Under the pieces are notes generated by a model. The model did not search any database and was not told the origin of the DNA. It saw only the letters and a list, made by a program, of their open reading frames with translations. This document shows positions 1 through 53,148 of a DNA stretch of 53,148 bases, piece after piece. Made by a program: the position numbers and the translations under genes. Each line of letters starts with the position of its first letter. The first letter of the stretch is position 1. Source of the stretch: a virus; IMG/VR virus record IMGVR_UViG_3300037104_000199, positions 1-53,148 of that record. One strand, 5' to 3'.

Positions 1-1757
1 ATATCAGAGGATACAGTAATAGGTACTGACTTGATAAGTGTTTCTGCTGTGCTTACCATAGCATCCACCATAATTTTCTTGATTTCCTCTGCTTGATTTT
101 TGGGGGAAATTACAACAATCTCATCATGTACTTGAAGAATAATATGTGCCCCACCAAAATAATTATGTAGTTCTTCATAAACTGCTATTAAAGCAAGCTT
201 GGTAATATCAGCACTCGACCCCTGTACAGGCGAATTGGCTCCCGCTCTCTTTATTGCCCCAACTTGCTTATCATAAGACTCTTGATCAATAAACTTGGGG
301 CGATTGAAATATCTTTTTCTACCATAGATAGTTTCAATAGAACCTGTTCTAAGAGCCCTCAATCCCTGTGACTCTAACCACCTAATAGCTATAGCATAGG
401 TTTTCTTATGTAGTTCAAGAAGTTCCTTAGCTCTAGTTATAGTAATTCTATCCTTAGGTGTTTCAGCAGCCTCATTTAGAGTCTCCATTAGCTTTTTGGC
501 ACCAGCCCCGTACACCACGGCAAAGTTAAGCGTTTTACTTAAGTATCTTTGCGCCTTAGTAACCTTATCCAATGGAATTTTAAACATCATAGAAGCTGTC
601 GCTTTATGTAGGTCATCCCCTGAATTAAAGGCACTAATAAGATTTGGGTCCTGGCTCATTTCGGCAAGCACTCTCAACTCTATTTGGGAGTAGTCACAAA
701 TTATTAATGAGTAATTAGGATCACCTACACACGCTCGTAATTCCTCAGGAATTTGCTGTACGTTAGGTTCTCTACAGCTAAATCTGCCTGTCTCGGTACC
801 AGCTTGGTCGAAGTCGGGGTGAAGCCTCCCAGTAAAAGGATGAATCTTCTCCAATAAGCTTAGACCATAAGTATCTACAATCTTCTGGTACCCTCGCCAA
901 TTTATTAGTTCCTTAGCTGCTGGATGATCTACTTTAGAAAGCTCAGTTTCCCCCGTAGTAGTTATATCTATGCCTATCTTTTGTAGAGTCTCTAAGAGTT
1001 GCTTAGGACTTCTAAGATTCATAGGCTGTCTTTCAAACATACCCACTTGTTCAGGCATATCATGCTCATCAAAGATTAATGAGAATATCTTCTGACTTGA
1101 AGCATCAAACTTATTTTGGTAATCCCTAATAATCTTGCGCCATTTTTCCTGCATAATAGGAATACCCGCAAGTTCCATTTCAGCAACAACGGGAGCAACA
1201 TCAAACTCTAACTGAGCAACCTGTGTAAGTCCAGCCTCTTCAAGTAACTTCATTTGCTGATTTCTAATATCAAACATAATGTAGGAGTCTTTTGCCGCGT
1301 ACCCTAACTGCTCCTCAGTAAAGGCTTGCATGGGGCGCATGGTAAGGAAACTCTTACGTATAGACTTATCTAATACTACACCAGTATACTTTAGAGCAAC
1401 ATCATCAAGACCATTTCTCTTGCCCCCAGGAATAAGAACCTTCTCAGCAAGAAGAGTATCAAATACACCTAGGATTTTAGTATTGTAGTAATGTAAAAAG
1501 AACTTGGACTCAAATTTAGCCTGATGGATAATCTTTACCCACTTCTTACTCTCCATGTAAGGAAGCAGCGGAGTAAGATCAACTTTTCGGGCATCAATAA
1601 CAAAGCAGTCACCGCCTTCAAAGGCAAGTTGACAGAGTAATATTCTAGAGTCAATAGGATTAAGCCCCGAAGTCTCCAAGTCTAATCCAACAACACTGTA
1701 CTTATTAAATTGCTCTAAAACGGCATCTAAAGTACCTTCTACAAACGTATAGTCCAT
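1..1757 (-). CDS. polA: DNA polymerase I family A, 3' end cut by window edge
   Basis: Replicative DNA polymerase of family A. Reading leftward from the ATG at 1757, the 3'-5' exonuclease motif appears as D26-x-E28 in a DLETSG context. The polymerase domain follows with motif A (DYSQIELR, about residue 354), an O-helix motif ending NFAVVYG, and motif C (QVHDEI, about residue 544). The C-terminal few dozen residues lie outside the window. No 5'-3' exonuclease domain is present, as is usual for phage enzymes. The start overlaps the TGA of the upstream HNH gene by one base (TGATG) and GAAGGA serves as its ribosome-binding site, so the two are translationally coupled. Confidence 0.95.
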   Translation of the reverse strand, partial: MDYTFVEGTLDAVLEQFNKYSVVGLDLETSGLNPIDSRILLCQLAFEGGDCFVIDARKVDLTPLLPYMESKKWVKIIHQAKFESKFFLHYYNTKILGVFDTLLAEKVLIPGGKRNGLDDVALKYTGVVLDKSIRKSFLTMRPMQAFTEEQLGYAAKDSYIMFDIRNQQMKLLEEAGLTQVAQLEFDVAPVVAEMELAGIPIMQEKWRKIIRDYQNKFDASSQKIFSLIFDEHDMPEQVGMFERQPMNLRSPKQLLETLQKIGIDITTTGETELSKVDHPAAKELINWRGYQKIVDTYGLSLLEKIHPFTGRLHPDFDQAGTETGRFSCREPNVQQIPEELRACVGDPNYSLIICDYSQIELRVLAEMSQDPNLISAFNSGDDLHKATASMMFKIPLDKVTKAQRYLSKTLNFAVVYGAGAKKLMETLNEAAETPKDRITITRAKELLELHKKTYAIAIRWLESQGLRALRTGSIETIYGRKRYFNRPKFIDQESYDKQVGAIKRAGANSPVQGSSADITKLALIAVYEELHNYFGGAHIILQVHDEIVVISPKNQAEEIKKIMVDAMVSTAETLIKSVPITVSSD

Positions 1758-2227
1758 CAGTTTCCTTCTATACTATTTAGGTATGCAAAATCTTTAAAAT
1801 AAATTACTGCTGCCTCATTATAAGCTTTAGCAGCCTCTAACTCTGTATAAAATACACCCAAGTTTATAATCTTCCCATTCACAGTAATCCTAGCCCTCCA
1901 GGGTTTTGTAAGATTTGGAAGTTTTTCATAAGAAACTCCTTTGAAGGAAGACCCCCTATTCTTTATAGGTGCTCTATTATACATATTTTGTATGTGTGTA
2001 CACCCCCTTAGATTTTCTCTCCTATTATCTAAACCATTACCATTTATGTGATCTAAAAGCGTCTTCTTTCCCCAAACAAAGTGATGCATAAATCCTACCC
2101 TCTTACTTCTAGCATAGGTATTATTATGCTTCTCAGATGTAGCATACCACTTGTACTCAGAAAGGGTTTCAAATAAATCATCATCAACTAGTGCTTCTTT
2201 TCCTTGGGTTAAAGGTATTTTTCTCAA
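1757..2227 (-). CDS. HNH homing endonuclease with AP2 domain
   Basis: Free-standing HNH-AP2 endonuclease, a selfish DNA-cutting gene. The HNH core (LDHINGNGLDNRRENLR) lies at about residues 58-75. A C-terminal AP2-like DNA-binding domain (FKGVSY..., WRARITVNGK, GVFYTELEAAKAYNEAA) follows. It is inserted between primase and polymerase genes and overlaps both (ATGA with the primase, TGATG with the polymerase), so it does not break the operon. The family normally acts in trans to spread itself into unoccupied sites; its target here, presumably in the neighbouring replication genes, is inferred. Confidence 0.92.
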   Translation of the reverse strand: MRKIPLTQGKEALVDDDLFETLSEYKWYATSEKHNNTYARSKRVGFMHHFVWGKKTLLDHINGNGLDNRRENLRGCTHIQNMYNRAPIKNRGSSFKGVSYEKLPNLTKPWRARITVNGKIINLGVFYTELEAAKAYNEAAVIYFKDFAYLNSIEGN

Positions 2228-3240
2228 AATAACTCCTTAGAAATATTCGACAAATGTGTAGTCCAAGTCTCGACTTGCTCCTTTACTATAGTATCAAATA
2301 AATCTTGCGCCCCCGGAAAACTAGATAACTCCCCAACATCCTTTACCCCTAATTCAGAGTAATCTAGAATCATAGCTCGGTCCCCAAACACTTCTTTGAG
2401 ACTCTTAGCTGCCTTCATCCCTGGTGGATCATTGTCTGGGACAATTATAATCCTCTTGCCTTCAAATAGCAAGCGGTTGTACTTAGTTAGATGGGTTCCC
2501 CCTAAGCATACCGCAGGGTAACCCCATTGGAGTAGAAGCATCCGGTCTATCTGACCCTCAACTACCATAATAGTTGAAGCAGTCCTAACCTCATAAAAAC
2601 CCATAACTGGTTTAGGAGCCCTGACCCCTAAATATTTCACGTGGTCATTTACAACTGTTCTACCTATGAGAAAGTCAGCTTGTTTCCTATCTAGTAAATT
2701 AGGTATTGTAACTCTATGGGATAAACATTCGCGCCCATCTTTAGTTATTAAGCCTATCTCAATACCTAGTATGTAATCCTCTGCCATCTGAAAGCTGAGA
2801 ACATTACCGTCTGTATACCCTAATTTGTATTTAGAGATTGTTTCATCCGTTAACCCCCTTCCATGAAAATAACTTAGTGCCCCTGGGGTTTTTAGTAGAA
2901 ATTTGTGGTACTGATCTGCTACACTATACAAAAAGGGCCAAGTTTTGGAGGGATTAGAAACCTTTATAACCATACTCTTATCTGCCCTAGGTTCTTTGTA
3001 ATCCTCACCTAAGTAAGCCCTAGCTTCCGCATTAGTCCAATGCTTAAAATCCATAAGAAACCTAAGAGCATCCCCCCATTTCTCACATCCAAAACAATAG
3101 TAAGTATCGTTAGGATAATAAGTAAATGATGGGGAGTGATCACCCTCGTGGAGGGGGCAATTAGTTTTCATAAGCCTACCACTAGAAGGTACCAACTCTA
3201 TGTTATTTTCGCCCAAAACCTCTAGTAGAGTCTTAGCCAT
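2224..3240 (-). CDS. dnaG: DnaG-type primase with CHC2 zinc finger and Toprim domain
   Basis: Makes RNA primers at the replication fork. The N-terminal zinc finger is visible as C28-H31-C49-C52. The Toprim catalytic core shows the conserved Glu at 228 (VVEGQIDRM) and D269-x-D271 (VPDNDPPGMKA). At 338 residues it is shorter than cellular DnaG and lacks an evident helicase-interaction C-terminal domain, as in many phage primases. The start at 3240 has AAGGAG upstream. It sits between the deoxyribosyltransferase gene and an HNH-AP2 gene in the leftward replication operon. Confidence 0.93.
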   Translation of the reverse strand: MAKTLLEVLGENNIELVPSSGRLMKTNCPLHEGDHSPSFTYYPNDTYYCFGCEKWGDALRFLMDFKHWTNAEARAYLGEDYKEPRADKSMVIKVSNPSKTWPFLYSVADQYHKFLLKTPGALSYFHGRGLTDETISKYKLGYTDGNVLSFQMAEDYILGIEIGLITKDGRECLSHRVTIPNLLDRKQADFLIGRTVVNDHVKYLGVRAPKPVMGFYEVRTASTIMVVEGQIDRMLLLQWGYPAVCLGGTHLTKYNRLLFEGKRIIIVPDNDPPGMKAAKSLKEVFGDRAMILDYSELGVKDVGELSSFPGAQDLFDTIVKEQVETWTTHLSNISKELF

Positions 3241-3250
3241 AGTAACTCCT

Positions 3251-3688
3251 TTAGGCTGCTAAGTGTTCCAGTACATAAGCCGCTTCATCTAGGGAAGAAA
3301 CTACATAACCAACGCTTTCCCTAATCATAGGGTGATTATGTATACTATCCTCACTCATAATAAGTATGATAGGCTTTCTACCTAAGTCAGCCCAAGCAAT
3401 TTCCATTACAGTTCCAATAGATACCTTTTCCGCGCCAAGAAAATTAACTATGACTACATCTGCTCTAACGCAGTCCCACCTATCTCTTGTGGTTAACCCT
3501 CTAGCAGAGGATAGAACCTTATCCTCATAAGAGCCTTGTATACTTGTCTCTTTCTCCAAATACTCCTTACCCCTAAGAGGGGAAAGGAATTCAATATTGT
3601 CAAACTTACTACCAAACCAATTGCGCCACCCAGTAGCCTCTTCCCAACTTTTACCAGCTATTGGTCCAGCTAAATAAACCTTTAACAT
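3251..3688 (-). CDS. Nucleoside 2-deoxyribosyltransferase-like protein
   Basis: Probable member of the nucleoside 2-deoxyribosyltransferase family, which swaps or cleaves bases on deoxynucleosides. The family signature is the N-terminal KVYLAGPIAG followed by the W-x4-G-W-R-x-W region. A central stretch (DRWDCVRADVVIVNF) and an SIGTVMEIAWA segment carry the typical acidic active-site residue. At 145 residues the length fits the family. Its position between ribonucleotide reductase and primase supports a nucleotide-salvage or precursor-editing role; the actual substrate cannot be read from sequence. Confidence 0.85.
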   Translation of the reverse strand: MLKVYLAGPIAGKSWEEATGWRNWFGSKFDNIEFLSPLRGKEYLEKETSIQGSYEDKVLSSARGLTTRDRWDCVRADVVIVNFLGAEKVSIGTVMEIAWADLGRKPIILIMSEDSIHNHPMIRESVGYVVSSLDEAAYVLEHLAA

Positions 3689-3690
3689 TC

Positions 3691-5517
3691 CTACTCCTTT
3701 ACTTCAATTATGGGTTTATGGGCAACATCGCACATCCCGTCTGGACAACCCATGATAGAACTTTCAGCTATTGTACCATCTAATGCGCCCTTATTCTTCT
3801 TGACTAGCTTTTCAACCTGATCAAGAGGAATGGCTTCCAAAGGTTCCTCACCACGACTTCCGGCGCGATAGAAGGTTGTCCCCTTCACATAGGGCAGGTA
3901 TTCTAACCACAGATCACTCAGGTTGTCAATAGGATAATTCTGAGGTAGGTTTGTTGTTTTTGCTATGGCTGAATCAATATGCTTCTGAACGACCCTCTGT
4001 ACCTCTAGATGATTTTCGGGGGAGATATCATATGCCCCTTCAAGTAAGGACTTATCCTCAATAGTGTTCCATATAGGGTCAACTACTAGTTCCTTGTCTA
4101 ACTTCCTTGAACCATCCTCAGTAGGACGATAAAAGCGTCTCCAATAGGCAGGAGCAAAGATAGGTTCTAATCCAGAAGAAACGTTTGAAATAAGCGATGT
4201 GCTGCCAGTAGGTGCAACCGTATTGAGCGCAGCATTCCTTATACCAAACTTCCTAATCTTCATCTGTAACTTTTGAGGAATTGCCCTTCTTACAAAACCA
4301 GACTCTAAGAACTCATCCGCATAAACAGGGAAAGCTCCCTTCTCTTTGGCTAACTCAATAGAGGCTTCATAAGAAGCAATCTTAATAAAGTGAAATAGTT
4401 CATCAATAAACTTATGTGCAGACTCAGAGGAGTACTTGTAACCTAGTTCTAGTAATAATGTATGAAGACCCATAATACCCAAACCTATACGCCTAACATT
4501 AAGAACATTTTCTCTAATTTCGGGCAATGGGTATTCTGTGGTGTCTAGAACATCATCCAAAAATCTAACTGCTACTTTTATTGTTGCCCTAAGTTGATCC
4601 CAGTCCAATGTACCATTAGATATAAATCTAGGAAGAACCAAAGACCCTAAGCAACACGCGCCGCCTCCCTCCAGGGGCTGCTCGCTGCATGCGTTGCAAA
4701 TGATTATTGGTTTGTAATAATGAATATTATTCTCTTTATTAGAGAGGTCCAGATTTAGAATTCCTGGCTCACCACTATTCCAAGCATTTTGAACGATCTT
4801 TTCCCAGATACTCTTAGCATTTACTTTTGTGGCAATAGTGTTATGCCAGGTAAGATCATAGTCCTTACCCTCCTTTACTGCGCGAACCCACTTAACTGCG
4901 GGCATTTTCTTATCAATGATAAGGGATATATTAGCATTAGTAAGTTCTTTCTTATCTAACTTTATATCAAGAAACTCAGGCATATCTGGATGTGTAATAT
5001 TGAGCGCCAGTAGCAAAGCCAAACGACGGCCCCCTCCTGATACAAGCACATCCCCAACACGATCAATCATCTGCATAAGACTTACAGCACCAGTAGCTAT
5101 TCCCCCAGTTCCATTAATCTTGGAACCTCTGGGCCTGATACTTGACATATTCATACCAATTCCGCCACCCATACCAGAAACAACTATAACATCTGAAATA
5201 GCCTTACCCCATCCCTCCCTAGAGTCCCCCGGCATGGAGAGTCCATAACAGTTGATAGCGTGAGCCCTAGTTCTACCCGCACCATACCAAATTCTTCCAC
5301 CAGGATTAAATCTATTAGTTACAATTTCCTGATAAAAAAGTTCTTCGAATTTAGATCGTATCTCCCCTAACTCGGCAGCAGATACATGTCTGGAAACTCT
5401 TCTTGCGCCCTCTTCCCAAGTTTCTGTTGGGTGAATGGCGTGCCTCTCAGAAAAAATTGTACTAGGAAGTCCTTCTTTTGGTGTAAATACTTCTTGTAAT
5501 TTAATACCCTTAAGCAC
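3691..5517 (-). CDS. nrdJ: Adenosylcobalamin-dependent (class II) ribonucleotide reductase
   Basis: Reduces ribonucleotides to deoxyribonucleotides for phage DNA synthesis. Visible active-site features are C90 (NCYGL), C277 and E279 in the NACSE motif that carries the radical cysteine, and a C-terminal redox pair (CPDGMC) near residue 590. No separate radical-generating subunit or activase lies nearby, so class II (B12-dependent) is the best assignment. The start is GTG at 5517, overlapping the TAG stop of the upstream HNH gene (TAGTG), with AAGGAG about 11 nt upstream. At 608 residues it is compact compared with cellular NrdJ. Confidence 0.92.
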   Translation of the reverse strand: MLKGIKLQEVFTPKEGLPSTIFSERHAIHPTETWEEGARRVSRHVSAAELGEIRSKFEELFYQEIVTNRFNPGGRIWYGAGRTRAHAINCYGLSMPGDSREGWGKAISDVIVVSGMGGGIGMNMSSIRPRGSKINGTGGIATGAVSLMQMIDRVGDVLVSGGGRRLALLLALNITHPDMPEFLDIKLDKKELTNANISLIIDKKMPAVKWVRAVKEGKDYDLTWHNTIATKVNAKSIWEKIVQNAWNSGEPGILNLDLSNKENNIHYYKPIIICNACSEQPLEGGGACCLGSLVLPRFISNGTLDWDQLRATIKVAVRFLDDVLDTTEYPLPEIRENVLNVRRIGLGIMGLHTLLLELGYKYSSESAHKFIDELFHFIKIASYEASIELAKEKGAFPVYADEFLESGFVRRAIPQKLQMKIRKFGIRNAALNTVAPTGSTSLISNVSSGLEPIFAPAYWRRFYRPTEDGSRKLDKELVVDPIWNTIEDKSLLEGAYDISPENHLEVQRVVQKHIDSAIAKTTNLPQNYPIDNLSDLWLEYLPYVKGTTFYRAGSRGEEPLEAIPLDQVEKLVKKNKGALDGTIAESSIMGCPDGMCDVAHKPIIEVKE

Positions 5518-5981
5518 TAAGCATCAATCTCCTTAATTTTATCTGTTTCTTGCGCCGAATTTAAGAAATCCCAATAAAGGGGACATTCAATCACATCAGC
5601 GCCTTCTTGGTACGAACAAATATAAGGAAGATAACACTTTAGTTTTCTTGCCTTAGGTTGTCTTATTTCCTTCCAGCATTTTCTTTGAAATTTACAAGGT
5701 ATAAATGTCTTAGTAGTAATTCGTCTTGGTTTAGATACATAGTTATCTACTAAAGCAATAACCCTAAATCCAGAATTAGTTGACACTACCTCCAAATTTT
5801 CTGGCGCATTATTTTTTGTATCACCATCAATATGCCTAACATCCTCATCCTGAGTCAGAGATCGTTCAAGTACCTTTTCCGCCACCAATATTTGTTCTGG
5901 TACATAGCCACCTCCTACTGCTCTTACATGACTCGGATCGTAAACAAGAACATAGTAGTCAATAATTCTCTCGCCTAACAT
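5517..5981 (-). CDS. HNH endonuclease, probable homing type
   Basis: The HNH motif is visible as VRHIDGDTKNNAPENLEVV at about residues 47-65, the form used by free-standing phage homing endonucleases. A C-terminal extension with four cysteines may form a zinc site. It is the first gene of the leftward operon: AAGGAG precedes the ATG, a promoter-like site lies at 6040-6068, and its stop overlaps the ribonucleotide reductase start. Placement directly before nrdJ suggests that gene as its original target, which is inference. Confidence 0.82.
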   Translation of the reverse strand: MLGERIIDYYVLVYDPSHVRAVGGGYVPEQILVAEKVLERSLTQDEDVRHIDGDTKNNAPENLEVVSTNSGFRVIALVDNYVSKPRRITTKTFIPCKFQRKCWKEIRQPKARKLKCYLPYICSYQEGADVIECPLYWDFLNSAQETDKIKEIDA

Positions 5982-6039
5982 ATCTCTCCTTTATAAGTGG
6001 TAACTATCTAACTGCCTCAGGTCCTCCCTTTAGGGCATC

Positions 6040-6068
6040 ATTGTACCACAAAACTACTGTCCTGTATT
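6040..6068 (-). promoter_or_regulatory. Leftward promoter for the polymerase/RNR operon
   Basis: On the minus strand the -10 hexamer TACAAT is preceded by TTTGTGG, matching the extended -10 seen at other promoters in this window. The -35 (AATACA, 17 bp spacing) is weak. It lies about 60 bp upstream of the HNH/nrdJ operon. Confidence 0.5.
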
Positions 6069-6094
6069 GTGAAGGTTTCTTATCCTAGTACCTA

Positions 6095-6123
6095 TTGACT
6101 TTGACCCAAGAGTGTGCTACTCG
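6095..6123 (+). promoter_or_regulatory. Putative rightward promoter upstream of stem-loop region
   Basis: TTGACT, 17 bp, TACTCG with GTGTGC just before the -10. It points into a non-coding stretch with three hairpins, so it could transcribe a small RNA or leader. The -10 is poor, hence modest confidence. Confidence 0.4.
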
Positions 6124-6309
6124 CATGCGGGCGTAGATTAATGCTATCGGACAGTATGATCAGTAACTGCTCAGTTGGTACAGTACTAGCTCTGTTACTA
6201 GCTAAGTACTTAACGTACTTAGCTTAGTAAGAACGAAGTTAGCTACGTTAATAGCTAAAGCTATTAACTACGCTAACTTAGGGCTGAAGCCCTGAAATTT
6301 AAAAAGTTC
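6124..6309 (+). other. Non-coding stretch with three consecutive stem-loops
   Basis: This gap between divergent operons has no gene. It holds three perfect or near-perfect hairpins: GCTAAGTAC/GTACTTAGC (6201-6223), a 19-bp near-perfect inverted repeat beginning GTTAGC (6238-6277), and AGGGCT/AGCCCT (6280-6293). They sit between a putative promoter at 6095 and the strong promoter at 6310. A small structured RNA, a regulator-binding region or an origin are all possible; nothing in the sequence decides between them. Confidence 0.6.
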
Positions 6310-6338
6310 TTTACTTTTGGGGATGTTTGTGGTAGTAT
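6310..6338 (+). promoter_or_regulatory. Sigma70-like promoter, rightward
   Basis: TTTACT, 17 bp, TAGTAT, with TTTGTGG immediately before the -10. It drives the zinc-ribbon gene at 6409 and probably the genes beyond. Confidence 0.75.
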
Positions 6339-6408
6339 TATGCTGTTCGTTCTCTCTCTCTTTCGTCGCTGCCAGAGAATGGCGCAAATAATACTAAGGA
6401 GGTTACTA

Positions 6409-6591
6409 ATGCTTGATTATGGATTTAGAAGTGCTTGCTGTGGAAGTCCTATCCGACTAGGAACTCGCACCGTCAAGAAGACCAAGCAGACGGTCAAGGT
6501 CTGGGTCTGTTGCAAGTGCCAATCTTTCGATTGTGACATAGTGCCCACAGGTGGGGGCAAAAGTCAAGAGCCAGAATCCTTTGCAGATTAG
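6409..6591 (+). CDS. Small zinc-ribbon protein
   Basis: A 60-residue protein with two cysteine pairs (ACCGS near the N-terminus and CCKC in the middle) that could bind one zinc. The start was chosen at the ATG preceded by AAGGAGG with 6-nt spacing; an upstream ATG at 6340 has no ribosome-binding site. It is the first gene after the promoter at 6310, with a pyrimidine-rich leader (TCTCTCTCTCTTTC) before it. The family is not recognised. A second promoter lies directly after its stop, so it may be expressed independently of recA. Confidence 0.75.
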   Translation: MLDYGFRSACCGSPIRLGTRTVKKTKQTVKVWVCCKCQSFDCDIVPTGGGKSQEPESFAD

Positions 6592-6594
6592 GGG

Positions 6595-6623
6595 TTGACA
6601 CTACTAGTGGTTTGTGGTACTCT
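6595..6623 (+). promoter_or_regulatory. Sigma70-like promoter for the IMPDH-recA operon
   Basis: Consensus -35 TTGACA, 17 bp, TACTCT, again preceded by TTTGTGG. It starts 4 bp after the stop codon of the zinc-ribbon gene and produces a leader of about 155 nt. Confidence 0.82.
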
Positions 6624-6629
6624 GACAGA

Positions 6630-6777
6630 GTTATGCTTGAAGCACAGCACCTTGATTGCAAGCGTAAAAATATAGGCGTTGGGTGGCTTTCAGATTTGCC
6701 CCACAATAGGGCCAGGAACCACGGAGCCGAGAGTTTAGGTGGCCGAACGAGTAAGTGGCCATCTTCCCAAAAATAAG
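6630..6777 (+). promoter_or_regulatory. Structured 5' leader of the HNH-IMPDH gene
   Basis: About 150 nt of untranslated leader lies between the promoter and the AAGGAG ribosome-binding site. An 8-bp stem with one G-U pair can form (AGGTGGCC/GGCCATCT) and ends about 15 nt before the ribosome-binding site; GC-rich segments further upstream could pair too. Leader length, structure and position in front of a purine enzyme suggest an attenuator or riboswitch. It does not match a riboswitch class that I recognise. Confidence 0.45.
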
Positions 6778-6785
6778 GAGATTTT

Positions 6786-8354
6786 ATGACCATAGCCCCT
6801 AAAACGGTGGACGGTAGAGATACTTCTACACTACCTAAGTATAGTACAAAGAAAGTTGAAAGAACTTGTGATTCCTGTGGGGAAGTTTCAATTGTAAGTT
6901 GGCAAGATGTACTTAAAACAAGTTCTAGAAGAGGGGGCATAACTCTATGTTACACATGTGCCATGAAGTTAAACTCTGGGGATAATAATGTTTCTAAAAG
7001 ACCAGAAGTAAGAGCAAAGATATCAGAAAGGACTACTGGTAAACCTAAAAATTTTGGAAATCTAGAAAACCCTAGACTCCTTAAACGAAAACTTACTACA
7101 GCGGGGTATGTTTTAGTATGGGATGAGGTAACTAAAAAATATACACCTGAACATAGATTACTATTAGGACTATCACAAATGGATGGTAAGCAAGTACACC
7201 ATATAGATGGCAATAAGAGAAATAACTCTAAAGATAATTTAGTTATTATAAACTCCCCAGAAGAGCATAACAAACTACATACTCAACTAGAGTCCCTAGC
7301 CTTTCAACAGGTTAGTCTAGGGAATATTTACTTTGATAAAACTACTAATAATTACACACTTAAAGATGAGTCTAGTACCATACCCCTTAGTTTAGGCTTT
7401 GAAGATATAGCTATCTCTGAAAATAAGGCAACTATAAAATCTCGTTCAGAGATTGATATTAGTTCTGAGATTATTAGGGGTCTTAAATTACAAATTCCAC
7501 TTATTTCCTCTAATATGACTACTGTTACAAACCCACATTTTTGCTCTATTTTAGATTCTTTGGGATGCCTAGGAATTTTACCACGAACAGGAAACTCTGA
7601 AGAACAGAAGGATCAGGTAATATCCTTAAAGAAGGTATGTGAGACTGTTGCTACGTCTGTAGGTATCAGGGAGGGCCAACTAGAGCTAGCTAAAAATCTA
7701 ATTAGGGCGGGTGCCTCAATTATTGTGATTGATGTAGCTCATGGCTACTCTGAGTATGTTATGGCTTTTGGTAAAACTCTAAAAGCTTTTAGCCCATCAA
7801 CTAAAATTGTTGTTGGAAACTCTACCAATCCTGGGATTCTTTATGAGTCCTACAAATGGGCAGATGCTATAAAAGTAGGAATTGCACAAGGTTTTGCCTG
7901 TGAAACTAAGAATGTTGCGGGAGCTACTGAAAAGCAATTTTCGGCATTACTAAAATTCAAAAGAATTTCTTCTGAATTTGAAGTTCCTGTTATTAGTGAT
8001 GGAGGGATAAGAGAACCTGCTGATTTCGTTAAAGCCATTGGTGCTGGAGCCCATTCAGTTATGGCGGGTAAGGTTTTTGCTGCCTGTCCAGAAAGTGCTG
8101 CACCTTATGTAACTATTGAGGGGGGATTTTTAAAGAAGCTATATGCAGGTATGGCCTCTAGGTATGTCCAAGAAATCATGCATGGTACAGTACATAATGA
8201 TGCACCTGAAGGTACTATCAAGTATCTAGATATAGGAGAATCTGTAACAGACTTAGTTGCTAGGTATGCTGGGGCTCTTAGGTCGGGTATATCCTATTCT
8301 GGTGGAAGTAGTATAGAAACATTTCAAACCAGTGTAAACTGGGTAAGAATTTAA
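6786..8354 (+). CDS. guaB: HNH endonuclease fused to IMP dehydrogenase/GMP reductase-like enzyme
   Basis: Two unrelated modules in one frame. Residues 1-180 hold a zinc ribbon (C28/C31, C55/C58) and an HNH core (VHHIDGNKRNNSKDNLVII, from about 138). Residues 190-522 are a TIM-barrel IMPDH/GMPR-like enzyme: the PLISSNMTTVT entry strand, the VIDVAHG substrate loop and a catalytic Cys at 372 (ACET). The CBS domains typical of cellular IMPDH are absent, as in GMP reductase. No internal start codon with a ribosome-binding site separates the halves. IMPDH oxidises IMP to XMP, whereas GMP reductase deaminates GMP; the sequence does not decide which. The gene is followed 9 bp later by recA. Confidence 0.85.
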   Translation: MTIAPKTVDGRDTSTLPKYSTKKVERTCDSCGEVSIVSWQDVLKTSSRRGGITLCYTCAMKLNSGDNNVSKRPEVRAKISERTTGKPKNFGNLENPRLLKRKLTTAGYVLVWDEVTKKYTPEHRLLLGLSQMDGKQVHHIDGNKRNNSKDNLVIINSPEEHNKLHTQLESLAFQQVSLGNIYFDKTTNNYTLKDESSTIPLSLGFEDIAISENKATIKSRSEIDISSEIIRGLKLQIPLISSNMTTVTNPHFCSILDSLGCLGILPRTGNSEEQKDQVISLKKVCETVATSVGIREGQLELAKNLIRAGASIIVIDVAHGYSEYVMAFGKTLKAFSPSTKIVVGNSTNPGILYESYKWADAIKVGIAQGFACETKNVAGATEKQFSALLKFKRISSEFEVPVISDGGIREPADFVKAIGAGAHSVMAGKVFAACPESAAPYVTIEGGFLKKLYAGMASRYVQEIMHGTVHNDAPEGTIKYLDIGESVTDLVARYAGALRSGISYSGGSSIETFQTSVNWVRI

Positions 8355-8363
8355 AGGAGACTT

Positions 8364-9374
8364 ATGGTTAAGAAAAATACCCCTATAAATAATCAATCAG
8401 CTATTGATGCGGCCATTTCTCAGATTGAGAAGCAGTTTGGTATGGGCTCTATTATGCGCTTTGGGTCTATGGAAAGGCAGTCTGTAGATGTTATACCTAC
8501 GGGTTCTTTGGCTCTTGATGCCGCATTGGGTGTCGGGGGAATTCCTAGAGGTAGAATAACGGAAATTTATGGGTCTGAATCGGCTGGTAAGAGTACCCTC
8601 TGTCAACATATTCTAGCAGAGGCACAGAAGGCGGGGGGAAAAGTTGCTTACATAGATGTAGAGCAAACATTAGACCCTGCGTACGCAAAAGCGTGCGGAT
8701 TAGATATAGATGAAATGTACATCAGCCAGCCGGATACAGGAGAACAAGCTTTACAAATAGCAGAGCATCTTATTAACTCTGGAGCTATTACTTGTGTAAT
8801 TGTTGACTCTGTTGCCGCACTTTTACCCAAGGCTGAGATTGAGGGGGAGATTGGGGATTCCTATGTAGGTGTTCAGGCTCGTCTTATGAGTCAAGCTCTT
8901 AGAAAGTTAGCAGGAGCAGTCAATAGAACTAATACTGCCTTAATCTTTACTAATCAACTTAGAGAAAAGATTGGTTTTACCCGGGGAAATCCAGAAATTG
9001 TTTCCGGGGGGAAAGCTCTTAAGTACTATGCTAGTGTTCGGTTAGATGTGCGAAAAATTGAAACACTCCTAGTAGGAGACTCTTCTAGTGGCATACGTTC
9101 TAAGGTAAAGGTAGTCAAGAATAAAGTTGCCCCTCCCTTTAGAGTTGCTGAGTTTGATATCACTTTCGGTGAAGGAATTTCGCGCGAAGGGGATATTCTT
9201 GATATAGCTGTAGAGCATAAGTTAGTAGATAAGGCAGGAGCCTGGTACAGCTATGGTGAGACACGAGTAGGCCAGGGTAGGGAGCAAAGTAAGGAATATC
9301 TGCGTAACAACCCAGAGGTCCTTACAGGTTTAGAAAATCAACTAAGACATAAGTTATTTGGAGAGGAGCTTTAG
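8364..9374 (+). CDS. recA: RecA recombinase
   Basis: Strand-exchange ATPase for phage recombination and repair. Walker A is G70-T78 (GSESAGKST), the Walker B strand is CVIVDSV, and the L2 loop region contains TNQLREKIG. The DNA-binding L1/L2 core is bacterial RecA-like rather than UvsX-like. The 336-residue length is slightly short because the C-terminal acidic tail of cellular RecA is reduced. The ATG has AAGGAGACTT upstream, and the gene runs directly into the next small gene (TAG immediately followed by ATG). Confidence 0.97.
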
Positions 9375-9671
9375 ATGGCAATAACACCAGAGGAGTTTAT
9401 TAAGGGCGCGGAGGAAAAGGCTCCAGAACAACAGTGGAGACATAGGTGGTTTACTACTATCATTCCTTGTGGTAATTTAAATGAACCCCTTGTATGTAAT
9501 TATTGCCCCAATTGTCGGGCAATATATACACAGGCTGTTGCCGTACCTATGTATGATAACGCAGGGGGAATGTACGAAAGATACTCGGGGCAGTTGATAC
9601 AAAGTGATCTAGCTACAATCAGTAAGCTAGACCTTCCTAAAAATGGCTGTGAAGGACCAGAGGGCATATAG
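9375..9671 (+). CDS. Small protein with CxxC zinc knuckle
   Basis: A 98-residue unknown protein with a CPNC motif and further cysteines (IPCG, CNYC, GCEG) that could form one zinc site. It starts at the base after the recA stop and ends in TAGTG, sharing a base with the GTG start of the next gene, so all three genes after recA are co-translated. No family is recognised. Confidence 0.75.
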   Translation: MAITPEEFIKGAEEKAPEQQWRHRWFTTIIPCGNLNEPLVCNYCPNCRAIYTQAVAVPMYDNAGGMYERYSGQLIQSDLATISKLDLPKNGCEGPEGI

Positions 9672-9895
9672 TGGGTGAAACTAAAGTGGGGGTTCGTCCA
9701 CCCCGTTGCCCAATCTGTAATGGTATCGTGAGGCCGGACGGTAGTGCCTACAATTGGGAACTGACACCTGAGCATCCTGGCAGATTCAATGACGCCCCCT
9801 GGTATGGTTGGAGGTGTGAGCAGTGCCAGAGGTTATTTAAAACTGAGGTTTTGTGGTCAGGGCACAAATGCGGGGAGAACAGAAATGACAACTGA
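9671..9895 (+). CDS. Small double-CxxC zinc-ribbon protein
   Basis: 74 residues from a GTG start overlapping the preceding stop. CPIC near residue 13 and CEQC near residue 49 form a classic zinc-ribbon spacing. Unknown function. Its downstream end overlaps the next ATG by 11 bases. Confidence 0.75.
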   Translation: MGETKVGVRPPRCPICNGIVRPDGSAYNWELTPEHPGRFNDAPWYGWRCEQCQRLFKTEVLWSGHKCGENRNDN

Positions 9896-10103
9896 TCAAT
9901 GTAGTATTTGTGGAACTTATAGCTATTTAGCACTTCCTAAGTATCATAGCCCCTTCTATAACTCCTATGAGGGCTACAGAACGCCCTCTAAGGACTGTAG
10001 GTTTAGGGAATGGTCAGATAGGTACCATGTATGCTGGACTTGTAGATGTGGGCATACTTGGCAAACTGATATTGGATACACAGTAGACAATAAAAAAATA
10101 TAG
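9885..10103 (+). CDS. Small zinc-finger protein, last gene of recA operon
   Basis: 72 residues from the ATG at 9885, preceded by GGGGAG; a longer in-frame extension to 9789 lies wholly within the preceding gene and is unlikely. Cysteine pairs CSIC (residues 6-9) and CWTC...C near residue 50 suggest zinc binding. It ends just before the terminator at 10113. Confidence 0.72.
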   Translation: MTTDQCSICGTYSYLALPKYHSPFYNSYEGYRTPSKDCRFREWSDRYHVCWTCRCGHTWQTDIGYTVDNKKI

Positions 10104-10112
10104 GTTAAATAG

Positions 10113-10144
10113 AAAGACCCTAAGCATTTCGCTTAGGGTCTTTT
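10113..10144. terminator. Bidirectional hairpin terminator
   Basis: AAAGACCCTAAGC, loop ATTTC, GCTTAGGGTCTTTT: a 13-bp perfect stem flanked by A-run and T-run, so it can stop transcription from both the recA operon and the facing minus-strand operon. Confidence 0.95.
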
Positions 10145-10154
10145 ACTATGCTTA

Positions 10155-10616
10155 TTACTTCTGATAGTCTATCTGATACTTAGGAGGCATGGAACGGTTG
10201 GAGGCTTTCTTAGAGGCTTCTGCAACCTTACCAAAAGCTAACTTGTAATCATAACTCTTGTAGTCCCCATCATTCCAAAATCTAAGTTCTGGCTCAGGAA
10301 CTGGCTTAGCTCTGGAAATCCAAAGCTCTTCCTTCTTGATTGCCCAGTCCTGGTATGTTCGTGCCTTAGAGATTTCCTGCCCCACCTTGCGGCTGTACAC
10401 GTCTGTAGAGGCACACTTAGAAGAACCCCCAGCAAGGATACCATCCTCAAAGAGGGCGCGGGTGATGGTCTTCATTCCCTTAAAGATAGTAACTAAGACT
10501 GCCCCATTATCTAAGTAATGAACTGAGATAGGAAGGCCATACTCAGAAGGCTTCACCAACTGAGCCAGCTTCTCGCTGTACTTAACCATATCACTGAATG
10601 TCTGTTCCTTTGCCAT
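10155..10616 (-). CDS. Conserved-looking protein of unknown function
   Basis: 153 residues, predominantly charged and soluble, last gene of the leftward small-gene operon and ending at the shared terminator. Start at 10616 preceded by AAAGGAG. The C-terminal 60 residues are lysine- and aromatic-rich (FWNDGDYKSYDYKLAFGK). No catalytic motif or domain is recognised. Confidence 0.75.
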   Translation of the reverse strand: MAKEQTFSDMVKYSEKLAQLVKPSEYGLPISVHYLDNGAVLVTIFKGMKTITRALFEDGILAGGSSKCASTDVYSRKVGQEISKARTYQDWAIKKEELWISRAKPVPEPELRFWNDGDYKSYDYKLAFGKVAEASKKASNRSMPPKYQIDYQK

Positions 10617-10626
10617 TTCAACTCCT

Positions 10627-10806
10627 TTATGCTTGTAGTGTTTTTATTAAACCTGCAACTAAACTAATTGCTATTATCCACACCCAGTACTTAGGAGCTA
10701 TACCCAAGCTCCAGTCTGGATGGAAGTTATATCCTTGAAATGATTGGTGCCTTCTAGTTACTCTTACCTTATGCCCATAGACTAAATGCTTGTAACCATA
10801 CTTCAT
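10627..10806 (-). CDS. Small single-span membrane protein
   Basis: 59 residues: a basic N-terminal half (GHKVRVTRRHQ) and one C-terminal transmembrane segment (YWVWIIAISLVAGLI). It starts three bases after the stop of the upstream gene. Unknown role; basic-in topology is suggested by the positive charges before the span. Confidence 0.6.
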   Translation of the reverse strand: MKYGYKHLVYGHKVRVTRRHQSFQGYNFHPDWSLGIAPKYWVWIIAISLVAGLIKTLQA

Positions 10807-10808
10807 AG

Positions 10809-10967
10809 TTAGTCACCCTTTTCTCGGGCAATAAGGAAGTCCATAATAGTTTCTCGCCATGCTCCTAATAGGTCATCATAACTTACATCATCACCCATAG
10901 ACCTCTTTTGTAGCCATTGGGTAAACTCATAAATCAACTCAAAATTATCATCAAACTCATCATACAT
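10809..10967 (-). CDS. Small acidic protein
   Basis: 52 residues beginning MYDEFDDNFELIYEF, with a central amphipathic stretch. Its ATG overlaps the stop of the upstream gene (TAATG) and GAGAGA precedes it. Unknown function. Confidence 0.6.
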   Translation of the reverse strand: MYDEFDDNFELIYEFTQWLQKRSMGDDVSYDDLLGAWRETIMDFLIAREKGD

Positions 10968-11185
10968 TAGTCTCTCAAACTCCTTAGTGTTGCATCAATT
11001 TCAAAATGGGGCATATTATTAGCATCCAAAGCAACCTTAGTATTCATAAGAGTAATAGTAACAGATGTTTCCATATACTCTATGTGCCCTAAAAGCTGTA
11101 AGGCTGTACAATCCTTCAAGGTACACCCATATTGTGTATGCTCCCTCCTTACCTTGTCCATTGTAGTATGATTTAGCTTATACAT
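10967..11185 (-). CDS. Small protein of unknown function
   Basis: 72 residues with two closely spaced cysteines (GCTLKDC) and no recognisable domain. Start at 11185 preceded by GAGGGAAA. Coupled to the next gene by TAATG. Confidence 0.6.
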   Translation of the reverse strand: MYKLNHTTMDKVRREHTQYGCTLKDCTALQLLGHIEYMETSVTITLMNTKVALDANNMPHFEIDATLRSLRD

Positions 11186-11259
11186 TTTCCCTCACTTTCA
11201 TTATATTTAGTAGTAGTTTACTATACATTAGTAGTCAATTATGACTACTTTCCTTACAA

Positions 11260-11610
11260 TTAGTCGAGTTTGACTAACCTTTTAATGCGCTCCCAAAAGT
11301 GGTGCAATCTATAAGAAAATGTCTTAGGGGTTTCAAGAGCGTTTCTATAACAGACTGAACATATAGTTACACTTTGTTCCTTAGGACCAGTAAGGGGGTT
11401 GTCAGTAAGTTCTAAAAGATAGATTGCTCTATTACAGAAATAACAATGTTCCTGGGGGTGTAAAACTTCATGCTCTAAGGCATCAACTTCTGTACCTAAC
11501 CAGTCATGGCATATGTTACATATAAAAATATCGGGCGTAACATTGACAACTCTTGTAGGATTCTTATCTTCATCCCCACTAATAAATAACTCAAATAAGT
11601 CTTGGTTCAT
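11260..11610 (-). CDS. Zinc-binding protein with three CxxC-type knuckles
   Basis: 116 residues containing CNICHDW..H..H, CYFC and CSVC, enough for two zinc sites. The C-terminal tail is basic (WERIKRLVKLD). Its start is two bases downstream of the stop of a 32-residue membrane peptide gene. No family is recognised; such modules in phages often contact DNA, RNA or proteins. Confidence 0.7.
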   Translation of the reverse strand: MNQDLFELFISGDEDKNPTRVVNVTPDIFICNICHDWLGTEVDALEHEVLHPQEHCYFCNRAIYLLELTDNPLTGPKEQSVTICSVCYRNALETPKTFSYRLHHFWERIKRLVKLD

Positions 11611-11612
11611 AG

Positions 11613-11711
11613 TTAGGACTTACTACTTAGGTTATCTAGTATAATCCCTACAGAAATTCCAGTAACAAACATAATGGCACCCACTATAACAAGCAATGTG
11701 TCACTATACAT
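11613..11711 (-). CDS. Membrane micropeptide, 32 residues
   Basis: Almost the whole peptide is one hydrophobic span (LLVIVGAIMFVTGISVGIIL) with polar ends. Its ATG overlaps the stop of the upstream gene by eight bases and it ends two bases before the next start, so it is translated within the operon. Function unknown. Confidence 0.6.
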   Translation of the reverse strand: MYSDTLLVIVGAIMFVTGISVGIILDNLSSKS

Positions 11712-11937
11712 AAAAATTATCTCTAGGGTTATTCCTTGGAAGAGCGTCCTCATAACTAACATCTGTATCCGTGTCACACTCCCCACAATTGAACCAACTA
11801 AAGTTACTGTAGGTCAACATGAACCCAGTCTGAGTACTACCACAAACGGGGCAAAAATAATCCGTTTCAAATTCATCATCTGGACCAGCTATCTCATACT
11901 CTCTACCAGTAACTCCTGGTGGGTAGTTATCATACAT
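11704..11937 (-). CDS. Small zinc-ribbon protein
   Basis: 77 residues from the ATG at 11937, which has AAAGGAG at ideal spacing; an upstream in-frame ATG at 11967 lacks one. CPVCGS and CGEC, 21 residues apart, form a zinc ribbon. The N-terminus is acidic and proline-rich. Unknown function. Confidence 0.72.
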   Translation of the reverse strand: MYDNYPPGVTGREYEIAGPDDEFETDYFCPVCGSTQTGFMLTYSNFSWFNCGECDTDTDVSYEDALPRNNPRDNFYV

Positions 11938-12009
11938 TGTAATCTCCTTTCTTAAAACGAGGGCCAACGGGCCTTGGACTATATGTTAACTCTATTCTAA
12001 CTGTGCTAA

Positions 12010-12315
12010 CTATTCTGTGTGGGCGTTGTGCTTTTCCCAGTAAGTTGTACTAAAGAGTTCCTCTACCTCTTTCTCTAATTCAACTATCCTATCTTTTAGT
12101 TCTTTTATTTTATCTTGGGCTTTATTCCAGCCATGATCATTTCCGCGCCACCAAGCAGGATGAGCCCCATCTGTTGCGTCAAATTCTGGGTTATCATAGA
12201 CACCATAATGATGACCACCTACCCACTCCCCAGGAATATTCTCCGCGCGAATTTCATCCCATACCCTTGTTTCATAATTCCATAATGCCCATCTAGGATT
12301 TCCTATATTAGTCAT
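12010..12315 (-). CDS. Unknown protein with C-terminal coiled coil
   Basis: 101 residues. The N-terminal half is tryptophan- and histidine-rich (WVGGHHYGVYD, HPAWWRGNDHGW). Residues about 64-88 are a heptad-like helix (KIKELKDRIVELEKEVEEL). It overlaps the upstream gene by eight bases. Unknown function. Confidence 0.68.
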   Translation of the reverse strand: MTNIGNPRWALWNYETRVWDEIRAENIPGEWVGGHHYGVYDNPEFDATDGAHPAWWRGNDHGWNKAQDKIKELKDRIVELEKEVEELFSTTYWEKHNAHTE

Positions 12316-12535
12316 TAGTATCTCTCCTTAGAGCTTCCCAAGCTATGTTAGATTCTACAGAATGATTACCCCTGTAATCCATACCAGCAATTTGTTCTAG
12401 GGCAAGTATTAAATTAGCTATCCTCTTGTTTTCATATAATTTACATGCGCCAATAATAAATTCAGAACAGTATATACCAGGACCTTCTTGCGGCCCATGA
12501 TTATGTACCCCTGTTGGGGGAGTATTATACTTCAT
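12308..12535 (-). CDS. Small protein of unknown function
   Basis: 75 residues with histidine/cysteine residues near the N-terminus (HNHGPQEGPGIYC). Its start lies inside the 3' end of the upstream 54-residue gene (11-base overlap), a sign of coupling. No domain is recognised. Confidence 0.62.
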   Translation of the reverse strand: MKYNTPPTGVHNHGPQEGPGIYCSEFIIGACKLYENKRIANLILALEQIAGMDYRGNHSVESNIAWEALRRDTND

Positions 12536-12689
12536 CGACTAATTCCTTTGCCCAAGACTCTAACTCTTTTGCGCGGTCTTCCTGTGTTTGAGAAATTCCC
12601 CACCAACCATAGTAATTTCTGGGGGGATCAATAACTATCTTTAGGTCTATAAGTTTTTTAATTGGTTTAGCATATTTAATCTCAGTCAT
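12525..12689 (-). CDS. Small protein of unknown function
   Basis: 54 residues, basic N-terminus and acidic helical C-terminus (EDRAKELESWAKELVDEV). It overlaps both neighbours (8 and 11 bases), which supports it being translated although it is short. Confidence 0.55.
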   Translation of the reverse strand: MTEIKYAKPIKKLIDLKIVIDPPRNYYGWWGISQTQEDRAKELESWAKELVDEV

Positions 12690-12978
12690 TGGATACCTTA
12701 TCTACTCCCTGTGTTAGAGCTATTAGTAAATCGTCTGCTTCATTTGGCTGCCAACAGTTGCGCCACTTTAATACTTTATAGATACTGTCTTTATTTAAAG
12801 CGCCCCCAGATAGATCAAACTGTTTATCTTTAAATCCTGCTGCATACCCATTATTATAGGCAGTAAGAAATTCGCCCCACAAAGCTAGACCACCATTTAG
12901 TGTTCCTCTTAGGTATCTTATTGCTTCATCTTTACAACAAGGTGTTTTTCTTTTATGCGCCCCATTATGTTCAATCAT
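12682..12978 (-). CDS. Unknown protein
   Basis: 98 residues starting at the ATG preceded by GGGAGG, which overlaps the upstream stop (ATGA). Contains a CC pair near residue 15 and a tryptophan-rich centre. No domain is recognised. Confidence 0.65.
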   Translation of the reverse strand: MIEHNGAHKRKTPCCKDEAIRYLRGTLNGGLALWGEFLTAYNNGYAAGFKDKQFDLSGGALNKDSIYKVLKWRNCWQPNEADDLLIALTQGVDKVSND

Positions 12979-13199
12979 TCGTCCTCCCAAAGTTCAATAC
13001 CGCGCGCCCTAAATAATTCAACAATTATAGGATCATCTAAATACCTATCAAGGGATTCAGATTCAGTATCCCAATCACCAGCTTCAAGCGCGTCAATAAG
13101 ATCACCTAAGACACTTCGCTTAATATCGTCACTTGCTTTGGCGGCAATAAGGCCGTCAGCAACTTTATCAAATATTTCTTCACCAGATGCCCATACCAC
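12975..13199 (-). CDS. Small acidic helical protein
   Basis: 74 residues, GTG start overlapping the upstream stop (TAGTG). Strongly acidic and leucine/isoleucine-rich, predicted helical throughout. Unknown function. Confidence 0.62.
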   Translation of the reverse strand: MVWASGEEIFDKVADGLIAAKASDDIKRSVLGDLIDALEAGDWDTESESLDRYLDDPIIVELFRARGIELWEDE

Positions 13200-13450
13200 T
13201 AGTTACTCCTTTCGGGGGAGTGTAATTCCCCGCAGCTACAGTCGGGGCAATTTTCAATATCCCAGTTAGTGTCCCTAATAGGAGTCAGGGTATACCCGGC
13301 AGCAGTAAGGGAGTTTAACATAACTTCACCAGTACGACGGGGCGGATAATACATAGTGTCTATCCCTGGGCCATGATCATTAACATAAGCAACAACTGCC
13401 GCATGTTTGGCGCGTTCTAAGACCATAAACAAGTCTTCTAAAGTATTCAT
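13199..13450 (-). CDS. Small protein with C-terminal cysteine motif
   Basis: 83 residues. The first 45 residues look helical (EDLFMVLERAKHAAVVAYV) and the C-terminus carries CPDCSCGELH, a possible metal site. Unknown function. Confidence 0.62.
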   Translation of the reverse strand: MNTLEDLFMVLERAKHAAVVAYVNDHGPGIDTMYYPPRRTGEVMLNSLTAAGYTLTPIRDTNWDIENCPDCSCGELHSPERSN

Positions 13451-13477
13451 TTGCTACTCCACCGCTATAAAGTTATG

Positions 13478-13660
13478 TTAAATAAATCGTCCAATCAAAG
13501 CACTAATACCTAAGAAGGCTATAAACCCAATTAGGGAGACTACAAAAAGAATTGGACCAACACTTATAGCAAAAATAATACTTGCGACAAGGAAAATTAA
13601 AGCTGCTGAAAGAAATCCTGCCCCTGTGATAGTTCCGATTACCCAGTCACTTAACTCCAT
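13478..13660 (-). CDS. Small two-span membrane protein, first gene of its operon
   Basis: 60 residues that are nearly all hydrophobic: two adjacent membrane spans (about residues 15-35 and 38-57) with few charges. First gene after the promoter at 13726-13754. GAGGAG-type ribosome-binding site. Unknown role. Confidence 0.65.
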   Translation of the reverse strand: MELSDWVIGTITGAGFLSAALIFLVASIIFAISVGPILFVVSLIGFIAFLGISALIGRFI

Positions 13661-13725
13661 AATATACTCCTCTCTCTATACAAGGTCTAACGACCCGGCG
13701 CCCAACCTGAGCGCCTGTTAGTGTC

Positions 13726-13754
13726 AACATAACACAAGGACGACCCACTGTCAA
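13726..13754 (-). promoter_or_regulatory. Strong sigma70-like promoter, leftward
   Basis: TTGACA, 17 bp, TATGTT with CTTGTGT before the -10. Drives the small-gene operon 10.15-13.66 kb. Confidence 0.82.
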
Positions 13755-13779
13755 GGACTTTCTTTGGCGTCCCTTAAAC

Positions 13780-13811
13780 AAAAAAACTGACCCCCCAGTG
13801 AAGGGGGCCAG
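13780..13811 (-). terminator. Rho-independent terminator, leftward
   Basis: On the minus strand CTGGCCCCC, loop TTCACT, GGGGGGTCAG, then seven T. It separates the micropeptide genes upstream from the promoter of the next operon. Confidence 0.9.
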
Positions 13812-13827
13812 AAGGTAACCCAGACCC

Positions 13828-13893
13828 TTAGCGTCTAGGTATGTAATTTATGATAAGAATAACAATAATAACTACGATCAGTAGTTCAAGCAT
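13828..13893 (-). CDS. Membrane micropeptide, 21 residues
   Basis: A 21-residue peptide that is a single hydrophobic helix (LELLIVVIIVILIINY) capped by a basic tail (PRR). The ATG overlaps the stop of the 28-residue peptide upstream (TAATG). Expressed from the promoter at 14018 and ended by the terminator at 13780. Confidence 0.55.
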   Translation of the reverse strand: MLELLIVVIIVILIINYIPRR

Positions 13894-13979
13894 TATCTGC
13901 GCCAGAAATGGGTTAGTACTAGATCAACTATCAATACAACTAGTATTGCTATGAGAAGGGTATTGTCAGTAAAATTCAT
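13893..13979 (-). CDS. Membrane micropeptide, 28 residues
   Basis: 28 residues: a short polar N-terminus, one membrane span (LLIAILVVLIVDLVL) and a basic tail (WRR). AAGGAGG precedes the ATG, and the gene has its own consensus promoter and a downstream terminator, so this two-peptide unit is a dedicated transcript. Toxic or membrane-acting peptides fit this pattern, but that is speculation. Confidence 0.6.
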   Translation of the reverse strand: MNFTDNTLLIAILVVLIVDLVLTHFWRR

Positions 13980-14017
13980 TATGGTGACCTCCTTGCTCCA
14001 ACTTTAGGAACTTGTAT

Positions 14018-14046
14018 AGTCTACCACACTTATGAATAAATGTCAA
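14018..14046 (-). promoter_or_regulatory. Promoter of the micropeptide pair
   Basis: TTGACA, 17 bp, TAGACT with AGTGTGG just before the -10, the extended form shared by several promoters here. Confidence 0.82.
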
Positions 14047-14347
14047 GGGGTTTTTCTACCAGGAGCAATAAGCATTCCGGAGAATACAAGAACGAAAGAC
14101 AAGAAGGAAATTATTAGCATCTATATTGCCCCCTTTTCTACCAGAAGAATCTCTTCCTATACTATATATCCTACACCAAAGCGTCCTTTGTGTGGTTGCG
14201 GTAGGGTTCTGGTTGGGTAACAGAAAAGTTACAGATTGGTTTTCTAAAAAATCCTTAGAAAAACTGGAAAATACTTTCCTCGTAAATGTGTACAGTAACA
14301 GACGTCCGAATGAAAAAAACTAAGCCGGCGACTTATATATAATGGGG
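14047..14347. other. Intergenic stretch without a convincing gene
   Basis: Short plus-strand ORFs here lack ribosome-binding sites and look random. The stretch holds two GTAACAG copies (14217 and 14295), the second with a partial downstream TGAAA block, just left of the GC-rich island. Confidence 0.6.
14295..14324 (+). repeat. Degenerate copy of the GTAACAG/TGAAAGACGG element
   Basis: GTAACAG, 9 nt, TGAAA, then the match decays. It borders the left side of the GC-rich island. Confidence 0.45.
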
Positions 14348-14381
14348 GGGGAGTTATACACTTTGGAATGTATAACTCCCC
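14348..14381. terminator. 13-bp perfect hairpin at left edge of GC-rich island
   Basis: GGGGAGTTATACA and its exact reverse complement around an 8-nt loop. No strong T-tract follows, but its place 7 bp after the stop of the minus-strand island gene suggests a terminator or a transcript-end stabiliser. Confidence 0.6.
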
Positions 14382-14388
14382 GAATTAT

Positions 14389-14691
14389 TTACCTCGTTTC
14401 GATGGGCGAGAGGACGCATCCAAGCTTGTCAGCTAAGGAGCCCGCGATGCGAGCCGTTATCGGGGCCTCGGCGTGCATCCTATCCTGGGCAAGCCACAGA
14501 CCCGAGACAATCAGGCTAATCTCGGCAGCTGTTAGGTAGCAAGCGAATTCGTACTCCCGCGCATGCGCAGTGGGGGTACCGCATGCAGGTAGCCGGGTGA
14601 CATGGTCGAGGCAATGGGGGCCATGCATAGGCCGATCTGGCGCGTCCTGTTCGGACGCGTAAATTCGGTCCAGTAGTGAGGTGGAGTCCAT
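14389..14691 (-). CDS. Unknown protein in GC-rich island
   Basis: 100 residues, with histidines and cysteines clustered at residues 22-37 (MHGPHCLDHVTRLPACG) and a helical second half. AGGAGG precedes the ATG at good spacing. No domain is recognised. Codon use is GC-rich, unlike the phage genes around the island. Confidence 0.65.
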   Translation of the reverse strand: MDSTSLLDRIYASEQDAPDRPMHGPHCLDHVTRLPACGTPTAHAREYEFACYLTAAEISLIVSGLWLAQDRMHAEAPITARIAGSLADKLGCVLSPIETR

Positions 14692-14823
14692 GATCTAACC
14701 TCCTGCTATAAGGGCTGAGGTAGGGTCTAGAGCCTCAATTCTGGGCACGGGCGATTTCTGGGTTTGATTGTTGCGCGCCGATCCTATCGGCTGAGGTTAC
14801 TGATCGCTGGTCGCTGTAGCGTC

Positions 14824-15141
14824 CTAGACGGCCATAGCGGCGAGTAGGGCGTCTAGGTCATCTTGCGTCATACTCTTGACCTTTGCTCCTCGTGTTCCAC
14901 CCTCCACTATGATGGTGCGAGCGGCGAGGTTGACTCCTCGCAAGTCTGCCAGGGTCAACGGGATGGAGATTAGAGGTGCCTTGCCTGTTTCGACGTTGAC
15001 GGCGTTCTGCCGGACGACCTTGCCTTCGTCATCGCGGAAGGACGTTGCCTTGGCATTTGCAACAATGCCAGCAGCGCGAGAAGCAGCGGTAGCGCGGAGG
15101 GGACAGAGCCGGAAGTCAGAGGATCCAGTGAGAATAGCCAT
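14824..15141 (-). CDS. Unknown protein in GC-rich island
   Basis: 105 residues, alanine-rich, starting MAILTGSSDF after GGAGGAATCTCCT. Likely soluble. No family is recognised. Intact reading frame and good ribosome-binding site argue for a real gene; the flanking sequence up to 15600 is non-coding or decayed. Confidence 0.62.
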   Translation of the reverse strand: MAILTGSSDFRLCPLRATAASRAAGIVANAKATSFRDDEGKVVRQNAVNVETGKAPLISIPLTLADLRGVNLAARTIIVEGGTRGAKVKSMTQDDLDALLAAMAV

Positions 15142-15626
15142 AGGAGATTCCTCCAGCCTATGCCCAAAATTGAGACTCTAGACTAGTGCCCTATACCGCG
15201 CGCGGGTACTGATTCCGACGAAGCGTAGGGGGCTATTCGACTTGTTAAGGTGCGCTGGGCCTATACGATCCGGCGCCGACCATTTCGGCGGACCGCGGAA
15301 ACGACTGGGACAAACATACACATAGACTCCGCCGAATGCAATACCTATTTTGAGGCGATTTTGGGCGGGCTTCCCAGCTGTAGCAGGCGTACAGCCCAAA
15401 ATCGCTCCAGGCGACCGAATCCAGAGATTTTGGGTGTACGTGCGTCTGGACAGGATGCGCGCCGTAGCGTGGCCCTACGGTCGTCATGTAGCGGTACCGC
15501 CGGCCGATCCACCGATCGGACACCCCACCGGCTGTAATGCCCCAGGACGATTCTGGGCGTCTCCTACCCTCGGCCCATGCCGGGGCTGGCCGCGTTCCTG
15601 GCCCGCCGAAGCGTTCTCGACGAGTA
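15142..15626. other. GC-rich stretch without a supported gene; inverted repeat inside
   Basis: Several overlapping ORFs exist on both strands, as expected by chance in GC-rich DNA, but none has a ribosome-binding site and recognisable protein features. GATTTTGGGC (15357-15366) and its exact complement (15394-15403) form a 10-bp inverted repeat, and related GCCCAAAAT words recur at 15163 and 15424. Confidence 0.5.
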
Positions 15627-15893
15627 GTGGGCCGCTACAGCCAGATCGAGCCGCTCGCGCCAACGCACCAGACCGACGCCTTCGATTGCGTCTCTGAGGC
15701 CCAATCCACGTGGTTGCGCCGCCACGGTCTGCAAGCTCATCGATCCGATACGTGCAAGGTGTACGTGGTCTGCCGGCGAGATGAACCCGCGGTGGCTGGT
15801 TACTACGCGCTGGCGGCCGGATCCGTAGGCCACGAGACGGCTCCGCCGCGCCCCAGTACCCTCCGGGAATTATCACCTATATGCAAGGAGTGA
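15627..15893 (+). pseudogene. Truncated TacT-like GNAT acetyltransferase toxin
   Basis: The N-terminal third of a GNAT toxin of the TacT/AtaT type, enzymes that acetylate aminoacyl-tRNA. The segment FDCVSEAQSTWLRRHGLQ followed by YVVCRRDEP and VAGYYALAAGSV is the family hallmark. Homology stops near APPR, before the acetyl-CoA-binding motif, exactly where the sequence turns AT-rich, so the gene is cut by the island boundary. No intact antitoxin is visible upstream. Probable start GTG at 15627; almost certainly non-functional. Confidence 0.7.
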
Positions 15894-15946
15894 CATAAAG
15901 AAAACTTTATCCTTGCATTTATCTTTAATCTCTAGGTAACAGCAAC

Positions 15947-15976
15947 GTAACAGAAACTCAAATGAAAGACGGCTAG
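15947..15976 (+). repeat. GTAACAG-N9-TGAAAGACGG element at right edge of GC-rich island
   Basis: GTAACAG, 9 nt, TGAAAGACGGCTAG. A further GTAACAG lies 11 bp upstream. The TATTAA block is absent. Confidence 0.75.
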
Positions 15977-16013
15977 CATTATACTAATCATTTATTTATT
16001 TTGGTTAGTGTAA

Positions 16014-16043
16014 GTAACAGACTTTTATTTGAAAGACGGTTAC
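16014..16043 (+). repeat. GTAACAG-N9-TGAAAGACGG element
   Basis: GTAACAG, 9 nt, TGAAAGACGGTTAC; TAATCA replaces TATTAA at the -23 position. Confidence 0.8.
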
Positions 16044-16139
16044 GACTTTTGCGCGCCCAAAATGGGCTGACAATTCCCTATTCAATAATCCTAGTACAAC
16101 TATGCCCCAAAGGGGGGCATCATAAACATACAAATATCT

Positions 16140-16198
16140 TATTAACTATCTTTCTTTAGACTTTACAAGTAACAGAAATCAAAATGAAAGACGGCTAG
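16140..16198 (+). repeat. Full three-block punctuating element
   Basis: TATTAA, 23 nt, GTAACAG, 9 nt, TGAAAGACGGCTAG. No gene ends here; it is stacked with the next copy. Confidence 0.88.
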
Positions 16199-16320
16199 GC
16201 GTAATTGAGTCTAAAGACTCCGTGCAAAATTCTTACTACCTAACCCCCGGCAAATCCCTATAACTAATTCCCTAGTATAACTATACCCCAAAAGGGGGCA
16301 AATAATACATGTACATAACT

Positions 16321-16379
16321 TATTAACTACATTTTCTTAGTTACTCTATGTAACAGAATTCAAAATGAAAGACGGTTAG
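16321..16379 (+). repeat. Full three-block punctuating element
   Basis: TATTAA, 23 nt, GTAACAG, 9 nt, TGAAAGACGGTTAG. The TAA stop of the KOW-like gene on the minus strand is inside its right end. Confidence 0.9.
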
Positions 16380-16594
16380 CGTTTTATCTGTAAGTCAGCA
16401 GTATATATGGGTATAGGATTATCATCATTTATTTCAGGCGCGAATTGTACATAAACATATTTCCAATTATTATTACCACCAGATACACCTGTAAGAGTCC
16501 CTATACTACTAGGTACTAATTCACCCCCATAATTACTACCAATCCTATCTAGGATATTTACATCTTCCTTTATTCTTACAGTACCACCTATCAT
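16376..16594 (-). CDS. KOW/SH3-like small barrel protein 1
   Basis: 72 residues, start at the ATG behind AGGAGAAAGTCATA and overlapping the stop of the upstream paralogue (TAATG). Pattern: GGTVRIKED near the N-terminus, IGTLTGV in the middle, YVYVQF strand, DLQIKR end. The alternation of short strands with G-x-V/I-x-V/I-K and IGT turns resembles small SH3/KOW barrels. Last gene of its unit; its stop codon lies in the punctuating repeat. Function unknown. Confidence 0.75.
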   Translation of the reverse strand: MIGGTVRIKEDVNILDRIGSNYGGELVPSSIGTLTGVSGGNNNWKYVYVQFAPEINDDNPIPIYTADLQIKR

Positions 16595-16791
16595 TATGAC
16601 TTTCTCCTCATAACTTTTGCGCCCGAAAAAGAAATACAATAACAAGCGTTATCATGATCCATTCTTGCTTCAAATCCACAAGATATACCTACCATCATAA
16701 CTGTACCTACTTTATTTGCGGGGCAAGATTCATGAACACTAATAGTAGTAGTAATAATCCTATCACCAACTCTAAGCTAAGAAGGACGCAT
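16594..16791 (-). pseudogene. KOW-like paralogue with nonsense codon at codon 5
   Basis: The minus strand reads M-R-P-S-stop-L-R-V-G-D-R-I-I-T-T and continues for about 60 codons to a stop that overlaps the next ATG. Paralogues at 18017 and 19211 begin MRPSDL and MRPSEL and end FSGAKV, as this one does, so only the TAG at 16777-16779 interrupts it. No alternative start with a ribosome-binding site is visible. Either a recent nonsense mutation, or translation enters from the upstream gene, whose stop (GCT TAG AGT) sits one frame away and could be passed by a +1 slip. Confidence 0.7.
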
Positions 16792-16987
16792 TATTATCCA
16801 CCTTATACTGTAGTAACCTAAGATAGATATAATCAGTAATTTCGGGCGCAAATTTCACACCAGCATAATGATATACAGGATTAGGGTCCCTTCTAATAAT
16901 AGTTTCAATTATACCTATAGTACCTCTCATTGAAGTTACCTCATACGTATCTTTAACTCTAACAGTCATGCCAATTTCAGGGCGCAT
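16772..16987 (-). CDS. KOW/SH3-like small barrel protein 2 (RPEIGM type)
   Basis: 71 residues beginning MRPEIGMTVRVKD, with GTIGIIET and a YAGVKFAPE strand. The start overlaps the stop of the upstream paralogue (TAATG) and AGGAGT precedes it. The C-terminal dozen residues overlap the interrupted paralogue downstream in another frame. Confidence 0.75.
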   Translation of the reverse strand: MRPEIGMTVRVKDTYEVTSMRGTIGIIETIIRRDPNPVYHYAGVKFAPEITDYIYLRLLQYKVDNNASFLA

Positions 16988-17208
16988 TATTTACTCCTAA
17001 GTACTTGAAAGTCATATGAAGAGAAACACCATCTATAGAGATATGCACTTCCTACAGGTTCCTCAAAAGTCGCCGCAAGAAAGTGTGGTCGTATTCCCCA
17101 ACCACCAATATTACAAGGTATCTCACTAACAGTACCTATACGCCCTCGAAGAAAATCCTTAGAATAAGTATCTTTGATTCTTATCTTGTCCCCAATTTTG
17201 ATTTCCAT
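16987..17208 (-). CDS. KOW/SH3-like small barrel protein 3 (IGDK type)
   Basis: 73 residues from the ATG after GGAGGGACAA; the longer in-frame extension upstream comes from a simple repeat and lacks a ribosome-binding site. Pattern IGDKIRIKDTY, RIGTVSEI. First of a three-gene block (IGD, RPEIGM, RPS) seen three times in the array. Confidence 0.75.
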   Translation of the reverse strand: MEIKIGDKIRIKDTYSKDFLRGRIGTVSEIPCNIGGWGIRPHFLAATFEEPVGSAYLYRWCFSSYDFQVLRSK

Positions 17209-17240
17209 TTGTCCCTCCTGACTACCAATGTAAAGAATCT

Positions 17241-17276
17241 TTGACATTAAGTAAAGTAAACTTGACATTAAGTAAA
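17241..17276 (+). repeat. Two tandem 21-bp repeats
   Basis: TTGACATTAAGTAAA at 17241-17255 and again at 17262-17276, upstream of the IGDK-type gene. They could be regulator sites; no promoter can be made from them. Confidence 0.6.
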
Positions 17277-17426
17277 TTAAGCTCGACAACTACCTTAATG
17301 ACCTAAAAAGGTTAGATACTAACAAATGTATTTACTCTCTATGTGTTTTCTCTTATATAGAATATGTACATCTTTGTTGCCCCCTTTTCTAGAAACTCTA
17401 TAGAACACTTAGTAGAGAAACCCTTG

Positions 17427-17633
17427 CTACTCTTCAGAAGGGGTATTCTCCTTTAGTAAGAGTAATTCCGATGGGTCGAAGATACCACGCGTTCCATCGG
17501 AATCAAATCTAATACTATAGAATGAAGTACTACTAGATGTAATTGTACCAATACCCTTAGCAACATAATAAGAGAAGTATATGCCCTCCTTTACTTTCAC
17601 TTTCCTACCTAGATACTTATCATTAGGTTTCAT
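17427..17633 (-). CDS. KOW/SH3-like small barrel protein 4
   Basis: 68 residues (GRKVKVKEGI, KGIGTIT, SIRFDSDG) with an AAGGAG ribosome-binding site. More divergent than its neighbours and with a glutamate-rich tail. First gene after the punctuating element at 17706-17764; 218 bp of non-coding sequence separates it from the next paralogue. Confidence 0.72.
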   Translation of the reverse strand: MKPNDKYLGRKVKVKEGIYFSYYVAKGIGTITSSSTSFYSIRFDSDGTRGIFDPSELLLLKENTPSEE

Positions 17634-17705
17634 TTAGTTACACTCCTTACTATTACCTGTAATATTGATGCCCCAAAAATGGGCAAGTATTACTTACCTA
17701 TATCT

Positions 17706-17764
17706 TATTAACTGTATTTCTTTACTAGACTTAAGTAACAGAGCATTTATTGAAAGACGATTAA
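17706..17764 (+). repeat. Full three-block punctuating element
   Basis: TATTAA, 23 nt, GTAACAG, 9 nt, TGAAAGACGATTAA. Overlaps the stop codon of the KOW-like gene at 17761. A GCCC/GGGGC hairpin lies just left of it. Confidence 0.9.
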
Positions 17765-17991
17765 TGCTTTATTTGTAAATCATGTACAAATACAGCGATA
17801 TTATTATGAGGTAGGTCACTAAATTTTACATATATAACAGGAGCCCTGCTATGGTTAGTATACATACTAGGGCATCTTACAATAGTGCCTATGGACCCAT
17901 TATACAGTGGACACACACCTATACGTTCTCTGATAAGTACGCCCTCTTTTATCCTTACTGTATCCCCTACTCTTAATTCACTGTATTTCAT
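17761..17991 (-). CDS. KOW/SH3-like small barrel protein 5
   Basis: 76 residues; of two adjacent ATGs the second was chosen because AAGGAG is only one base from the first. Pattern RVGDTVRIKEG, GSIGTIV, VIYVKF, DLQIKH, closest to protein 1 at its C-terminus. Its stop lies in the punctuating element. Confidence 0.75.
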   Translation of the reverse strand: MKYSELRVGDTVRIKEGVLIRERIGVCPLYNGSIGTIVRCPSMYTNHSRAPVIYVKFSDLPHNNIAVFVHDLQIKH

Positions 17992-18016
17992 CATGCTCCT
18001 TCGCAGGTATTACTAT

Positions 18017-18238
18017 TTACCTCTTTCTGACTTTTGCGCCCGAAAATTCCACACAAGTAGGACTAGAACCAGTGTTTAGACTATCAAAAGTAGCATCAAA
18101 TAAAGTCCACCTGCCACTTCTACAAGGAACATACATAACAGTACCAATAGAGCCTATAGGTACAGTCTCTAAAGTAATGTAGGGAAGTCTTTTAGTAGTG
18201 ATAATAGTATCATCTACATTTAGATCACTTGGACGCAT
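18017..18238 (-). CDS. KOW/SH3-like small barrel protein 6 (RPSDL/GAK type)
   Basis: 73 residues beginning MRPSDLNVDDTIITT, middle GSIGTVMYV, end FSGAKVRKR. The start is inside the 3' end of protein 7. One of three members of this subtype. Confidence 0.75.
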   Translation of the reverse strand: MRPSDLNVDDTIITTKRLPYITLETVPIGSIGTVMYVPCRSGRWTLFDATFDSLNTGSSPTCVEFSGAKVRKR

Positions 18239-18461
18239 TTGTTGCCCCATTTCTTTGAACTTGTAATTCTCTAGCATTAAAAGTCTTACTATCAGTATAC
18301 CCAGCCAGTAGAACACTAATAGGGTTTGACATCCAATAGTCACTACTAATCTCAGTAATCTTACCCAAGAGTCCTACCACTAAGCTAGTGTCTGTGTACA
18401 GACCACTACTGCTATGTATACAGGGCTTTACTCTCACCCTCATTCCTACCTCTGGAACCAT
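18225..18461 (-). CDS. KOW/SH3-like small barrel protein 7 (VPEVGM type)
   Basis: 78 residues beginning MVPEVGMRVRVKPC with AGGAGG upstream. Closely related to protein 13 (MVPKVGMSVRLKKC, same length and order of strands), indicating recent duplication. First gene after the element at 18508-18566. Confidence 0.76.
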   Translation of the reverse strand: MVPEVGMRVRVKPCIHSSSGLYTDTSLVVGLLGKITEISSDYWMSNPISVLLAGYTDSKTFNARELQVQRNGATNASK

Positions 18462-18507
18462 TGTAACCTCCTGTAATTATTGCGCCCTAATTAGTATACC
18501 TATAAAC

Positions 18508-18566
18508 TATTAACTGTAAATTCTCAGTGTTGTTAAGTAACAGAACCTATTCTGAAACACGACTAG
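18508..18566 (+). repeat. Full three-block punctuating element, slightly diverged
   Basis: TATTAA, 23 nt, GTAACAG, 9 nt, TGAAACACGACTAG. Here the KOW-like gene at 18547 reads into the element before its stop. Confidence 0.85.
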
Positions 18567-18753
18567 GCTTGAAAACTAGATGACGCTTAAAGTGTACATA
18601 CATTTTACCATCAGGTTTTTTTAGGTAGACTAAGTTAGAACCTGGGGCAGAACCAAAAGACTCTATTACACCTTCTGTATTTATAGGGCAGTAGCTTTCA
18701 TTATAACCTAGACCACCTTTTACTTTTACCCTATCCCCAATCCTTGGTTCCAT
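18547..18753 (-). CDS. KOW/SH3-like small barrel protein 8 (IGDRVKVK type)
   Basis: 68 residues: IGDRVKVKGG, TEGVIESF, VYLKKPDG. Start directly after the stop of protein 9. Its last eight codons run through the punctuating element, in contrast to proteins 1 and 5 which stop at its edge. Confidence 0.75.
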   Translation of the reverse strand: MEPRIGDRVKVKGGLGYNESYCPINTEGVIESFGSAPGSNLVYLKKPDGKMYVHFKRHLVFKPSRVSE

Positions 18754-18981
18754 TTAACTTCCCCGCAATCTTTCTAGGCTATCTGCCCTAAGATCAATCA
18801 TTTCCGAATAACCTTCGGATTGAATCCAGTAGAATACTGTAGAGTCCTGCCTCGTGTGTTCATGACCAAGCTTCTCTTTACAGTTTTGTACTATTACACC
18901 TTTAGTATGTGCTTCTAATTGGGGGTACCTACCATACAGAGTATGCTTATTTCTTACTATTGTTCCATTAGGAATTATCAT
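18754..18981 (-). CDS. Divergent KOW-like small protein 9
   Basis: 75 residues beginning MIIPNGTIVRNKHTLYG with a later TKGVIVQN; length and position match the array, but the sequence is the most divergent and it could be unrelated. Start overlaps the upstream stop (ATGA). Confidence 0.65.
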   Translation of the reverse strand: MIIPNGTIVRNKHTLYGRYPQLEAHTKGVIVQNCKEKLGHEHTRQDSTVFYWIQSEGYSEMIDLRADSLERLRGS

Positions 18982-19214
18982 CTTTGGTGCCCCCTAAATT
19001 GTAGTTCTTTTGCGCAATAATAACCAGATAATCCATTATTATCCCAAGTTACTCTAATAGGCCATTGCCTATGCCAAGGATACTCAAAACCTGGGGAAGT
19101 GTAATCTACTAGAAATCCAGTAATAGTACCTATACTACCTACTACACATTTTCTATAAGGTCTTAATTTATTAGGATAAGAAAGCCTTACCTTCATACCT
19201 AATTCGGGTGTCAT
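18978..19214 (-). CDS. KOW/SH3-like small barrel protein 10 (TPELGM type)
   Basis: 78 residues: MTPELGMKVRLSY, GSIGTITGF, IRVTWDN, KELQFRG. Overlaps protein 11 by four bases. Confidence 0.76.
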   Translation of the reverse strand: MTPELGMKVRLSYPNKLRPYRKCVVGSIGTITGFLVDYTSPGFEYPWHRQWPIRVTWDNNGLSGYYCAKELQFRGHQR

Positions 19215-19426
19215 TTAGCTCTCTTAACTTTTGCGCCACTAAAGAATACACAAGAGTTCATTTTAGAAAAATCCGTCATAGCTTGAAAACAACCATTTCT
19301 ATCAGAACAACAATTACAGGTTACTAGGGAATCAACTGTACCTTCCATACCCACAGGAACTGAGTTAAATACAGACGCTCCTGTAGTTATAATTCTATCG
19401 CCATCTTTTAGTTCAGAAGGACGCAT
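19211..19426 (-). CDS. KOW/SH3-like small barrel protein 11 (RPSEL/GAK type)
   Basis: 71 residues beginning MRPSELKDGDRIITT and ending FSGAKVKRAK. A central CNCCSDRNGC cluster is unique to this copy. TAATG coupling to protein 12. Confidence 0.75.
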   Translation of the reverse strand: MRPSELKDGDRIITTGASVFNSVPVGMEGTVDSLVTCNCCSDRNGCFQAMTDFSKMNSCVFFSGAKVKRAK

Positions 19427-19662
19427 TACTTACACCTTTTCTTAATCTGAAGTCTCCATTGATAAACGCTATCAACTACACCATTATCAAACTGTACAGT
19501 ACATAGGAAATTTCCTACAGTAGTTTCATTAAGCCTCTCAGTATAGGATTCAGTTGGAACAACAGTTCCTTCAGTAAATTTGGGGATTCTACAATACTCA
19601 TTATCTGAGTATCTAGTCTTTATTCTTACTCTGGTACCTACTGGAATTGTATTCTTAGACAT
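19426..19662 (-). CDS. KOW/SH3-like small barrel protein 12
   Basis: 78 residues from MSKNTIPVGTRVRIK; another in-frame ATG lies 24 bases upstream. Neither has a strong ribosome-binding site and translation probably depends on coupling to protein 13, which it overlaps. Pattern VGTRVRIK, TEGTVVP, CTVQFDNG, RLQIKK. Confidence 0.72.
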   Translation of the reverse strand: MSKNTIPVGTRVRIKTRYSDNEYCRIPKFTEGTVVPTESYTERLNETTVGNFLCTVQFDNGVVDSVYQWRLQIKKRCK

Positions 19663-19873
19663 TTTCGCGCCGAAATTGTAATTCATCTAAACGAAAGCCC
19701 TTAATGTCGAAGAAACCTTCTAATTGCACACTTATACCCTCGCTGTTAAAGTAGTAATCTAAACTAGAAATAACCCCCACTAATCCAATAGATAGACTGT
19801 GATCAGCATAGCGACCATCAACGCTATGAGTACATTTCTTAAGTCTAACACTCATACCAACTTTTGGTACCAT
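19655..19873 (-). CDS. KOW/SH3-like small barrel protein 13 (VPKVGM type)
   Basis: 72 residues from the ATG after AGAGAGGTTGATT. Near twin of protein 7. Pattern VGMSVRLKKC, GLVGVISS, ISVQLEG, DELQFRR. Confidence 0.76.
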   Translation of the reverse strand: MVPKVGMSVRLKKCTHSVDGRYADHSLSIGLVGVISSLDYYFNSEGISVQLEGFFDIKGFRLDELQFRRENV

Positions 19874-19875
19874 AA

Positions 19876-20103
19876 TCAACCTCTCTTTATCCAAAGGAAT
19901 TTCTTCTCTACACACTGCCCCCTAAATCCTTCTGGGACCCCATCAAAATGAATATACAAACCTTTTCCGAATACATGTCTTGGGTCACTAAGAGGGTTTA
20001 TACTGAAGGGGCATTGTAAACTTACAATATCCCCTTCAGTACCAGCCTTATAGGTGAATAAATCCTCTTTAAGTTTTACCCTATCACCTAGGTTAATGGT
20101 CAT
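19876..20103 (-). CDS. KOW/SH3-like small barrel protein 14 (LGDRVKLK type)
   Basis: 75 residues from MTINLGDRVKLKED; a longer frame to 20289 runs antiparallel through the next gene and is rejected. Pattern LGDRVKLK, GTEGDIVSL, YIHFDG, FLWIKRG. Start sits directly at the stop of the upstream gene. Confidence 0.76.
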   Translation of the reverse strand: MTINLGDRVKLKEDLFTYKAGTEGDIVSLQCPFSINPLSDPRHVFGKGLYIHFDGVPEGFRGQCVEKKFLWIKRG

Positions 20104-20104
20104 T

Positions 20105-20437
20105 TTAGTAAATGTCCGGGGTAATGTCCTTAGGGCCAAGAGTAACCTTAATGCCACCCATATCGTCCTCATAATCCTCTTCGTCGCCTTCACTAAAATC
20201 AACAAATTCCTTGTAACCAAATCCCTGAGCAGTAATAGTATCGCGAAGACCAAACTCAATCTTAGTTCGGGTACCCAAAACCTCTCCATCAGCTTCTACA
20301 AGGTAGTACGCAACCTTACTTAGAATAAACTGCTCCATTGGAATCTTAGAAGTTACGATGTTATCTCTAACATACTCATCGACCATCTCAAAAACCATCG
20401 GGGGAAAAGTAACCGTAATACGAACCATCTTAGACAT
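20105..20437 (-). CDS. Unknown protein, possibly ribbon-helix-helix-like N-terminus
   Basis: 110 residues, not KOW-like. The N-terminus (MVRITVTFPPMVFEMVDEYV) has the strand-then-helix look of ribbon-helix-helix DNA-binding proteins, which could make it a regulator of the array. The C-terminus is very acidic (SEGDEEDYEDD). The RHH resemblance is visual only. Confidence 0.6.
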   Translation of the reverse strand: MSKMVRITVTFPPMVFEMVDEYVRDNIVTSKIPMEQFILSKVAYYLVEADGEVLGTRTKIEFGLRDTITAQGFGYKEFVDFSEGDEEDYEDDMGGIKVTLGPKDITPDIY

Positions 20438-20438
20438 T

Positions 20439-20861
20439 TTATTGCTCCTTTCTATACATTTTTAGCATTTCAGTAATAAAACTACTATACATATCTTCTT
20501 GCCACTTTGGAAACTCGGCATCCTCAGTAAAGCACTCTTTTACACTGCTATAGAAACAATCAAAAACCTCTATACTGTAGTTAGCATAATTCTCATACTC
20601 AGTAGCCAACTTTCGCATCCAAGGTCGCCACCTATATTTGAGAATAATATCCGTTGAATGGTAGTATTTCCTATGGCAAGATTGGCAAGAGGTTGTTCCA
20701 TACTTGCCCCACAAATCATGGTAGTTGAATAGGCACCTAACTGGCTGCAAGAAACTGTACACTCTATACACTATCTTGGGCAGTTCATAACCCTGCATAA
20801 AATAATATAGCCCCTTTCCCCGCCTAGTAGCTGTACATTTCTTTAGAAAATGGGGCATCAT
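20439..20861 (-). CDS. Unknown basic, aromatic-rich protein
   Basis: 140 residues with many Tyr/Trp/Arg and a CQSCH motif. AGGAGG upstream. First gene after the punctuating element at 20892-20950. No domain is recognised. Confidence 0.65.
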   Translation of the reverse strand: MMPHFLKKCTATRRGKGLYYFMQGYELPKIVYRVYSFLQPVRCLFNYHDLWGKYGTTSCQSCHRKYYHSTDIILKYRWRPWMRKLATEYENYANYSIEVFDCFYSSVKECFTEDAEFPKWQEDMYSSFITEMLKMYRKEQ

Positions 20862-20891
20862 AAGTCCTCCTATATATAGCTACCTATAAAC

Positions 20892-20950
20892 TATTAATTA
20901 ATTTTCTTAGACTGTTTTATGTAACAGCATCAACTATGAAAGACGGTTAC
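20892..20950 (+). repeat. Full three-block punctuating element
   Basis: TATTAA, 23 nt, GTAACAG, 9 nt, TGAAAGACGGTTAC. It lies 27 bp past the stop of the gene at 20978. Confidence 0.9.
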
Positions 20951-20977
20951 GCTGGAGCATACTTAAATGGCTGCCAC

Positions 20978-21205
20978 CTATTCCCCGCCTTCCTTATCTT
21001 GTAGAATCCAATTTACTTTTGACTTATTTAGGATGTTTTCTTGCTGATTTCTTTGAGCCCACAAAAAGTGCTCATCACAATACAGTACTGACCATACACC
21101 TATCTGCATATTGTGCAGAACTACTACATGTGTAGCATCCCTAGAACACTTGTTCTGTAATTCCCAAGACTCTGTAACATACAGATCACATTGAGGAATA
21201 GCCAC
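20978..21205 (-). CDS. Small protein with scattered Cys/His
   Basis: 75 residues from a GTG overlapping the stop of the KOW-like gene upstream (TAGTG). CDLY, CSRD and CDEH could bind a metal. Not KOW-like; unknown. Confidence 0.65.
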   Translation of the reverse strand: MAIPQCDLYVTESWELQNKCSRDATHVVVLHNMQIGVWSVLYCDEHFLWAQRNQQENILNKSKVNWILQDKEGGE

Positions 21206-21414
21206 TACTTCTCACGCAAAAATTGTAAGACTCTGGGGCTGTAATTATAGTGTGCGTCTGGGTAATCATCCCATAAAACAAACCATGTTTGGTCCCCAGC
21301 ATAATTGAAACCAGGCTTTTCTATAATACCTAAAACACCATTCTTACTAGGCTCCGCATAATCATAAGGGTTTGGGGCATTTAATCTAACCCGCATTCCA
21401 ACTTCAGGTTTCAT
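21205..21414 (-). CDS. KOW/SH3-like small barrel protein 15 (KPEVGM type)
   Basis: 69 residues: MKPEVGMRVRLNAP, NGVLGIIEK, WFVLWDD, RVLQFLRE. Its ATG lies at the stop of a truncated relative upstream; GGAGG is at the 3' end of that ORF and serves as ribosome-binding site. Confidence 0.75.
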   Translation of the reverse strand: MKPEVGMRVRLNAPNPYDYAEPSKNGVLGIIEKPGFNYAGDQTWFVLWDDYPDAHYNYSPRVLQFLREK

Positions 21415-21525
21415 TTAGCTCCTCCTACTAAACTGTAAACGGTTTACAAAAACTACAGGATAAAGATGAGAACCTGCTGTGGATTCTCTATCCATCAAAA
21501 CTTTTACTATATAAGTCTCATACAT
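21415..21525 (-). pseudogene. C-terminal remnant of a KOW-like gene
   Basis: A 36-codon ORF (YIVKVLMD..., VFVNRLQFSRR) that matches only the last strands of the family (strand, turn, LQF-basic end). The N-terminal VG..VRVK half is missing and no ribosome-binding site precedes its ATG, so it looks like a 5'-truncated copy or deletion scar at the array's upstream end. Confidence 0.45.
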
Positions 21526-21562
21526 AGGTAAGGTGGAACTAGTTGTAGTTTAGTAGTTTTAT

Positions 21563-21599
21563 CTAGGGCACTATATCAGGAGGTAATATAGTGCCCTAG
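21563..21599. terminator. 14-bp perfect hairpin between ubiquitin-like operon and KOW-like array
   Basis: CTAGGGCACTATAT and its exact complement around a 9-nt loop, ten bases after the last gene of the ubiquitin-like operon. No T-tract, so termination is likely but not certain. Confidence 0.6.
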
Positions 21600-21608
21600 C
21601 GACAAATA

Positions 21609-21794
21609 CTAACTGATTGTACTACGATTAATCTTTGGGGGCGCAATAACTTCAATCTGATTAGCTGCAATATGCACACAGGACTCAATAATAGTCCCTG
21701 TCCAATCACAAGCCTTACAAGTATAAATAGGAGCCTTAAGATAAGACTTCTGGGTAGACCAAGTACCAATGCGAGAAACAACGTGTGTAATCAT
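21609..21794 (-). CDS. Small protein with CxxC
   Basis: 61 residues with CKACDW and a later CVH, a possible zinc site. GGAGATAG precedes the ATG. Last gene of the ubiquitin-like operon. Unknown. Confidence 0.62.
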   Translation of the reverse strand: MITHVVSRIGTWSTQKSYLKAPIYTCKACDWTGTIIESCVHIAANQIEVIAPPKINRSTIS

Positions 21795-21808
21795 CTAACT
21801 ATCTCCAA

Positions 21809-22126
21809 CTAAAAGTGGTGGACCTTTTCAGAATCATCGGGCAATAAAGAGTCTTCCTCATCAAAATCATCAAAATCATCAAATCCTACTGAGTCATAAT
21901 CTTCATCCTCCATTCGATCCTCAGCAGCAAGAGTTAATATTGCGTCCAAAGCTGCTGTATAAAAGGCATCCTTGATATCATCTTCATTATCATTGAGGAA
22001 CTTTTCAGGCTCCTCTAGATTAGAAACAAATTCCTCCCTAACATCAGCCATAGATAACTCAATATGCTTATAGAAGATTTCATATAGCTGATCATAGATC
22101 ACTGGGTCTTTTGGTTTATATGCCAT
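21809..22126 (-). CDS. Acidic protein of unknown function
   Basis: 105 residues; helical first two-thirds and an extremely acidic tail (FDDFDDFDEEDSLLPDD). Its ATG overlaps the stop of a 42-residue ORF (TAATG). Unknown; acidic tails can mimic nucleic acid or serve as binding partners. Confidence 0.65.
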   Translation of the reverse strand: MAYKPKDPVIYDQLYEIFYKHIELSMADVREEFVSNLEEPEKFLNDNEDDIKDAFYTAALDAILTLAAEDRMEDEDYDSVGFDDFDDFDEEDSLLPDDSEKVHHF

Positions 22127-22254
22127 TACATTTCCTCTAATAAGAAAAATTGGTACCCCTTGTGAGAATCAGACTCACCTTTGCTACGGATATAAGCCGT
22201 CATCCAACCATCAGTTAGAACATAAGGGGCACAAAGTAAACTACCAGGTATCAC
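22126..22254 (-). CDS. Small protein, GTG start
   Basis: 42 residues (starts IPGSLLCAPYV after the GTG). It overlaps the upstream gene by 14 bases and the downstream ATG by one, filling an otherwise empty gap in the operon. No ribosome-binding site of note; expression would rely on coupling. Confidence 0.45.
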   Translation of the reverse strand: MIPGSLLCAPYVLTDGWMTAYIRSKGESDSHKGYQFFLLEEM

Positions 22255-22435
22255 TACCTAAATGAGCAACACTCATAACACGATAAACCTTACTGCGCCA
22301 AAGAAGTCTACTAAACTTTTCTTGTCTCCCCCAAGCCTTTGCACAATAATTCTGCATAGCAAGATTACTGAGCATCTTCTGATAGGAGTCAAGCTTCTTA
22401 GTATTACTGCGTAAAGGCTTACTAAGTAGCAACAT
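22241..22435 (-). CDS. Small basic protein downstream of E1-like gene
   Basis: 64 residues, basic and helical. The ATG lies 14 bases inside the end of the E1-like gene. Unknown; it may be an accessory subunit of the cassette. Confidence 0.5.
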   Translation of the reverse strand: MLLLSKPLRSNTKKLDSYQKMLSNLAMQNYCAKAWGRQEKFSRLLWRSKVYRVMSVAHLGSDTW

Positions 22436-23252
22436 TATCCCAACCTACCTTTCCGCGCATATTAACACCATAAGACTCTCCCTTATCAAGATCAAACTGA
22501 AGATCAGTCCACCTGAGAATTTCAATATCTTTTGCTGCTTCATCGCGCAAAGTTTGTGGGACTTCTTTACCCTCATCACGAAGCTTCTCAATAAGAGCAT
22601 AATTCTTATCCACACTAAGGGTGTACTTTCGGTACATCATAAGTGCGGAAAGAATCCACATAGCAGATGCCATATTAGCAGTAATAAGCTGCTCTCCACC
22701 CTCTAATGCAGCAATTGCTGCACAAGTCATGGTAGCTCTATCTGCTCCCTTATTTGAAATTTCTTGATGAAGGAAAGTAAGGACAGGGGTAATATTTTCC
22801 CCGCCCTTTCTCACCCACAATTGACAAGAACCTGTACTAACCTCATTGCCTCCATTAATAACTACAGCGTTATCAAGTGTCAAGCAATGAGACTGAATAA
22901 GAGCCCTAACTGGATAATTATCTACACCAATAAGGACAGTACATCCATCAGTAATAAGCTGATCAATATTGTCCTTACCAAGGTATTCATTGACGGGAAA
23001 AACCTTGTTAGTTTCACTATACCGACTTGCAGAAGCTACGGCCTTATTTGCCTTAATAGCTGACTCATCATATAGCTGCCTATCAAGATTCTTTTCCTCA
23101 ACATCATCACCATCAACAAGAAGCAATTCCCAAGTATTTTGGGCATTACGATAATGGGTTGTAAGGAAGCGGATTAATGGGTCAAGCAAGAAAGACCCGG
23201 TGCCTCCAATTCCCACAAGAACATATTTGTCATTTTCCATATTGCTTTCCAA
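22422..23252 (-). CDS. ThiF/E1-like ubiquitin-activating protein
   Basis: Adenylates the C-terminus of a ubiquitin-like protein. The Rossmann nucleotide-binding loop is G14-I-G-G-T-G19. The Mg/ATP region VDGDDVEEKNLDRQ (46-59) carries the conserved Asp and Arg. A Cys at 177 (MTCAAIAALEGGEQ) sits where PRTRC-type ThiF proteins keep their candidate catalytic cysteine. The start is TTG with AGGAG at six bases, or an ATG four codons later. It directly follows the JAMM gene and is the last core enzyme of the cassette. At 276 residues it is a minimal E1. Confidence 0.88.
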   Translation of the reverse strand: MESNMENDKYVLVGIGGTGSFLLDPLIRFLTTHYRNAQNTWELLLVDGDDVEEKNLDRQLYDESAIKANKAVASASRYSETNKVFPVNEYLGKDNIDQLITDGCTVLIGVDNYPVRALIQSHCLTLDNAVVINGGNEVSTGSCQLWVRKGGENITPVLTFLHQEISNKGADRATMTCAAIAALEGGEQLITANMASAMWILSALMMYRKYTLSVDKNYALIEKLRDEGKEVPQTLRDEAAKDIEILRWTDLQFDLDKGESYGVNMRGKVGWDNVAT

Positions 23253-23253
23253 A

Positions 23254-24474
23254 TTACTCTCCTATGTAATCCTCAACCTCATCCACAGGCTGATTAAGCA
23301 TTGTAGACAATGTTGAAGTTGTTAGAACCTTATCCTTTTCAGAATCTGCTGAGGGATCAATAACTTCCCCCACCATAAAGCTAATAACATAGCCTGCCTT
23401 TTCGCACTCCTTATTAAGCTTCTTAGCAAGGAGTTCAATAGCTTCAGGCCAGTATTCAGGCTTAATCTTTCCGGTACGGACGGACTCTAACCATTTCTTA
23501 GGAACACTTATACCTAACTGCGAAGAGTAAGCACTACCTGACCCTGCAGTATAACCATCATAAGAATCCGGCCAGGAATCTTCATTCCCACCTTGCCAAC
23601 CCTTATACCACTTATTTGCGCGGGACTTATCCAAACCCCAATTCTGATTTGTAGTACTCTTTACAAATTGACCAACTGTTTGAGCAGTAGGCTTCTTAAC
23701 TAGGGAGTACCACCATTCAGGAATTCCAACATCTTCAAGTCCCACAACATCAGCAACCTCTTCAATCTTGTAATTGAAGTTACTTCCGCCAAGGGAAATC
23801 ATTGATGCAAATTCCATCTGCTTATAGTCTGTAACATGCCCCACAGTAATGTGTAGACCATCAAAAGTCTTAGCATCATGTGTATCTGTTCCAGAATGGA
23901 ATGCAGAAAAGACTGGATGGGAATGGACTGATCCTACTAAACTATACCCTGAAGGAATCTTAGTTGCATCAAAAGTATAATCGACACTTGCTCCCCCACA
24001 AATCTGCACAGGAACAAATACCTTGTATTCCTTAGTAGTAGTGTTAAAGAGAAGCATAACCTCTGCTTCCGTCTGGATTCTAGAATAGACGCCCCTAAAA
24101 AAGGAGACAATCTGATTCATGATAGCCAGGGGGATAATCGGGGCATCTTCATAATTATGCCAGAAAAGTCCACCCTTATGCTTAGGATCAACTGTACCTA
24201 AAACAGTGGGATGTTCCTTTGTGGGCATAATTGCTCTACCAAAAGCAAAATGCTTGTAGTAATACCAACCCTGCGCAGTAGGCACAAAATAAGGGCCATT
24301 ATCTGGCTGAGGAAGATCATAAAAGTCCCCATTGAACTTGGTATAAATATCAAGCAATCCTGGGGCTTCAATTACTGCTGCCTCTACAACTTCTAACACA
24401 GTTTCAATTTCCACAGGAAGATGAGTAGCTTCCCCAACAATTTCAACCTTAGGAAGGGTTTTCTTTTTGGTCAT
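23254..24474 (-). CDS. JAB/JAMM metallopeptidase of ubiquitin-like cassette
   Basis: Zinc peptidase fold that trims or removes ubiquitin-like proteins. The full JAMM signature is present: H184-S-H186-P, seven residues, S194-x2-D197, with an upstream Glu in TEAEVMLLF (136/138). Residues 1-120 and the C-terminal 200 residues are outside the catalytic core; the latter contains a glycine/tryptophan-rich stretch and may bind substrate. At 406 residues it is larger than a bare JAB domain and resembles the PRTRC protein A arrangement. Overlaps the upstream small gene by four bases (ATGA). Confidence 0.9.
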   Translation of the reverse strand: MTKKKTLPKVEIVGEATHLPVEIETVLEVVEAAVIEAPGLLDIYTKFNGDFYDLPQPDNGPYFVPTAQGWYYYKHFAFGRAIMPTKEHPTVLGTVDPKHKGGLFWHNYEDAPIIPLAIMNQIVSFFRGVYSRIQTEAEVMLLFNTTTKEYKVFVPVQICGGASVDYTFDATKIPSGYSLVGSVHSHPVFSAFHSGTDTHDAKTFDGLHITVGHVTDYKQMEFASMISLGGSNFNYKIEEVADVVGLEDVGIPEWWYSLVKKPTAQTVGQFVKSTTNQNWGLDKSRANKWYKGWQGGNEDSWPDSYDGYTAGSGSAYSSQLGISVPKKWLESVRTGKIKPEYWPEAIELLAKKLNKECEKAGYVISFMVGEVIDPSADSEKDKVLTTSTLSTMLNQPVDEVEDYIGE

Positions 24475-24701
24475 AACAACTCCAAAATTTGGATGCTGGT
24501 TAGGGGTGCATTTTTCCCATAGGTAATAGAACTAGCAATTTGCGTGAAATCCTTAGAAAAAACTCTTAATCCTGCCTTACTCTGTGTTTCAGAAAGTTCT
24601 GGCAGTTTCTCAAAAGTTTCCATAAGCTGTTCCATAGTTTCGGGGAAATCTTTAACCCCTAGAGACGAAACCCTAAGAAAATCAGGTGTAGTGTCAGCCA
24701 T
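24471..24701 (-). CDS. Small helical protein between E2-like and JAMM genes
   Basis: 76 residues, helical, no cysteine. Small alpha-helical proteins at this position are typical of prokaryotic ubiquitin-like operons described by Iyer, Burroughs and Aravind. Overlaps both neighbours, so it is stoichiometrically tied to them. A scaffold or adaptor role is inferred. Confidence 0.7.
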   Translation of the reverse strand: MADTTPDFLRVSSLGVKDFPETMEQLMETFEKLPELSETQSKAGLRVFSKDFTQIASSITYGKNAPLTSIQILELL

Positions 24702-25537
24702 TAAGCAGTAACCTCTTCTTCAAAGTCTTCCCAGACCTCTTCCTCAGTATTAAACTCTTCAACTTCCACAAATTCAGGGGTAGTTGCAGAAACTGCGGCA
24801 GGAATTTCTGCACAACCTTCAATGGTAATGCTCTCCTTTGGATTGTAGAAAGACAAGAACCTAATAAAGCCTGACAACTTTCCTGCTCGGTACTCATTAG
24901 GAATATTATCCCACCAATCCCACTTAAGAGCAACAAGTGGATCAGCTTTTGTTGCAACTGCCCATTCCCTAAATGTTTCATAGGGCTCAGGAATATTCCA
25001 ACCTAAATCAGCATTAAACACAGAAGCAGGGGTAAAGAACTGATTGACAATTGTATCAACCCTTTCATCTAATTCCAGATTACCCTGAGGGGCAGTACCA
25101 CCAAAACAAATTCGTCCATAATCCCTGTAGACATTGGGGAGTCTTGCAGGGATAACTGTTTGATCCAAAGTCTTCAATCTCTTCTGTGACCAGAAAAGAC
25201 TAACATCATCTATGCGCCACTTGATATTAGGATATGTAACATTGGCAACTTCCGAAAAAGGGAATACCATATACTGAAAGGGCATGGAAAGATACAAGCC
25301 TGCTTTCATTGCACTAGTCTTGATGAATTGCGGCCCTGGGTCAATCTCAACAACAAGATGAATCTTCTTATTTTCCTGGTAGTAAAATCGGCAGTTCTTA
25401 GGAATTCTAGGCAGAACAATAGCTTGTAAAGCAGGCATTTCTGAAAGGGCAGTCTTTAAGCTGACTACCTTTTCAATAGTAGTGCGCTCAATAAAAGCTA
25501 CCCCACCCTCAATTACAATTCTTTTCTTTTCTGGCAT
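24701..25537 (-). CDS. E2-like (prokaryotic E2 / PRTRC-B type) conjugating protein
   Basis: 278 residues. A central segment reads LPNVYRDYGRICFGG, with C144 in the position of the catalytic cysteine in prokaryotic E2-like families, and a following NQFFTPASVFNADLGW block. The N-terminal region has strands expected of a UBC-like core. The C-terminal tail is highly acidic (EEFNTEEEVWEDFEEE). Assignment rests on the motif and on the gene's place between Ubl and JAMM/E1 genes; an alternative is a PRTRC-B scaffold without catalysis. AGGAGAAGAA precedes the ATG. Confidence 0.72.
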   Translation of the reverse strand: MPEKKRIVIEGGVAFIERTTIEKVVSLKTALSEMPALQAIVLPRIPKNCRFYYQENKKIHLVVEIDPGPQFIKTSAMKAGLYLSMPFQYMVFPFSEVANVTYPNIKWRIDDVSLFWSQKRLKTLDQTVIPARLPNVYRDYGRICFGGTAPQGNLELDERVDTIVNQFFTPASVFNADLGWNIPEPYETFREWAVATKADPLVALKWDWWDNIPNEYRAGKLSGFIRFLSFYNPKESITIEGCAEIPAAVSATTPEFVEVEEFNTEEEVWEDFEEEVTA

Positions 25538-25561
25538 TTCTTCTCCTCAGTGGGGGAATAG

Positions 25562-25595
25562 TTAAGGGGTGTACCTTTTACAATACACCCCTTAA
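25562..25595. terminator. 12-bp hairpin between Ubl and E2-like genes
   Basis: TTAAGGGGTGTA and its exact complement around a 10-nt loop, in the only sizeable gap of the cassette. No T-tract, so it may act as an attenuator or 3'-end stabiliser giving more Ubl than enzyme mRNA. Confidence 0.6.
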
Positions 25596-25612
25596 GCTAC
25601 TTAGGCTAAATC

Positions 25613-25822
25613 TTAGCCCTTAGAACCGGAAGGGCGCGCGAAAATAACCTCATCTCCACTTCGAGTAGTGTAATACTCATCCGTAGGAACACTATTAACG
25701 TATGCAGTAGCATCCGAAGGAATACCCATAATATCCTTAAGATTTGCTCGAAGATTACGAATAGTCGTGCAAGCAAAGGTGGCGTTAGTAAAGCTAGAGG
25801 CACCAGAAGAAACAGTAACCAT
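25613..25822 (-). CDS. Ubiquitin-like (beta-grasp) protein
   Basis: 69 residues. Short strands (MVTVSSG), a helix with a conserved end (LKDIMGIPSDATAYVNS) and a final strand (DEVIFARPSGSKG) ending in Gly match ThiS/MoaD/PRTRC-C type Ub-like folds. The terminal K-G is the expected adenylation site without any processing. AAGGAG precedes the ATG at good distance. First gene of the conjugation cassette. Confidence 0.85.
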   Translation of the reverse strand: MVTVSSGASSFTNATFACTTIRNLRANLKDIMGIPSDATAYVNSVPTDEYYTTRSGDEVIFARPSGSKG

Positions 25823-25955
25823 GATTTATCTCCTTTTTGTTAATGGGATAAACTGACCAAAGAAACAAACCTATCGAGGTTCTCTACTTATTCACTACCT
25901 CCTTCAACTACTATTCACTGGAGACTCCTCATAAGAGTTCCATATTGGTAAAAAA

Positions 25956-26636
25956 TCATTCGGATGGGCAATTACAAGGATAATTACCGCATTCTGAGCA
26001 ACACTCGCAAGGATTTTGCTTGCATTCTTCACAACAAGTACAGCTACAGCCACTATGTTCACATTTATCACAATAACGGCAGTCATTGCTACCACATTCT
26101 GGGCAGCATGCACAATCGTCTATATATTCCCCACAATTGGGGCAAGTCTCTCTTGTATTGTCCTCATCTTCCTCATTAAAATAATCTTTATAAAGAGGTA
26201 GCATAGGAAATCCACTATTCTCGTAGCTCTCCATATGGAGATCACATAGAAAAATAGTCCTGCTATTAGCAGAGACACTTTTAGTTCCCTTGTAACTACA
26301 GTAAACTCCAAACTCGTCCTCTGTCTCTTCTCCTACAACTTGACCGTAGTCACAATAATCATTAGGCATGTCTAGGATTTTTGGTTTGAGGCCATTTAGC
26401 CAGGTCATAACATCCTCTAAGTTGTTGTTTCTAAAAACTCCTGGGGGAGTCTGTCCACGAACATAAATATTACCAATAGCCCAGGAATACTGGAGATATG
26501 AATCTCCATTAATAAAATTTGTGTAGTCAGGACCACTACCCTTGGTCCAGTCAATTTCCCAACCATTATCTTCAAGATACCTTGAAAGTTTAAGCAGAAA
26601 TTCTGGGGGATTATTCTCAAAATGCCGATGTGCCAT
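25956..26636 (-). CDS. Cysteine-rich multi-zinc protein
   Basis: 226 residues. Residues 1-165 form an unknown globular domain. The last 60 residues contain about 20 cysteines in five repeats of CxxC-x4-6-CxC or CxxC (CPNC, CPEC, CDKC, CEEC, CSEC). It could hold several zinc ions or behave like a metallothionein. It lies upstream of the Ubl gene in the same direction; a RING-like partner role is conceivable but the spacing is not that of a canonical RING. Confidence 0.75.
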   Translation of the reverse strand: MAHRHFENNPPEFLLKLSRYLEDNGWEIDWTKGSGPDYTNFINGDSYLQYSWAIGNIYVRGQTPPGVFRNNNLEDVMTWLNGLKPKILDMPNDYCDYGQVVGEETEDEFGVYCSYKGTKSVSANSRTIFLCDLHMESYENSGFPMLPLYKDYFNEEDEDNTRETCPNCGEYIDDCACCPECGSNDCRYCDKCEHSGCSCTCCEECKQNPCECCSECGNYPCNCPSE

Positions 26637-26645
26637 TAATCCTTC

Positions 26646-27278
26646 CTACCTATATTTGAGTTCATTCTGAATTCTAGCCAACAACTCCTGAAGGCTGTTA
26701 TCCGACAGTTTTTTAAGATTTGCAACCTCTGGTCTTGAAACCAGACTAACTGAATCAATTGATCTGAATAGGTTTTCAATAGCTGGGGTTACTAATTGCT
26801 CCCTAGTTATTGTGTTACCTTTTAGTGGGTGAAAATCTGTAGGTGTTCTAGTTGATCTTCTGCCTCTTTTATGGGGATCAATTTCCTGCCCCCTACTTGT
26901 ACAGACACCCTCAAAATAAGTGCAAGTATTAGGGGCTCCAGAAACATGCCAACTTCTAGCAGTCTTTAGCTTTGCTAGTGTTTGAGTAATAAATGCCCCT
27001 TTGTGCTTGATACCTAAAGTCTCTAAGACTTGGTTTCTAACACTTTGGGGCAAAGGATTCTCATAACCATTAATAAGATTTACTAGATGAATAGCTACTA
27101 ACCCATCCATAAATAGGGCAGTATCATCAAATAAGTCTATGTCATGCATAGCTTCTTCAATTATTGTTGCTTTTTCGGGGGGGTATTCTACAACCTGAAC
27201 TAAAGCAGTTGAGGCATCAAAATTGAGTACACAACCTGCGGCTGAAAGAATACTCCCAAACTGAATGAGGTTTCTCAA
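26646..27278 (-). CDS. Unknown protein
   Basis: 210 residues with a basic loop in the middle (DPHKRGRRSTRTP) and a leucine-rich C-terminus. AGGTGC-type weak ribosome-binding site. Between the phosphatase and cysteine-rich genes. No domain is recognised. Confidence 0.7.
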   Translation of the reverse strand: MRNLIQFGSILSAAGCVLNFDASTALVQVVEYPPEKATIIEEAMHDIDLFDDTALFMDGLVAIHLVNLINGYENPLPQSVRNQVLETLGIKHKGAFITQTLAKLKTARSWHVSGAPNTCTYFEGVCTSRGQEIDPHKRGRRSTRTPTDFHPLKGNTITREQLVTPAIENLFRSIDSVSLVSRPEVANLKKLSDNSLQELLARIQNELKYR

Positions 27279-27303
27279 TTTCCATTAAGCACCTTTCTAA
27301 GAA

Positions 27304-27558
27304 TTACTCCAATCGGTAGGTATTACCCTTACGAGTAATACTGCCATAAAACTTATGACCATCATCAACAACAAAAGATATCTTGCGCCCATCAGGCATA
27401 TCAGTTACTGCACCATCAAATTCAGTTTCATATTCTGCCACTAGACAAACACAATCAGGATAAGTATTAAGCATCTTCTTAATCTCAGCCTTATTCCTGG
27501 GTGTAAGACCATTTACAGTAATTCCGTACAACCTAAAACTCCTTAATTCCAAATGCAC
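27304..27558 (-). CDS. Small protein of unknown function
   Basis: 84 residues, mixed alpha/beta look. Overlaps the 3' end of the phosphatase-like gene by 26 bases. No family is recognised. Confidence 0.62.
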   Translation of the reverse strand: MHLELRSFRLYGITVNGLTPRNKAEIKKMLNTYPDCVCLVAEYETEFDGAVTDMPDGRKISFVVDDGHKFYGSITRKGNTYRLE

Positions 27559-28144
27559 TTATATTTTCTGGGAACAATTCCCTAAGCTTGAATGTAAAGA
27601 AGGATTCCATACCAATCCCCATACCAAAGAAGTGTGAAGTTGCATGGTTAATTCCTAACCAAACATCCTCTAAATCTTGCACCCAATTTTTGGCAAATTC
27701 AAAGCTCCAACGTCTAGACATACAAAGGTATGCAATAAGCACACACACTGATCGACTATTACCTGCCCCGCATTTCACTAAAATTTTGGGGCTACTAAAC
27801 CCTAAACTAACCAGTTGTGACTTACCTATAATTTTGGCCGCATCAGATGCTTGTATATCTAGAGCCTTTTCCCACTCAGAAAGTACACCAAAAGCCTCTT
27901 CTAGTATTCCTTCAAAATCTGGGTTGAATTCTGAGTCAAACATCCTTATGAAATGAAAGTTAATTAAATTCTTTGACATAGCTTCTGTAACGGAAGCTAT
28001 TCCTAAACTCGAATCCTCATTTGTGAATTGAAGATCAAGCACAGCAAAGATGTTATTATCCTTTAGAAATTTAGCATCCTTCTCTATATCCTGCCATCCA
28101 CCACTAAGGGCAAATCTATCGCCAATACATCTAAAGTTAAGCAT
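27533..28144 (-). CDS. Dual-specificity/tyrosine phosphatase-like protein
   Basis: 203 residues. The active-site loop is K124-C125-G-A-G-N-S-R131-S, the C-x5-R signature of cysteine phosphatases, followed by the usual AYLCMSRRWSFEFA helix. The canonical His before Cys is Lys. An N-terminal IGDRFALSGGWQD and a VLDLQF strand also fit DSP folds. The general-acid Asp is not certain. It could act on host phosphoproteins or on nucleotides/RNA ends. Confidence 0.78.
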   Translation of the reverse strand: MLNFRCIGDRFALSGGWQDIEKDAKFLKDNNIFAVLDLQFTNEDSSLGIASVTEAMSKNLINFHFIRMFDSEFNPDFEGILEEAFGVLSEWEKALDIQASDAAKIIGKSQLVSLGFSSPKILVKCGAGNSRSVCVLIAYLCMSRRWSFEFAKNWVQDLEDVWLGINHATSHFFGMGIGMESFFTFKLRELFPENISAFGIKEF

Positions 28145-28153
28145 TGTAGTTTC

Positions 28154-28312
28154 CTACTTACTACCCTTATTATTCTCAATATCAGCAGCAATACACTTCC
28201 TGCGCCACTTTTCAGCATTACACCCGAAGTCTGTTGCCCAATGCTTTTCCATGTTTTTTTCTAGAACTATCTTACAACAAATATGGCACTTATTCTCCTT
28301 ATCCCAAAACAT
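28154..28312 (-). CDS. Small Cys/His-rich basic protein
   Basis: 52 residues with CHICC, a later His and FGCN, and a lysine-rich C-terminus; AGGAGAGAAAG precedes the ATG. Probably a zinc knuckle. Unknown function. Confidence 0.65.
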   Translation of the reverse strand: MFWDKENKCHICCKIVLEKNMEKHWATDFGCNAEKWRRKCIAADIENNKGSK

Positions 28313-28370
28313 CTTTCTCTCCTAAACCAAAAATAAGAAAAGCCTCATGATCCCTCATATGAAAAAAGAA

Positions 28371-28444
28371 TGGTGAGTCAGCCGTGAATTGAACACGGGA
28401 TTGCAACTTAAAAGGATGCCATTTTACCACTAAATTACTGACCC
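28371..28444 (-). tRNA. tRNA-Lys (anticodon UUU)
   Basis: Full cloverleaf on the minus strand: acceptor GGGTCAG/CTGACTC (one G-U), D-arm ATTT/AAAT, anticodon loop CTTTTAA, T-arm CCGTG-TTCAATT-CACGG, discriminator A and encoded CCA. One T-T mismatch in the anticodon stem. Confidence 0.93.
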
Positions 28445-28701
28445 ACGTAGTATAGCAGCACTTTCTCTTCTTTCTTTCCTATGCTGCTCTGTCGCTCCCA
28501 CTTTTCAACAGCCTTGATCATAGCTTTATTGAATGCTTCTGAAATCTTACCCAACATTTGCAATTCGGGGGTACAATCTTCTGGCTGGATATAGCCATGC
28601 TCATACCTTACAGTATTAGGATTGAAGTAAATCACAGCTATTGGCTGATCCCCTCCAATATTAGTATGATCAGAGTAAGCTGTTACCACGTACCTTTTCA
28701 C
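28435..28701 (-). CDS. Small protein of unknown function overlapping tRNA-Lys
   Basis: 88 residues (VIYFNPNTVRYEHGY), stop codon ten bases inside the 5' end of tRNA-Lys, so tRNA maturation would cut its mRNA. AGGAGTTCTTGTG precedes the ATG. No family is recognised. Confidence 0.65.
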   Translation of the reverse strand: MKRYVVTAYSDHTNIGGDQPIAVIYFNPNTVRYEHGYIQPEDCTPELQMLGKISEAFNKAMIKAVEKWERQSSIGKKEEKVLLYYVGQ

Positions 28702-28709
28702 AAGAACTC

Positions 28710-28883
28710 CTAAATTACTATACCCGGTTCCCCATTACAAAGGGGGCAAATAACCTGCTTCTTTTTACATTTAGTAGTAGTAAGCATCTTATAGCAAGGT
28801 TTATTACTTTTCTTATGCCATGCCCCGCAACCACTACACATAGGGCATTCTTTAATAATGCCTATAGTTTTTATGATTTTCAT
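28710..28883 (-). CDS. Small zinc-finger protein, DnaJ-zinc-like
   Basis: 57 residues from the ATG that overlaps the upstream stop (ATGA). CPMCSGCG and CPLCNG resemble the CxxCxGxG repeats of DnaJ-type zinc domains. Function unknown. Confidence 0.66.
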   Translation of the reverse strand: MKIIKTIGIIKECPMCSGCGAWHKKSNKPCYKMLTTTKCKKKQVICPLCNGEPGIVI

Positions 28884-29017
28884 CTTGGAGTATTTGTTGC
28901 ACCCTCTATCATAAGTAGAACTATTGCAACAGCAATAAATCCTAATGGACCCCAAATCATATAACCAGCAACTGCTAGAAGCAGCCAGAGTAGTATTCCT
29001 ACAGGGTTAATTCTCAT
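28880..29017 (-). CDS. Two-span membrane peptide
   Basis: 45 residues: two short hydrophobic segments (GILLWLLLAVAGYMIW and IAVAIVLLMI). The ATG follows GGAGGAATTTG; longer in-frame starts lie within the upstream gene and lack such a site. Confidence 0.62.
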   Translation of the reverse strand: MRINPVGILLWLLLAVAGYMIWGPLGFIAVAIVLLMIEGATNTPR

Positions 29018-29240
29018 CAAATTCCTCCATACTAACAATAGCAGTACTAAGTACCCACTCATCCCCAGAAGCAATATATAGGGGCTTACCAATTTCCATT
29101 TCGGGAAGATAGTTTAGTCTACCATCCCAAAGATTTTCCAATCCATACAGGGGCTTATTGGTAGGATTTTCGCGCCTCCAAGTAAGATTTTCAGCATCAA
29201 TTGTATATGTACTACCAGATACAGTTGTAATCTTAATCAT
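29007..29240 (-). CDS. Small protein of unknown function
   Basis: 77 residues, beta-rich look (ITTVSGSTYTID, KPLYIASGDEW). Overlaps both neighbours by about ten bases. No family is recognised. Confidence 0.65.
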   Translation of the reverse strand: MIKITTVSGSTYTIDAENLTWRRENPTNKPLYGLENLWDGRLNYLPEMEIGKPLYIASGDEWVLSTAIVSMEEFDEN

Positions 29241-29568
29241 TAGGTATCTCCGAAGAAATGAATTCTTGAAAGGACCAAGACTTATTTGCTATGGACACTT
29301 GTTGATTACCACAATCAACATTGATTAGTGGATGATTATTGTCATCTTCCGATGCTGAAATACCCAAACCTGTAGCTGAACCATGAAGATTTTCTCCATC
29401 TTCCATAGCATCAAAAATAATACGAGCTAGATAAGTTGGGTCATCCCAAAGCTCATGCTTCTTTAAAGCATCTTGCAAAACTTGGGGCAACTCACTACCC
29501 CCATAATGACTGTACAAATACACAGTACCACTATGCTGCTTAATAGCTATATTTCCCCTGTCACCCAT
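29233..29568 (-). CDS. Phage protein with MGDRGNI N-terminus
   Basis: 111 residues. The opening MGDRGNIAI and the VYLYSHYGG motif occur in a family of uncharacterised phage proteins. Biochemical role unknown. AAGGAGTATTT precedes the ATG. Confidence 0.7.
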   Translation of the reverse strand: MGDRGNIAIKQHSGTVYLYSHYGGSELPQVLQDALKKHELWDDPTYLARIIFDAMEDGENLHGSATGLGISASEDDNNHPLINVDCGNQQVSIANKSWSFQEFISSEIPND

Positions 29569-29584
29569 AAATACTCCTTATAAA

Positions 29585-29645
29585 GGACACTCACGTTTTT
29601 GTATCCTAGCTTCCAGATATTGCGACTTAGACAATCTTTCGATCC
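29585..29645 (-). ncRNA. Structured repeat unit A (TCACG hairpin family)
   Basis: On the plus strand GGACAC, TCACG-containing loop, GTATCC, then about 35 nt ending GATCC. Related to two units near 36.9 kb that keep the loop while the stem changes; one stem position is mismatched here. It lies just 3' of the tRNA-Arg-like gene on the minus strand. Confidence 0.45.
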
Positions 29646-29667
29646 CTAGTAATCTGGTTTGCTTAAT

Positions 29668-29745
29668 TGGCGGGCAAGAAGAGACTCGAACTCTCATCAT
29701 CCAATTACGGTGGCGCTTTTTAGAAGAAAGGCCCGTTACTTGCCC
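29668..29745 (-). tRNA. tRNA-Arg-like gene (anticodon UCU) lacking a normal D-arm
   Basis: Acceptor GGGCAAG/CTTGCCC is perfect, discriminator G, CCA encoded. The T-arm is GAGAG-TTCGAGT-CTCTT. The anticodon-like loop CTTCTAA on a CTTT/AAAG stem starts only 15 nt from the 5' end, so there is no room for a D-arm; instead ACGG (right after the acceptor) can pair with CCGT beyond the loop, extending the helix. A 20-nt linker precedes the T-arm. It could be a D-armless tRNA or a tRNA-like RNA. Confidence 0.6.
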
Positions 29746-29757
29746 GCGAAACTAATT

Positions 29758-29859
29758 CTACCTAAACTCTATAGCGTGTTCTTCAATAGCATACCCAACA
29801 ATATCCCCATCAATTAGAATTGAGAGCAATTTGCCATCAGCAATACGCCTAAGCAACAT
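29758..29859 (-). CDS. Possible small protein between tRNA genes
   Basis: 33 residues (LLRRIADGKLLSILIDGDIVG). GAGG is 14 bases upstream of the ATG. It sits between tRNA-Leu and the Arg-like gene on the same strand. Weak evidence. Confidence 0.4.
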   Translation of the reverse strand: MLLRRIADGKLLSILIDGDIVGYAIEEHAIEFR

Positions 29860-29914
29860 TGGGAATTGATCCTCACTTTAACACCTACTTACAAAATAAA
29901 GAATAGGAAGAAAT

Positions 29915-30000
29915 TGGTGGGATAGGAGGGACTCGAACCCTCACACCTTTTCAGGTACTCATTTTAAGTGAGTTTCGTCGTGCCAATTGCGTACTATCCC
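29915..30000 (-). tRNA. tRNA-Leu (anticodon UAA), type II
   Basis: Acceptor GGGATAG/CTATCCC, discriminator A, encoded CCA; anticodon stem ACTCA/TGAGT with loop CTTAAAA; variable arm ACCT-GAAA-AGGT; T-arm GAGGG-TTCGAGT-CCCTC. It would serve the UUA codons common in this AT-rich phage. Confidence 0.95.
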
Positions 30001-30066
30001 AAAGTTCCTTACCTACATTATACCAGACCTTACCTTATAAATCAAACTTGTTTAGTGCGCGCACTT

Positions 30067-30261
30067 TTAGTCTACTCCATCACAACTAGGACCATACAAG
30101 CAACTCTCGAATAGTTCAATATCCAAACCATTGTGCAAAATAAATCTCCCAACTTCTAGTACAATCTTCTTCCAAGCCCCTAGAGCAGGACTATTTTCTT
30201 CCTGCTCTACTTTTCGTAGAGCTTCAGCAAAAAGAACTTCTGGTGGGATGTTCTTTAACAT
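30067..30261 (-). CDS. Small helical protein
   Basis: 64 residues with AAGGAGAGGAA upstream. Helical, with two C-terminal cysteines. Unknown function. Confidence 0.62.
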   Translation of the reverse strand: MLKNIPPEVLFAEALRKVEQEENSPALGAWKKIVLEVGRFILHNGLDIELFESCLYGPSCDGVD

Positions 30262-30339
30262 TTCCTCTCCTTATAATTTCTGGCGCGAAATGTGCTAGTC
30301 GTCATTAAGGTAGCCCTATTCCATACAACCACCAGAGTA

Positions 30340-30453
30340 TTACTTATTGCGCCAAACAAGTAGAAACTTAGCCCACCAAAGATAGGTTCTATTACAACCT
30401 GTCATTTTAATAGGCTCCCAAGAAAAATCACAACTAGAAACCATTACCTTCAT
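30340..30453 (-). CDS. Small basic aromatic peptide
   Basis: 37 residues from the ATG behind AGGAGGATCA (MKVMVSSCDF...), with a WWAKFLLVW C-terminus that could touch the membrane. Longer in-frame starts lack a ribosome-binding site. Confidence 0.5.
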   Translation of the reverse strand: MKVMVSSCDFSWEPIKMTGCNRTYLWWAKFLLVWRNK

Positions 30454-31010
30454 TGATCCTCCTAGTATAGGGAAAAAAGAAGGATAACCGGAGCCTCCAC
30501 GGATAGGTTCTGTATTAATTGCGCGCGACTGGACAAAACCTATAAACAAACAGCCCTATCTAGTTATTAGCAACACGTTTTAGCTAATAGTTTAGCATTC
30601 CTCTAACGGTGGATAATGGTCGCTAATATCCTTGTCCGTTAGCTTACGAGTACATTGTACTAGCTAATCTTTATTTGGATGCTGCTTACCGGGTACAGCA
30701 ATAGTTTAGGATTATGGCAAGGTGTTTATATATTGGCCCAACTTCTCGCGGGCATCTATAAACTTATCTCGCTCCCCAACCTTATCTTCAATTAAGAAGC
30801 ATTACTATGGACCTTTCTATTGAAAGTACCTACAATTGCCTAAACTGTAGTACGACTCCCAATAGTTATTTAGTTAGCCTACCTATTTCAAAGTCAAGCC
30901 AGTAAAGCATCGGGTTGTAATCTGCTCCCCACCTAATGGAATATTTGTAGCTTCTCTTTCCTGCTGCCTTATGTGGATGAATACTTGATTGACGTTTGAA
31001 TTGCTTTGAC
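30454..31010. other. Non-coding stretch with nested hairpin
   Basis: No supported gene on either strand. A two-tier hairpin is formed by CTAACGG (30603) with CCGTTAG (30636), enclosing GGATA with TATCC. A second, weaker one pairs TTATTAGC with GCTAATAG near 30565-30590. A stop-free minus-strand stretch near 30720-30790 has no start codon and may be a gene remnant. Confidence 0.5.
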
Positions 31011-31562
31011 TTAATCAACTATAGTACCTGTAATAAGTTGCCCATCCTCTAGCTTAATGGGGACCTTTTTTGAAAGACTAGGGCACACTGGAGGAATTTC
31101 CTCAAATATAGCCCTTCCTTTGTAAATAACCTCCTGAGAAGGATTCAGAGATTTTAACTTAATCTCCTCACTATTAAAACGCATACCAAAGAAAGATCCA
31201 GCCCTTACCCTAAGTGCTCCAGAAATCCGAGCATCACCATAAATCCGAGCATCACCATAAATCCGAGCATTGCCAGAAATCCGAGCATTGCCATAAATCC
31301 GAGCATTGCCATAAATCCGAGCATTGCCAGAAATCTGGGCATCACCAGAAATCCGAGCATTGCCATAAATCCGAGCATTGCCAGAAATCTGGGCATCACC
31401 ATAAACCCAAGCATTGCCTTCTTGGGAAAGATTACTTTCCTTCTCTACAAACCCTCCCCTAGCTCCTTTACTAATGCTCCCAAAAGTAACAAGGGCTTCT
31501 ACCCTAAATAAGGTCTTTCCCTCAGTAACCTTCGTTTCACTAGTTAGCTTAAACTTAGTCAA
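31011..31562 (-). CDS. Hexapeptide-repeat beta-helix protein
   Basis: 183 residues. Residues about 49-113 are eleven hexapeptides of the form G-N/D-A-R/Q-I-Y/S, the repeat of left-handed parallel beta-helices and related polymer-like proteins (for example YdcK-type). The flanking N- and C-terminal segments are unrelated. TTG start (TTGACTAAG) preceded by GGAAGG and overlapping the upstream stop. At the DNA level the repeat is a near-perfect 18-bp tandem array, so copy number may vary between isolates. It could be structural or carbohydrate-binding. Confidence 0.72.
   Translation of the reverse strand: MTKFKLTSETKVTEGKTLFRVEALVTFGSISKGARGGFVEKESNLSQEGNAWVYGDAQISGNARIYGNARISGDAQISGNARIYGNARIYGNARISGNARIYGDARIYGDARISGALRVRAGSFFGMRFNSEEIKLKSLNPSQEVIYKGRAIFEEIPPVCPSLSKKVPIKLEDGQLITGTIVD
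31216..31413. repeat. 18-bp tandem repeat array inside coding sequence
   Basis: About eleven copies of an 18-bp unit such as ATAAATCCGAGCATTGCC with few substitutions, in frame with the beta-helix protein. Confidence 0.9.
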
Positions 31563-31728
31563 TCAAGTACCTTCCTTTGATTTGCTTTCTAGCTGAATTC
31601 TTTGTATACTTTCTAGTACCTTTAATTCGCTTCATGCGAGTCTTTCCTGACTTCCTACGTTCAAATCTACCGGGATACACAAGGTAATCAAGATCACTAT
31701 TGAGTAGCGTACTATAATTTGCGGGCAT
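31555..31728 (-). CDS. Small very basic protein
   Basis: 57 residues, strongly basic in the second half (RRKSGKTRMKRIKGTRK), preceded by AGGAGGATTTA. May bind nucleic acid. Overlaps the beta-helix gene start by eight bases. Confidence 0.62.
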   Translation of the reverse strand: MPANYSTLLNSDLDYLVYPGRFERRKSGKTRMKRIKGTRKYTKNSARKQIKGRYLID

Positions 31729-31737
31729 TAAATCCTC

Positions 31738-31860
31738 CTACTTGTATTGTACTTTCTTATCTCTTAGGAATTTCCAGTTATTCCAAGGAATATTTAGTTG
31801 TGGTTTACCATTAAATCCAAGTGTTTGTTGCCCCCTAATTACCCACTTAGAATGTTTCAT
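31738..31860 (-). CDS. Small basic protein
   Basis: 40 residues (KHSKWVIRGQQ..., WNNWKFLRDKKVQYK). It begins one base after the upstream stop; ribosome-binding site weak. Unknown. Confidence 0.5.
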   Translation of the reverse strand: MKHSKWVIRGQQTLGFNGKPQLNIPWNNWKFLRDKKVQYK

Positions 31861-31861
31861 A

Positions 31862-32053
31862 TCAATTCACAAGTTTCAAGGCATCTTCAATCTTAGTCAG
31901 AAGAATACTATACCTCTCTGAAGCCCTCTTATTAATACTCAGGTAAGTATCCTTATATCTAGGGTCACGAGCAGTTCTAATGTGATCCTCCAAGCTTCGA
32001 GAAACCAAATTTCTCAAAGATCCCAAATCTTCCCTAGTCAATTCGACTTTCAC
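31862..32053 (-). CDS. Small helical protein
   Basis: 63 residues, charged and fully helical in appearance (LTREDLGSLRNLVSRSLEDHI). GGAGATTACAGTG region upstream. Unknown. Confidence 0.6.
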   Translation of the reverse strand: MKVELTREDLGSLRNLVSRSLEDHIRTARDPRYKDTYLSINKRASERYSILLTKIEDALKLVN

Positions 32054-32062
32054 TGTAATCTC

Positions 32063-32557
32063 CTAAAGATTAGTGTAATTCCAAAAGTTGGGTGGGAGCC
32101 AAGGATTATTCAACGTTCCTCTAAGGAAATTGTACACAATTTTTCCAGACCTACCATTTCCGTCTCTAAATCCGTGGATGTTTTGGTACTCAAAATAGAA
32201 TTGATCTTCGGGAGTTTCTGCGACCTTATGTGTAGGTTCCAATCTACCCTCATAATAAGCTCCAATCAGATTTTGAAGCATTTCAGGAACTCTTTCCCAA
32301 GGAGCCTTTTCAATACTAGTAAAACCATCAGAAACAAAGATACGAATTTGTCTAAATCCATTCTTGTTATATTCTGGTTCTACCAACTTGCCCAAAGTTT
32401 CAATTATTTCTAGGGTTAGGGGGCAAGCCAAATCTTTTAGATTAGAAGCATATTCCCATGCTTTGACCATATTATATACACTTGCCCCACCTGAACCTTG
32501 ACGCTCGCATTCTTCTGCTATGTATTGAAGTACATTAAGTTGTTCTGAATTGAACAC
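32063..32557 (-). CDS. Fic/Doc-family protein
   Basis: 164 residues. The Fic motif is H128-G-F-R-D-G-N-G-R-S-G-K139, which matches HxFx(D/E)GNGRxxR except for Lys at the last position. The family transfers AMP or phosphate to target proteins. No inhibitory (S/T)xxxE(G/N) helix is obvious. Start GTG after AAGGAGCAAAAG. It could act on host proteins such as elongation factors or gyrase; target unknown. Confidence 0.85.
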   Translation of the reverse strand: MFNSEQLNVLQYIAEECERQGSGGASVYNMVKAWEYASNLKDLACPLTLEIIETLGKLVEPEYNKNGFRQIRIFVSDGFTSIEKAPWERVPEMLQNLIGAYYEGRLEPTHKVAETPEDQFYFEYQNIHGFRDGNGRSGKIVYNFLRGTLNNPWLPPNFWNYTNL

Positions 32558-32655
32558 CTTTTGCTCCTTAAATTTAGTTCCGCTCCACGTTTTGGCGGAT
32601 AGATAATACCAGCATTTATTCGACTGTATCTATAGCCTCGGAAGCTATAAACCAA
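32518..32655 (-). CDS. Possible small protein overlapping Fic gene start
   Basis: 45 codons from a TTG, reading VYSFRGYRYSRINAGIIYPP and onward into the Fic gene in another frame (40-base overlap). The composition looks protein-like, but the start and long overlap make it doubtful. Confidence 0.3.
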   Translation of the reverse strand: MVYSFRGYRYSRINAGIIYPPKRGAELNLRSKRCSIQNNLMYFNT

Positions 32656-32675
32656 AGTAGCTGGTTTTTCTTTCC

Positions 32676-32786
32676 TTACTTAATGTAGCTCTTTGGGATA
32701 AGAAATATCCGATGATGCTGATTAGAACACCTTTCGCAAAAGGTATTCTTACAAGGCTTTCTGCAACGAAGGCATTTCTTCTTCAA
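32676..32786 (-). CDS. Small zinc-knuckle peptide, TTG start
   Basis: 36 residues with CLRC and CERC, a compact zinc ribbon. The TTG has GGAG at six-base spacing. Unknown. Confidence 0.5.
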   Translation of the reverse strand: MKKKCLRCRKPCKNTFCERCSNQHHRIFLIPKSYIK

Positions 32787-32811
32787 AGGAATCTCCAATC
32801 AAAAATTGGGG

Positions 32812-32979
32812 TTACTTACACGCCGAAGTGTTGTGAGTATAACCTTCAGGATGCTTTGTATATCGTGAAGTATTCTTTGGAATTGGCAATGTACATGTTA
32901 CACAAAGCACTACACCAATTCTCTTACACGAATCTTCATGCTTTCCATTTCCCGCGCAAAAGTTACAGTAGTTTGCCAT
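32812..32979 (-). CDS. Small zinc-binding protein
   Basis: 55 residues with CNFC, a later Cys and CVTC, suggesting one or two zinc sites. ATG immediately follows the stop of the upstream gene. Unknown. Confidence 0.62.
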   Translation of the reverse strand: MANYCNFCAGNGKHEDSCKRIGVVLCVTCTLPIPKNTSRYTKHPEGYTHNTSACK

Positions 32980-33135
32980 TTAGCACTCCTCAGTTTCAAA
33001 AGAATAGTCGTAGAAAGAATACTCGAACTGCTTTCCGTAAGTAATCTCTTCCTCCGCTTCAACTATAGCTTCTTCTAGATCACAAAATGCTTGATGCTGA
33101 TTGTTGAATTCACCACAAATGGGGCAACAACCCAT
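32980..33135 (-). CDS. Small acidic protein with CPIC motif
   Basis: 51 residues: N-terminal CCPIC and a very acidic helix (EEAIVEAEEEI). Starts three bases after the upstream stop, whose AGAGAGGA provides a ribosome-binding site. Unknown. Confidence 0.6.
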   Translation of the reverse strand: MGCCPICGEFNNQHQAFCDLEEAIVEAEEEITYGKQFEYSFYDYSFETEEC

Positions 33136-33138
33136 TAC

Positions 33139-33285
33139 TTAATCCTCTCTCTTTATACAGACTTGCCAAGCGCCATACTGATGCTTAATAATTACTGTAT
33201 TTCCTTCCTTCCTAAATTGAGAAGCAACTTCTCGCGCTCTTTCACGAGAATAATATCCTGCGCCAATCCATTTACGATTAGACAT
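33139..33285 (-). CDS. Small basic protein
   Basis: 48 residues (KWIGAGYYSRERAREVASQFR, GAWQVCIKRE) with AGGAGTTGAA upstream. Strand-helix-strand look; the family is not recognised. Confidence 0.62.
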   Translation of the reverse strand: MSNRKWIGAGYYSRERAREVASQFRKEGNTVIIKHQYGAWQVCIKRED

Positions 33286-33293
33286 TTCAACTC

Positions 33294-33923
33294 CTACAGT
33301 TGAATGATCTTATTTGTTGCATGATCCATAATCGAAATACTAGGACGATCAAATCCTTTCGCAATCAGATTATTGATACAATTCAGGGCATATTCCTTAG
33401 AACCTTGAAATGCAATCTTACCTTGACAAAAAACTGTGAAACCCTTGCGCGCCATATATTCATTGAACAAGGGCGCAAGAATTACGAAATCTTCTGCGGG
33501 ATGTTCAACATTTCTGCCATCCTGCATTACAGGCTTCTTAAGCTTATTTGTTGCGCGAACCTTATATGCTGCACGAGCAGGGGTAAATGTTGGAGTTGCG
33601 AATTGAGTCTTTCCAACAATTCTTTCTGCGGGCTTAATAGCAGGAAATGAAAGAGTCATTCCTGCTTCAGTTACGGAAGTTACTTCCGTAACATTTACTC
33701 GAAAACCTTCCTTACGCTTTTCATTGCGAATTCGAGTAGCAGTAACTTGTGTAATTCCTTCATAAGATTCTACAAAAGAACCATCACGCTCCAAAATTTC
33801 AATCGAAAATCTTCGAGTTGAAATCTTGCAGGGATTACTTCTTTCTGGAATCATGCACTTAGGAGTGCCACCAGAAAGAAGAATTTCAATATCAGTTTGT
33901 GTAAGAGTTACCATTGCTGACAT
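33294..33923 (-). CDS. Unknown basic protein
   Basis: 209 residues from the ATG behind AAGGAAAG; the upstream extension lacks a ribosome-binding site. N-terminal half beta-rich, C-terminal half with a basic linker (RAAYKVRATNKLKKP). First gene of the leftward 30-34 kb group. No domain is recognised. Confidence 0.68.
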   Translation of the reverse strand: MSAMVTLTQTDIEILLSGGTPKCMIPERSNPCKISTRRFSIEILERDGSFVESYEGITQVTATRIRNEKRKEGFRVNVTEVTSVTEAGMTLSFPAIKPAERIVGKTQFATPTFTPARAAYKVRATNKLKKPVMQDGRNVEHPAEDFVILAPLFNEYMARKGFTVFCQGKIAFQGSKEYALNCINNLIAKGFDRPSISIMDHATNKIIQL

Positions 33924-34340
33924 TTGTTCTTTCCTTTTTATAAGGAATTTTTTTCTGAATTTCTTTTTCGCGGATAGCGCATATTTAATGCAGCCGCGGT
34001 GTGGCCATAAGTGTACCACGGCCCACGCCCAGGGAGCCCCCGTACTTCCGTACTACCCACCCTAGCCGATAGTACTACTTGACGGATGGGCCGGCGTATG
34101 GTAGTCGCGCGCGCGCGTTCAATTAATAGTACACGCCTGGGCCGATTATCCGGCCCGAAAATTGCTTAATTTTCCTTGCAGAATTCGCCGGCAATTGGGG
34201 CCTGAAATTCCCCCTATTTCCCAACCTAAATCTCAGGAATTTTCGCCTCTAAAACTCTTTTCTGGATCGAAAAGGTAACGGCTTCCAAATCGAAATCCGG
34301 CTCTGAAATTCTGAGTTTCAGGGACGAATAAAAATTCCTG
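33924..34340. other. Divergent intergenic region, locally GC-rich
   Basis: No gene. It separates leftward and rightward operons. It contains an alternating GCGCGCGCGCG run at 34106-34117 and short inverted repeats (GGCCGATTATCCGGCC; TTCGCCGGCAATT). Such a region could hold an origin or promoters; no clear leftward promoter could be picked. Confidence 0.5.
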
Positions 34341-34370
34341 TTGACAATCCTGAGGTTGGTGTGGTAGTCT
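34341..34370 (+). promoter_or_regulatory. Promoter of the rightward 34.4-36.7 kb operon
   Basis: TTGACA, 18 bp, TAGTCT with GGTGTGG before the -10. Confidence 0.82.
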
Positions 34371-34413
34371 AAGGGTGGCACAGTCCAGCCCTAATAAATC
34401 CGAGAGGAGCAGC

Positions 34414-34566
34414 ATGAAGAAAGAAGTTATACCTAAGAAAACATTACGGGTAGAGTTGATTAATTCTGTAGATGCGGAGCAACTTAGAGTCAAGAATCCT
34501 AAGGATTATAACAGAGTATACAAATTTATACAAGATACAATTAAGAAGGAGTATGGTGAACAGTAA
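34414..34566 (+). CDS. Small basic protein
   Basis: 50 residues (KKEVIPKKTLRVELI...), ATG behind GAGAGGAGCAGC. First gene after the promoter. Unknown. Confidence 0.65.
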   Translation: MKKEVIPKKTLRVELINSVDAEQLRVKNPKDYNRVYKFIQDTIKKEYGEQ

Positions 34567-34762
34567 TTCGTACACAACTATCTCAGCTAAAAATAAGCTT
34601 TGGGATGTCCTTACAGGAACTGCACGCCTCCTCAGTGATGAGGGGGCAATTTATTGGTGTGGGGATTGTTCAGAGTACCATGTTAATTACTGTAATGAAA
34701 CCCTAGATAAATATGAGATAGTAGAACTTAGCACCCTTATTAAAGACTATGGTAATGAGTAA
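34553..34762 (+). CDS. Small Cys-containing protein
   Basis: 69 residues with WCGDC, a possible thiol or zinc motif, and an acidic C-terminus. AAGGAG lies close to the ATG; a GTG one codon later has better spacing. Overlaps the upstream gene by 14 bases. Confidence 0.6.
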   Translation: MVNSNSYTTISAKNKLWDVLTGTARLLSDEGAIYWCGDCSEYHVNYCNETLDKYEIVELSTLIKDYGNE

Positions 34763-34928
34763 GGTAGAGGTTGTTCCTCTTGCGCCCTTAAGGATGCAGT
34801 TAGTATCTCTGATGAAGGACGGCTTTAGTTACATCCCTCTCAAAGACTTATTTGCTATCATTGAGATAATCATGCAGGATTACGAGGCAGAAATTGCTCC
34901 CAATCCTACACCAGACACGAAAGGGTAA
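34755..34928 (+). CDS. Small protein of unknown function
   Basis: 57 residues (VEVVPLAPLRMQLVSLM..., FAIIEIIMQDYEAE). Overlaps the upstream stop by eight bases. Its TAA is the TAA of the GTAACAG element. Confidence 0.55.
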   Translation: MSKVEVVPLAPLRMQLVSLMKDGFSYIPLKDLFAIIEIIMQDYEAEIAPNPTPDTKG

Positions 34929-34954
34929 CAGCAACCAAAATGAAAGGCGGTTTT
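34925..34954 (+). repeat. GTAACAG element upstream of a plus-strand gene
   Basis: GTAACAG, 9 nt, TGAAAGGCGGTTTT; no TATTAA block. Same orientation on the genome as the array copies, although the genes here run the other way. Its GAAAGGCGG doubles as ribosome-binding site for the next ATG. Confidence 0.7.
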
Positions 34955-34958
34955 GAAA

Positions 34959-35156
34959 ATGACTAAGAAAGACTACATACTTATTGGTAATGCTCTTAGG
35001 AAATCCAGGAGTAACCTGCGCCCTATAGGGGGAGTTTGGACCCAGGCTTCTTTGGAATCTTGGTACCTAACTGTTGACGAAATTGCTATTGCTTTGAAAT
35101 CTGAGAACTCCCTATTTGATTATAGCAGATTTCTGAAATATGTTAAGGAAGGTTAA
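34959..35156 (+). CDS. Small phage protein of unknown function
   Basis: 65 residues beginning MTKKDYILIGNALR, a phrase common to small uncharacterised phage proteins. An in-frame TTG lies two codons upstream. No domain is recognised. Confidence 0.65.
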   Translation: MTKKDYILIGNALRKSRSNLRPIGGVWTQASLESWYLTVDEIAIALKSENSLFDYSRFLKYVKEG

Positions 35157-35158
35157 GA

Positions 35159-36040
35159 ATTCTTAATATAGATGAACTTCTAAAAGGAATAAAAGCTGCT
35201 AATTTAGCTCGTGAAAGCAGCCAGTTAGGTTTATACACCCCCAAGAGCTTTGCGGAATATGTGGGGCAGCAATCTAACAAAAAAGTACTCTCAATAATTG
35301 TAGAAGCAGCTAAGAAAGAGTACAGGCCCTTACCTAACCTCTTATTTACTGGTCCTGCTGGAACAGGTAAGACTACCTTAGCTAAGCTAACTGCTCAGTT
35401 ATATACTGGGGGCGCAAATATAGAACTCATAGATGGGCAAAGCGTAAACGTAAGGCCCCCAACTAGGGGAACAATACTTATAGATGAGATACATAATGTT
35501 GATCCTAAGGTGTGCGACACACTAAATACTTATATGGATAGCGGGGAGTTACACCTTGTAGGAGCCACCACAGACGCCGGAAAGCTACCATCAGCGTTCA
35601 GAAGTAGGTTTCGTGTAATAACACTGCTCGAATATTCTATTAATGAATTAGCGGGCATATTAGAGCAAGTTGTACATAGAAAAGGATTCACAATAACTAA
35701 ACCCTTATGTATTGAAATAGCTAAAAGGTCTAGACGAAACCCTAGAGCAGGGCTGTCCTACCTGTCTTTCATATTTGACACTATGGTTGTTAATAACCAA
35801 CGCAACGTAACAGTTTCAATATTGAATAACGCTTGGACTGTGTTAGATATAGATGACAAAGGACTTACTAGAACAGACTATAAGTACCTTGAAGCTATTC
35901 CTAATGATAGGGCTGTAGGATTACAATTTATTAGTGCCAAAATTGGCGTGGACACAAGTACAATTTTGGAAGAGGTCGAGCCTTTCTTATTGAGGGAAGG
36001 GCGCATAGATAGAACAAACAAGGGAAGGATTAAACTTTGA
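35159..36040 (+). CDS. RuvB-like AAA+ ATPase, probable AUU start
   Basis: 293 residues if started at ATT 35159. Walker A GPAGTGKT (65-72), Walker B ILIDE (106-110), sensor 1 VGATT and arginine-finger region SAFRSRF, then a winged-helix-like C-terminus: the RuvB/clamp-loader layout. The conserved TPKSFAEYVGQ lead-in lies upstream of the first GTG (35261), so translation must start earlier. The frame has an in-frame TAA just upstream, and the only start-like codon with a ribosome-binding site (AAGGAAGG, six bases) is ATT. Probably a branch-migration motor. Confidence 0.82.
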   Translation: MLNIDELLKGIKAANLARESSQLGLYTPKSFAEYVGQQSNKKVLSIIVEAAKKEYRPLPNLLFTGPAGTGKTTLAKLTAQLYTGGANIELIDGQSVNVRPPTRGTILIDEIHNVDPKVCDTLNTYMDSGELHLVGATTDAGKLPSAFRSRFRVITLLEYSINELAGILEQVVHRKGFTITKPLCIEIAKRSRRNPRAGLSYLSFIFDTMVVNNQRNVTVSILNNAWTVLDIDDKGLTRTDYKYLEAIPNDRAVGLQFISAKIGVDTSTILEEVEPFLLREGRIDRTNKGRIKL

Positions 36041-36228
36041 TGGAATATACTAAGAGCGTGGAAATAGCTCATCGCATACAGGCACTCTTAGGTGTTAACT
36101 CTGGCTCTATGGGGGATATGTGCGCGCAAGATGTTCCTCTAGGGGATATCATTGCTGTGGTATCTGAAACTGAGGACCAGGGTTTGAAAAAAGCTATTGA
36201 TATGGAACTTGAAAGGTGGATTGATTAA
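36040..36228 (+). CDS. Small acidic protein
   Basis: 62 residues, helical. ATG overlaps the ATPase stop (TGATG). Unknown. Confidence 0.62.
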   Translation: MEYTKSVEIAHRIQALLGVNSGSMGDMCAQDVPLGDIIAVVSETEDQGLKKAIDMELERWID

Positions 36229-36489
36229 TTGATAGATGATTTAGATAATACTGAAGGTCGGTTTACATTACACTGGGCTGATACCCCAACAATGTTCTTT
36301 CCGAAGTGCTTCGTGTGCGGTGAGCAAGTAGATTTTACCTGGGGCGCGCATTATGTAACCCTTACACCAACAGGTAATAAGGGTATATCAATTCATAGTG
36401 ATTGTTTTAGTAATCTTGTAGACTCTTCAATAAACTTTAGAGAATTCTTTATGAACGATGAAGTTGATGAAGAAGCTATTACACACTAG
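36229..36489 (+). CDS. Small protein with treble-clef-like zinc motif
   Basis: 86 residues, TTG start adjacent to the upstream stop. CFVCGEQV, then H..DCF, a likely zinc site. Unknown. Confidence 0.6.
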   Translation: MIDDLDNTEGRFTLHWADTPTMFFPKCFVCGEQVDFTWGAHYVTLTPTGNKGISIHSDCFSNLVDSSINFREFFMNDEVDEEAITH

Positions 36490-36502
36490 AAAGGAAAAGA
36501 TA

Positions 36503-36730
36503 ATGAAACTGTGGTTACTAGGTAGAATATGGGATAAGGGACCTTATATGGACTATAATAATGGGTTTGTAATACGCGCCCAAACTGAGCAAATAGCTAG
36601 GATACTAGCATCTAGGGAAGCAGCCGATGAAGGCCCTGAGATGTGGCTTCTCAATACACACTCCTACTGTGTAGAAATACCTGTATGGGGTAATGAGGAA
36701 GTTATTCTAAAAGATTTTAATGCTGGATAA
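36503..36730 (+). CDS. Small phage protein
   Basis: 75 residues from the ATG after AAAGGAAAAGATA: MKLWLLGRIWDKGPY..., with a FVIRAQTEQIARILAS segment as in small phage proteins of unknown role. Ends just before the terminator. Confidence 0.68.
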   Translation: MKLWLLGRIWDKGPYMDYNNGFVIRAQTEQIARILASREAADEGPEMWLLNTHSYCVEIPVWGNEEVILKDFNAG

Positions 36731-36746
36731 TTAAACTAAAAAATTA

Positions 36747-36775
36747 GGGAGCAGAAATTAATCTGCTCCCTTTTT
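36747..36775 (+). terminator. Rho-independent terminator
   Basis: GGGAGCAGA, loop AATTAA, TCTGCTCCC, then TTTTTCTTT. Ends the rightward operon. Confidence 0.95.
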
Positions 36776-36854
36776 CTTTGCCTATCACGAACTTAAGCAA
36801 TTTATTTTATTGCTGAACTTTAGCAGTAGTACATTCTATAGGCTCTATCTATTA

Positions 36855-36914
36855 GGACACTCACGGTTTGTGTCCTCGCTCGCTGGCATCCCGACGATTG
36901 CCCCAACCGTATCC
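36855..36914 (-). ncRNA. Structured repeat unit B (TCACG hairpin family)
   Basis: Plus strand GGACAC-TCACGGTTT-GTGTCC, perfect 6-bp stem, then about 35 nt ending GTATCC. Direction of transcription is assumed from neighbouring tRNA-like parts. Confidence 0.5.
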
Positions 36915-36927
36915 AGCTTATGCAAGT

Positions 36928-36991
36928 GGCTACTCACGTATTGTAGCTATCCCCTAGACACCACGACGACTGAGAATCCCCAATCGTATCC
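36928..36991 (-). ncRNA. Structured repeat unit C (TCACG hairpin family)
   Basis: Plus strand GGCTAC-TCACGTATT-GTAGCT; stem bases differ from unit B at paired positions while pairing and loop persist; ends GTATCC as unit B. Confidence 0.5.
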
Positions 36992-37477
36992 TAGTAGGGT
37001 TTATTTTAGGGCCTCACGCATTATTCCCGTCGCCAAGCATTGTGACCTACAGGCTGTTCCTACACTCCCTAGGGTGGTCCCGACAGTTGTTCTATAGGTA
37101 TCTTGGTAAAAGTTGGGGCAGGAATCGAACCTGCGTCATTGTCATACACCCCTGATCAAGAGGATTCATCCAGTGGTCAATCCAGCACTCAGCATCTAGA
37201 AGCTGTGCGCCATCCTTGCCATCCCAACGTATTTGGTGGGCTACCATTTATTACGCGCCGTAGCCCAAAGCGCAAGGGCCAAGACTGCCATCTTGGAAAT
37301 ATGGATCGCTGTTACCCCGACCCGGACCCCAACCCAGACTAAGACCTTTAATGTCTGCTTAGTCCAACTACGACAAGGTGCCAAGTAGGTCGCTCCTACT
37401 ACCCGCAACCCCTATTTAGTTGGTCCGTCTTTTGGTTGAGTGGACCAGTCTCTAGCGCGCTATCCCTGGCGCGGGGC

Positions 37478-37541
37478 AAGAAGAACCTAACCTCACTATT
37501 CCCCCAACTGAAGGCGTCAAACGCTCTGAAAGGTTCTTCTT
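37478..37541. repeat. 11-bp inverted repeat with 42-nt loop
   Basis: AAGAAGAACCT and its exact complement, just past the stop of the last gene of the leftward replication operon. Possibly a transcript-end structure. Confidence 0.6.
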
Positions 37542-37545
37542 ACAA

Positions 37546-37674
37546 CTACTTTTTCTTAGGTGGTAATTCCCCCGGAGTATCCTTAAGGCGCTCAATAATC
37601 TTTTGAGTATCCTTAAGTTTCTCTTTCCATAATGGACCCGGATTTTTCTCTATGATAGTCTTTGGCTTAGTCAA
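37546..37674 (-). CDS. Small basic protein, TTG start
   Basis: 42 residues (KPKTIIEKNPGPLWKEKLKDTQKII...), lysine/proline-rich. TTG overlaps the upstream stop region and has AGGAG nine bases upstream. Last gene of the long leftward operon. Unknown. Confidence 0.5.
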   Translation of the reverse strand: MTKPKTIIEKNPGPLWKEKLKDTQKIIERLKDTPGELPPKKK

Positions 37675-38100
37675 TAGAATCAACTCCTAAATAGTTTATT
37701 GCCCGAAACATTATGACTTGGGAATCCCTAAAGTTACCTAGACCTATGTTACAGTGAGAACACAATATACCTCGTACACACTTACCACAAGACCTTTTAC
37801 CTGGGCAGCATGCCCAATCATGGTCTATACAGGAAGTCTTTAGAGTTATAGGAAGTCTACATATAGCACAACAACTATCCTGACTTAGTAATCTTTCCTC
37901 TAACTGCTCTACAGTCATAGAGAATTGCCTAGCCCTATCACGTAACCTAAAGGTCTTTCCATAGATAGACTTACTTTCTCTAAGTTCCTCTACATGCTCC
38001 TCACGATACTTCTTGTTGTAACAAAACTCACAAAGGTCCCACAAAACCTAGGACTGTGACCACACAAAGTTTCAGTATTCTGTAAATTAGGTCTACCCAT
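37667..38100 (-). pseudogene. Endonuclease VII-like gene with a frameshift near its 5' end
   Basis: The downstream frame (from TTG at 38044) encodes an endonuclease VII/HNH-type nuclease: LCEFCYNK, CAIC, CIDHDWACCPGK, CGKCVRGILCSHCN. The natural start is the ATG at 38100, coupled to the upstream stop (TAATG), giving MGRPNLQN...CGHSPRF in another frame. Adding one base in the GGTTTTGTGGG stretch would join CGHSPRF to the LCEFC frame and restore a CxxH/CxxC zinc knuckle. It could be a lesion, a sequencing slip or recoding; a truncated protein from the TTG is possible. Confidence 0.65.
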
Positions 38101-39116
38101 TAAAGAAGTATCTCTCTGGTAGAGTTAAACACTGTCCGACCATTTACCTGCTCTAGGTGAACACAACCAAGCATCGGAGGGCGCATAACGGCTGATGCTT
38201 CAGTCGTGTAGTCCAACTCTGCGCAAAGGGCTCCGCATTCCATTAGCTTTAGGTCCTCTCGATAAACAGAACTCACTTGATGTGTGTGGCTTTGGATTAT
38301 ACACCGTATGTTATCCATTTTCAAGCGTTTGGACCACCCTTTTTGTAGGAAATACTCAGCAGTAAGTATTGGGGGTCGGCCCTCAACAGTACTGGATCGT
38401 TCTGCGTGAGCTATTAGGCAGTCTCCTACCTGCATGTACCAATTGTCAACCCAATGGACGTTAGGAAAGGGGCGCGTAAGCATTTCTAGTGCCTCCGCAT
38501 CCTCTAACAGCCAGAACAATTCTGCTGGTACTATATCCTTAAGACGCTTGGAAGCTCTAATGTCGTGATTACCGGGCATAACATACACATCCGGAAAGGT
38601 TCTAGATAAGTACTCTAGAATTCTTACACAATTGTCATACTCAACTAAAGCAGGAACATACTTCCTCTTCCTCCAACGGGAGGTGTTGTACATTTCTAAT
38701 AAATCACCCGCTACAAATACTGCATCAGCATTTCTATTTAAGTCTATGGCTTTCTGTAGGGCCACTTCATTTTGGAATGGTACATGAAGATCACTGATAA
38801 CCAAAAAAGATTGTTTGGCTTTCTCCGGGGTAAAGGTCTTATCAACTATTTTCACTCCCTTTATATACTCTCTGTACTTATCAAAGTATGGCATTATCTG
38901 AGCTACTGGACTTTGTGATAAATATGTAGCCTTATCTTTTGCCCTAACTATCGCGCCCTTAATCATATCCCTTGTAATCTCAAAGGGAAATTCCTTAGGA
39001 TACTCTAACTGAATTTGTTTAGCTATTTCTGGCTGAGTCATATGCCCTAAGGCATCTAACTCTATGAGTCGCTTCTGTATGTCCGGACGCTCATTCCAGT
39101 TAATTTTATCTAACAA
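38100..39116 (-). CDS. Calcineurin-like metallophosphoesterase with N-terminal helix-turn-helix
   Basis: 338 residues. Residues 1-55 look like a helix-turn-helix (TQPEIAKQIQLEYP...ITRDMIKGAI). The phosphoesterase core shows SDLHVPF, AGDLLEMY, PGNHDIR, AHAE and QSHTHQ, i.e. all metal-binding motifs. Related phage enzymes act on DNA or nucleotides. Fusion of a DNA-binding-like domain suggests a DNA nuclease/phosphatase; activity not determined. Confidence 0.88.
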   Translation of the reverse strand: MLDKINWNERPDIQKRLIELDALGHMTQPEIAKQIQLEYPKEFPFEITRDMIKGAIVRAKDKATYLSQSPVAQIMPYFDKYREYIKGVKIVDKTFTPEKAKQSFLVISDLHVPFQNEVALQKAIDLNRNADAVFVAGDLLEMYNTSRWRKRKYVPALVEYDNCVRILEYLSRTFPDVYVMPGNHDIRASKRLKDIVPAELFWLLEDAEALEMLTRPFPNVHWVDNWYMQVGDCLIAHAERSSTVEGRPPILTAEYFLQKGWSKRLKMDNIRCIIQSHTHQVSSVYREDLKLMECGALCAELDYTTEASAVMRPPMLGCVHLEQVNGRTVFNSTREILL

Positions 39117-39127
39117 AAGATCACTCC

Positions 39128-39343
39128 TTATCGGTACTTGTTATAGCGATTTTCAAGCAAACCTTCTAAACTTGTATCATTGGATTCTCTGATTTTTCTT
39201 CTGCGTTCTTTTTGTGCCGCATTTTTAATTACCCTTACCCAAGGTTTCTTACCTTTAATGTCTTCTTTATTTTCTCTATAGCAGAGGGAGCAGAACTCCA
39301 AACCCCCTAGTGTAGAGCCCTCGCAGATAGTGCAACAACCCAT
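39128..39343 (-). CDS. Small zinc-finger basic protein
   Basis: 71 residues: CCTIC and CSLC knuckles then a basic helix (KNAAQKERRRKIRE). Overlaps the next gene's stop by one base. Probably nucleic-acid binding. Confidence 0.65.
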   Translation of the reverse strand: MGCCTICEGSTLGGLEFCSLCYRENKEDIKGKKPWVRVIKNAAQKERRRKIRESNDTSLEGLLENRYNKYR

Positions 39344-39609
39344 TATGCCCTCACCAACTCAATGATCCTTCGCGCGCCAAACAAGTGATTCTTAGCTTGG
39401 CACCCAGGCACACCACAAAAGATGCGGAGTTCTTCTGCTACCTGCCACTCTAGAGCAGTATACTCTAGTTTCTTGGTGGACGCAACTGGTATTTCAACAG
39501 GGGTAAGTTTTTCCTCCCCCCGAGGACCAGGGTTGGTAGGCATCTTTGTGAAGGCTGCTCCCATTGTTCTAAAGTTAGTCTTATTCTTTGATCCTAAGGG
39601 TCTACCCAT
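39343..39609 (-). CDS. Unknown protein with MGRP N-terminus
   Basis: 88 residues beginning MGRPLGSKNKTNF, an AT-hook-like basic start, and a C-terminal CGVPGCQ motif. Unknown. Confidence 0.65.
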   Translation of the reverse strand: MGRPLGSKNKTNFRTMGAAFTKMPTNPGPRGEEKLTPVEIPVASTKKLEYTALEWQVAEELRIFCGVPGCQAKNHLFGARRIIELVRA

Positions 39610-39823
39610 CAGTCTTCGGCTTCCTTTTATTTCGGATACAGTTTGAACATCGTGCGTTTTCTATGAAAGGTATGTCTTTCTTAGGTACATAAATTTCTAC
39701 ACGACATACATCACAAAGAATCTTATACTTTTGCTTAGTCTTTTTGTTTGTTGCGCCCTTAACTACTTCTGTAACTTGGGGCACAAATAACCCAGAGTCA
39801 TTCTTTACTAATAGTTTATCCAT
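39602..39823 (-). CDS. Small zinc-ribbon protein
   Basis: 73 residues with CDVC and CSNC 21 residues apart and a basic tail. Unknown. Confidence 0.68.
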   Translation of the reverse strand: MDKLLVKNDSGLFVPQVTEVVKGATNKKTKQKYKILCDVCRVEIYVPKKDIPFIENARCSNCIRNKRKPKTDG

Positions 39824-40312
39824 TTATATCCTTTCCCATTTTTGGATGGCTGAATCTATCTCCAAATCGCTTAAAATGTAGGGTTCTGGTCTACCCATTT
39901 TGCGCGCAATCATTTTGAACACACGCTCGTCTGAATATTCGAAGCCTAAGTATTTCTGTATCTTTATATAAGCTTTACCTAATTTTTCGGATACTCTTCT
40001 CTGGTCCACCCACAGGTCATTTTCGTCATACAAGAGAACAGCTATATCCTGGCGCGAAAGTCTACCGTCCATCTTTACATACTCTAGCATAAGTACTTCC
40101 ATATCTGAAAGCTTACCTTCTTTATGCAAGACACTTATAGCTTTCTCTATATCCATCTTTGCTGTTAGATCAACATTAACGGTAGGTGTGGCGTCGTAAC
40201 CTCTTACTGCCCCCAAGCTTACGGCTCGATAAGGAGAGTAAGATGACAGACCTTCCGTTAGCAAACGTATTAAATGGGCGCTTCTCTTTCTCAATATTAA
40301 GTTCCCCCACAA
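39824..40312 (-). CDS. Helix-turn-helix protein, possible sigma-region-4-like regulator
   Basis: 162 residues from a TTG. The C-terminal two-thirds contains a probable HTH (KLSDMEVLMLEYV...LSRQDIAVLL...RRVSEKLGKAYIKIQKYLG) similar in pattern to sigma region 4. No ribosome-binding site at the TTG, but a perfect consensus promoter lies 40-70 bp upstream, so it has its own transcription start. A transcription regulator is the best guess; an internal ATG at residue 53 is an alternative start. Confidence 0.6.
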   Translation of the reverse strand: MWGNLILRKRSAHLIRLLTEGLSSYSPYRAVSLGAVRGYDATPTVNVDLTAKMDIEKAISVLHKEGKLSDMEVLMLEYVKMDGRLSRQDIAVLLYDENDLWVDQRRVSEKLGKAYIKIQKYLGFEYSDERVFKMIARKMGRPEPYILSDLEIDSAIQKWERI

Positions 40313-40354
40313 AGTATTAATGTTTCTTAGTGCCCAACTTGGGAACCTTATGGA

Positions 40355-40383
40355 ATTATAACAGAGTTACTCAGAATTGTCAA
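40355..40383 (-). promoter_or_regulatory. Perfect consensus sigma70 promoter inside the operon
   Basis: TTGACA, 17 bp, TATAAT. The -35 lies in the last codons of the preceding gene. It gives separate expression of the HTH protein and phosphoesterase part of the operon. Confidence 0.88.
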
Positions 40384-40900
40384 CTACTATTCTATCTAGT
40401 ACCTTTTTTGTTGCTTCAAGGTTGTTATGGGTAATTGAGTAACTAACCTTGTAAGGCATCATCTTTCCTGGGTATGCTTCTTGTAGAAGTATTGTTCCAT
40501 CTAAAGGAGTTTGACCCTCTCTCTTGGCCGCAATAATCTTACCTTTGTTACCCTTTACATTAGTACTTACTATACGAATAATTTTAAAGCCCCGCTCTGT
40601 GAGTAACTTAGCCTCGCTGCTGTATCTAATATCCGTCAAGATTATGTCATTGGTAGCTTTAGATAGCCTATAGTCTAGGTACTTTACCCACACTGTAGGA
40701 TCAACACTATAAAGAGCATCATACATAGCATACTGTTGGTGCCATCTGAGAGCTTGGTATCCGCCTACAAAGTATAAGCTTCTTACTACCCTATGGATAC
40801 CGTCTAGCATAGACATTTTAGTAAAACCTTTATCTGTAACTAAATATCGCGCCAAAATTATTACATCTTTGGTATCATTACCTATAAAAGCTATCTTCAT
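40367..40900 (-). CDS. Degenerate dNMP-kinase-like protein
   Basis: 177 residues. Fold resembles the dNMP kinase at 41031: a first strand (KIAFIGNDTKDVIILARYL), a WVKYLDYRLSKATNDIILTDIRYSSEA segment parallel to the WIETTLEEI...FVIDDLRFIHEA segment there, and a shared GFxIIRI strand. The Walker A GKS/T is missing (GNDTKDV), so it probably does not phosphorylate by the usual mechanism; a regulatory or partner subunit is likely. Confidence 0.65.
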   Translation of the reverse strand: MKIAFIGNDTKDVIILARYLVTDKGFTKMSMLDGIHRVVRSLYFVGGYQALRWHQQYAMYDALYSVDPTVWVKYLDYRLSKATNDIILTDIRYSSEAKLLTERGFKIIRIVSTNVKGNKGKIIAAKREGQTPLDGTILLQEAYPGKMMPYKVSYSITHNNLEATKKVLDRIVVDNSE

Positions 40901-41034
40901 TTCTCTAAATCCTGAATAACCCCCTCTAAAGAGAGATTAACCCACTTCGCAAGGGTAGGCATTACTCTCCAAAGAAACCAACATTCTGCTATAAATAGGG
41001 GCACTATAAATAAGAACCCAATAATGCCTATCAA
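40897..41034 (-). CDS. Small single-span membrane protein, TTG start
   Basis: 45 residues with an N-terminal hydrophobic span (IIGFLFIVPLFIAECWFLW) and an amphipathic tail. GGAAGG precedes the TTG at seven bases; overlaps both kinase-like genes. Unknown. Confidence 0.52.
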   Translation of the reverse strand: MIGIIGFLFIVPLFIAECWFLWRVMPTLAKWVNLSLEGVIQDLEK

Positions 41035-41600
41035 TACGAGCCCTTCCTAAACATTATTATTTCATCTAGGTCTTCTTGTGTCTTGCGCCCCTCACCACTG
41101 ATCGTAAAGTCAGGCACAATCTCTAGCCATTCTTTCTCGCTCGCGTGTTCATGAGCCTCTGCCTGTGTATCAGGATAGAGCTTAGTAACACGAGCCATTC
41201 TCACACTCTCTGGGGTATCTATCCTAATAATAGTGAACCCATTTTCGCGCAATATATCTGCCTCATGTATAAATCTAAGATCATCTATAACAAACTTCTC
41301 AATACCATAAGTCTGAGACTTAGCGATTTCTTCTAAGGTAGTTTCGATCCAAACATCAGGTCGCCAACGCTTACAATCAGCCGAGAATTGCTGTAAAACT
41401 TGGCGCGTAAGATTATTCTTTACAGTAACATTAATATCTAAGAGTTCTGAAACTACACTTTTAAGTTTATCTGCAAAAGCAAATTGAACATACCCATACT
41501 CGCGCATAAGTATGCCAGAGGCATAGCTTTTCCCAGAAGTCATTGGGCCGCATAAAGCAATTCTATCTAATTTATTTGTAGGTTCATCTAAGTACTTCAT
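41031..41600 (-). CDS. Deoxynucleoside monophosphate kinase
   Basis: 189 residues. Walker A GPMTSGKS near the N-terminus, LID/substrate region RPDVWIETT, VIDDLRF with the conserved Asp-Asp-x-Arg, and IIRIDT. Phosphorylates dNMPs from host DNA breakdown for phage synthesis. Length fits phage dNMP kinases. Confidence 0.85.
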   Translation of the reverse strand: MKYLDEPTNKLDRIALCGPMTSGKSYASGILMREYGYVQFAFADKLKSVVSELLDINVTVKNNLTRQVLQQFSADCKRWRPDVWIETTLEEIAKSQTYGIEKFVIDDLRFIHEADILRENGFTIIRIDTPESVRMARVTKLYPDTQAEAHEHASEKEWLEIVPDFTISGEGRKTQEDLDEIIMFRKGSY

Positions 41601-41606
41601 AAACTC

Positions 41607-42116
41607 CTACCATCTTGTATCTCTCCAAGCCAATAACCATTCAAGATTCCCTTCCTTTTCTACTATACCTACAAAAGTATTATGGGTTCTACATAAAATA
41701 CCCCTATTACACTTCCCACAGGCTTTTTCTGTGGGGCAGCATCTGCGATCATGGTCTACAGATAAGTTATCCCCACTACCAGACTCTATCTCCCTGAGGC
41801 ACCCAGGAAAGGCGCAATGCCCTCCTTGTTCAGCTAGTTTCTCATCAAACTGATCTAGAGTAAGACTAAACTTTGAGGATAGGCTATGCTTCCTTCTGAT
41901 TTCCCTAGTTTTAGGCAATTTCTCACGCTCCCTTTCACGCACACGTATGTACCCCCTAGTACTCTTTATAGGGTCTGGCCCCTTCCTTATTTGAGAGATA
42001 TCTTTTCCTACAGACTTAGCATACCTTATCTGGTTCCTTATACGTATTTTGTCCTTGTTATCTATATGATACTGATGATCATATGCTACCTGGTCTTCTT
42101 TATTTTTGTAAGGCAT
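41607..42116 (-). CDS. Endonuclease VII-like HNH nuclease
   Basis: 169 residues from the ATG with GGAGCGAGG upstream. Basic N-terminus, then HCAFPGC, LSVDHDRRCCP, CGKCNRGILCRTHN, the treble-clef core of T4 gp49-type resolvases and related mobile nucleases. Could resolve branched DNA or act as a selfish nuclease. Paralogue of the frameshifted gene at 37667. Confidence 0.82.
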   Translation of the reverse strand: MPYKNKEDQVAYDHQYHIDNKDKIRIRNQIRYAKSVGKDISQIRKGPDPIKSTRGYIRVREREREKLPKTREIRRKHSLSSKFSLTLDQFDEKLAEQGGHCAFPGCLREIESGSGDNLSVDHDRRCCPTEKACGKCNRGILCRTHNTFVGIVEKEGNLEWLLAWRDTRW

Positions 42117-42912
42117 CCTCGCTCCATTGGAAGTCCACTTTAGCAATAAGCCTTTTCTCTAAAAGGCGATCCCCGCACACGCCGCTCTTGTTACCCCACC
42201 CTTCTGAAAAATCGCACCAGGCGCACACCGCTTCGTTGTACACTCTGTGCCGTATCTTGTTTTCGCGCATAAATACTATATTCTTAATTGCTACCTTAAC
42301 TTCATCAATATCTTCCTGAGTTCTCACAGTATCAAACAAACGGCCTGTTGTCGCCTGGTACCACCTGAGCTTCGTAGGTAATTCTCCGTACAATTCTTGT
42401 ATAGCCATTGCGTAAATTGTGAATTGTTGATTTTTTGACAAAAACCAGGGGTCCGGTGCCTTGGCTCCTGTCTTATAATCCGTTACTTCAAAACCACCTG
42501 GACCCCCGTCAAGGCGGTCAATCTTACCAACAACCTCAATCTCACCAAGCATAAGCCTAAATTCTAGCTCTGACTCTAAAGGTTCGGGTGATAGGGTACC
42601 TTCTTCTAAAACATTATCGTACACGGTTAGCAGACCTACCAAATCTGATTCCATTTTCTTAATTTCAGGGTAGCCTATAAATATATCTTCGTCTACTACT
42701 GTTCTATTAAATTCAGATTTGGCTATACTTATTGCTTTAGCTAAATCCCACGCCCCTGCTTTATGTACTAATTCAAGAGCAGTATGAAAAGCAGTGCCCT
42801 TTATAATGTACTTTGTTGGGGGACTCTTTATTCCGGCGTCGTAACGAAGGAAGTTTGCCATGGGGCAGGCCATGGTATTTATGAAACTATATGACAGCCG
42901 ACGACCACTCAA
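42100..42912 (-). CDS. Cas4/RecB-type PD-(D/E)XK exonuclease
   Basis: 270 residues. Catalytic core: GTAFHTALE (His), VVGKIDRLDGG (Asp), VTDYKTG (D-x-K), with QFTIYAMA. N-terminal Cys 16 and a C-terminal AWC...CG cluster could hold an Fe-S site as in Cas4/AddB-type nucleases. Likely processes DNA ends in recombination. Overlaps neighbours at both ends. Confidence 0.85.
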   Translation of the reverse strand: MSGRRLSYSFINTMACPMANFLRYDAGIKSPPTKYIIKGTAFHTALELVHKAGAWDLAKAISIAKSEFNRTVVDEDIFIGYPEIKKMESDLVGLLTVYDNVLEEGTLSPEPLESELEFRLMLGEIEVVGKIDRLDGGPGGFEVTDYKTGAKAPDPWFLSKNQQFTIYAMAIQELYGELPTKLRWYQATTGRLFDTVRTQEDIDEVKVAIKNIVFMRENKIRHRVYNEAVCAWCDFSEGWGNKSGVCGDRLLEKRLIAKVDFQWSEDALQK

Positions 42913-43574
42913 AACATAACCTCATTTCTGTACTCTAAGTGCTTCTCGTCCCTTATTTTTATATAGCAATCTTCACGAAAAGCTAATTCAGCCTCTTCAA
43001 GGGACTCTGCGAAAACCCTCTTTCTAGCAGACTTATGTTGCTGAAACTCTATGCCTATAGAGGCTTGCTCCTTCTTAACTAAAAGGTAAGGTTCCACCAT
43101 TAGCAAAAATCTAAGAGCTAGTTCACTTGCTGCTCTCCAACAGTAAATGAACCTATGATTATTCTCATCCCTAGTATCCAGAGAACCCCCAAAATACTTT
43201 AAAAGTAATTTAATAGGCTCAGGATGCACTTGAACTGCCGAAGTTCCTAAAGTATAAACAGGTGAGACGTGCCCACCCTTTCTATGCGCTTTATTTATCT
43301 GGATACACCCCTCCCCATCAAAAAATCCTGCTAGGTAAATAATAGTATCCCTATCTGGGGTATCAAAGTCCAACTTAACTCCCTTATGTGTTAAATCAAT
43401 AGGGTGTCTATCCCTATAAGCCTTATTTAGACGATCCCTAATTTTTTGTGGGTCCTTAACTTTATTCCTAGATACATTTTCCCTATTACAAGTTAGGCAG
43501 TAGTGTTGCCCCTGAGTACCATACGGAACCTTTGTCTCGTTATGCTTTGAGCATATAAAAAGAGTTTCCTCCAA
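42909..43574 (-). CDS. LAGLIDADG homing endonuclease with N-terminal zinc finger
   Basis: 221 residues. A single LAGLIDADG motif (IYLAGFFDGEGCI) near residue 80 implies a homodimer. Residues 1-30 carry C8/H11 and CLTC. Free-standing gene wedged upstream of the exonuclease gene with ATGA overlap. Target site not visible. Confidence 0.88.
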   Translation of the reverse strand: MEETLFICSKHNETKVPYGTQGQHYCLTCNRENVSRNKVKDPQKIRDRLNKAYRDRHPIDLTHKGVKLDFDTPDRDTIIYLAGFFDGEGCIQINKAHRKGGHVSPVYTLGTSAVQVHPEPIKLLLKYFGGSLDTRDENNHRFIYCWRAASELALRFLLMVEPYLLVKKEQASIGIEFQQHKSARKRVFAESLEEAELAFREDCYIKIRDEKHLEYRNEVMF

Positions 43575-43578
43575 AATA

Positions 43579-44025
43579 TTAACTCATTCCTAATGCTGTA
43601 TGTAAGTCCTCTGAAGGTAGGCTGTTTAAGTAATCTAGTATTCTATTTACACAAGCTCTTGCCTGTGGAGAGGTTGAAGGAATTTCATCCGGGATTTTAC
43701 AGCCCGAAATTTCACCCATTGACTTATCTATAATGTTACAAAGTTCCCCGTATACCTCAGCAGTAGCTTCTTCAGCCTTAACTACTTGGCAATAAGCACA
43801 AATACCTTCCTCTTCTGCTAAGAAGTCATTTAGTTCCCCCAAATTATGGGCCAAAGCATCAATAGCTAAAGCCTCAATACACTGAGGGCATAAATTCTCA
43901 ACAGTAATCTTTGCTTGCTTCCAAACTCTTCGCTTTGTATTCTGATCCCAATCCGCCATCGCATCTGAAACTATTTCTGCTACTGTATTAATCTGCTCAT
44001 AAATCCACTTCTTATTCTTGCCCAT
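43579..44025 (-). CDS. Unknown protein with CPQC and CAYC motifs
   Basis: 148 residues, helical, two CxxC pairs plus further cysteines. GAGGAGCAAGAA upstream. No family is recognised. Confidence 0.68.
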   Translation of the reverse strand: MGKNKKWIYEQINTVAEIVSDAMADWDQNTKRRVWKQAKITVENLCPQCIEALAIDALAHNLGELNDFLAEEEGICAYCQVVKAEEATAEVYGELCNIIDKSMGEISGCKIPDEIPSTSPQARACVNRILDYLNSLPSEDLHTALGMS

Positions 44026-44278
44026 TTCTTGCTCCTCTACATGCTATTAAGGTTTCTACCCTAGAAATATTGGTAAGTGTATAAAAGTACTTAGGGAGTA
44101 TACTGAACTCCACAATTTGAAAGGTTTCTGGAAAATCTTGGTCCCCTATAAAAAAGGATATAAGTAAATCAGAAGAATTGGGGTAGGGGGTAATATTTAT
44201 GTCATACACCCTATACTTCTCAGAGCCCCTTTCCTCAGAGTTTATGTATATATTTGCGTTGTTAGTATCTTTATACAT
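44012..44278 (-). CDS. Unknown protein
   Basis: 88 residues from the ATG behind AAGGAGAGAA (MYKDTNNANIY...); longer in-frame starts lie within the upstream gene. Mixed alpha/beta look, no domain is recognised. Confidence 0.64.
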   Translation of the reverse strand: MYKDTNNANIYINSEERGSEKYRVYDINITPYPNSSDLLISFFIGDQDFPETFQIVEFSILPKYFYTLTNISRVETLIACRGARNGQE

Positions 44279-44288
44279 TTCTCTCCTT

Positions 44289-44687
44289 CTAGCTATCTCT
44301 CCAAGCCCCATCTTCAATATTATTCAAAGAAGTAAACTCAGGTTTAATTGGTTTCCAGTGTCTTCTAAACTTATGTTCATTTGTATGTCTAAGACCTATC
44401 ATTCCATCTGTATTAGTATTTGTTGCGCCCTTATTTTCTAGCTGTTCTAGTCTTCGAGACTCTATTGTTCTAAGAAAGAGGGCGCACCACTTAGATAAAT
44501 CCTCGCTTAAGTTCTTACGCATAGATACTCCAAAGATATAGAACTTAAACCTTTGGTAGTTCATACTCTCTATGTCTAATGAGGACAAAGCCCACTGGAT
44601 ATATTCTGGGTCATGATTTAGAACCCAGTGCCATGAGTTACTTTTATGCTTACCAAATCCTATAGTAGCACCTAATCTAATACCCAC
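44289..44687 (-). CDS. Exodeoxyribonuclease X C-terminal-like protein
   Basis: 132 residues. The N-terminal 35 residues (IGFGKHKSNSWHWVLNHDPEYIQWAL) match the small domain found at the C-terminus of exonuclease X and in phage proteins. No exonuclease catalytic residues are present. GTG start behind AAGGAG. May bind DNA or a nuclease partner. Confidence 0.68.
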   Translation of the reverse strand: MGIRLGATIGFGKHKSNSWHWVLNHDPEYIQWALSSLDIESMNYQRFKFYIFGVSMRKNLSEDLSKWCALFLRTIESRRLEQLENKGATNTNTDGMIGLRHTNEHKFRRHWKPIKPEFTSLNNIEDGAWRDS

Positions 44688-44690
44688 ATA

Positions 44691-44909
44691 CTACTCCTTT
44701 TCAGGAAGGTGCTTACTTATCTCTATAAAAGCTTCAGACAACTTAATGAGGTCCCCTTTTAGTATGAGGTTAGTTGTAAAAGAAGTTACAATGGCATTTT
44801 CTCCGCCATTTTCCCAACAACTTATCTCCAGGGCTTTACCATAAGTTCTAGGTATAAGGGAGATTGTCCACCGGCCACTGTTGCTAAATTTAATCATAAG
44901 AGGGTTCAT
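44691..44909 (-). CDS. Small protein of unknown function
   Basis: 72 residues (RWTISLIPRTYGKALEIS, LIKLSEAFIEIS). AAGGAGCAGAAA upstream. No family is recognised. Confidence 0.62.
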   Translation of the reverse strand: MNPLMIKFSNSGRWTISLIPRTYGKALEISCWENGGENAIVTSFTTNLILKGDLIKLSEAFIEISKHLPEKE

Positions 44910-44921
44910 TTTCTGCTCCTT

Positions 44922-45254
44922 CTAGTAGTTATATACTAATTCAATACTTAAATCTTGACCTTGTGTGAAGTAAGAACTTATAGGTCTTATATCACATATA
45001 GTAAGTATATTATTTCTTCCCCCCAAAAGTACTAACTTATTGAGGTTGGCGCAGTGTGCTATAGTGCCCATGTGCCAGCGTAGCTTGACTGCTCCGTTAT
45101 CTAGGTTAGTAACAGCATCAAGTTCATTACTTAAAATGGCTTCATCACTATCACTAATAAGTAGAAGTTTAATTTCTCCCCCGCGCAATAGAATAGCCTT
45201 TACTTCTTTTGAAGTTAACACTAGGGCTCCCTTCTTACTTGAATTCTGTACCAT
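44922..45254 (-). CDS. Unknown protein
   Basis: 110 residues from the ATG inside the end of the RNA ligase gene; a GTG 30 bases further upstream is an alternative. Beta-rich look. Unknown. Confidence 0.6.
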   Translation of the reverse strand: MVQNSSKKGALVLTSKEVKAILLRGGEIKLLLISDSDEAILSNELDAVTNLDNGAVKLRWHMGTIAHCANLNKLVLLGGRNNILTICDIRPISSYFTQGQDLSIELVYNY

Positions 45255-46380
45255 TCTTACGAAGTAAGTAATCTTCACTAACACTCTTAAGTATCTTGCG
45301 CCCTATTTGTGGGCTGTTACCTTCATGGAGTAGCTTGATTACAATGCCCTCTCGCATTTGAGTGGGGCATAATAAGGACTTCCCACTAGTGTCAGCTTGT
45401 ACAATTCCTGGGAGGTAAGGACCAACATAAATCTCTGGAACTGTGGGTAGTCCCCACTTAGCACAAAGAGCCTTCACACTATTTAAGGGAAAGTAAAGCT
45501 GCTCATTCATCACAAACCCAGAAGCCATTATAGAGTTAGTCCCCCAAGGAAGATATTGACCCTTGTACTTAATATCAAATACAGCAAAGTCTATTTCCTT
45601 TGTGCCATAAGTAAGGTCCTGAATTCCTGGTCCATAGATTTCTCCATAGATAATGTAATCCTGGGGAATTACTTCTCTAAGGTTATACTTCTTTGCTATT
45701 TGCCCCCAAACATCTGTACCATAGAAACTCCGCCTCTTAGTAGAAGCTCCAATTTGCACGTTATGGCTTCCATAAACAAACTCGTACTTCTGCCTAAATA
45801 GGTTCTTTCTTATAAAGGACCAGGTACGACTAAGTAAGGGCTGATTTCTATTAATAGAAATTTCAAGATTTGCCGCCCGCATATTACAACCGTGCAGCTT
45901 CTCCGTAACCACAACTACATCATCCGAAGTAAATACATCTGGGTAATGTTTAATGTTCTCTATGTCTGTGTACTTATCAAAGTTAGGATTAAGCTTCTTG
46001 CGCGAACTTTTCTTAGGTTGTGGCGCGAAAGATGGTTCAGCAACTTCATACTTAGTAATGCCCATAACCTCTGCGACATTATCCCCTTCCTTATATTTAG
46101 GAGAGGGAACATCTAAGATAAGACCTTGACTTATATACCCCCGAAGTTTTACTGTACCAGTTCTACCATTATTCTTTAGGTAGTCTAGTTCATACTTTTC
46201 AATTAAGGGCGCAGGGATAATACAATCAGGTGGAACAAAAACTACTAAGTCTCCAACCTTATAGTTATCTAAACCTACAATACAATTAAAGCCCTTAATA
46301 GTAACAATTGAAAGTCGATCTGCGTTAGGGTGTTCGGTAACCTCATTAACTTTACAAACTTCTACTATGAGAGAACTCAT
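45235..46380 (-). CDS. RNA ligase (nucleotidyltransferase superfamily, Rnl5-like)
   Basis: 381 residues. N-terminal OB-fold-like domain (about 1-115). Ligase motif I TEKLHG with the AMP-accepting Lys at 161, motif III YGEIYG, motif IV EGIVIKL, motif V KILK. The N-terminal OB plus transferase order resembles the Deinococcus Rnl5/DraRnl group. Phage RNA ligases repair host-cleaved tRNAs, which would fit a phage carrying its own tRNAs. Confidence 0.82.
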   Translation of the reverse strand: MSSLIVEVCKVNEVTEHPNADRLSIVTIKGFNCIVGLDNYKVGDLVVFVPPDCIIPAPLIEKYELDYLKNNGRTGTVKLRGYISQGLILDVPSPKYKEGDNVAEVMGITKYEVAEPSFAPQPKKSSRKKLNPNFDKYTDIENIKHYPDVFTSDDVVVVTEKLHGCNMRAANLEISINRNQPLLSRTWSFIRKNLFRQKYEFVYGSHNVQIGASTKRRSFYGTDVWGQIAKKYNLREVIPQDYIIYGEIYGPGIQDLTYGTKEIDFAVFDIKYKGQYLPWGTNSIMASGFVMNEQLYFPLNSVKALCAKWGLPTVPEIYVGPYLPGIVQADTSGKSLLCPTQMREGIVIKLLHEGNSPQIGRKILKSVSEDYLLRKNGTEFK

Positions 46381-46392
46381 AAACTTCCCTTT

Positions 46393-46704
46393 CTATGTAA
46401 GTCTACTAGTATTAGCTAAATCATATTCCAACTTGCGCCCAGTAATCTTTCTGGATTCAAAAGCTGCTAAGACTTTAAATGTTTCCTTAGCTTTATCCAC
46501 AATAAGTGTTCTAACCTTCTTGGTAGCTTCATCAGCTTGCCCGGTTATTTCCAGCCAGGAAATTTGCGCATGAATGGCTTCTAATCTTGCTTGTATGCCA
46601 GCTATAGTTTCCATATTAGTCCATAAATGTTCGCCTTCTTTACTCACATCTATACCTTCTAAATACTCCATTACTTCTTTGGCAATGTCCTCAGCGTAGC
46701 TCAT
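46393..46704 (-). CDS. Small helical protein
   Basis: 103 residues, coiled-coil-like (YAEDIAKEVMEYLEGIDV, IQARLEAIHAQISWLEI). AAAGGAGAGCC precedes the ATG. Has its own promoter at 46724. Unknown. Confidence 0.68.
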   Translation of the reverse strand: MSYAEDIAKEVMEYLEGIDVSKEGEHLWTNMETIAGIQARLEAIHAQISWLEITGQADEATKKVRTLIVDKAKETFKVLAAFESRKITGRKLEYDLANTSRLT

Positions 46705-46723
46705 GGCTCTCCTTTCATACCTG

Positions 46724-46753
46724 ATTGTACACCCTTAGGCCCCTTCCTGTCAA
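46724..46753 (-). promoter_or_regulatory. Internal leftward promoter
   Basis: TTGACA, 18 bp, TACAAT. The TGA stop of the nuclease gene upstream is part of the -35. Confidence 0.78.
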
Positions 46754-47382
46754 GCCTGAGGTTCTTGTGACTTGTAGTACAAATCTATTAGGTCTTGGTA
46801 TCTCTCAGAGTCCTCGTTCAATGCCCCCAGAATGACCTGTAGTGCCCTCTCAGACTTGATAAGACTCTCGTGCCTAGTCTGTGTTATGACTGCCATCGTA
46901 TCAAGCTTGTACTCATTGCCCTCTGATTCAAAAGTCTTGGGCATATTTGGTGGCTCAATATGAAGCAAAGCTTCTTTCTTAAACTGAACAGACTTCTGGT
47001 TGATCAGCAACCACGCGGAAACCAGCCATGTAGGTAACTTAGTGTTTTTGTTCTCCGTCGTGTAGTTCTTGGACACGGCGTCCACTCGAATACTTGTAAT
47101 ATGCCCTATCCTACCTGTGGACGTAGCAATATTATCAAAAGCATGATCAGGACCATCAGCCACAAGCATCCTTTTAGCTATAGCCCTTTCTGAGTTCTTT
47201 GATCGGCGCATCAAAGCCTTTTGATCTACTGTGCCTACAGGCTTAACACTAGTAGGGGTAATTATTACTTCCTGTAGTGTTCCTTGCTGTTTACAGCCAC
47301 GGCAGAACCCTTCCCAATGAGTATGTGATCTTTGACAAGTAGTACATATCCAAGCACGTTTACTTTTAACCATAAGTCCCAT
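46750..47382 (-). CDS. Probable PD-(D/E)XK nuclease with N-terminal zinc ribbon
   Basis: 210 residues from the ATG overlapping the upstream stop (TAATG); in-frame ATGs 18 bases up and 9 bases down are alternatives. Zinc ribbon CTTC...CRGC, then a core with Glu (SERAIAKRM), Asp (IRVDAVSKNY) and E-x-K (TENKN) in the right order. Could be a resolvase or repair nuclease. Confidence 0.6.
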   Translation of the reverse strand: MGLMVKSKRAWICTTCQRSHTHWEGFCRGCKQQGTLQEVIITPTSVKPVGTVDQKALMRRSKNSERAIAKRMLVADGPDHAFDNIATSTGRIGHITSIRVDAVSKNYTTENKNTKLPTWLVSAWLLINQKSVQFKKEALLHIEPPNMPKTFESEGNEYKLDTMAVITQTRHESLIKSERALQVILGALNEDSERYQDLIDLYYKSQEPQA

Positions 47383-47777
47383 TATATGTTTACCCGCCAT
47401 TCTAAACCATGGTTTCTTTTGTACGTTCTAATTCTATGGCAATTAACACAAACTAATTCACACTTAGCCATCTCATCTAAAACCTTTTCTAAACTTTGGT
47501 TAGATATCTGTGCAATCTTTTTGTACTTATTATCTGCTATATGGTCGAACTCCATTACATACCAAGGGAATATCTGCTTACAATCTGTACAAGGATTTGA
47601 TCCTTTGTAATCTCTAAGCCATATTTTAGTTGGACTTAAATATGCCCTATCTTCAAACTCACGGCGATTACTAGCTTTAATTCTGCACGTTTCTGAGCAG
47701 TATGTTTTAGCCCTATTACTTAGACGTTCATATTCAAAAACTATACTACACTCTCTGCATACACCAGTATTTATCAA
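47382..47777 (-). CDS. HNH endonuclease
   Basis: 131 residues. CRECS...YCSETC zinc region, then CTDC, MEFDHI and CELVCVNCHRIRTYKR, the HNH core. Free-standing gene between DnaB and the nuclease; probably a homing endonuclease. Confidence 0.85.
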   Translation of the reverse strand: MINTGVCRECSIVFEYERLSNRAKTYCSETCRIKASNRREFEDRAYLSPTKIWLRDYKGSNPCTDCKQIFPWYVMEFDHIADNKYKKIAQISNQSLEKVLDEMAKCELVCVNCHRIRTYKRNHGLEWRVNI

Positions 47778-47786
47778 AATTTCCCC

Positions 47787-50138
47787 CTATAAATCACTAA
47801 AAAGCATATACCTAGGAACCCATTTAACTTCCACTAGTCCTAACCTTCCATTTCTATTCTTAGCTACTATTACTTCCGCTATATCTTCTTCCACGCCCCC
47901 AAATGCCTCACCATAAGATTCCCTATGAAGAAACATTATGATATCTGCTGACTGTTCAATTTCACCAGAAGCTCTTAGGTCTGCCATACCCGGGCGCTTA
48001 TTAGTACGCTCCCCACGCTCATTGGAGGGGCCTCTACTTAGCTGTGAGAGTACAATAACTGGGCATCCTAATTCCTTACCCAAGCCTCTCAATTCTTTAC
48101 AAGCATCCCCAAGAGTATCCACTTTATTACCTGTAGGGAGTTTCATAAGGTGCAGGTAGTCTACAACTATAAGACCTACCTTACCCCATTCATAGAGCAT
48201 TTGCCTTCCAAGGGATGTAATGTAACTTGTAGATACATTAGGTCTATCGTCTACATGGAAGGTTTCCATTACCTTTTCCAGTGATTTATTTGCCCCAGCA
48301 ATATCCGCTACCATACCAGGATTAGCCAGGTAGGTACCCGAACGAATATCTTCGAGAGGTACCTGGGCTTCTCGGGCAAGTAATCTTTCAAAGATTTGCT
48401 CTTTAGTCTGCTCTAAAGAGAAAAATAAAACTGGCCCTGTGTTTACAGCATGCCTAGCAAGATTAACCGCAAAGGCAGTATTATGCGTTGGTATAAAGTC
48501 ATCTGTAATGTACAGATGACTACTATTATCAATCTTAATACACTGGCATTCTTTAGAACCTACAAAATCTATAGAAACTACCTTCCTTGTATGTACCCTA
48601 TTACTAACTCTCCATTTTCTGGTATGCTTTAAAGATGTAACTGGAATTTCCCCATTGAAGAATCTTATGTATAATCTATAGTAAGTTAAAATACTGGTTT
48701 TATCCCTATAAGTATACTTAAGATACTTATGCCCCTCTCGTACCACACCCCCTAAAGAACGTACTAAAGTACAAACATCCTGAGCAAGTTTCTTAGAACC
48801 TGTACAGTAATCTACTATACTACTACCATTAGCCATCCCCCCATCAGTATCTAAAAGACCTTGTAATAACCTCATCCTATTTTCAGGTGTAGAGTACAAG
48901 TACCTTTCAGGAATGAATTTATGTAGACTCCCACAAAGAAGACCTAGTTCCTCTAGGTATTGTTTAGTGTCACTTTGGGTATGGTTATAAACCTTACGTA
49001 CTACATTACTATGCAAACTGTAGGGATTTACTAAGGTATCCCCTTCTGGAAGAAGTTCTAACACTTTGGCCTTTATGTCCTTTTCGGGGTTGCATATATT
49101 CACCATTGAATTTCCCAAGGTACCATCACCCAGAAGAACTCCCAAAAGGTAAGGATCAAGCTTTAGGGGTTCCTCAGAAGGGGTGTAATTTACCCTCCCA
49201 GTTATAGGTAAAATATGGTTGGGATACCCTCCAGAATTTTTTAAACTACCTAGTAACTCCTTGGTTGATTTAACCGACCCCGGAAAATCCCTAAGCCTCT
49301 CGTTCATAGTTTGCGTAAACCACAAATGATCTAAAGAGCACTCGGTAGAAGTACCATCAGATAAAGTTACCTTATACACATCCAAAGGCCCTTGTGGGAA
49401 AACTCCAGTAACATTACAAGCAACCCCATCAGAGCCTATAACCTCATCCCCAACCACTAAACTGCCCATTGGTACAAAACCCTTAGGGGTCAGTACTTTT
49501 GCATCTAAGGGTTGTGCCTTCCCTAAACTCGTGCGGGCGGCAACAATAACCAATCCCTCTAACCTATGGAGAATTAGGTCCACTTCTGTAAGACCTGTAG
49601 TAATTCCTTCTGCGTTCTCATCCACACGATTAACAAGGTTCTTTACAAACTCTTGATAAGCTTCAACGGAAGACTCTCCTGTGTCATCAAGCACTCTTTG
49701 CTTGATAAAGTTTGCGAAGTTATCTTCGAGTTGTTGTAATACTTCTGTGGCATTAGCATTATCTTTGTAAGCTAATTCAACTATATTTTGCCCCAAAGTT
49801 ATTGCTGCTCTAAGCTTAGCTTTATCCTTAACTGTTTCAGCATAAACTATAGCATTAGATATACTAGGAACTAGCCTATCACTATCTGCTACTAAGTTAG
49901 CAAAGTACTCCTTAGACCTATCCGACAGTTTCTCCGCAACAGTAAGGGAGTCCGCAGCACCTTGGAGGTCGCATATAACATGGTATATTTCCTGGTGCTC
50001 ATTCTTATAGAAATCACTAGGCTGTAGTATCTCAGAGATTCTAGGTAAAAGCATGGGGTCTGAAAGTATCGCGACCAACACTGCCTTTTCTATATCCTGG
50101 CTGTAGGGTATCTTTGTTATTTCTGGGTTAATGGTCAT
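47787..50138 (-). CDS. dnaB: DnaB-type replicative helicase containing an intein
   Basis: 783 codons. After intein removal about 437 residues: N-terminal DnaB domain (1-150) and RecA-like motor. Walker A (ARTSLGK, then T) is interrupted by the intein after Lys207; Walker B region is KVGLIVVDYLHL, and QLSRGPSNERGERTNKRP, with the DNA-binding motif GEIEQSADIIMFLHRE, follows. Unwinds the phage fork with the adjacent primase/ssDNA-binding proteins. Overlaps the upstream gene by four bases (ATGA). Confidence 0.95.
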   Translation of the reverse strand: MTINPEITKIPYSQDIEKAVLVAILSDPMLLPRISEILQPSDFYKNEHQEIYHVICDLQGAADSLTVAEKLSDRSKEYFANLVADSDRLVPSISNAIVYAETVKDKAKLRAAITLGQNIVELAYKDNANATEVLQQLEDNFANFIKQRVLDDTGESSVEAYQEFVKNLVNRVDENAEGITTGLTEVDLILHRLEGLVIVAARTSLGKAQPLDAKVLTPKGFVPMGSLVVGDEVIGSDGVACNVTGVFPQGPLDVYKVTLSDGTSTECSLDHLWFTQTMNERLRDFPGSVKSTKELLGSLKNSGGYPNHILPITGRVNYTPSEEPLKLDPYLLGVLLGDGTLGNSMVNICNPEKDIKAKVLELLPEGDTLVNPYSLHSNVVRKVYNHTQSDTKQYLEELGLLCGSLHKFIPERYLYSTPENRMRLLQGLLDTDGGMANGSSIVDYCTGSKKLAQDVCTLVRSLGGVVREGHKYLKYTYRDKTSILTYYRLYIRFFNGEIPVTSLKHTRKWRVSNRVHTRKVVSIDFVGSKECQCIKIDNSSHLYITDDFIPTHNTAFAVNLARHAVNTGPVLFFSLEQTKEQIFERLLAREAQVPLEDIRSGTYLANPGMVADIAGANKSLEKVMETFHVDDRPNVSTSYITSLGRQMLYEWGKVGLIVVDYLHLMKLPTGNKVDTLGDACKELRGLGKELGCPVIVLSQLSRGPSNERGERTNKRPGMADLRASGEIEQSADIIMFLHRESYGEAFGGVEEDIAEVIVAKNRNGRLGLVEVKWVPRYMLFSDL
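48480..49517 (-). other. Class 3-type intein with DOD homing endonuclease, in DnaB Walker A
   Basis: Residues 208-553 of the precursor. It starts with Ala instead of Cys/Ser and ends His-Asn before a Thr extein residue. Trp follows the block B His (DHLW), Cys lies in block F (CQCIKID) and Thr is the +1 residue: the WCT set of class 3 inteins, which splice via a block F branched intermediate (Tori and Perler). Two LAGLIDADG-like motifs (LLGVLLGDG, LLQGLLDTDG) are present, so homing is possibly active. Confidence 0.87.
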
Positions 50139-50521
50139 ATAGTCAATTTCCTTTTTACTTTTCTAGCTAATACTTGGTTCTTAGCAACTAACTTATTCTC
50201 CTGTAGGGTCTTTTCCTTAGCCTTTTTTATCTTAGCCTCCTCCTCGTCCTTAGCATCCTCTATTAACTGATCTTCTTTCCATTTACTTCCAGCTACCTTC
50301 AAAACATAGGGTAAGGGGTCACCTGTAAGTTGCCTAGTAGAGGAATCTACGATGGCCTCAAACATATACCAACCGCCATAGTTATTTATTGCCCGATTAA
50401 AATTCACATAGTTAGAAACCCTTACTCCCATAAGGTCTTCATACATTTTGATGTAATGTTTTCTACCTATTAACTTTATTTCATGCCGCCAAGCTGCTAA
50501 ACTCTTAGGTTCCTCTTCCAA
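50135..50521 (-). CDS. Probable helicase-associated protein
   Basis: 128 residues. N-terminal half (AAWRHEIKLIGRKHYIKMYEDL..., YVNFNRAINNYGGWYMFEAI) and a lysine-rich coiled-coil C-terminus. Lying directly upstream of dnaB, it may be a loader or adaptor; that is positional inference. Confidence 0.6.
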   Translation of the reverse strand: MEEEPKSLAAWRHEIKLIGRKHYIKMYEDLMGVRVSNYVNFNRAINNYGGWYMFEAIVDSSTRQLTGDPLPYVLKVAGSKWKEDQLIEDAKDEEEAKIKKAKEKTLQENKLVAKNQVLARKVKRKLTI

Positions 50522-50546
50522 AGTTCTCTCCTAAAACTAAGATAAT

Positions 50547-50571
50547 GCGCTGGAGGGTTTAGCTCCAGCGC
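50547..50571. terminator. 9-bp GC-rich hairpin
   Basis: GCGCTGGAG and exact complement around a 7-nt loop between the ssDNA-binding and dnaB operon genes. No T-tract; likely an attenuator lowering downstream expression. Confidence 0.6.
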
Positions 50572-50585
50572 AAGTCTCTTACTAT

Positions 50586-51362
50586 TTATGCAATGCCACG
50601 AGAAAGGTTGATCTCTTGCATATTTGCCCCCTTAAGCATAAGCTCAATCTCTTCACTAGGGGAAGGCTCAGCTAAAAGATCAAGATCAAAGAGCTTCTGA
50701 GGCTCCCCAGTCTCCTTATCTGTCAAGGCATCCTTAGGAAGGGGGATGATGTTCTTATCTGCATCAAACTTAACTTCCTGAGGAATAGCATTGATCTTCT
50801 TTTCTCTACCCACACCTTGTGTTACAAAGGTAATGTCATAATCTGTAATACTTGCCCCAAACTCTTCCTTTTGAAGCTGATCAATAGCATTAAGAGTTTC
50901 AGCAAACAACCTAGGACCCCCCTCTAAAATCTTAATCTTGTTCAAAGGAACAAAATCACTATCCTTTAGGGATGCCTGGCAGGCAGAGCAAATCTTACCG
51001 GGTGTCTCTGTATTACAAGAGGGGCATACAGTGTAGGGGGTTCTATCAAGAACATTCACCATAAATCGCTTACGGGCTCTCCCCGCAGAAACCTTTGCTT
51101 CGTAATCGGGATCATCCTTAGGAGTAGCCTTTGCGGCTCTCTCAATAGGACAAACATTTGTCTGGGCAGTAATATTTGGGCAAGTAGCCATCATGCCCTT
51201 ACCACTATTAGCTTCCTGAATCCAATGCTTCCAAGCTCTCTTAGCATTAGGATTAAGAATTCTAAGAACAACCTTGTAGTCTGGTGTAAACTTAACATAT
51301 GCAGCACTAGTTCGTGTGCGAGTCTCGGTATAAGTTCGTGCATCATCGGCAAAAGGTGACAT
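50586..51362 (-). CDS. gp32-like single-stranded DNA-binding protein
   Basis: 258 residues. N-terminal OB-type segment (YKVVLRILNPNAKRAWKHWI), a zinc knuckle (CPSC...CSAC) plus a CP...CPIE pair, and an acidic C-terminal tail (EPSPSEEIELML), as in T4 gp32-type proteins. Coats ssDNA for replication and recombination; the acidic tail recruits partners. First large gene of the leftward replication operon. Confidence 0.72.
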   Translation of the reverse strand: MSPFADDARTYTETRTRTSAAYVKFTPDYKVVLRILNPNAKRAWKHWIQEANSGKGMMATCPNITAQTNVCPIERAAKATPKDDPDYEAKVSAGRARKRFMVNVLDRTPYTVCPSCNTETPGKICSACQASLKDSDFVPLNKIKILEGGPRLFAETLNAIDQLQKEEFGASITDYDITFVTQGVGREKKINAIPQEVKFDADKNIIPLPKDALTDKETGEPQKLFDLDLLAEPSPSEEIELMLKGANMQEINLSRGIA

Positions 51363-51430
51363 ATTCGTTATTTTCTCCTGTTAGGTATTGATGCTGTTTT
51401 TAATTGAGAACAGCAAATAAACTCTACAAA

Positions 51431-51724
51431 TTACTTAGTAGGGGTAGTAGTCTTTGTGGCCTTAGCAGCCGCTTGTTCTAACCCCTTCTCTCTCAGCCAC
51501 TTATCAACAGCCAGAACAAACCCTACTAGGATAACAATTGTTACTTGCCCCCACTCCTTAGGGAATAGTGTTCCAGCAGCCGCATTAGCTACTAGAACAG
51601 CCATAACTGCCCCAATAATACCTCTAACAGCACTAACTGAAGCATCCTGAAGGGCTCCCTTAAGCTGAGCAACAATGGGCAACTTCCAAACAAGGTCTAG
51701 GAACTTCTGAATACCTATAAACAT
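51431..51724 (-). CDS. Holin-like membrane protein
   Basis: 97 residues with two hydrophobic segments (IIGAVMAVLVANAAAGTLF and VTIVILVGFVLAV) and a basic/threonine-lysine tail: the shape of small phage holins. AAAGGAGGTAAAGA precedes the ATG and a promoter is close upstream. Position next to a peptidase gene supports a lysis role, but it is also at the head of the replication operon. Confidence 0.6.
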   Translation of the reverse strand: MFIGIQKFLDLVWKLPIVAQLKGALQDASVSAVRGIIGAVMAVLVANAAAGTLFPKEWGQVTIVILVGFVLAVDKWLREKGLEQAAAKATKTTTPTK

Positions 51725-51745
51725 TCTTTACCTCCTTTCTTCTAA

Positions 51746-51799
51746 ATTATACCACAGTTTGTGGAACACACAATACTACACCATGGGGTGTACTGTCAA
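51746..51799 (-). promoter_or_regulatory. Tandem leftward promoters of the replication operon
   Basis: Two overlapping sites: TTGTGT, 16 bp, TATAAT (51746-51773; ACTGTGG before -10), and TTGACA (51794-51799), 18 bp, TATTGT. The latter's -35 includes the stop codon of the upstream gene. Confidence 0.75.
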
Positions 51800-52983
51800 G
51801 CAGGGATGAGGTAGCCGGGTGCGTCGATCAGAAAGTCGGTCGAAGCCAAGCTGCCATTGTGAACCACGACGGAGCCGCTGACGATGGCCGCGATGAAGCC
51901 ATTGGCTCGGGTGTCGTGGGGCGGGAAGTTGATTGAGGAGTATGAGCCCGTCGGGACGACCGGCGTAACGGACACCCAACCAGCAGCAGCCTCATTAGTA
52001 ACGGTCAAGTTGCCAACAAGCCCAGTGGCATTGGCGGGGATACCTAGAAGTCCCGCTATCTGGACGACTCGGGACTCACCGGGTGCGAGCGGACGGGCAG
52101 CCGTGCCAACATTGACCAAGGCGCGACTATCACACATTCGGGGGGGCATAGTAGTAAAGAGTACAATAACTGAGGGCACGGTTACCTCCTGAATTATAGG
52201 TTTAATAGGTTGAGGGCCAGTCCATGTTTTGCCAGTGACATACTGGTAGCTGTCAATGCAGGCAATTTGGCGCTCATAGGGCAGAGCCGGCCACTGGAAA
52301 TCCCAAACACAGACAACTAACTCATCTATAGTGCCGAAGCCTTTGGCGTTGATTGAGACTTGATATCCCCAGGTCTTGATTGAGTTGTCGGTAGCGGTGT
52401 AACTGCCTCCGGCGATACCATGACCGCCAACGTTTGCGCCGCGCGCACCCGTATACCAGACCTTGTTCGGGTACTCCATTGCGGCGTAGACCACGACTCC
52501 GACGCAAACCGAGCCGAACTCCGCGACCGCTTGTTTCATGCCTTCGTCGGTGATCGGATAGTCGCCGTAGAACAGAAGCTTTGAGCCACCGAACCGCTCC
52601 GGATGGTTCTGTGCCCATTTGAGCGCTCCGAGAATATTCGAGCCGGGGCCAGGGGCGCTGGACGCGGCGTAGGGGATGCCATTGTAGTCGCAGTAATTCC
52701 GGACGACCTGCGCCGGGGTAGTGTGAGTGACTGGGACGCCGAGAGCCTTCGCGCTGATAACGCGGTCTTCTTCGATCATCTCGAAAACACAATCGCCCCA
52801 CGCGGTGCCGAGGACTTCCGTCCCGCCGTTGCCATACATGTTCGTGTCGGCGGCGTCTAACTCAATGTTGTGGACTTCAACCGGCCGGGCCGGTGCGGCA
52901 CCCATCGGGATTATGGCGATGGCGGACTTATTCTCTTCGCGGGGGAGCCTCCCTAATAGGGGCCTACCCTCAATAACTTCCAT
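51796..52983 (-). CDS. Papain-like cysteine peptidase with actinobacterial wall-type C-terminal domain
   Basis: 395 residues from the ATG behind AGGAGGG. Residues about 40-260 look like a papain-like fold: GTAWGDC with Cys65 and GGHGIAGGSY with His188. The last ~95 residues (PLAPGESRVVQIAGLLGIPANAT..., VSVTP, SSINFPPHDTRANGF, DAPGYL) match the beta-sandwich module common at the C-termini of secreted actinobacterial proteins. GC-rich codons unlike the neighbours indicate transfer from a host. No signal peptide. Endolysin, virion-associated peptidase or adhesin are all possible. Confidence 0.65.
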   Translation of the reverse strand: MEVIEGRPLLGRLPREENKSAIAIIPMGAAPARPVEVHNIELDAADTNMYGNGGTEVLGTAWGDCVFEMIEEDRVISAKALGVPVTHTTPAQVVRNYCDYNGIPYAASSAPGPGSNILGALKWAQNHPERFGGSKLLFYGDYPITDEGMKQAVAEFGSVCVGVVVYAAMEYPNKVWYTGARGANVGGHGIAGGSYTATDNSIKTWGYQVSINAKGFGTIDELVVCVWDFQWPALPYERQIACIDSYQYVTGKTWTGPQPIKPIIQEVTVPSVIVLFTTMPPRMCDSRALVNVGTAARPLAPGESRVVQIAGLLGIPANATGLVGNLTVTNEAAAGWVSVTPVVPTGSYSSINFPPHDTRANGFIAAIVSGSVVVHNGSLASTDFLIDAPGYLIPA

Positions 52984-52993
52984 AAATACCCTC

Positions 52994-53148
52994 CTATAAA
53001 ATGTGGAATATGTCTTTGATAATCCTATCAAACTTGTCAACAGCAAAATCCCAAGTAAACTGCTCTTGGTTAATAAACTTATACCCCTCTTCAGATAACT
53101 TAACTCGTAAATCCTTAGAGGCATACAGAGTATTCAACTTTTTAACAA
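52994..53148 (-). CDS. C-terminal end of a probable glycosyltransferase (partial)
   Basis: 51 codons of an ORF entering from the right: LYASKDLRVKLSEEGYKF...FTWDFAVDKFDRIIKDI. This pattern (basic helix, Ser/Glu-Gly, aromatic-Thr-Trp, helix) is typical of the C-terminus of GT-B (GT4-type) glycosyltransferases. Too short for certainty. Confidence 0.5.
   Translation of the reverse strand, partial: VKKLNTLYASKDLRVKLSEEGYKFINQEQFTWDFAVDKFDRIIKDIFHIL

Follow-up and report, generated by a model that had tools for sequence, protein, structure and literature searches.

How does a phage come to carry a dense run of small, similar genes, and what might their products do? The question is raised by a DNA fragment of 53,148 nucleotides from an uncultured phage (IMG/VR record IMGVR_UViG_3300037104_000199; the whole fragment is the window), on which 16 minus-strand open reading frames (ORFs) of 60–78 codons were delimited as candidate members of one family between positions 16376 and 21414 (Table 1). 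The first-pass annotation had the position, strand and density of this run right; its count of about 15 genes of 66–79 codons is revised here. Most of the genes are tightly packed, with gaps of −14 to 22 bases within operons, and m16 is set apart from the other members by three unrelated ORFs. In 14 of the 16 ORFs, the gene's own frame is the best of six by codon use. Our preferred reading, to which we assign a probability of roughly one half, is that the array consists of tandem single-domain SH3-like barrels that were duplicated and then diverged, and that act as early binders in host takeover or counter-defence.

Table 1. Features of the array and its surroundings. Member coordinates include the stop codon; bits are leave-one-out scores unless stated otherwise.
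Feature	Position	Strand	Description
promoter-like element	15947..15975	-	further copy
promoter-like element	16014..16062	-	further copy; preceded by a subfamily B gene-end remnant, GGGCGCGCAAAAGTCGTAA, read by eye
promoter-like element and leader hairpin	16090..16197	-	further copy, no clear gene behind
promoter-like element and leader hairpin	16271..16378	-	downstream of m01; repeat family D3, 64–77% identity
m01	16376..16594	-	72-aa SH3-like family member and sister of m06 (E 1.4e-7); 17.5 bits, above all background
m02	16594..16776	-	subfamily B; in-frame TAG at codon 5 (16777–16779); probable pseudogene or silent allele; 21.3 bits for remaining ORF; 44% identity to m12
m03	16772..16987	-	SH3-like family member; 3' end overlaps m02 start; 27.1 bits
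m04	16987..17208	-	SH3-like family member; starts with ATG at 17208, preceded by AGGAGG; 22.2 bits
m05	17427..17633	-	divergent SH3-like family member; 15.0 bits
promoter-like element	17735..17763	-	before m05
m06	17761..17994	-	SH3-like family member; 30.0 bits
m07	18017..18238	-	subfamily B; 14.5 bits; 41% identity to m12
m08	18225..18461	-	SH3-like family member; 50% identity to m14; 3' end overlaps m07 start; 35.0 bits
promoter-like element	18537..18565	-	before m08-m06; followed by TTTACA-N16-TATACT
m09	18547..18753	-	SH3-like family member; C-terminal codons overlap a promoter-like element copy; 30.4 bits
m10	18754..18981	-	similar-size gene within array; family membership not supported by sequence; 0.9 bits, within background
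m11	18978..19214	-	SH3-like family member; 28.4 bits; AlphaFold2 pLDDT 80.3, pTM 0.70
m12	19211..19426	-	subfamily B; 15.9 bits; AlphaFold2 pLDDT 72.6, pTM 0.59
m13	19426..19662	-	SH3-like family member; 27.0 bits; sub-threshold DUF4314 match, E 0.027
m14	19655..19873	-	SH3-like family member; 32.4 bits
m15	19876..20103	-	SH3-like family member; 17.3 bits
unrelated 110-aa gene	20105..20437	-	same operon as m15; no family match
unrelated 140-aa gene	20439..20861	-	first gene of m15-m09 operon
promoter-like element	20921..20949	-	before m15-m09 operon; CGTCTTTCAT-N8-CTGTTAC, then TTAATAGTTTATAGGTA
m16	21205..21414	-	outlying SH3-like family member; 27.6 bits; nearest member m11
possible 5'-truncated member	21415..21525	-	36-codon ORF, C-terminal half only; 5.9 bits to C-half profile

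A profile was made from fifteen members at a time and used to score the one left out, and the scores were compared with those of 775 other ORFs (from the window and locus L001) and 1,600 shuffled members. Fifteen of the 16 members, scoring 14.5 to 35 bits, exceed every ORF and every shuffled sequence, and these 15 share a common ancestor. The score of m10 is reached by 55 ORFs and 254 shuffles. When all members are compared with one another, m08 and m14 form the best pair (50% identity, E 4e-19), and clear similarity also links m02 to m12 (44% identity, E 1e-11), m11 to m16, and m01 to m06 (E about 1e-7 each). The diversified paralogous family proposed earlier is therefore real; mere chance similarity among the members, named at that time as one outcome that would speak against it, was not found for 15 of the 16.

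The models of m11, from the core of the family, and m12, from subfamily B, were calculated using AlphaFold2, one for each subfamily, and both have the same five-strand SH3-like barrel, in which a short 3-10 turn is located ahead of the last strand. The structure prediction that the first-pass annotation had recommended as a check thus yielded the same topology for the two members modelled. Nearly all structural matches of the predicted models are SH3-like, and nearly all the array genes appear to encode one small barrel of the SH3-like type, in which the core is conserved while the loops differ strongly. Profile matches among solved proteins are mostly other SH3-like barrels, namely HERC2 (E 1e-4 with profile A1), thiocyanate hydrolase (E 4e-4 with profile A3), PsaE (E 0.03), PetP, nitrile hydratase and YorP of SPbeta, and the profile of subfamily B alone matches no solved protein. 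The small phage proteins of DUF4314 (PF14192) are among the structure-library matches; by sequence, only one member matches this family (E 0.027), with a best score of 14.9 bits against the curated cut-off of 27 bits, and a direct search of the window for DUF4314 gave no match.

The best solved matches by structure (PetP, Z 8.3) and by profile are PetP, PsaE, the nitrile hydratase beta subunit and the thiocyanate hydrolase alpha subunit, which have the same barrel but are cellular subunits of larger complexes and not products of tandem phage arrays; several of the matches to such accessory subunits span mainly the first two strands. Because accessory SH3-like subunits are the closest solved relatives by both profile and fold, the array could encode a complex, whose members assemble together or serve as small accessory subunits in the manner of PetP, PsaE or the nitrile hydratase beta domain. 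We regard this as very improbable, since no partner enzyme was recognised in the array operons and the low identity among the members speaks against their forming a symmetric assembly.

The core and the basic strand residues of the family are conserved, and the segments between the strands vary in length, with 10–21 residues in the first loop and 22–40 in the middle segment. An arginine or lysine directly follows the valine or isoleucine of the first strand in all 12 core members, compared with 13% basic residues overall. Of the shared motifs recognised at first reading, the G-x-x-V/I strand and the G-T/V-I/V turn occur throughout the family, whereas the LQ-basic end is missing from subfamily B (m02, m07 and m12), whose members terminate in FSGAKV and basic residues. 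The conserved basic residues of the first and last strands, together with a pI of 7.9 or more in 13 of the 16 members, would suit nucleic-acid binders, that is, KOW- or Tudor-like barrels that contact RNA, DNA, the ribosome or RNA polymerase and thereby modulate transcription or translation, with paralogues tuning different steps or promoters. Phage T4 MotB is a precedent for such modulators: this early protein binds DNA, has a predicted KOW N-terminal and an OB-fold C-terminal domain, and alters the interaction of H-NS with DNA (PMC7827196). As the array genes probably are, motB is early, and its product is predicted to contain an SH3-like/KOW domain; however, MotB has two domains, whereas array members have none beyond the barrel, and the family profile does not pick it up (0.7 bits). 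Structural Z scores of 7.0–7.7 to KOW domains, including those of Spt5, also favour a modulator, but they are tied with those of PetP, SH3 (7.4) and YorP (7.3). By sequence, Pfam KOW (PF00467) matches no member at E 1, the KOW6_SPT5 match of one member (E 0.026, 14.9 bits) lies under the cut-off of 27, and no NusG, Spt5 or ribosomal KOW chain was found in the PDB with the family profile at E 1 to 5. Hence the SH3-like part of the KOW/SH3-like barrel first proposed is supported by the two models and by the structure and profile matches, and the KOW part is not specifically supported. Moreover, the members carry net charges between −2 and +6, acidic ones being present among them (m01, pI 4.7; m16, pI 5.7), and subfamily B lacks the first-strand basic residues. 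We therefore consider a set of modulators unlikely.

A promoter-like repeat element (Table 1) is located upstream of three array operons. The motif occurs 10 times, compared with 0.13 expected, and seven of the copies are at or beside the array. No known RNA family was detected within the array, and GGCGCAA, considered as a special recurrent site, was dropped since it shows no excess beyond other over-represented words. A module of three genes and one element is present twice in the same order, as m08-m07-m06-element and m03-m02-m01-element. The similarity of m06 to m01 has a shuffle z of 13.8, and the overlaps of m08 with m07 and of m03 with m02 share one relative frame. The repeated module indicates that the array grew partly by block duplication.

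Some copies appear to have decayed. Judging from its in-frame stop at codon 5 and from the lack of a common start codon ahead of the conserved part of the remaining ORF, m02 is probably a pseudogene. The 36-codon ORF beyond m16 may be a fragment of another member that retains the C-terminal half of the fold; its score is equalled or exceeded by 7 of 2,000 shuffles and 3 of 774 ORFs. The block duplication, the broken member and the decayed remnants lend some support to the earlier suggestion of a recombining reservoir. Together with the subfamily B remnant and the promoter copies that have no genes behind them, the broken and possibly truncated copies would also fit a decaying or near-neutral array, in which unequal recombination between repeated promoter elements multiplies genes in the early region of a large phage, which then drift and get lost, so that few members are active. 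We judge this improbable, because the coding signal is strongest in the genes' own frames in most ORFs, and because ORFs that are still open at 25–50% pairwise identity, with conserved core positions, require selection.

Searches for a homologous array in phages, viral contigs and prokaryotes found none. No phage sequence was matched by the locus in megablast, and tblastn, queried with m14 (up to E 1) and with m06 and m13 (up to E 10), returned nothing credible. A match in Xanthomonas phage SAC was rejected, as it is antisense to an annotated gene there. The full 15-row alignment is too divergent for a pattern search; scans with the alignments of subfamily B and of m08/m14 identified no relatives in viral contigs, nor did the m08/m14 pattern in prokaryote genomes. 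A scan of viral contigs with the promoter motif gave only coincidental matches, mostly to one recurring sequence. The family was not found in 25 phage records sharing RecA or ThiF, nor in 400 genomes of the phylum around a Chloroflexi genome, where one match (E 5e-4) is at chance level. Following the ThiF neighbour gave a single distant locus, which lacks the family, and following the JAB neighbour gave none. In the openly licensed literature, we found no paper on comparable tandem SH3-like arrays; one may exist elsewhere.

Individual phage proteins also provide points of comparison. YorP (PDB: 2heq), a protein of the Bacillus prophage SPbeta, is a small standalone SH3-like barrel that resembles the array members (Foldseek TM 0.61, VIA Z 7.3, profile E 0.77), but it is encoded by a single gene with no assigned function, and its sequence match to the family is not significant. 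Nip of Bacillus phage phi3T (phi3T_120), a 279-residue protein from the early region that combines two SH3-like domains with an HU-like one, binds and inhibits the TIR NADase SpbK (PMC11984713). With the family profile, its second SH3-like domain reaches 12.5 bits, a score attained by none of 5,000 shuffles and 9,250 ORFs, although generic SH3-like proteins score similarly; the match is not specific because the profile recognises SH3-like barrels generally, with HERC2, PsaE and YorP scoring as high or higher. The first SH3-like domain has no match to the profile, and the hhalign probability is 1.6%. Like the putatively early array products, Nip is an early-region phage protein with SH3-like domains, but it is a single-gene, multi-domain protein with an HU-like dimerization domain, whereas array members are single domains of 60–78 residues. 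Among the functions suggested in the first-pass annotation, counter-defence or host takeover would fit best by the precedents of Nip (PMC11984713) and MotB (PMC7827196).

In the early-binder reading, duplication, partly of multi-gene blocks that include the promoter-like element, would have been followed by divergence, and the repeated element would cause the array genes to be transcribed early. The barrel would provide a rigid scaffold, and through its variable loops each protein would bind one specific target, be it a protein of the host or of a defence system or a nucleic-acid complex, and block or redirect it. Basic residues conserved in both the first and the last strand may give the proteins a common contact surface. 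The targets of the set would change through duplication, loop divergence and loss. That the array is a dedicated repertoire of binders, with one scaffold copied about 16 times under shared early promoters and the loops of each copy tuned to a different defence or takeover target, is a tentative proposal to which we give somewhat less than even odds; the loop variation is also expected from neutral divergence of an SH3-like fold.

Many inhibitors of bacterial machinery and immunity come from the small proteins that phages make early, which usually have no relationship to one another. If the early-binder reading is true, the array would be a compact natural library, in which a constant scaffold with varying loops could reveal which positions set the choice of target, and it would provide a sequence signature to seek in other phages.

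The array consists of sixteen short ORFs of 60–78 codons on the minus strand, several groups of which are already connected by pairwise BLASTP. A profile that includes every member recognises each of them trivially; a leave-one-out profile test was therefore used, in which 15 of the 16 members outscored all 775 other ORFs and all 1,600 shuffled members, in agreement with the paralogous family proposed in the first-pass annotation. The exception is m10, a gene of similar size within the array, which should not be counted as a family member on its sequence. The family has two distinct subfamilies, a core of twelve members and subfamily B (m02, m07, and m12), and coding is supported by in-frame codon use for 14 of the 16 ORFs. 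The motifs noted previously are retained in strand one (G-x-x-V/I-R/K-h-K), strand two (G-T/V-I/V), and the last strand (L-Q-h-basic), as described here for the core subfamily. The segment linking strand one to strand two varies in length from 10 to 21 residues, and the one linking strand two to strand five from 22 to 40; these segments correspond to loops that usually make contacts in SH3-like barrels. The position after V/I in the first strand is R or K in all twelve core members, compared with 13% basic residues overall; judging from strand alternation, the basic residues of this strand may form one exposed patch.

The AlphaFold2 model of core member m11, calculated with the core alignment, comprises five strands, the fifth of which is preceded by a short turn (pLDDT 80.3, pTM 0.70). 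The model of m12 from subfamily B, although less confident (pLDDT 72.6, pTM 0.59), shows these elements in an identical order, so the two predicted folds are not unrelated. Foldseek matches to both models were mostly SH3-like barrels (PetP, CPH domains, YorP, PWWP, SH3, KOW), none reaching an E-value of 0.001, as is usual for a fold so small. In VIA-align, the N-terminal barrel of Hpy99I ranked first (Z 9.2), and PetP (8.3), Spt5 KOW6-7 (7.7), SH3 (7.4), and YorP (7.3) were also matched. Sequence-profile matches among solved proteins were thiocyanate hydrolase, HERC2, PsaE, nitrile hydratase, PetP, and YorP. An accessory-subunit role for the array proteins is considered improbable. An SH3-like barrel is therefore well supported as the predicted fold, but a strict-sense KOW assignment is not, as the profile matches include no KOW protein. 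This counts against the array proteins being nucleic-acid or transcription/translation modulators, a reading that we regard as possible at best.

The repeated promoter-like element CGTCTTTCAT-N8-CTGTTAC occurs ten times with at most three mismatches, against 0.13 expected. Seven copies lie at or beside the array, all oriented as the genes, and the element precedes three operons. Most copies near the array are followed by TTAATA and an ATAGGTA-like block, and one by TTTACA-N16-TATACT. Gene order is identical in the blocks m08-m07-m06-element and m03-m02-m01-element. In addition, m06 is the sister of m01 (z 13.8), and both m08 and m03 overlap the start of the B gene that follows, with an equal frame offset. 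A three-gene block duplicated along with its element accounts best for these features. The nearest relative of m08 is m14 rather than m03, so the blocks were also reshuffled or diverged unevenly. Gene m02 has an in-frame TAG as its fifth codon, beyond which the remaining 60 codons still resemble the B family; since TAG is the normal stop in 8 of 25 larger genes elsewhere in the phage, m02 is probably silent. Partial copies are listed in the table. Near-neutral turnover of the array would be an alternative reading of its content, which we consider rather unlikely.

Just upstream of the array, ThiF/E1-like and JAB-domain genes adjoin each other as a ubiquitin-type E1 and deconjugase pair. The window is a linear IMG/VR virus record of 53,148 bases, probably a fragment, and encodes a DnaB helicase, primase, ribonucleotide reductase, RNA ligase, and RecA/UvsX recombinase. 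The likeness of the phage RecA to Chloroflexi sequences hints, short of proof, at a possible Chloroflexi host. The helicase is apparently interrupted by an intein, and an intein common to the matched terminases is the simplest account of its middle part. Two sharp-edged islands of about 58% G+C in the phage of about 39% G+C would be insertions or assembly chimeras.

Features of the array and of the surrounding window
Feature	Position	Strand	Observation
Array m01–m16	16376-21414	minus	
m10	18754-18981	minus	Fails leave-one-out test
TAG in m02	16777-16779	minus	
36-codon ORF	21415-21525		Like C-terminal half only
B-gene-like end	16040-16062 (approximate)		Read by eye
Operon starts after element	20861; 18461; 17633		
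Element copies with hairpin	16271-16330; 16090-16140; 17656-17700	minus	Similar leader hairpin, rich in G+C (GCCCC-loop-GGGG type); no clear gene behind two of the three
110-aa protein	20105-20437	minus	Near head of main array operon; ribbon-helix-helix-like start by eye (VRITVTF, then helix); could regulate the element
ThiF/E1-like gene	22422-23252	minus	Pfam E 1.3e-17; weak match to PADLOC E1-E2 models
JAB-domain gene	23254-24474	minus	Prok-JAB E 1e-5
RecA	8364-9374	plus	Closest to RecA from metagenome bins of Chloroflexi (identity up to 71%)
DnaB-like helicase	47787-50138	minus	Residues ~197-577 match terminase profiles
G+C-rich island	14400-15890		No recognised genes; no plasmid match found
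G+C-rich island	51750-52940		No recognised genes
18-base tandem repeat	31219-31436	minus	~11 copies in minus-strand 183-aa ORF; PHROG matches of unknown function

Many small uncharacterised phage proteins found in the structure search share the SH3-like fold, which is thus widespread among phages. Small early proteins have also been described before, as has one counter-defence protein with an SH3-like fold. The unusual feature is the tandem array itself. The collections and literature searched yielded no other tandem array with some sixteen diverged copies, nor did 50,697 phage records give a near match to the 8.5 kb around this one; these searches reach moderately distant relatives only, so its rarity is not proven. 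The second SH3-like domain of Nip, the phi3T inhibitor of the SpbK TIR NADase, scored 12.5 bits with the family profile, above 5,000 of its own shuffles and 9,250 unrelated ORFs. Because other SH3-like barrels reach 13 to 26 bits with a profile of the same kind, this match shows membership of a broad superfamily and no specific link; hhalign of the family against Nip gave no support. Unlike this Nip domain, the early DNA-binding protein MotB of T4 was not recognised by the family profile. Small, densely packed genes that follow a repeated promoter-like element and lack a recognised structural or replication function, as in the array, typify the early host-takeover regions of large phages. Weighing this resemblance and the SH3-like precedent together with the caveats on the matches, we consider it most likely, with a probability of about one half and above the alternatives discussed, that the array proteins would be made early and bind host or defence factors.
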